Part shown: positions 1-27,359 of the stretch, piece after piece
Position numbering within the stretch: the first letter of the stretch is position 1
Layout of the letters: each line of letters opens with the position of its first letter
IMG/VR virus record: IMGVR_UViG_3300034374_011270
Coordinates: 1-27,359 of that record
Strand: one strand, 5' to 3'
DNA length: 27,359 nucleotides
Source of the DNA: a virus
The notes under the pieces: generated by a model
Told to the model about the DNA's origin: nothing
Database searches by the model: none
Seen by the model: the letters and a program-made list of their open reading frames with translations, nothing else
Position numbers and translations under genes: made by a program

Positions 1-1
1 A

Positions 2-3000
2 AAAAGCATTTCAAAAGAACTTAAACAGTTCATGCAGAATTTAAATAACTTCGATCCAGAACAAGAAATAAAAGATTTAGGTAAGTTTGTAAATACATTT
101 GAGTGGAACCAAATTATTGCTATTTCTCTTGCTTCTATTGCTTCAAGATACGGAATAGATAACATTTTAGATGATGATTTTGTAAAGACTTTATTGGTAG
201 AAAGAATCTCAAAGACTTTTAATGATACAAAAACATTCAATGTTATTCTTGATTCTTTATCCCTTGAGCACTTGCAAGCGGTTGCAGTTCTATTGGAAAC
301 CTTAACACTAGACTTTGGCGAACCCCAAAAGAAAAAGAAAGATGTTAAAGCAGACCTAGTAGGTGAAGATGTATCAGAAGAAGATACTTTTAAAAATGAT
401 CGAGATAAGTTTCTTGGTGCTTTATCAGACTTTAGAGAAAATGAAAGTGTTGCAACCTTCCAGAAAAACTTAAAATCAACCATAATCAACTTAACAGACT
501 GTGATAGACAAGGAAACGCAGATCTTTATCGAGAATTAATTACATTTATTGTTTTAGAGTTAGGTGCACCAATTTTAGATTATTTTGATGAATGGTCTGA
601 TTTCTTAAATGCTTGGGACATAAGAAATCTTGATTTTTGTAATTTGCCTGATTTAAACATTCCAAAATTTAAATTATTTCCAATAAGAATAAACATTCCT
701 GATTTATCAATACCTGATTTATTTAAGTTTATTTTTGATTTAATTAAAAGAATCCTTTTTGCTTTATTATCAGCAATCTTAAAAGCACTTGTTAACTTTT
801 TGCTTTCCTTAATACCAGACTTTATTTTTGACTTTGAGCCTTGTGAATTTGCAAATGCCTTGAGGGATTTCGGGGCTGCATTAAGTTCCGCTATTTGCAA
901 TGGTATTAATAACGGAGATGTTTTAGGGAGTATTGCACAAGAAGGGTGCAAACTTTTCCCACAGAGACTCGATAGCCAAGACAACACAAGAAGAACCGTT
1001 GAGTTTGTATCTGCTGGATGCAAAGGGCTTCTACCTGGTCCAGACTTATCGGAAATGCTCAGTGGAAACGTCACAGATATTACAAGAGAGCGTGCGGCTG
1101 CGTATTTTAGAGCCACCGGTGCTAATGAAAACTTTATACAAGAAATCACTTCAAACGATGAAATCTTATCAGAAGTTGGTGGTGCTATTGGTCAAGTAAT
1201 AGGTTTTGGTAATTTGCTTGACGCTCTTGACGAATTTCAGCCTCTTTTACCAGTATCTGCATTTGATCTTTGTGCTGATCCAGAGTTAGAACGAGTAATC
1301 GAAGATCTCTGCGCTAACGATAACCCTGAGTTGCGAGAGCAGTTGTTGGAGATTCTTGAAAACCAAAGGCAAGCAGAAAAAAACAACGCAGCAAAAACAT
1401 TTGGCTATCTTTCCGATCCAAATACTTTAAGAAGAGAAATAGAAGACGCCACACCAAACTTAGCGCACCCTTCTATAATCATTCCTCCAATAGTCAAAGA
1501 AAGTGGAAGAGAAAATCTACCGGTCGTAAAAAATAGAAATGATTTTGCTCTCAAGCGAGATGAGCAAAAACTAAAAGAAATAAACGAAACAGTTATTGAC
1601 TCATCTTTAAACATTCTTGATGGTGCAATAAATGCTTATGGCAGTGGTTTAAGTGCAAACTATCAAGAATACCAAAGAAAGATTTTAGAATCAGAAAGCG
1701 CTATTCTTGGAGCTGTCCCAACCTTAGCACTAGCACCACCTATTACAGATCCCATTGGAAATGGTGATTATGATGGATCTGCAAGAGCAGGAATTATAAA
1801 CAGAGTTTACTCAAACGACAATTACAACCAAGCAAAAATACCTTCTTCAATGCAAGCCGTTATTGATGAACTAAGCCTCTTTCCAACAGAAGAAACAAGC
1901 ACAAACTATTTTGAAGTTGGAAAAAACTATTTTCAAAGAAAAGTTTCTCAGGTAGCAGACAACAACAACTTAACTGGGGGCGCCCTTTCTTATTTCTCAA
2001 ACATTGGTTCACAAATAAGAGAATACAGAAACCCTAGAAACTTTATGAGAGATAAAGTAAAAGCAATTGCATTACCTTATCTAAACTTAGTTGATGACGT
2101 TAATTTTAACGCACTAGCAGTTGAAATAAGAGATTTAGGTTTCCAAATAACAATCGCTACATTACCAGGTGGCGAAGAAATAAAGAACCTTATTGCAAGA
2201 GACGTAGAGCCAACTTCTTATTCGAATCTAAGTTCTGATAACTCTCGTGATAGAGTAAGAAGAGAGTATTTCAGCGGCAGTCTTTCTCAAGACAGAACAT
2301 ACAAAAGATTTATTGAAACAGAAACAACCTATTCTGATCTGTTATTGGCTAAGACAGACGCCGAAGTTGCAGTTCTAGAAGAAATCATAAATAAAATGAT
2401 TGTTTGTATTGCAATCCAAAGGGCGCACATAATACAAACACAGAGAAACAATAACTCAGAAGGTCAAATTTTTATAATTAATGATTTATTCACAAACTTC
2501 TATAATGACTCTTCTCTAATGAGAGGCATAAAAGAAGAATTAAATCTAAACCTCCAACAACTTGTGGTTCGTTTGGACAAAGACACAGTATTGACTGGCG
2601 CTCCCGCAGTTAGCTATTATCTTTACGAGATAAACAAAGTAAAAGGAAATCTAGATAATCTTGAAGAAAAACTTGGAAGAACACCCTTACCAAGTGACTT
2701 ACTAAATTTTGCTATTCAAGATGCTGTAAATCTTATCAATGCTTCTTTTGATCAAACGCCTCTCGGCTCAACAAGATCAAAAGCAACATCAGTGCTAGAA
2801 ACAAACCGCTTTGGTGCTAGAAAACGTATCTTCTATCCTTTCACCACGCCGCTTGTTTCTGAAATGAATTTTGGTACGGAAACAATTACCGGGCTCAAAA
2901 ATGCTTGGGAATTGACTGATGTTGATGGTAGTGGAGATAAAGACTTATTCTTGGCTTCTTCAACAGCCATACAAGTTTCCATAAAGGCTGATTCACCACT

Positions 3001-3820
3001 AGGAGAAAGAGTTGATGAGTTAGATTTATCTACTATTATTACTGGTGGCGTTGCAAAAACGGCGCTATTAAATCAACTAGTTGCTCGCTTCTTGAGTGGT
3101 GCGCCAATACTTTTAAATTATTCAGATGTTTTTGATGATAACCGACTAAGATTTATGCGACAAGTTTACACACTGGCCAGCAGACAGCTTTCATTAGACC
3201 AAGAATTTGAAGAATTTATTTATAGTAATTTTGATTTATCTTTAAATTATAAATTGTATACTTCATTTTTAAATGAATCCGTCAGAACTCCAGAAAGCTT
3301 TACCGGAACCGGCCCACTAGGTGAAGCATCGAGAACAATTGCCACAACTGCAAGAGCAAGACTTCTTGAAGGAGAAAAACAATCGCTTGGGCTTTATGGC
3401 GGAAACTCTGTTAGCGTTGTGCACAATACAAATGCTTTTGAAGAAATTTATAATGTAGCTTTTTCTTTTATTGAGTTAGCGTCTATGACAATACCCAATC
3501 TCACAAAAGAAATGATCGAACAAAACGATTTAGACCGAAGAGAAAATAGAATACAATTCCTCAAAAACTATTTCTCGCAAGATAGTCAGTACCCCATTTC
3601 CACACAAGTCCAACAGAGCGGAGAACTGAACTTAGTCTTATCTGCAATGTTCCCAATAGCAAACATTATCAATGAAGCAACTACTTACTTTGTAGGGAGG
3701 GTAGAAAGTGGAATTGACTTTACCGACCCTAACGACATTAGAGGTATAATCTTCTCTAATGTAGAAAATCAAAAAACAATCTGTTCTACGATTACAAGGA
3801 TAAACTTACTAAATGAATAA
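2..3820 (+). CDS. Large virion-associated protein of unknown function, 5' end missing
   Basis: The reading frame is open from base 2 with no stop upstream, and the first ATG (base 32) has no Shine-Dalgarno-like sequence before it, so the gene most likely begins outside the window and that ATG is an internal methionine. At least 1262 residues are present. Numbering from that ATG, residues about 5-95 are predicted helical. Residues 97-125 form a charged linker with a KKKK run. Residues about 203-230 carry repeated I/L-P-D-L units. Residues 228-268 are very hydrophobic (for example ILFALLSAILKALVNFLLSL) and could cross or enter a membrane. The rest looks mixed helical and soluble. I recognise no family. 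Its position just before gp25-like and gp6-like genes, with an 8-base overlap into the first, suggests a tail or baseplate component. Coding status is certain; function is not. Confidence 0.9.
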   Translation, partial: KSISKELKQFMQNLNNFDPEQEIKDLGKFVNTFEWNQIIAISLASIASRYGIDNILDDDFVKTLLVERISKTFNDTKTFNVILDSLSLEHLQAVAVLLETLTLDFGEPQKKKKDVKADLVGEDVSEEDTFKNDRDKFLGALSDFRENESVATFQKNLKSTIINLTDCDRQGNADLYRELITFIVLELGAPILDYFDEWSDFLNAWDIRNLDFCNLPDLNIPKFKLFPIRINIPDLSIPDLFKFIFDLIKRILFALLSAILKALVNFLLSLIPDFIFDFEPCEFANALRDFGAALSSAICNGINNGDVLGSIAQEGCKLFPQRLDSQDNTRRTVEFVSAGCKGLLPGPDLSEMLSGNVTDITRERAAAYFRATGANENFIQEITSNDEILSEVGGAIGQVIGFGNLLDALDEFQPLLPVSAFDLCADPELERVIEDLCANDNPELREQLLEILENQRQAEKNNAAKTFGYLSDPNTLRREIEDATPNLAHPSIIIPPIVKESGRENLPVVKNRNDFALKRDEQKLKEINETVIDSSLNILDGAINAYGSGLSANYQEYQRKILESESAILGAVPTLALAPPITDPIGNGDYDGSARAGIINRVYSNDNYNQAKIPSSMQAVIDELSLFPTEETSTNYFEVGKNYFQRKVSQVADNNNLTGGALSYFSNIGSQIREYRNPRNFMRDKVKAIALPYLNLVDDVNFNALAVEIRDLGFQITIATLPGGEEIKNLIARDVEPTSYSNLSSDNSRDRVRREYFSGSLSQDRTYKRFIETETTYSDLLLAKTDAEVAVLEEIINKMIVCIAIQRAHIIQTQRNNNSEGQIFIINDLFTNFYNDSSLMRGIKEELNLNLQQLVVRLDKDTVLTGAPAVSYYLYEINKVKGNLDNLEEKLGRTPLPSDLLNFAIQDAVNLINASFDQTPLGSTRSKATSVLETNRFGARKRIFYPFTTPLVSEMNFGTETITGLKNAWELTDVDGSGDKDLFLASSTAIQVSIKADSPLGERVDELDLSTIITGGVAKTALLNQLVARFLSGAPILLNYSDVFDDNRLRFMRQVYTLASRQLSLDQEFEEFIYSNFDLSLNYKLYTSFLNESVRTPESFTGTGPLGEASRTIATTARARLLEGEKQSLGLYGGNSVSVVHNTNAFEEIYNVAFSFIELASMTIPNLTKEMIEQNDLDRRENRIQFLKNYFSQDSQYPISTQVQQSGELNLVLSAMFPIANIINEATTYFVGRVESGIDFTDPNDIRGIIFSNVENQKTICSTITRINLLNE

Positions 3821-4364
3821 TCAAAAAGCCGTCAACATAGATTTTGATGTATTTGAGAATGATCAAGTATTTGACTCTATTTCAGACGCTCAAAGATTAG
3901 TCGATTCTGATTTAGCAGTTCCATCTGACGATCAGATTAGAACTTCGTTTCCAACTTTATCGGTAAGTTTACCAATAGACAAGACCACAGCAAACAACTC
4001 ATCTGATGGCTACTTGATGGTCAGAGGCTATGAAGAGTTAGTAAAACAAAACTTCAAAAACCTAATGCTAACATCACCGGGTGAAAAAATGATGGATCCT
4101 GCTTTTGGTGTTGGGCTAAGAAGGTTTTTATTTCAACAAGAAACTCAGGCAAACCCACAACAAATTAGAGGAAAGATTATTTCTCAAACAAGAAAATATC
4201 TACCTTATGTCTCAATAAGAAACATTTCTTTTAACTCTAATACTTCTGTTGAGAATGCATTACAAATATACATTTCTTATTTTATCAATCCACTAAATTT
4301 AGAAGCAGTTTTTAATTACTCTGCAGCAAAAAGAATCTCACTGGAACCTAGAGGGCTTATTTAA
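3813..4364 (+). CDS. gp25: gp25/gpW-family baseplate wedge protein
   Basis: This 183-residue protein belongs to the GPW_gp25 family, which in T4 and P2 joins the baseplate hub/tube region to the wedge and binds the gp6/gpJ wedge protein. The diagnostic segment is at residues about 73-110: a helix GYEELVKQNFKNLMLTSPGE followed by MDPAFGVGLRRFLF, matching the family pattern of 'nLLlT.pGEr...peFG..l..~lF'. The domain continues to about residue 167. Two departures are visible. There is an N-terminal extension of roughly 65 residues not usual in the about 130-residue family members, and the place where many members carry a (W/F)EPR motif reads KYLPYVSI here. The gene overlaps the upstream one by 8 bases (AAGGA at 3796-3800 may be its ribosome binding site) and shares a TAATG junction with the gp6-like gene. 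Together these support a baseplate operon. Confidence 0.94.
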   Translation: MNNQKAVNIDFDVFENDQVFDSISDAQRLVDSDLAVPSDDQIRTSFPTLSVSLPIDKTTANNSSDGYLMVRGYEELVKQNFKNLMLTSPGEKMMDPAFGVGLRRFLFQQETQANPQQIRGKIISQTRKYLPYVSIRNISFNSNTSVENALQIYISYFINPLNLEAVFNYSAAKRISLEPRGLI

Positions 4365-6178
4365 TGGCAAAAATAACCAAGCCACCAATTGATTACACAT
4401 CACGAGACTTTAACACAATCAAGGAAGATCTTGTTAGTTTCGTAAAAAGATACTATCCAGATACTTTTAAAGACTTCCAAGAAGCCGGCTTTGGCTCAAT
4501 GGTTCTTGATACCACTGCTTATGTTGGTGACATTTTATCATTTTATTTGGATTATCAAGTTAATGAGTCGTTTTTAGATACAGCCAGTGAGTTTGAGAAT
4601 GTAATCAAAATAGCAAACCAAATGGGCTATAAATACCAACCCAATAAAACCTCAACAGGTGTTTGCACTTTTTATGTTTTGGTTCCTGCAGAAACATCTA
4701 CTACTTTTGAGTCTGGTGCTCGCCCAAACTTAACTTATGCCCCTGTACTCAAAAGAGGGACATCGCTTTCGTCAAGAACTAACATTCCTTTTATTTTAAC
4801 AACCGATGTTGATTTTGCAGATCCAGAAAATGAAATAGTTGTTGCACAAAGAGATGCAACAACTGGTCGACCAACTCAATACGCTGTAAAAGCCTTTGGT
4901 AGAGTTGTTTCTGGTGAGGTTAGTATCGCCAAAAGAACTGTTGGAGCATTTAAGCCGTTTCAGAGTGTAAGACTAAATAACAACAACATTATTGAGATCT
5001 TATCTGTTTTTGACTCAAACAACAACCAATACTACGAAGTACCAAACTTAGCACAAGATACTATCTATCGACAGATTCCAAACAACGGAGCCGATAGAGC
5101 ATTTGTAAAGTTCTTGTTACAACCAACGTCATCTCCAAGAAGATTCCAGACCGTAAGGCAGCAAGGCGCTCTTTTCCTCAAATTTGGCTATGGTTCTGAA
5201 GAAGACTTAGAAACAGCCGGCAAGACAGTAATACCAAGCAAGAAAACAATCGATTTATTTGGTAAAGAATACATTTTTGATACTTCTTTCGATCCAAACG
5301 TTCTTTTAGAGAGCGGAAAGTTTGGTGTTTCACCAGCAAACACAACTTTAACGATTACTTATCGTTCGAACACTGACGCCAACGTTAATGTTCCTGTTGG
5401 TTCTTTGACTGGTGTTAAACGAGCATTCTTTAAGTTTTCGGAAGCAGCAACTGATGAAACCCTTAAGGCGGCTGTCCGAACTTCTCTTGAAACAACAAAC
5501 GAAGAGCAGATTGTAGGCGATACTTCTCCTTTACGTTCAGAAGAAATAAAAGTTTTAGCCGCTAACTCTTTATTTGCACAAAATAGAGCAGTAACAGCAG
5601 CAGACTATCGTGCTTTGTGCTTCTCAATGCCTTCTGGGCTTGGCGCTGTCAAGCGTGTCGCCGCCTATAAAGATACTGCAAGTCTAAAAAACAACATCAA
5701 TCTTTTCGTATTGACTGAAGATCAAAACAGAAAACTCATCACCCCAACTGTTTCTCTTAAAAACAATCTTCGAACATGGATCAACAGGCATAAACTGTTA
5801 AATGATTCTGTCGACATTTTTGATGCTAAGATTGTTAACATTAAGATAGACTTTATTGCCGTCGCAGAAGATGGCTACGATAGAGCAGCAACTCTCGCAA
5901 GAGCAGAGCGTTCTCTTCGTGCTTATCTTAGAAACAACCCTAACGACATTGGTGAGCCGATTTACATTACAAAAATGATCAATGCAATCAACGAAGTGGA
6001 AGGCGTTGCTGATGTAATAAGATTGGACGTTAATAGAAAAACCGGAACAAACTATTCTTCAACTGTTTTAAATGTCCTAGCAAACACTTCTGCAGATGGA
6101 CGAAAAATCTTTATACCAAAAAATGTTATTTGGGAAGTTAAGTTCCCAAGACAAGACATTAATGGAGAAATGAGATAA
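4364..6178 (+). CDS. gp6: gp6/gpJ-like baseplate wedge protein
   Basis: A 604-residue protein of the T4 gp6 / P2 gpJ (Baseplate_J) group, whose dimers form the iris-like ring of wedge proteins that changes shape on sheath contraction. The N-terminus carries DYTSRDF (residues 10-16), then a helical block with FYLDYQVNESFLDTA (60-74) and GYKYQPN (88-94), the usual start of this family. Residues about 125-150 hold a beta strand region with LKRGTSLSS, typical of the J-like core. Residues about 406-436 contain NRAVTAADYRALCFSMP, the family's 'R.VT..DY' signature, followed by a C-terminal domain to about residue 575. The start codon overlaps the previous stop as TAATG, with GAGGG at 4351-4355 eight bases upstream. 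Adjacency to the gp25-like gene is the standard arrangement. Length is close to that of T4 gp6. Confidence 0.93.
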   Translation: MAKITKPPIDYTSRDFNTIKEDLVSFVKRYYPDTFKDFQEAGFGSMVLDTTAYVGDILSFYLDYQVNESFLDTASEFENVIKIANQMGYKYQPNKTSTGVCTFYVLVPAETSTTFESGARPNLTYAPVLKRGTSLSSRTNIPFILTTDVDFADPENEIVVAQRDATTGRPTQYAVKAFGRVVSGEVSIAKRTVGAFKPFQSVRLNNNNIIEILSVFDSNNNQYYEVPNLAQDTIYRQIPNNGADRAFVKFLLQPTSSPRRFQTVRQQGALFLKFGYGSEEDLETAGKTVIPSKKTIDLFGKEYIFDTSFDPNVLLESGKFGVSPANTTLTITYRSNTDANVNVPVGSLTGVKRAFFKFSEAATDETLKAAVRTSLETTNEEQIVGDTSPLRSEEIKVLAANSLFAQNRAVTAADYRALCFSMPSGLGAVKRVAAYKDTASLKNNINLFVLTEDQNRKLITPTVSLKNNLRTWINRHKLLNDSVDIFDAKIVNIKIDFIAVAEDGYDRAATLARAERSLRAYLRNNPNDIGEPIYITKMINAINEVEGVADVIRLDVNRKTGTNYSSTVLNVLANTSADGRKIFIPKNVIWEVKFPRQDINGEMR

Positions 6179-7599
6179 TGGCTTTTAAAAAGTTCTTTGC
6201 AACAAAAGATAACACAATAACAGATGCATCAGCATACGGTGGCACAACCAGAGCAACCGGCTCAAACATGGGTCTTGCCGATGCGCTAGAAGTTTTTAAG
6301 ATTTATGGAAGCATAACGACATCTTCTATTGAAACCAGTCGTGCTATTGTTCAGTTTGATACAACAGAAATAAATACCGCAAGAACAAACAGCCAAATAC
6401 CTGCTTCTGGCTCTGTTTCGTTTTATCTTAACCTTTATAACGCAAGAACACCATTTACAGTTCCAAGAAATGTTGACTTAATCGTTCAGGCTATTTCCAC
6501 AGAGTGGGATGAAGGTCGTGGTATGGACATGGACGAATACAAAGATCTAGGAAAGTCTAACTGGGTTTCTGCCTCAACAACAACAGCATGGACAACAGAA
6601 GGCGGTGACTTTTTAGATTCAGCCATTTACAACAAAACTTTTAGACTTACAGACGGCACAGAAGATTTATCTATTGATATATCAGACCTTGTAGAAGATT
6701 GGATAGACGGTACCATTGACAACTACGGTGTTATTGTTCGTCTTTCCGGCTCTCTTGAAACAGACTCAGACTCTTACTATACAAAGAAGTTCTTTGCTCG
6801 CTCATCAGAGTTCTTTTTCAAGCGCCCAACAATAGAAGCACGCTGGAACTCTTCTGTTAAAGATCAAAGAGGAGACTTTTATGTTTCTTCTTCAATGCTC
6901 TCAACAGAAAACTTGCATACAGTCTATCTTTACAATAACTTCCGTGGTGTTCCAACAAACATTCCTGCGATAGGAACCGGCGAGATCTATGTAAAAATCT
7001 TTGATGCTGCAGCAGGTGGAACAGAACTCAACTCAGCAGTTTCAGTCGACTATCCAATAACAGGCGGCTATGCTGACGTAGGGTTGTATTCTTGTTCTTT
7101 TGATCTTAATACAACCGCATCAACAGTTTATGATCGTTGGTTTGACTCAACTTTAACAACTTGCTTCCACACAGGAACAATAGAGTTGAAAACTTATAAT
7201 GCTCAAGAAAATAACAAGATAGAGCCACTTATTCTTTCTGTAACAAACTTAAAAGACATCTACAGCACAGCAGAAACAGATACAAGAGTAAGGCTCTACA
7301 CAAGAAAGCGAAACTGGTCCCCAACCATTTATACAGTAGCAAGTACAGCAATAGAAAATTATTTTGTTGACAACATGTACTATAAAGTGGTAAGAAAAGT
7401 AGATAATGTTGATGTTGTACAATACGGTACAGGCTCAACAAACCACACCCTACTATCTTATGATAAAGACGGATCTTATTTTGACTTTGACTTCTCTGGT
7501 TTAGAGGCAGGGTACATGTATGAATTCAAGTTCATAATTAAAGAAGGAACTATTTATAATGAATACCCAACTGGCTTTAAATTTAGAGTAGAAGAATAA
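6178..7599 (+). CDS. DNRLRE-like beta-rich structural protein, probably baseplate or fibre associated
   Basis: A 473-residue protein whose first about 224 residues resemble the DNRLRE/disaggregatase-related fold: an opening FFATKDNTITDA, a strand segment with RAIVQFDTTEI (55-65), STEWDEGRGMDMDEYKDLG (107-125), NW (128-129), then DISDLVEDWIDGTIDNYGVI (167-186) and a closing RPTIEARW. This fold is used as a carbohydrate-binding or cell-surface module in other proteins; a glycan-binding role here is inference. The remaining 250 residues look like two further beta domains ending in FRVEE. There is no signal peptide or transmembrane segment. The start is fixed by a TAATG junction with the gp6-like gene and by GGAG at 6164-6167. 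Its place between gp6-like and the giant LamG protein suggests that it is part of the baseplate periphery. Confidence 0.85.
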   Translation: MAFKKFFATKDNTITDASAYGGTTRATGSNMGLADALEVFKIYGSITTSSIETSRAIVQFDTTEINTARTNSQIPASGSVSFYLNLYNARTPFTVPRNVDLIVQAISTEWDEGRGMDMDEYKDLGKSNWVSASTTTAWTTEGGDFLDSAIYNKTFRLTDGTEDLSIDISDLVEDWIDGTIDNYGVIVRLSGSLETDSDSYYTKKFFARSSEFFFKRPTIEARWNSSVKDQRGDFYVSSSMLSTENLHTVYLYNNFRGVPTNIPAIGTGEIYVKIFDAAAGGTELNSAVSVDYPITGGYADVGLYSCSFDLNTTASTVYDRWFDSTLTTCFHTGTIELKTYNAQENNKIEPLILSVTNLKDIYSTAETDTRVRLYTRKRNWSPTIYTVASTAIENYFVDNMYYKVVRKVDNVDVVQYGTGSTNHTLLSYDKDGSYFDFDFSGLEAGYMYEFKFIIKEGTIYNEYPTGFKFRVEE

Positions 7600-10500
7600 T
7601 GACAATAAAAAAGTATTTTGAGAATAATTCTTTTTCAAATAACTCATTAACCGACCTTGAAAGCAAAGAGGGCATCGATTTTGAGTCATTTGAGTATCTT
7701 GACGAACTAGAAGAGCAAAGAACTAGGTTTATACCTAATGTCGACTTCTCCAAGCCAGAGAACTTTGCTCGTTATGGTCTTGCTGAACAGTATTATAAAG
7801 ATGCAATAGCAAGAATTATCAACAATTATCCATACGACGGCTCCAAAAAAGAGCTTGTTGAGTGGTATAACGACTCAACTTACTTTGATTTATACGTTTT
7901 TGAGAACGAATACCCAAGATCTAACGGCTATGGTATCTTTGCAGCCAATGGCTGGGGTACTCAAGTGTCAACGGCTGATGGCTACGGAAAGCCAAGTTCT
8001 TTAGAGTACATTTATGTTAAAGGCGGCCCAAACCCGGGACCCAGTGGAAGTTACGTTGGTGGTAACATTTATGATCCCACCGAACAAAGAAACTCAAACT
8101 TAGCCTTAAACTTAGGAACTCGTGGAGCAACAGTCGAGTTTTGGCTTAAAAAAGACGAATTTATTCCTTCTTTAACAGAAAGAGAGGTTATTTTTGACCT
8201 TTGGAACAACGAATTAAGCAGTTCAGACTCTTATGGTCGTTTCAGATTAGAGCTAAATACCTCAAGTGCTGGCAACTTTGCTTCTTCTAAGGCTTTCAGG
8301 GCTATTATACACTCTGGATCGGTCAGAGAAGAGGTATTATTAGGTGATTACACAACAACAGCCTCATTTACATCTCAGGGTTGGACACATTTTGCTTTTG
8401 CGGCATCAAGTACCGCAATAAAACTTTACAAAAATGGTGAATTAGACTCCTCAGTAGGGTTTGGCAGTGTCTTTAATAACATTTCCGGCACGTTAAATGC
8501 TTATGTTGGTGCTCTTATCACTGCACCTTCCGGATCTTCCGCTTCAACCGGTGCTGGTGGTCTTTCTGGCTCTATTGACGAGTTTAGATACTGGAAAATA
8601 ACAAGATCTGAGCGAGACATAGAAAGAAATTGGTTCACAAACGTATACGGTGGTACAAATACCGACGATGCAAACACAGATTTAGGTGTTTACTTCAAGT
8701 TTAACGAAGGAATTACCGGAAATTCAACAACAGACGCTGTTGTTTTAGATTATTCAGGTCGTATTTCTAATGGTACATGGACAGGCTATACTTCAGCATC
8801 AAGAAATACCGGTTCTGCTATTGTTTTGGCTTCCGCAGCCGAAAAAGAGTTCAAAGATCCTATTCTAAGAACTACAAATACGCTCTATACCACATACTAC
8901 GACTCTTCACTTGAAAAAGGCAAGCGTCATGACTTAAATAACTCATCAAACCTCTACTATTCATACCCTGATTGGATTATTGATGAAGATTTAGAGAACG
9001 GCAGTAAACTTCTTCAGATAGCACAAGCAATCTCAAGTTATTTTGATACAGCACACTTACAAATTGAGGCAGTTCGTGCTCTTAAAGACATAGAATACAC
9101 AAGGCAAACAACAAACTCTGATGATAAGCCTATTCCATTCGCAAATCGCTTATTAACTGAAAAAGGTATTTTTGTACCTGATTTGTTTGTTGAGAGAAAT
9201 CTAATAGAAGATCTTACTCAAAAAGATGATGTTAGAAACTTAGAGTCTGATCTTTTTGATCTTAAGAACCTTATTTATCAAAACATTTACAACAACCTTA
9301 CCGACATCACAAAGAAAAAAGGCACAAAAAGCGCTATAAGAAACATTTTGCATACTTTTGGTGTTGGTGATGAGTTAGTTTCTGTAAAAACTTATTCAGA
9401 TAAAGAAAAATTAGTTTTAGAAGATGAAAGAAACATAACTTCTCAAAGAACTAAGTTTATTGACTTCTTTAAGCCAAACTTTAGAGATGCTAGCGTTTAT
9501 CAGACCGGTTCAGTCGCAAATGAGTTGGCTTACATCTCAGGTTCTGCAGAAAAAACAAGATTATGCATTGAGAGTTTTGTAAACTTTCCAAAAATTGATG
9601 AGACAACAGAAAGAGATCTAATACCAAACTTCTTAACAGCATCAATCTTTGGTCTTCACGATGTTGATACCACATCAGCACCATATAACACTTGGGAGTC
9701 TCCATCTGCTGCTTCTATTTTCGTGAGAGCGATAAAAGATGCAACAGAACCACAACTTGCTTATTTTGAAGCTAGTTCTTCAGTTGCTGGAATAACAGCA
9801 GTTACATCTTCAAAATTTGATGACATTTACAATGACAGCAATTGGTACTTTTCAGTACAGTTAGAGCCGCAAAATGAAGAACTTTTCCCATCTTCTTCAT
9901 TACCTGATTACAATTTTGTATTTAGAGGCTATTCTTATGTTGGTGGTAATCTAAATCAGTCTTTTGCTGTTTCTTCTTCTATCGCAAGAGCAACCGCATT
10001 ATCTTTCTTACAGACTAACCAGAAAGTATACATAGGCGCTGAGAGAACAGACTTTACTGGCGGACTTCTTTACAGTTCAGATGTACGAAATGCTGGTTTG
10101 AGATTTTGGTTAAGAAACTTAACCGAAGCCGAACAGCAAGCACACGCTCAAGATTTCTTAAGTTATGGTGCATTAACTTCTAAGAACAATGCCTACTCTC
10201 TTGATGATAACGTTAGAGATTTTGATTTAGCATCAACAGATTATCTTGCTCTAAACTGGCAATTTGACAAAATAACCTCAACAGACTCTTCTGGTCTTAT
10301 CGAAGTATTAGATGCTACGTCTGGTTCTGCAGAAAGAAGAAGCAGAGGTTCTTACATTGATGCTGTTGCCGGCTACCACTATCCCGGCACTTCTTACGAG
10401 TTTCCTGTATCATCTACAGATGTTGTTGAAACAAAGTTTGTCGACTCTTACACAACAACAGGCTTTGATGGCTACAATGCAGACGACTTAGTTGAGGTCA

Positions 10501-13500
10501 AACAAACAGAAGAAGAAAGATTTGGGTTAAACAGAAGACTTGTTTCTTACATTACAGCCGTAGAAAAGAGCGCTCAAGCAGGTATTGATGAAGAAATGTT
10601 AAAAATGTTTGGCTCTGTAAAAGAACTAGCATTACACTTCTCTAGTCCTGTTGACCGATACAGAAAAGAATACAAAGATCTTCGCTTTTTAAGAGAACGT
10701 TTCTTTAAGAACGTTGCAAATGATGTTGATGTTGAAGATTTCTTAGAGTTCTATAAGTGGATTGATAACGGAGTTCAGGCTTTAATAGCACAACTTATTC
10801 CAGCCACAGCAAATCATAATGAAGATGTCTTTAACGTTGTTGAATCACATGTCTTAGAAAGAAACAAGTATCAAAACAAGTTCCCAACACTAGAACTTCG
10901 ACAACCAGACCCGGTAAATGGCATCGATACAGTTTTACGAAGTGGTCCGGGTTGGGCTTTTAATCACGCACCAATTCCATTTAACCAAAATAAGAATTGT
11001 TTTTGGTGGGAAGTTAGCGCTAACCGCTCTGGTTCTGTTATAACTTCCGGCGATGCAGCAGTTGATGCCGACCGAGAACAAATAAGAGCAGTCCGTTTTT
11101 CTGCTATCAACCGTTCTTACTCAACACCGCAGGAATTTAAGGTTGATGATTTATACGTTGGAAAAGACACAAGAGAAGGAACTTACTGGGACGCAGCCAT
11201 TCAAGAATTTGGCTCAATAACAGACGTAGATGGACCTGGACCTCTTACACAATCTGTATCAGTCGATTATCTTCTTGTTCACGATTATGATGTTTACGAT
11301 CTTGAAGATTGTACTGACGTTATTGATCCAAATAAGAAAGTTAAAAGATCATTTAAAATACAAAACTCAAGGGAATACGACGAGTCTTATTCTTATGGTA
11401 AGGGACATTTACTTGCTCCTTTCACACTTTGGAGTTCTTCCATTGATACAGGATACCAATCAGAACTCGGAACAAACTTTAAGTCAAATATTGGATTAAA
11501 TAATCACCATGATGATGTTTATTCTCGCTTCCGCAATGCCTCTTTACAGTCTCCGTTCACTGAAGGGTGGGTCGGTGGTAGGCAATACCGACACATTGCG
11601 TTAAACGCCGGCTCAGACGCACAGGGAACACGCCCCGAAGGCTTTTATCTATTGGCTGGTGCTGATTTTGCCGGAACTGCTTCATTGGGCGTTGTAAAAA
11701 CAACTTATACCTCTGATGGAACACACGATTTTGACACGCCTCGTGCTGCTCTTTATCGTGAAGAGTTAGCAAAGCGCCCCCTTAACATTAAAAACAGACA
11801 ATACTCAACTGTTTCTTCTCGTTTGGGCAACTTTAAAGAAACTTATGAAGTTGTAATGACCAACGGAAGAACCAAAAACAACCTTTGGTTCCACGACAAC
11901 TCTTCACAAGTTCTTACAGAAACAGAAGTTTGGAACTTAAACAGAGGAACAACTTCACCTTATCTAAACGCCACACTGCCCACAAGAGGCGTCGTAAAAT
12001 CAGTTATAGTAAACCGTTTCTCTGCTCCCGGAGGTCCTGAGATACAATCTCGTGGCTATTTAGAGCCTACTGGTGAAGAACTATCACCTTATAATGCTTA
12101 TCCGTTTAGAAATACAAGCGTTATTTTCTCAAGTGGATCAGGGAATAATGACTTTACTGGCTCAACTGGTCCGAGAGTTAACATAAGTACAAACATTCAT
12201 ACACAAAATGACGGCTTAAGAGTACTTCTTTCAAGACGTCGTGGAAAGTATGGTGTTGATTCTGTTTTTGGAAGCGTAAACTCTTTAGATTACAATACAA
12301 CCGGCTCTTATCAAAAAGTCTATGAGAACACCTACAACTATACAAACGCATCAACAACTAGAGTTTATAGTGGGACTGTCTCAACTGGCGGTTTTAAAGT
12401 AGCCACAAACCCTGCAGGTGGAGATACCATAACAATTCCATACACCTCCACTCTTTCTGTAGCATTTACTTTTGTTGTTGGTGCTTCAATTGTGCCTACT
12501 GAGATTACCATTGGTGCATCAACTTCTGACACAGCTACAAATGCCGCAACTAAAATAACTAATCACCCAACATTATTAAGTTATTTATCAGCAACAGCTG
12601 TCGGGACTAACGTTTCAATAAGTTTTAATTCGGTTGGCGCAAACAATTATACAATTTCAACTAGTGTTCCTGCTAAACTTACAATTGTCGACTTTTCAGG
12701 TGGAACAGATCCAATCGATGAAACTTATCCAAGTAGAACATACTACGACAACTTCTTTATTTCGCATCAAATACCAAGAACCCCAGCAAATTATTCGTGG
12801 GTTAACTATGCGCTAACTGGAACTAGTGGTTCTTTCTCTTACTCAAGAAATGCAACTATTCCAAGTGGCTCAACTTCACAGACAATACCTTTTGCTGAAC
12901 TTATAACCCTCAATGAACAAAACCCGGGACTTAACCGTTCCTACACCGGTCTTTACACAGGATCTTCAATAATAGCAGCCCAAATAACTGCTTCCCTTTA
13001 TTCTTCAATGGTTGATCAAGGTTCTACCGAGATCGCAAACACATTAACTGCGCCAAATGTAAGACTAGAAAACTTCCACACATACGCACATTCAATAAAT
13101 AACTCTTTATTTGGATATAACTCATTTAGACAAATAAGAGGCGGCGAGTCAAAACAAGCAAAATCTTTAAGAGAAAATAATACTTTATCATTTAGATACG
13201 GTAAAGTTGAGCCAACACCATTTACGCCAGGAAATGATTGGTTGGTTAAAAATATCTCTTATGCTCCTGCCGCTATCCACTTCCCATTACAGCATTCAAT
13301 TCTACAAGGTGGAAGAAATGTAAACTTAAATTACTCTTTTGGTAATGAATACGAATTCTATCCATTAGGCGAAAGAGAACTAGCAGCAATAACTGATACT
13401 GCAACAATTCGTGAAAGAAAGAAAGGAAACTACTCTATTATTTCCGATCTTTACACAGATCCAGCACCTTACAGTATTGAGACTGACTTCAATAAACTAA

Positions 13501-16500
13501 CTTACAAACAGCCAATCTGGCCAAAAACTGAGAATACATTCAGAAAAATCAATCGTCAAAGAACACAATTTACAATTGATTGGTGGAGCGCCGGTAGAAC
13601 ATCAAGGCAAAGAAATGATTATGTGACTGATTTTGGCTACACTGAACTAACTCAGTCAATTTGGACGCTAGATGGTATTACAGGATCTGATGCTTATAAT
13701 CCGTTAGATTTAGTCCAACCTTCACAGTATGGAAATGGTAGTGGTGAAACTGGGGTTGACCCATTTACAAACTTGCAACAACTTGGTGGCGGGTTACTAA
13801 ATAACAATCATTCATTATTATTTTATTGTAATGTTTCCGGGGCTTACGGTTCGAATGTAGTTGACAATAACGTTTCATTAAGATTCCTCCCTTTCTATGC
13901 CAGACCACACGCAATTGCAGATACTTCAAGTTTGAGTGCGGTAGAGAAAGTGCAAATAGTTGGTGCAACACCGTGGACTGCTGCTGAAGAAGCAGGAAAA
14001 GAACCATTCTATTATAAAGATTATGATCACTATATCCAAGATCTAAAAACCTCAGCAAAAGAATACAGTATTATACCAGAATTTAGAATCAGTGAAAGAA
14101 TTGATCAGATCTTAGGTTCTGAACTTGGTGAAGATACAGCACTTAGTCCAACATTGGATCTTACAGGTGCTTTCTATGTTGATGATACAAATGACTCTTT
14201 CTATACAGAATTAACAAACTCTGATATACTTAAATATTTCTCAATAATAACAAATAAGCAAGGTGCAGATATAGGAACAATAAAACTAAGTTGTCGTTCT
14301 GCGAAAAAGTTCCTTCCTTATGAGGGCTTCTATCCCGCACAGCGTGTTGAGCAAATAGCACAACTATTTAGTTCTTCTTATTCAAGCGTTCTGCAAGGAA
14401 TTAGTGTAGACTTAAATACCGGCGGGGGCGGCGCTGCTGTTGGCGGTAAACACCCATTAAATATGAGTTTTGATCCGTTTGCAACAACTGGACAAGTCGA
14501 TCAGAGAGGTTTTAGGCCCTTTTTTGCAGCATTTATGTCACCCGGGATCTTAAATAACTCTATCAAATCGGGAATTGGTGTTTCATACCCTTATTTTTCA
14601 AGTGGTAGTTTTGTAGCAAATCTTACAACTGGCTCATATTTTAGGCACATCGGTGACGATGTGCTTCCTGGTGGTCCTGATTCAGCCGGCCCAAGAATAA
14701 AAGCAAGTTTTGATCAGAAACTATCGTTCGAAGCAATCTTGGATCCACAAGCGAGTGTTGACTTTATTAAGGATGTCGAACCGCACCCATCAGCAATAAT
14801 CCAAGGAGCTTCTAGAGTCATAACTTCTGAGACCGCAGATCCAAAATATACATATGCTATTAATAACTTCTTAGCAGAAACAATGAATTTATTCTTAAAA
14901 AACAACTCAGTTTCTACTATTGTCTCAGCAGGTGAAAGATCCTTTAACTTTGAAATAGGTAAAGAATATAACATGATTATTTCCCTAACTCAAGAAGGGA
15001 TGTCAATTTATAATGGTGATAAATCATTTGGACCACCGGTTGATTCTGCTGGGAAAGATGGAACTCTAACAGGGAGTTCACATTCTCCTTATGTACCACC
15101 ATATAATCAAAAAATCAACTCAACGCTGGGCGATATTACGCTTTCTCAAGGTCTACAACTAACCTTTAGACCAACTGAAGCTTCTCATACGATTGACTAT
15201 ATAATAAACAATCTAACCGCCTCTGCTGTTGACTTGATCCCAACTGGTAGTACTGTTTTCCCTGCATCATCTGGACTAGATTATTCATTCGATAATAGAA
15301 TGAAAATAGAGGATGTAATCGATTATCAAAGAAAGATCCAAGTTGCAGAAGATAGTGAAAGACCTGAGTTTGCTTGGGTTATTCAGCCAAAATGGGAATG
15401 CCCAGTATTGGATTTCTCGCACAGAACCGCATCAGTAACACTCGCATCAGACTTTTACAATACTTCATCTGTTGCTGATAACTACTATGTTGGTATGTGG
15501 CACCAATACGGAAGGCTTCCCACTGGTTCACAAGGCATAAAAATGAAAATAATAGATGCGGAACCAGATGATGCAGCGCTTACTGGATCTTTAGCTGAAC
15601 TACTTTCTATTTCCAAGACCTCAAGAAGACTCGGACAGCTCAACAATACAACAGTCAAGGAAGCAATTGTTGCTATTCCTTATTTAACAATTACAAGACC
15701 AGATGGACCAGGAACAACTTTAAAGAGGTTTTTTGAGATTGATGCACCATTCTGGGAAACTGCAGTTGGCTTCTTGGAGAATCCGGGAGACAGAGAAAGA
15801 CCCAGTGTACCACAAGAATACTACTCTTTAGCAGAAAAAATGAGAAATTACGTATTCCCACCAAGAATGGATTTTTATAGAAGAGTTAGAGAAGTTTCTC
15901 CATTTGCAATGTTCATTTTTGAGTTCGATATGGATTTAAATGAACAGGACCTAGCAGACATTTGGCAAAACTTACCACCAGACTCAGTTGATGGTAAAGA
16001 TCAGTTAAACTCAAGATTTGAATACGAAGAATCAAGTTTTGAAGTTCGTTATGGTAACTTTGAAGGTGCGTGGATCCCAGAAGGCGGCTTCCCAGAAGGA
16101 ACACGCTGGATGGTGTTTAAAGTCAAGCAAAGAGCCAACTACGATTACTTTGAACAAACAAGAAAGTCCTCATTGGCGGCAGGCTACACAGAACTAGTAA
16201 AAGAAAAGGGCGCATTTGTAAACCCGACTTACAGTTATAACTGGCCGTATGACTTCTTCTCATTTACCGAGTTAGCAAAAATAGATGCAGAAGTATCAAT
16301 TGATCCTTCAATAAGATCTGCTCCGCTTCCTGGTCCAATCTTAACTGGCGATATTCCAAACTTAGGTGCAATCGATTTTGAGAGAAGCCAAAGAGAGCAA
16401 GAAGCAAGGCAAGAAGAAGAAAGGCAGCAACTTAACAGAGAAAGAGAGTTGCGTATTTTTGGACGTAATCAAACAACAAACAGAACCCGAGATCCCGAGA

Positions 16501-16508
16501 GTAACTAA
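7599..16508 (+). CDS. Giant LamG-domain baseplate/tail protein (2969 residues)
   Basis: This is the largest gene in the window. Residues about 170-400 form a LamG/concanavalin A-like lectin domain: ATVEFWLKKDE, then GWTHFAFA, IKLYKNGELDSSVGFG, and GSIDEFRYWKITRSERDIE, the standard order of LamG_3-type strands. Residues about 555-600 read NIYNNLTDITKKKGTKSAIR followed by NILHTFGVGDE, resembling the 'KGT...l...l...G' motif of P2 gpI-type tail proteins, so part of the protein may be a gp7/gpI-like wedge subunit. Residues about 1587-1707 look like an inserted small beta domain. Near residue 2275 there is a glycine-rich loop (GGGGAAVGGK). The last 43 residues are highly charged (REQEARQEEERQQLNRERE) and probably helical. 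No signal peptide or catalytic motif was recognised. The TAATG junction fixes the start. A role in the outer baseplate and host-glycan contact is inferred. Confidence 0.9.
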   Translation: MTIKKYFENNSFSNNSLTDLESKEGIDFESFEYLDELEEQRTRFIPNVDFSKPENFARYGLAEQYYKDAIARIINNYPYDGSKKELVEWYNDSTYFDLYVFENEYPRSNGYGIFAANGWGTQVSTADGYGKPSSLEYIYVKGGPNPGPSGSYVGGNIYDPTEQRNSNLALNLGTRGATVEFWLKKDEFIPSLTEREVIFDLWNNELSSSDSYGRFRLELNTSSAGNFASSKAFRAIIHSGSVREEVLLGDYTTTASFTSQGWTHFAFAASSTAIKLYKNGELDSSVGFGSVFNNISGTLNAYVGALITAPSGSSASTGAGGLSGSIDEFRYWKITRSERDIERNWFTNVYGGTNTDDANTDLGVYFKFNEGITGNSTTDAVVLDYSGRISNGTWTGYTSASRNTGSAIVLASAAEKEFKDPILRTTNTLYTTYYDSSLEKGKRHDLNNSSNLYYSYPDWIIDEDLENGSKLLQIAQAISSYFDTAHLQIEAVRALKDIEYTRQTTNSDDKPIPFANRLLTEKGIFVPDLFVERNLIEDLTQKDDVRNLESDLFDLKNLIYQNIYNNLTDITKKKGTKSAIRNILHTFGVGDELVSVKTYSDKEKLVLEDERNITSQRTKFIDFFKPNFRDASVYQTGSVANELAYISGSAEKTRLCIESFVNFPKIDETTERDLIPNFLTASIFGLHDVDTTSAPYNTWESPSAASIFVRAIKDATEPQLAYFEASSSVAGITAVTSSKFDDIYNDSNWYFSVQLEPQNEELFPSSSLPDYNFVFRGYSYVGGNLNQSFAVSSSIARATALSFLQTNQKVYIGAERTDFTGGLLYSSDVRNAGLRFWLRNLTEAEQQAHAQDFLSYGALTSKNNAYSLDDNVRDFDLASTDYLALNWQFDKITSTDSSGLIEVLDATSGSAERRSRGSYIDAVAGYHYPGTSYEFPVSSTDVVETKFVDSYTTTGFDGYNADDLVEVKQTEEERFGLNRRLVSYITAVEKSAQAGIDEEMLKMFGSVKELALHFSSPVDRYRKEYKDLRFLRERFFKNVANDVDVEDFLEFYKWIDNGVQALIAQLIPATANHNEDVFNVVESHVLERNKYQNKFPTLELRQPDPVNGIDTVLRSGPGWAFNHAPIPFNQNKNCFWWEVSANRSGSVITSGDAAVDADREQIRAVRFSAINRSYSTPQEFKVDDLYVGKDTREGTYWDAAIQEFGSITDVDGPGPLTQSVSVDYLLVHDYDVYDLEDCTDVIDPNKKVKRSFKIQNSREYDESYSYGKGHLLAPFTLWSSSIDTGYQSELGTNFKSNIGLNNHHDDVYSRFRNASLQSPFTEGWVGGRQYRHIALNAGSDAQGTRPEGFYLLAGADFAGTASLGVVKTTYTSDGTHDFDTPRAALYREELAKRPLNIKNRQYSTVSSRLGNFKETYEVVMTNGRTKNNLWFHDNSSQVLTETEVWNLNRGTTSPYLNATLPTRGVVKSVIVNRFSAPGGPEIQSRGYLEPTGEELSPYNAYPFRNTSVIFSSGSGNNDFTGSTGPRVNISTNIHTQNDGLRVLLSRRRGKYGVDSVFGSVNSLDYNTTGSYQKVYENTYNYTNASTTRVYSGTVSTGGFKVATNPAGGDTITIPYTSTLSVAFTFVVGASIVPTEITIGASTSDTATNAATKITNHPTLLSYLSATAVGTNVSISFNSVGANNYTISTSVPAKLTIVDFSGGTDPIDETYPSRTYYDNFFISHQIPRTPANYSWVNYALTGTSGSFSYSRNATIPSGSTSQTIPFAELITLNEQNPGLNRSYTGLYTGSSIIAAQITASLYSSMVDQGSTEIANTLTAPNVRLENFHTYAHSINNSLFGYNSFRQIRGGESKQAKSLRENNTLSFRYGKVEPTPFTPGNDWLVKNISYAPAAIHFPLQHSILQGGRNVNLNYSFGNEYEFYPLGERELAAITDTATIRERKKGNYSIISDLYTDPAPYSIETDFNKLTYKQPIWPKTENTFRKINRQRTQFTIDWWSAGRTSRQRNDYVTDFGYTELTQSIWTLDGITGSDAYNPLDLVQPSQYGNGSGETGVDPFTNLQQLGGGLLNNNHSLLFYCNVSGAYGSNVVDNNVSLRFLPFYARPHAIADTSSLSAVEKVQIVGATPWTAAEEAGKEPFYYKDYDHYIQDLKTSAKEYSIIPEFRISERIDQILGSELGEDTALSPTLDLTGAFYVDDTNDSFYTELTNSDILKYFSIITNKQGADIGTIKLSCRSAKKFLPYEGFYPAQRVEQIAQLFSSSYSSVLQGISVDLNTGGGGAAVGGKHPLNMSFDPFATTGQVDQRGFRPFFAAFMSPGILNNSIKSGIGVSYPYFSSGSFVANLTTGSYFRHIGDDVLPGGPDSAGPRIKASFDQKLSFEAILDPQASVDFIKDVEPHPSAIIQGASRVITSETADPKYTYAINNFLAETMNLFLKNNSVSTIVSAGERSFNFEIGKEYNMIISLTQEGMSIYNGDKSFGPPVDSAGKDGTLTGSSHSPYVPPYNQKINSTLGDITLSQGLQLTFRPTEASHTIDYIINNLTASAVDLIPTGSTVFPASSGLDYSFDNRMKIEDVIDYQRKIQVAEDSERPEFAWVIQPKWECPVLDFSHRTASVTLASDFYNTSSVADNYYVGMWHQYGRLPTGSQGIKMKIIDAEPDDAALTGSLAELLSISKTSRRLGQLNNTTVKEAIVAIPYLTITRPDGPGTTLKRFFEIDAPFWETAVGFLENPGDRERPSVPQEYYSLAEKMRNYVFPPRMDFYRRVREVSPFAMFIFEFDMDLNEQDLADIWQNLPPDSVDGKDQLNSRFEYEESSFEVRYGNFEGAWIPEGGFPEGTRWMVFKVKQRANYDYFEQTRKSSLAAGYTELVKEKGAFVNPTYSYNWPYDFFSFTELAKIDAEVSIDPSIRSAPLPGPILTGDIPNLGAIDFERSQREQEARQEEERQQLNRERELRIFGRNQTTNRTRDPESN

Positions 16509-16510
16509 AA

Positions 16511-17521
16511 ATGTCTTTATTTGACTCAAAACAAGAAGTTATAAACATAGAACTAACATCGCACGGCAAGAAACTTTTAGCACAAGGCAAACTTTCTCCA
16601 AAGTATTATGCTTTCTTTGATGATGATGTTATTTATGACTATTCTTATGCTGCCTTAACTGAAAGCGCCAATGGTGAAGCAGATGTTCGTATTAGAAAGC
16701 AAACACCTTATCTAAAAACAAACTATTCTGTGCTTGGTCAAGAAGTAAAACTAAATAAAGGCGATGTAAGTAATGATGTAATAAGCAAAATAACGGACTA
16801 TGAAACCAAAACTTTGCTTAAGTATCCTCTTGGGAACTCAAAAATAGGAGAAGTTACTGGCTCTTATGTTGATTTACTGTTATTAGAAGGTGGAATAAGT
16901 AATGTTTATACTACTGCTTCAGCATTTTCTTTTAACGAAAAAACAGCATTTAACAAACAACAAACAAAAGTGCAAATAGAAGCATTAGAGTTTAGACCAG
17001 AAATACGCTCTTTACCAGAACCAACAATGACCAGCCCTCCTGAGTTGTTAGACCCTGAAAGAACTGAGCCGGCGATTGTTTCTCCGGTTTTAGAAGATAA
17101 AACTTACATTTATGTTGAAGTTGATAGACTTTTACTTTCTCTTAACGAACTAAACAGCATAGAAGACTATAAGAACTTTGAAATAAACGTCTATAAAATA
17201 GAAACTAATGACGAGGGCGAAGAAGAATACAACAAACTAAGGTTCTCTCGTCCTCCACAATCTTTAATAGATAGCGAAGGCTTTCTTTTAGAAGCAAACG
17301 AACTCCCAGACAACGAAGAAGAAATAGACAACAACTCAGTTGAGTTTTATTTTAACATTCGTATCGATGAGGAAATCGACACAGAACTACTTACTAGTAG
17401 GGTTCCAAGAGATGAACTTGGAAGACCAATTATAAACGATCCTTTAATTAGAGATGAAGTCACCATTAGACAAAGAGCAAACTTCTTAAGAGATGGTGAT
17501 AATAACGGAGAGCCCTGTTAA
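16511..17521 (+). CDS. Structural protein with tail-fibre-type N-terminal motif
   Basis: A 336-residue protein. Residues 12-45 (INIELTSHGKKLLAQG, then FFDDDVIYDY) match the short N-terminal module seen again in the gene at 23386: 'LT..G...LA.G......K..a...DD.I.Y'. The same layout is found at the N-terminus of phage tail-collar fibre proteins of the P2 gpH kind, where it attaches the fibre to the baseplate; the link to that family is inference from pattern, not a search. The C-terminal half is very acidic, with runs such as NDEGEEEYNK and ELPDNEEEIDNN. The start is two bases after the preceding TAA, with a weak GAGAG at 16498-16502 as ribosome binding site. It ends in a TAATG junction with the next gene. 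Probably a baseplate or fibre-attachment part. Confidence 0.8.
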   Translation: MSLFDSKQEVINIELTSHGKKLLAQGKLSPKYYAFFDDDVIYDYSYAALTESANGEADVRIRKQTPYLKTNYSVLGQEVKLNKGDVSNDVISKITDYETKTLLKYPLGNSKIGEVTGSYVDLLLLEGGISNVYTTASAFSFNEKTAFNKQQTKVQIEALEFRPEIRSLPEPTMTSPPELLDPERTEPAIVSPVLEDKTYIYVEVDRLLLSLNELNSIEDYKNFEINVYKIETNDEGEEEYNKLRFSRPPQSLIDSEGFLLEANELPDNEEEIDNNSVEFYFNIRIDEEIDTELLTSRVPRDELGRPIINDPLIRDEVTIRQRANFLRDGDNNGEPC

Positions 17522-20334
17522 TGCTGACTAACTTTCCAGGACTTGGATTAGAAATAATAGTTGATAAAGTTTTTGTAAAAGAAACTTCAATCAACGTTTC
17601 TTTAAGTCTTGCTGTCGATCGCAACACAGTCGACATAAGCAAGGTACTCCAATTTCGTTTAATGTCGGTCGCCACAGATAACTCCACAAGATTTACAACA
17701 CTAAAAAACAACGCTCCATTTAGTACATTAAAATACAACATTTATAATAAAAATAATGAATTTAATTATTTTGACTTTAATGTATTTCTTAAATCAAGAA
17801 CATCTTATAAAACAGAAGGCGAAGACGGAGCGGAGGTTGACTACTTTAAGTTGGGGATGTTTGAAGTAAATCACACTCAAGAAGAGTTTCGAAAAGAAAA
17901 CATCCTTGTTTCTTGCATGGAGATTCCAAACTTAGGCTCTTCATTAACAATGCAAGAGTTTGCCCTTATTAATGCAACTGCACCGGCTTTTTCTTTAGCA
18001 GTAAAAGAAAATAACGAACTATACCCTAACATACTTAACCCTTTTCTTAGAGAAGATGGAGATTCTTTAAGTGAATCTGAGCAGGATTTAGTTATTTTTC
18101 AAAGTTCATTTGACGGACAAACTTCTTTCCTAAATGTACCAGATGAGCCTACACAGGAAGAAACTTTAAACAAAAGAAAACAAACTTCTTTTTCAGATCT
18201 TTTTCCAAGTATTAGAGATAATAGTTTTAACTTTTTATTCTTTTTTGATATAAAAACAGCAATTAAAAATAATTCAACTATTTTCTCTTTATTATCTGAG
18301 GAGTTTCAGCAAAGAGCGATTTCTCAAACAGACATAAGAGAAACAAGACTAAACCAAGTTTCAAACCTTGGAGAACTAAAAGAAATATCACCTTTATTTC
18401 AAAGAAACTTTAATAACATTCCAGACAATGTTGTTACTTATAGCGGCTCAGAAGTTATAAAAGAATATACTAAAAATCTTAAGTTTAATTATCAGTCTAA
18501 ATTTAAACTACTAAATGGTGTTTATTCTGTATTGCAAAACTTAGAGTTTAGCACGCAACAACTACAAGATTTCAAAGAGTTTATGAACACACAGTTCTCA
18601 AAGACTGCTGTTTATAACAAAGGCGAAGAAAGATTTGTTCCTGGTGGATTGGAGATTGTACTAAGAGATTTTCGAAGAGAGTTTAGTAATCCACTAGCAG
18701 CTGAGTATGAAGACCCAGCAGAATACTTCATGCAATTATTGTCCGATCTGATCTTTGCAGCAAGAACTATAAACACAGAAGAAAACAGAGAAGCAACTTT
18801 ATTTGCTCTTAACGAACTTTTGAAAACAATCTCATTTTCCGCAGATCAAAATACAAATGAGTTTTCTTTTAACTTATTCTTTAAGACATTTGATAGTGTG
18901 GTAAAGATACTCGATTCAATCTTTTCAAGAACTGGTTATCGTTTATCAAATGCTGGTCAAGGAAAGAGCTCTCTCAACAAAAGTGGAGAAAGAAGTCTAA
19001 TCGATTTAGAAAATGATTTCAACTACATTTTTGAACCATCCAGATATGAGTTGCGGTATTCTTATCTTCCAAACGCAGAGTTGATTAGCGGAGGATCAAT
19101 CCCAGAAATAACTTTACAAAACTTCGCATCAGTATTGGAGCAAAGTATTTCTAAGTTCTATAATGATGTAAATGTTCCTCCAACAAGAAACAATAACCTA
19201 AGAGAGATAGAGAGTTCATCAGGTTCTGGTAGAATTGATGTTAACTCAACAAACTATCTAACTATCAACTCTTTAAAAACACCTAATGAAATCTTATCAG
19301 ATTTATCAATCAATTATAGTTGGGATCCAAACATTTTCCTTTTAACCGCTCTAAACCTTATAAAGTATAAAGTACTTGGTGTAAATCCATTTGTAGTCGA
19401 TCCTACTGAAAATGTTGAAGAAAAAATAGAAGGTTTACTAACAGAAATTTTTAATTATTTATCGATTTCAACATTTGATCTATCTGGTCTTTTATCTGTT
19501 ATACCACCAATACTTAGTGCACCAGTTTTAGGTCTTGGGTTAGGCTCAACACCAGAAGAAGAAACAAGCGAAGAAAGGTCGGCTGAGGAAATTTCAACGC
19601 CAGCAGAGACACTTTTACTATTTGGTTTATTGGACGTGTTAGAAAACTTTATTGAAAACAACAATACTTATGAATACAATAAACTAAACCTTCAAAAAAG
19701 ACTTAGAGAAGTCCTTAAGGGCGTTTTCTTAAGAAATCGCTTCGGATATTTAGAAGGCAACACCGGGCTTCCTTATCCACTTTATGCCCTTTACCAAAAT
19801 ACCGTGTTAGACATTGGTGAAGCAGTTCAAACAAACTTCTTTTGGGGTGGTCGTAGAAGAATAATAGAAAATCCTCTAAACGCTTCTTTGTTGCGTCTAA
19901 ACTTTGCAAACATAAGGCAAATAAGAGTTTTTGAAGGTTTCGAAACACTTGAAGACGGAAGTGTTAACTTAGCCAATCCAATCTTTAACTTGTCCGATAT
20001 ATCTTCACTAAGTCAAAACGATACTGTTTTCTGCTCAATGGTCAATTATAACTTTGGATACGAAGATGAAGCTTGGTATCTAAATAACAGCAACATACTT
20101 GCACTGCCAGCAGAAAATGAGCACTTTTTCTTACGAAATCCTCTTAGCACAGATGCAATAGAATTCTTTAGAAGAGGAGCCATCGTCGATAGTCCAGAAT
20201 TCATAGAAGAAACAGTAACCGGTGGTACAGGTACTACAACGGGAGCCGCAGAAGAAAGAGTACAAGAAAGTGCATCAAGATCGGGTGCTTTGTCTAGAGA
20301 GCCAATCAATTTTACAAGATCTGACGAATTCTAA
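17521..20334 (+). CDS. Structural protein of unknown family (937 residues)
   Basis: I do not recognise this protein. The first about 125 residues alternate hydrophobic and polar residues as in a beta domain (LEIIVDKVFVKETSINVSLS). The middle, about 230-640, looks mostly helical. Residues about 655-690 combine a proline/leucine segment (LSVIPPILSAPVLGLGLG) with an acidic stretch rich in E and S (EEETSEERSAEE), likely a flexible linker. The C-terminal 40 residues are low-complexity (TGGTGTTTGAAEE), also probably disordered. There is no signal peptide and no clear catalytic motif. The start is set by a TAATG junction and by GGAG at 17507-17510, ten bases upstream. Its place inside an unbroken run of tail genes suggests a virion component or a tail assembly factor. 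Confidence 0.78.
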   Translation: MLTNFPGLGLEIIVDKVFVKETSINVSLSLAVDRNTVDISKVLQFRLMSVATDNSTRFTTLKNNAPFSTLKYNIYNKNNEFNYFDFNVFLKSRTSYKTEGEDGAEVDYFKLGMFEVNHTQEEFRKENILVSCMEIPNLGSSLTMQEFALINATAPAFSLAVKENNELYPNILNPFLREDGDSLSESEQDLVIFQSSFDGQTSFLNVPDEPTQEETLNKRKQTSFSDLFPSIRDNSFNFLFFFDIKTAIKNNSTIFSLLSEEFQQRAISQTDIRETRLNQVSNLGELKEISPLFQRNFNNIPDNVVTYSGSEVIKEYTKNLKFNYQSKFKLLNGVYSVLQNLEFSTQQLQDFKEFMNTQFSKTAVYNKGEERFVPGGLEIVLRDFRREFSNPLAAEYEDPAEYFMQLLSDLIFAARTINTEENREATLFALNELLKTISFSADQNTNEFSFNLFFKTFDSVVKILDSIFSRTGYRLSNAGQGKSSLNKSGERSLIDLENDFNYIFEPSRYELRYSYLPNAELISGGSIPEITLQNFASVLEQSISKFYNDVNVPPTRNNNLREIESSSGSGRIDVNSTNYLTINSLKTPNEILSDLSINYSWDPNIFLLTALNLIKYKVLGVNPFVVDPTENVEEKIEGLLTEIFNYLSISTFDLSGLLSVIPPILSAPVLGLGLGSTPEEETSEERSAEEISTPAETLLLFGLLDVLENFIENNNTYEYNKLNLQKRLREVLKGVFLRNRFGYLEGNTGLPYPLYALYQNTVLDIGEAVQTNFFWGGRRRIIENPLNASLLRLNFANIRQIRVFEGFETLEDGSVNLANPIFNLSDISSLSQNDTVFCSMVNYNFGYEDEAWYLNNSNILALPAENEHFFLRNPLSTDAIEFFRRGAIVDSPEFIEETVTGGTGTTTGAAEERVQESASRSGALSREPINFTRSDEF

Positions 20335-20347
20335 ACGAGAATAAAGC

Positions 20348-23344
20348 ATGACTATTTTATCTAACAGAACATTAAAATTTTACAACAATGAAACAGTTTA
20401 TGACATTGATCTAAAACAAACTGCTTTTATTCCAACCGGTCGTTTTACTTCTGAAGTAATCGTTGATACTGGTACTGGCGAAGTTGTTGAAGAAAGACCT
20501 AGAACAAACGTTGATGCTTTGCGCTACCTTACAGGACTTGCAAGATACAAGGATGAAACAATAGTCGATGTCGATGGGCGCCCAGCACCATCAGATGTTA
20601 TCAAAACTATAAAAGATTTACCAGGAGTTTCTGTTCGAAGAAATGAGATAACCATCTCAGAAACAACACAACTTCGATACAGAATACCTTTTTATAAGAT
20701 CCGCTTTTCTAATACATCTACAGAACAAGCAGAAGAAAACTCTATTTTCTACAAATCCACATCAGACATTAGACTGTTCTTTAGAAGTCTTGAATGGCTT
20801 GTTGTTTTTTATAGCCAAGAAATCTTTAGAGAGTTTTTGGAAAGAGGAGATCTTGAGGGTCCAAAATACCGACAAGTAACCGGAATGTCTGGTTTGGATC
20901 TTGATAACAGATCAGTAGTCGGTCATTACATTAGAAAAGCCGAAGAAACAATGCGACAACTTGGCTTTGGGAACCTAAAACCTCTTAAGACTATCGAGAA
21001 TAGGGTTTTTGAAGACTTAGGCAGGCTCGAAGTAAGACCGGTTGTCCCTCCTTCTTTAACTTACTCAGACTTCAAGGTAGAAACTCTCGCTCAGGTACCA
21101 GAAACTACAATACGAAGAAACAACGACGAACTAAGCACTCTAAAGTTTTTAGTTGATGAAAACTACAACTTTCTATCAAGAGAGTTTGAGTTTGGGAACA
21201 GGGCGCCAGCAAACAAGAAAAATACCAATTTCCCTGAAACTCTAATGCCTTCTGCTTATGTTATAAGTGCCTTGGCTAGTTTAGCAGACCGTTATAGCAA
21301 CGAAGAAGACCCAAGAGTGAAAGCACAAATAAACGCTAGGGGCATAGAACTCGCTAAGGCTTTATTGCTTGGAGGACAGCCCAGGTTTTTAGATCTAGGC
21401 GTGAACATTCTAAATCCTTTGATTGACTTTTCTTTGACACAAGAGTTTTTTGATAACTTCGGGTTCAAGGTAAAAAGAGCAACCAATAGCCAGATCTCAG
21501 AAGCCAACGAACAACAAGAAAACTCAAACTACGTTATTATAGACCAAGAAATAACAAAGAATTTTTCAAATACTAGTTTATTTCCATTTTATAACATTGT
21601 TACAATAACGGACCTTCCTTCTTTCTCAAACACTATAACCAGAACATTGGTTAACTCAGGTCTCAACAAAGGTATAGTTTTGAGACTTATGGATTTTATC
21701 AAAAACCCACTAGAAGCAGAAAATCGCTTAGAAGAAACCATTGGGTTGTTTGCAACGGTCTCACCTGATGTTGTGGGATTAGGGCAGCAGTCAACAGAGA
21801 GAAAACAAGTATTTACTTTAGACATGTTCTCTGGGCAGCCAAACACTTCCAGAATAACCGGTGATAATCTACAGATTGACTTTGGTGCACTACTAAACAG
21901 CATAAATGCACCTTTGTTCTTTAGGTTCTTAACTTCTACACCGTATGTTCTAAAGGCACCTGATATTCTTAGAAACATTGTTAGAGATCTTAGACAAATA
22001 AACTTAGACTCAATTACTCCTTATGTCCCAACAGAAGACATTAGAACTGATGGAACAGTAACTTTTATGGACTTTCTAAACATAGTAACTGAGTTTACAG
22101 AAGACCTACAAAGAATTTCGAGAAATCGTATACCAACCCCAAAACAACTTCTACTTGGAGAAAAAGATTCTTATTTTGAGCCCATCGCTTATAAAGTTAC
22201 AAAAAGAAATGTAACAACAGATGAAACACAAGAATTCTTATTTATTAATGGGGAAGAAGAGCAAGTAGAGTTTGTTGATTCTCAGTTAAAGTTTAATCAA
22301 GAGTATGATTATTCTTTATCTTCTTTTAACTTTATTTTAGAGAATAACTACTTTTACGAGACCTTACCAGCAAGTGAATTTGAAGCGGGTATAGATTTCT
22401 CAAGCCCAGGCCAAGAATTTGTCTTTGGTACAAGAATGCATGTGGTTCAGGCTCCAAAAGTCTTAGAATTACCACTTGCAACGGAAGAATCAGTAAATGT
22501 TGATGCGCCCCCGATAAGACCAAACGTTGAGTTTTATCCAGTAAAAGATTTTGAAGATAGAGTAAAAATAAGATTATCTTCAATGAACTCAGTGGAGTTT
22601 GCTGATCCAATAATAATCGAAAATGCTGATCGTCAACTTTTTGCTTCTGTCCGTAACAGTCAAAAGGTTGGACCAAATGGTAAGATTAGATTTGCTTCTG
22701 ATGAAACACCAATGGCTTATGAGATCTTTAGACTCGAAGAAATGCCAAGATCTATTACAGATTTTGCAGGAACAAAAAGAATTGCAAGAAGCGTAACCTC
22801 AAACAACGAAAGCACAGACGGTACGCTTATTCAGGACGCAATAAGACCAAATGTTGAGTACTATTATTTATTTAGAACATTAGACTTCCACGGTAAAGTA
22901 TCAAACCCAACAGAAATCTTTAAATTTGTTTTAATAGAAAATGATGGATCTTTAATACCGGTTTTAACAGTTATTCCTCTTGATCAACTTGGTAAACTAG
23001 AACCTCAAACAAGAGAAGTAAGAAGATTTATTGAGATACTTCCAAGTGCCCGCCAGACTGCAATGCCTAGAAATCAGTTTGCTGGCAAGACGTCTGATGA
23101 AATAAGACAAATCAACTTTGGAAACAATTCTGTACAAGTAAGTGAATCAAATTCTATTTTAGATAATAAATTCTTAATAGAAGTTAAGTCAAAAAAGACA
23201 GGTAAGTCTATTTATTTAGAGTTAGATTACGAAATAAATAATAGCACTATTAGACAACCTGGTCCAAGAAGAAGAGCAAAAATAAGAACAACTGTAACAC
23301 AAGCAGATGTTGAACAAGCCTTAAGAAGGCGAGAAGAAGAATAA
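20348..23344 (+). CDS. Structural protein with Fn3-like modules near the C-terminus (998 residues)
   Basis: The first about 600 residues match no family I know. They include a helical, aromatic-rich part (FFRSLEWLVVFYSQEIFREF, about residues 145-165). Two segments look like fibronectin type III-like beta sandwiches: residues about 611-675, with IAYKVTKRN, FVDSQLKFNQEYDYSLSSF and NYFYE, and residues about 722-865, ending in VEYYYLFRTLDFHGKVSNPT and FKFVLIENDG. Both have the Fn3-like order of a 'Y.v.K/R' strand and a 'Y.Y.l...' strand. The extreme C-terminus has KFLIEVKSKKTGKSIYLELD and a basic tail of arginines. The gene starts 13 bases after the previous stop with only a weak GAGA at 20337-20340. 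It is followed by the widest gap in the window. Likely a tail or baseplate structural protein; the exact role is unknown. Confidence 0.8.
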   Translation: MTILSNRTLKFYNNETVYDIDLKQTAFIPTGRFTSEVIVDTGTGEVVEERPRTNVDALRYLTGLARYKDETIVDVDGRPAPSDVIKTIKDLPGVSVRRNEITISETTQLRYRIPFYKIRFSNTSTEQAEENSIFYKSTSDIRLFFRSLEWLVVFYSQEIFREFLERGDLEGPKYRQVTGMSGLDLDNRSVVGHYIRKAEETMRQLGFGNLKPLKTIENRVFEDLGRLEVRPVVPPSLTYSDFKVETLAQVPETTIRRNNDELSTLKFLVDENYNFLSREFEFGNRAPANKKNTNFPETLMPSAYVISALASLADRYSNEEDPRVKAQINARGIELAKALLLGGQPRFLDLGVNILNPLIDFSLTQEFFDNFGFKVKRATNSQISEANEQQENSNYVIIDQEITKNFSNTSLFPFYNIVTITDLPSFSNTITRTLVNSGLNKGIVLRLMDFIKNPLEAENRLEETIGLFATVSPDVVGLGQQSTERKQVFTLDMFSGQPNTSRITGDNLQIDFGALLNSINAPLFFRFLTSTPYVLKAPDILRNIVRDLRQINLDSITPYVPTEDIRTDGTVTFMDFLNIVTEFTEDLQRISRNRIPTPKQLLLGEKDSYFEPIAYKVTKRNVTTDETQEFLFINGEEEQVEFVDSQLKFNQEYDYSLSSFNFILENNYFYETLPASEFEAGIDFSSPGQEFVFGTRMHVVQAPKVLELPLATEESVNVDAPPIRPNVEFYPVKDFEDRVKIRLSSMNSVEFADPIIIENADRQLFASVRNSQKVGPNGKIRFASDETPMAYEIFRLEEMPRSITDFAGTKRIARSVTSNNESTDGTLIQDAIRPNVEYYYLFRTLDFHGKVSNPTEIFKFVLIENDGSLIPVLTVIPLDQLGKLEPQTREVRRFIEILPSARQTAMPRNQFAGKTSDEIRQINFGNNSVQVSESNSILDNKFLIEVKSKKTGKSIYLELDYEINNSTIRQPGPRRRAKIRTTVTQADVEQALRRREEE

Positions 23345-23372
23345 AATTTATTAATAACTATTTATAGTATAA

Positions 23373-23378
23373 AAGGAG
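23373..23378 (+). promoter_or_regulatory. Strong Shine-Dalgarno (AAGGAG) before the gene at 23386
   Basis: AAGGAG lies seven bases before the ATG at 23386 and is the clearest ribosome binding site in the window. It sits in the longest non-coding gap (23345-23385), which is very AT-rich and includes TATAGTATAAAA; I see no matching -35 element, so I do not call a promoter there. The combination suggests that the gene at 23386 is translated independently and strongly, unlike the coupled genes upstream. Confidence 0.7.
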
Positions 23379-23385
23379 TTTATAG

Positions 23386-24333
23386 ATGGCATTTTTAGAC
23401 AATTCAGGTGATATTATACTTGATGCTGTATTAACTGACGAGGGTCGTAGACGTCTCGCAGAAGGTGATGGTACTTTTAGAATCACCAAGTTCGCTTTAG
23501 GCGATGATGAGATTGACTACGGTCTTTACAACAAGAACCATCCAAGTGGCTCTGCTTACTTTGATCTAGAAATCCTTCAATCTCCTGTTTTTGAAGCGTT
23601 CACAAATAACGCTTCTTCAATGAAGTCAAAGGTCCTAACAGTCAATAACCCTAACCTTCTTTATTTACCGGTTATTAAACTTAACAATGCTAATGGTAGA
23701 GGGACAGTTCCCTCAGATTTCGGAGCTGATACTTACCTTGTCCCTGTCGACAAAACAACAAACGACAAATTTACCGGCAACTCAATCGGCGTTATTCGTT
23801 CACCCGCTGATGGCGAACTAACAGAGACTGATGGCGCTGGTATTAGACTTGACCAAGGCTTAGATACAACTTCAATTAGTCCGGGTGCTGGTTTACCTAG
23901 CGACCTAAGAGAAGATACCTTTATTATTGAAATGGATAACAGACTTGGACAACTTATTGATCGTTCAGACGAAGGAACTCCAACCGTTAAAACTCCAAGT
24001 AACATCGATGATGATGACATTGCAACTTACATTCTTAGTGCAACAACAGACGAAAATTTTGTTGACGCAATTACAAACACCACTGGACAAGCTGGCCAAG
24101 TTATTGCAGGTCCAAGAGGAAATAAACTAAGGTTCCGTGTTCGTCCAAGAATCGACCTTGCAGAGTCTGATTACTTCTTTGACTTATTTGGTGCTACAGA
24201 TGCTAGTGCAACTGTAACAAATGCTCCAACCTTAACAAATGTTAAATTTATTGATTCATTTGTTACAATCTACGGTGCGTCAACTGGATACACAGTTCAA
24301 GTTCCAATTAGATTCATCAAAGACAACTCATAA
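23386..24333 (+). CDS. Structural protein with tail-fibre-type N-terminal motif, paralogue of the one at 16511
   Basis: A 315-residue protein beginning MAFLDNSGDIILDAVLTDEG and continuing RRRLAEGDG, ITKFALGDDEIDYGLYN (residues 33-49). This is the 'LT..G...LA' plus 'GD..I.Y' layout of phage tail-collar/fibre N-terminal domains, and it aligns with residues 2-45 of the protein at 16511. The region about 225-315 is beta-rich and ends in FVTIYGASTGYTVQVPIRF. No catalytic motif, signal peptide or membrane segment is visible. The start is well supported by AAGGAG seven bases upstream. The gene ends with two in-frame stops in a row (TAATAA, 24331-24336), as may suit a highly expressed gene. It is probably a virion surface or fibre-like component; the receptor or partner is unknown. 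Confidence 0.84.
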   Translation: MAFLDNSGDIILDAVLTDEGRRRLAEGDGTFRITKFALGDDEIDYGLYNKNHPSGSAYFDLEILQSPVFEAFTNNASSMKSKVLTVNNPNLLYLPVIKLNNANGRGTVPSDFGADTYLVPVDKTTNDKFTGNSIGVIRSPADGELTETDGAGIRLDQGLDTTSISPGAGLPSDLREDTFIIEMDNRLGQLIDRSDEGTPTVKTPSNIDDDDIATYILSATTDENFVDAITNTTGQAGQVIAGPRGNKLRFRVRPRIDLAESDYFFDLFGATDASATVTNAPTLTNVKFIDSFVTIYGASTGYTVQVPIRFIKDNS

Positions 24334-24351
24334 TAACTAAAGAGAGAAAAA

Positions 24352-25362
24352 ATGGCTTCAATATTTAAAACATTTTCACCAGACGATAAAGCACTAACTA
24401 CGACTAGCCTTCACGAGGTTATTCCAATTACAGGAACAATCGTATCAGGAACATATTCAGATCTGAACATTAAAAATTATGCTCACGGCATGTTTCAGTC
24501 AGTTTATGACTATCCTTATCTAAGCTCATCAGCAAATCATGTATTTGATATTACTGTTGGCTACTCATCAAACTCTGCACTTTCAGGAGCATCTGCAACT
24601 CAGAATGCAAAGAAAATAAACATTTATAATGAGTTTGCAAAAATTCTTGTGCAGCCTGACATAACAGGATCAATTCAAGATTTTGATACTGATGGAAACA
24701 TCTCTGGTGGTGGAACAAAAATGCGAGAATGCCTTTTCTTATCATTCTCTCGTCTATTAACAAAAGATGAAATCAAAAAAGGCTCTGTTGCTCTTACATT
24801 CTTAACCGGTGGCACTTGGGCTTCTCCAACTGATACATATACTGTATATGATGCCGGTGCTGTAACTGATTACAAAGTTAACTCGCCAGCTGGTGAATAC
24901 GGTCTTCTTTACTCGAACTCCGCTGGTACTGGTAATCCAGTTGGTCATGTTTATTATCAAACAGGAATAGCGGTTCTTACAGCATCAATTTTTGATGGAA
25001 ACTTTGCATCAACAGATGAAACCATCGATGCAATTCTTACCGGATCAGAAATTTCAGGTGCCGCTGATGGTTTAAGAAATAGAACAAATAATCTTCAGTT
25101 TAACAACACAACAGAACTCAACTCAACAATCTATTTCTGTCGTGCATCATCAAATGAGTTTAACTACTCTTCAAACCCAACTTATCTATCAGGTTCTCAG
25201 GTTGTTGTCAAGAACACAAGAACAGACACCCCTGTTTCTTATGTAACAACAGTTGGACTTTACTCCTCAGATAATGTCCTTCTTGCAGTAGCAAAACTTT
25301 CAGAACCTCTTAAGAAAGACCCAACAAACGAACTTACATTACGAGTCAGACTAGACTACTAA
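24352..25362 (+). CDS. Structural protein, first of a tandem paralogous pair
   Basis: A 336-residue, beta-rich protein with no recognised enzyme motif. Its C-terminal two thirds align by eye with the next gene: CLFLSFSRLL and KGSVALTFLTGG (about residues 127-155), then HVYYQTGIAVLTASIFDG (about 199-216), then a block with NEFNYSSNPTYL (about 268-279), and the ending YVTTVGLYSSDNVLLAVAKL plus a final RVRLDY. The 'VGLY..dn.LlAvAkls.P.kk' ending is a pattern I associate with structural proteins of large myoviruses, but I cannot name a family. Separation from the upstream stop is 18 bases, with AGAGAG at 24341-24346 as a weak ribosome binding site. It is followed, after one base, by its paralogue. 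A multi-copy virion part such as a baseplate or decoration protein is inferred. Confidence 0.82.
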   Translation: MASIFKTFSPDDKALTTTSLHEVIPITGTIVSGTYSDLNIKNYAHGMFQSVYDYPYLSSSANHVFDITVGYSSNSALSGASATQNAKKINIYNEFAKILVQPDITGSIQDFDTDGNISGGGTKMRECLFLSFSRLLTKDEIKKGSVALTFLTGGTWASPTDTYTVYDAGAVTDYKVNSPAGEYGLLYSNSAGTGNPVGHVYYQTGIAVLTASIFDGNFASTDETIDAILTGSEISGAADGLRNRTNNLQFNNTTELNSTIYFCRASSNEFNYSSNPTYLSGSQVVVKNTRTDTPVSYVTTVGLYSSDNVLLAVAKLSEPLKKDPTNELTLRVRLDY

Positions 25363-25363
25363 A

Positions 25364-26524
25364 ATGAAGTTCTACCAGTTTAAGCAAAATGATGTGGTTA
25401 GCCAATTTAGGGTGGTTAACCCATCATGTTCTTTTTTTGCAAACGATAGAACCGTTTATTATAACGGCACTTCAGATAGTAGTGCTTCACTTGGAACAAA
25501 GGTAAATGGTGTTCCAAATGGTTTTGTTTCTCTTTACGAACTAAATGTTGATAGAGCAAGTGGTAATCTTATTTATCCGTTTGTTGAGAAAGGTTCATCA
25601 TTAGATAGCCTTAGCACTGTAAGTGATGCATCTTTCAATGCTTTTTCTTATGGAGACGTTATTTCAGGCTCTTATCCACTATCAGCAAGCATTACAAGAA
25701 ACTTTTATTTGCCAGCAGATACAACAAGAAGACAAATAAAAGCGTTAAAAAATACTTTAAATAGAAGCAGGATCTATTCTAATCACTTTCTTTATTCTTC
25801 ACCACTTGGAGATAAGGGAACACAAACAATCGCTTTGATTGATGTACCTTCTATTTTCTTTGGTTCTGGAATAAAGTCAAGTACTTTAAAGTTAGATTTC
25901 TTTGTAACCGGAACTTTAACCGGTAGACTTGAAGCAAATGCGAAAGGTGAGTTGGTTCAAACACTTCCACAAGATGCAAACAGTGGTTCTGTTGCTGGAG
26001 TTGTTTTAAAAGACATGGGCGCCATTCTTTTGACTGGTTCGTGGGACGTAACAACGTTTAACGTTGATAACTATGATCAATCCGGTGGTTCCGCTGATCC
26101 TTTTAAGTGGTATTATTATCTTGCTGGAATCCAAGGCAATGAAGATTATTCATCTACCTCACTTCCTTCCTCATCTTATCACTTGCATTTTGAAGCCACA
26201 AGTGATGTTAACACAAAAATGATGTTTTGCACAGCACCTCGTGGAGAGTTAAATCAGTCCCAGAATCCTACCTTCTATACAAAAGATAGTTATCAAGAAC
26301 TCTCATTCAGCGAAAGCCGCTTTGTAGAACCTGCAAGAATAATAAAAAACATAACATCTGCTTCTTATCAAGATCCAACAGCCACTTTTGAAAAAACAAC
26401 TTATATTTCAAAAATAGGCATCTACGATGAAGATAAAAACCTTATTGCTGTTGCTTCGTTAGCAAGACCAGTAAAGAAAACTGAGTCTAGAGATCTTACC
26501 TTTAAACTAAAACTTGACATCTAG
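25364..26524 (+). CDS. Structural protein, second of a tandem paralogous pair
   Basis: A 386-residue, beta-rich protein. Shared blocks with the preceding gene are IALIDVPSIFF followed by STLKLDFFVTG (about residues 156-185), GVVLKDMGAILLTGSWDV (about 210-227), GELNQSQNPTFYT (about 293-305), and the end YISKIGIYDEDKNLIAVASL, ARPVKK and KLKLDI. Its N-terminal 130 residues (after MKFYQFKQNDVV) appear different and longer, so the paralogues differ mainly in their N-terminal part. The start codon follows the previous TAA by one base (TAAAATG) with no good Shine-Dalgarno sequence, so translation is probably coupled. It is the last structural gene and the only one here ending in TAG. Function beyond 'virion structural protein' is not known to me. 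Confidence 0.82.
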   Translation: MKFYQFKQNDVVSQFRVVNPSCSFFANDRTVYYNGTSDSSASLGTKVNGVPNGFVSLYELNVDRASGNLIYPFVEKGSSLDSLSTVSDASFNAFSYGDVISGSYPLSASITRNFYLPADTTRRQIKALKNTLNRSRIYSNHFLYSSPLGDKGTQTIALIDVPSIFFGSGIKSSTLKLDFFVTGTLTGRLEANAKGELVQTLPQDANSGSVAGVVLKDMGAILLTGSWDVTTFNVDNYDQSGGSADPFKWYYYLAGIQGNEDYSSTSLPSSSYHLHFEATSDVNTKMMFCTAPRGELNQSQNPTFYTKDSYQELSFSESRFVEPARIIKNITSASYQDPTATFEKTTYISKIGIYDEDKNLIAVASLARPVKKTESRDLTFKLKLDI

Positions 26525-26542
26525 TATTTTATATGGTATAGA
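26514..26542 (+). promoter_or_regulatory. Sigma70-type promoter with extended -10, for the replication gene block
   Basis: TTGACA (26514-26519) is a perfect -35 consensus. A 17-base spacer ending in TGG (26534-26536) gives an extended -10 TG motif, followed by TATAGA (26537-26542), four of six matches to TATAAT. The element overlaps the end of the last structural gene and sits where gene function switches from virion to DNA metabolism. Normal spacing would put transcription start at about 26549, the A of the next ATG. The chance of a good match in AT-rich DNA is not negligible, but the position and the three elements together make it credible. Confidence 0.6.
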
Positions 26543-26548
26543 TCTTAT

Positions 26549-27067
26549 ATGATTTTAGGATTAGACATAAGTACTAGTATAACAGGTGTTACTTTATTAG
26601 ATTATAATAATAACATTATATTAAATAACTCAATAGATTTAAGGAAGTATAAAAACTTCTTTATAAAGAGTGAACAAGTTGCTGAAGTTTTTAAGAATTT
26701 ATCTCAAAAACCAGATAAGATCTTTATCGAACAGTCTTTACAATCTTTTCGATCGGGATTTAGTTCTGCTGCAACTCTTTCTACTCTCTCTCGTTTTAAT
26801 GGTGTTGTCTCTTGGCTTGCTTATAAAGAGTGGTCCATCGAACCCGAATACATCGCAGCCACTTCAGCAAGAAAGCTTGCCGGCATCAAGATAACCAAAG
26901 GAACACCAGCAAAAGAACAAGTCCTTCAGCATCTACTTGACAACGAGCCTTCGTTTGTGGTAGAGTATACGAGACATGGCAACCCTAAGCCTGATACTTA
27001 TGATCGGGCTGACTCACTTGTCATAGCAAGAGCGGGACTTGAACTATGCACGAAAGAGAAAAACTAA
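26549..27067 (+). CDS. RuvC-like Holliday junction resolvase
   Basis: A 172-residue protein with the RNase H-like RuvC fold, a nuclease that cuts four-way DNA junctions during recombination-dependent replication and before packaging. Strand 1 is MILGLDISTSITGVTLLD with catalytic D6. The second acid is E61 in KIFIEQSL, and the last pair is D152 and D155 in YDRADSLVIARAG. Between them, SARKLAGIKITKGTPAKEQV (106-125) corresponds to the conserved 'K.....G.G.a.K.qv' region before the last acids. All four acidic residues are present, so it should be active. Length matches stand-alone RuvC proteins. No Shine-Dalgarno sequence precedes the ATG, yet MILGLDIST is the canonical start of the fold, and a promoter lies directly upstream. 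T4 uses the unrelated endonuclease VII for this task. The 3' end overlaps the primase gene by 22 bases. Confidence 0.88.
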   Translation: MILGLDISTSITGVTLLDYNNNIILNNSIDLRKYKNFFIKSEQVAEVFKNLSQKPDKIFIEQSLQSFRSGFSSAATLSTLSRFNGVVSWLAYKEWSIEPEYIAATSARKLAGIKITKGTPAKEQVLQHLLDNEPSFVVEYTRHGNPKPDTYDRADSLVIARAGLELCTKEKN

Positions 27068-27359
27068 GCATTGCAAAGCAAGCGCTTGGATATTCATTTA
27101 AATCAGGCGGTGAACATTTGTTTCACTGCCCTTTTTGCAAGCACCACAAGCCAAAACTTTCTTTGAACATCAAGAAAAATGTTTATAAGTGTTGGGTTTG
27201 TGATGCGTCTGGACGAAACGTTCGTCGTTTGATCAAGAAGTTTGGAAATTGGTCTCTTCTTAAAGAGTGGGATCGGTTCTCAAAGAAGATTGACTTTTCG
27301 GAGTTTGATGAAAAGCTTCTTTTGGAGTTCTCGGATGAACAAGAACAACAAGTTATCCA
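27046..27359 (+). CDS. DNA primase with N-terminal zinc finger, 3' end missing
   Basis: The frame has a TGA at 27040-27042 and the first start codon is ATG at 27046; the frame is then open to the window edge, giving 104 residues of an incomplete gene. Residues 24-57 form a CHC2/T7-type primase zinc finger: HCPFC with C28 and C31, and KCWVCDASGRN with C49 and C52, so C-x2-C-x17-C-x2-C. In such primases this finger reads the template start sequence for RNA primer synthesis on the lagging strand. The following LIKKFG and charged helices fit the linker to a Toprim catalytic domain, which would lie beyond the window. GGGA at 27034-27037 is eight bases upstream. The 22-base overlap with the resolvase gene suggests co-transcription and translational coupling. 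Whether a helicase domain is fused, as in T7 gp4, cannot be seen. Confidence 0.87.
   Translation, partial: MHEREKLSIAKQALGYSFKSGGEHLFHCPFCKHHKPKLSLNIKKNVYKCWVCDASGRNVRRLIKKFGNWSLLKEWDRFSKKIDFSEFDEKLLLEFSDEQEQQVI

Follow-up and report, generated by a model that had tools for sequence, protein, structure and literature searches.

A tail-protein-I-like giant protein with two embedded LamG-type domains in the baseplate gene cluster of T4-related aquatic phages

INTRODUCTION

Tail protein I of phage P2 (gpI; PF09684, TIGR01634, TIGR02242) is 176 aa long and has no LamG domain. We likewise know of no LamG domain in T4 gp7 (1,032 aa), the large wedge protein that neighbors gp6. Lectin-type modules within a structural baseplate protein are found in siphophages, where "evolved" Dit and Tal proteins carry inserted carbohydrate-binding modules. 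Among contractile systems, the gp7-like wedge part, exemplified by XM1 gp17 and Alg12, is peripheral and a hotspot for added parts and fiber attachment (PMC10457771, PMC8894135). In the XM1 wedge, (gp16)2-gp17, a pair of gp6-type subunits is joined by one of the gp7/gpI type, and this gp7 orthologue has flexible parts that serve to bind the spike (PMC10457771). The gp7-like part of AlgoCIS is exposed, binds fibers, and is a hotspot for re-engineering (PMC8894135), and in diffocin a fiber-binding signal passes through a fiber-linked subunit to the wedge and sheath (PMC10996793).

Here, we analyze a giant protein encoded in a 27,359-base virus record, the whole of which is referred to as the window (Table 1). 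Like P2 gpI, this 2,969-aa protein has a helix-KGT-helix-strand motif domain and is encoded after gp25/W and gp6/J genes; it differs from gpI in that its core lies in three pieces, one gene intervenes after gp6, and its HMM scores fall under the cut-offs. Unlike the XM1 and Alg12 systems, in which the fiber or spike is a separate protein, the giant carries two LamG/concanavalin-like domains in its own chain. It thereby resembles "evolved" Dit and Tal in having a lectin-type module inserted into a putative baseplate protein, although those are other proteins, of non-contractile tails and Gram-positive hosts.

RESULTS

A giant open reading frame in a cluster with gp25- and gp6-like genes

The giant ORF, which starts with ATG, is present exactly as claimed in an earlier sequence-only reading (a single 2,969-aa frame at 7599-16508), and the gp25-like and gp6-like genes reported upstream of it were likewise recovered, the gp6/J-like protein also aligning with T4 gp6 (hhalign E = 1.7e-4 over 383 columns). 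The proposed position of the giant gene after gp6 holds for the cluster but not for direct adjacency, since the conserved 473-aa gene intervenes. The product of that gene matched NF033679 with E = 2.9e-7 and 30.7 bits, under the cut-off of 34, and a gene of ~480 aa is present in nearly every giant locus. From gp25 through gp6/J and the 473-aa gene to the giant gene, each start codon shares one base with the preceding stop. A 336-aa neighbor was also considered as gp8, an assignment that was unsupported (its family against T4 gp8, hhalign E = 0.14).

Table 1. Features of the giant protein and its neighboring genes in the window
Feature	Coordinates	Strand	Evidence or remark
gp25-like sheath initiator/wedge protein	3813..4364	+	PF04965 E = 2e-10
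gp6/J-like wedge protein, 604 aa	4364..6178	+	PF04865 E = 9e-7; PHROG gp6 E = 3e-20
Conserved 473-aa protein separating gp6 from the giant	6178..7599	+	Weak DNRLRE-domain match
Giant protein, 2,969 aa, candidate gpI/gp7-like wedge protein with embedded LamG domains	7599..16508	+	ORF
Core piece 1, residues ~44-115 (PNVDFSKPENFARYGLAEQYY...), common to compact homologues	7728..7943	+	hhalign E = 1.6e-4
LamG1, residues 120-400 (Pfam stretch 171-341)	7956..8798	+	Pfam Laminin_G_3
Core piece 2 (D1), a helical, tail-protein-I-like domain at residues ~430-605	8886..9413	+	hhalign
KKKGTKSAIR motif, residues 572-581	9312..9341	+	KG 69/69, T 66/69; PF09684 match at 9306-9383
LamG2, a further ConA-like domain that interrupts the core, residues 638-880	9510..10238	+	AF2 and Foldseek
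Core piece 3 (D2), residues 989-1093 (...YRKEYK...FFKNV...ESHVLERNKY)	10563..10877	+	Compact-homologue profile E = 1e-12
Mobile ~108-aa domain, residues 1595-1702	12381..12704	+	Other sites or absent in close relatives
C-terminal module, residues ~1715-2900	12741..16298	+	Split ORFs in relatives

A single-protein search yielded 12 relatives of the giant, an alignment search of IMG/VR yielded at least 579 loci encoding relatives, and a tblastn search with the giant as query returned zero matches among 50,697 phage records. Nearly all loci having flanks keep the order gp25, gp6, ~480 aa, and giant. Because the same sequence occurs as two ORFs in a few relatives, the giant frame could be viewed as an artifact of assembly or annotation in which neighboring genes were joined; this reading, to which we assign a negligible probability, is refuted because an uninterrupted ORF recurs in dozens of independent contigs from different samples, full-length forms ranging from 2,783 to 4,986 aa.

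A T4 gp23-type capsid gene was found in all five long relatives (114-196 kb) and a sheath-family match in four of the five, two of these above the curated cut-off. The capsid protein of one such relative, L027, had as nearest matches Microcystis phage Mel-JY01 (38%), a 484-kb uncultured phage (LR756508), and Rhodothermus phage RM378 (32%), the last being the reference of the Far-T4 group (PMC4360716). The gp23-type capsid would thus group near RM378, as judged from the best matches of this relative and not from the window. RM378 itself gave a weak match (E = 3.7e-4) to a 1,019-aa protein lacking the KGT motif. We take the source to be an uncultured, contractile-tailed, T4-related water virus from an abundant aquatic phage group.

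A near-invariant motif resembles tail protein I

The KKKGTKSAIR/GVGDE motif noted previously was found, with FGVGDE at residues 587-592. Among 69 non-redundant relatives (~35% identity), K574-G575 is kept in all and T576 in 66, the other three having N, and the motif sits within the block KN.IY.NIYNNL..IYK.KGTEKA.RN..RCFG; because it is near-invariant across this set, the motif is not a chance occurrence. The profile-profile match of giant residues 430-610 to an alignment of nine gpI sequences, drawn from P2-like phages and others, reached E = 5e-4, and none of 60 column-permuted controls attained its score; a separate permutation run with the motif domain gave the same E-value and 0 of 100 controls. 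The motif domain of the compact homologues described below matched gpI with hhalign E = 9e-5 (0/60 permuted controls). In the giant, the gpI match spans only the ~40-residue motif region.

Single HMMs were also surveyed across 53 family members. Tail_P2_I was the commonest Pfam match (10 members; next, 3), TIGR02242 the commonest NCBIfam match (19; next, 4), and among PHROGs a tail-protein family came first (5), all of them sub-threshold; the best E-values were 0.009-0.04. The curated cut-off was unmet for every tail-I model, with PF09684 scoring 12.7 bits against 20.6 in the window and TIGR02242 scoring below 51.85. In whole-record scans, PF09684 or TIGR02242 matched this protein alone, at the motif, in four phage records and matched nothing in the remaining ones; these scans, which are weak, gave no other tail-I candidate in the long records. 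A T7-tail family control matched nowhere and was uninformative. Altogether, the profile data support assignment of the motif domain to the tail-protein-I (P2 gpI) type, as the sequence-only reading had proposed, with the amendments that the core is interrupted and that HMM scores are sub-threshold.

The giant core is shared with compact phage proteins

Compact homologues of 1,200-1,400 aa were found via a weak match in the 484-kb phage. They include proteins annotated "hypothetical" in two cultured phages, Flavobacterium phage immuto (1,265 aa) and Microcystis phage Mel-JY01 (1,336 aa), both encoded after gp25 and gp6. The compact proteins have all three core pieces of the giant, and those of immuto and Mel-JY01 keep the KGT motif and occupy the same locus. 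Core piece 1 was identified by hhalign of giant residues 1-120 against the compact family A7; the D1 motif domain matched the compact family with E = 4e-26, and giant residues ~435-1100 matched the compact proteins with E = 3e-13. These profile alignments demonstrate that the giant core and the compact phage proteins have a common ancestry. The immuto and Mel-JY01 core proteins differ from the giant in lacking LamG1 and the C-terminal half, and the immuto core also lacks LamG2. Core profile searches against PDB sequences gave chance-level matches only. A comparison of D2 with the C-terminal half of gpI was negative at the sequence level, hhalign being no better than permutations (18/60 reached the score); the strand-helix-strand order of D2 in the AF2 model resembles that half of gpI, a resemblance that is suggestive only.

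These data bear on whether the giant might be a peripheral adhesin or fiber-like protein that merely adjoins the wedge genes, its KGT resemblance to tail protein I being convergent. Its size, LamG domains, and modular, variable C terminus are adhesin-like, every tail-I model is under its cut-off, and D2 has no gpI match. However, the compact homologues retain the motif domain at the same locus even without a core LamG, the motif domain exceeds all permutation controls against gpI, and the long records, by the same weak scans, offer no other candidate for tail protein I. We regard an adhesin as quite improbable.

Predicted structures of the core and comparison with T4 gp7

AF2 models were obtained for window residues 400-1115 and for the LamG-free immuto core (mean pLDDT 69.7); in both, the mean pLDDT was only 68-70, and parts of the helical regions were poorly confident. 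The best Foldseek match of the immuto core in the PDB, which is not significant (E = 0.29, prob 0.82), was 9gtp_A, a chain of 179 residues from the baseplate of the Streptomyces coelicolor contractile injection system; chain A is not the gp25-like component because chain V is. The KP1 gp7 structure (9f4a) appeared only at E = 8, a match so weak that we disregard it. In BFVD, the immuto core matched "Tail protein" entries of 374 aa (E = 4.8e-4, prob 1.00), 222 aa (E = 0.007), and 215 aa (E = 0.008), with prob from 0.98 to 1.00; these are predicted structures bearing annotation names only, and they ranked after uncharacterised homologues. The PDB thus gave no significant match for the core, and the solved-structure comparison is at most suggestive; no solved gpI or gp7 structure was a significant match by AF2 and Foldseek.

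Direct homology of the giant to T4 gp7 appears marginal (hhalign E = 0.008; score of 21.4, the highest of 100 permutations being 20.6). In this marginal match, the motif of the giant is in register with FYSTKGIEASYKFLF of T4 gp7, which carries ...FYSTKGIEASYKFLFKVLYNEEVEIEIES... at a comparable place. T4-type gp6, gp25, capsid, and sheath all occur within the same phage group as the giant.

Two LamG-type domains interrupt the core

The LamG domain previously placed at about residues 170-400 was confirmed by Pfam (Laminin_G_3, residues 171-341, E = 1.1e-11; score of 45.5 bits, cut-off 27.6). The statement that most of the other 2,300 residues match nothing known went too far: residues 638-880 form a second LamG/ConA-like domain and residues 989-1093 a conserved helical domain. 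Whereas LamG1 is assigned to its fold by profile, LamG2 is assigned by predicted structure, with a beta-sandwich between the motif and D2 (pLDDT mostly 82-94 over residues ~610-850) whose best Foldseek match was the pentraxin 3flp (E = 2.4e-5, prob 1.00); laminin-type structures also matched. Of 87 giant-type proteins scanned, each was matched by both LamG profiles. In the compact homologues scanned, LamG2-like matches were common, whereas none had LamG1 at the position that it takes in the giant core. LamG_3 matches are confined to the giant ORF in five long relatives; immuto and Mel-JY01, unlike the giant, have LamG on separate proteins.

Core pieces 1 and 2 are separated by LamG1, and pieces 2 and 3 by LamG2. 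The motif-to-D2 distance is 82 aa in the immuto group, which lacks LamG2, versus 263-480 in most others; this spacing and the intervening beta-sandwich indicate that LamG2 interrupts the core.

In a divergence profile, variability peaks in LamG1, which sits between conserved flanks. The window and its close relative L005 are 87-97% identical at residues 1-90, fall to 20-43% at 181-300, and return to 80-87% at 331-390, and two other relatives, L003 and L008, differ mainly at 121-270 with near-identical flanks. Third-codon identity drops in LamG1 to 0.38-0.47 versus ~0.60 (window-L005), a pattern that would fit both allele replacement and selection. Such variability is as expected of an exposed binding surface. 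A less likely alternative is that the giant is a wedge protein whose LamG domains are structural, spacing or binding neighboring tail proteins such as fiber proteins instead of glycans on the host. In its favor, the whole giant family keeps LamG2, and many compact homologues have domains that are related to it or similarly placed; folds of the ConA type often act as non-catalytic scaffolds, LamG folds can be purely structural, and further candidate fiber genes lie downstream of the giant (a weak PHROG tail collar fiber match). Against it, the divergence of LamG1 between close relatives is much faster than that of its flanks, as would suit a surface facing the host better than one used for packing. 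The divergence argument does not apply to LamG2.

The C-terminal half is separable

The C-terminal half is a gene of its own in several relatives (L036/L028, L014/L015, L045, L064, and L049), and in L032 the ORF split lies earlier. Comparison of this half with T4 gp6-gp12 by hhalign gave nothing convincing, and Pfam on 13 long relatives returned LamG as the sole recurrent match and identified no C-terminal fold. The sequence-only proposal that a wedge subunit fused to a lectin and then grew therefore leaves out part of the picture: the wedge-like core is split into three pieces, two LamG-type domains lie within it, and the C-terminal half is separable.

DISCUSSION

The reading that we favor, and consider rather probable, is that the giant is a gpI/gp7-type wedge subunit of a contractile, Far-T4-like baseplate, with a LamG-interrupted core and a glycan-reading LamG1. 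The three-piece core (residues ~44-115, ~430-605, and ~985-1095) would build the wedge together with gp6, and the two LamG/concanavalin-like domains that interrupt it probably project outward. LamG1, which diverges fast, most likely binds a host-surface glycan; such binding may exert a direct pull on the wedge and contribute to switching the baseplate into contraction, rather than acting via separate fibers only. The ~1,800 C-terminal residues may be a separable peripheral module, fused here and encoded by its own gene in some relatives. By analogy with the contractile systems described above, lectin domains inside a wedge subunit would place recognition within the contraction switch. A stronger form, in which throughout this large uncultured Far-T4 group the wedge itself is the receptor-binding protein, the inserted LamG domains read the host and trigger contraction, and swaps of LamG1 alleles diversify host range, seems to us unlikely.

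The giant gpI/gp7-like variant with two lectin-type domains is real and widespread, and it is unnamed in the databases and papers searched. The literature searched contained no description of a LamG-bearing wedge protein, an absence that is weak evidence. Nor did the searches yield proteomics or cryo-EM of the giant family.

The compact series, running from proteins with no LamG to LamG2 only, LamG1 plus LamG2, and the C-terminal fusion, suggests a stepwise route by which a small wedge subunit could grow. A normally small baseplate piece seems here to have been enlarged by two sugar-binding-type domains and a long tail, and the baseplate itself may touch the host surface. The analysis offers a testable function for a protein that ranks among the largest in an abundant group of aquatic phages, and for "hypothetical" proteins of two cultured phages, immuto and Mel-JY01. 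Should the lectins prove to sense the host, a single chain would hold both recognition and the contraction switch, and how binding leads to firing could then be tested directly.

Gene neighborhood and homologues of the giant predicted wedge protein

Nearly every locus encoding a relative of the giant protein, a 2,969-residue predicted wedge protein, keeps the 473-aa gene. The first ORF of the window, whose counterpart has 1,709-1,889 aa in close relatives, is probably truncated by the contig end. The window also carries a gene for a RuvC-like Holliday junction resolvase after the tail genes.

Features of the window and of phage RM378
Feature	Record	Position	Remark
First ORF	Window	32-3820	Probably truncated at contig end
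473-aa gene	Window	6178-7599	Between gp6 and giant; weak DNRLRE-domain match, below cut-off
~108-aa domain (GDTITIPYT...NNYTISTSVP)	Window	12381-12704	Giant residues 1595-1702
RuvC-like Holliday junction resolvase	Window	26549-27067	PHROG 159, E=2.9e-9
Rm378p100	Rhodothermus phage RM378	85689-88748	Hypothetical protein, 1019 aa

Rm378p100 shows a weak match (E=3.7e-4) to the core of the compact homologues, in its N-terminal region, and lacks the KGT motif. Flavobacterium phage immuto has three LamG matches (139848-142372), each in an ORF of its own; these ORFs have 221, 259, and 460 aa. Sheath-family matches in four long relatives (L012, L067, L041, and L027) fell in unusually long ORFs of 960-988 aa, compared to 711-817 aa in immuto and Microcystis phage Mel-JY01.

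Size and internal domains

Among the matches listed, the longest family member has 4,986 aa (L018:5231-20191). By eye, the alignment showed an additional LamG-like domain in L013 (giant ORF 10001-19774), inserted C-terminal to the conserved VGG.QYRH region, which lies at about residue 1333 of the window's giant protein.

The ~108-aa domain, also found in L088, varies in position among close relatives (residues 1451-1562 in L004 and 1375-1484 in L008) and is absent from two others, L005 and L009. These shifting sites and absences mark it as a mobile insertion domain.
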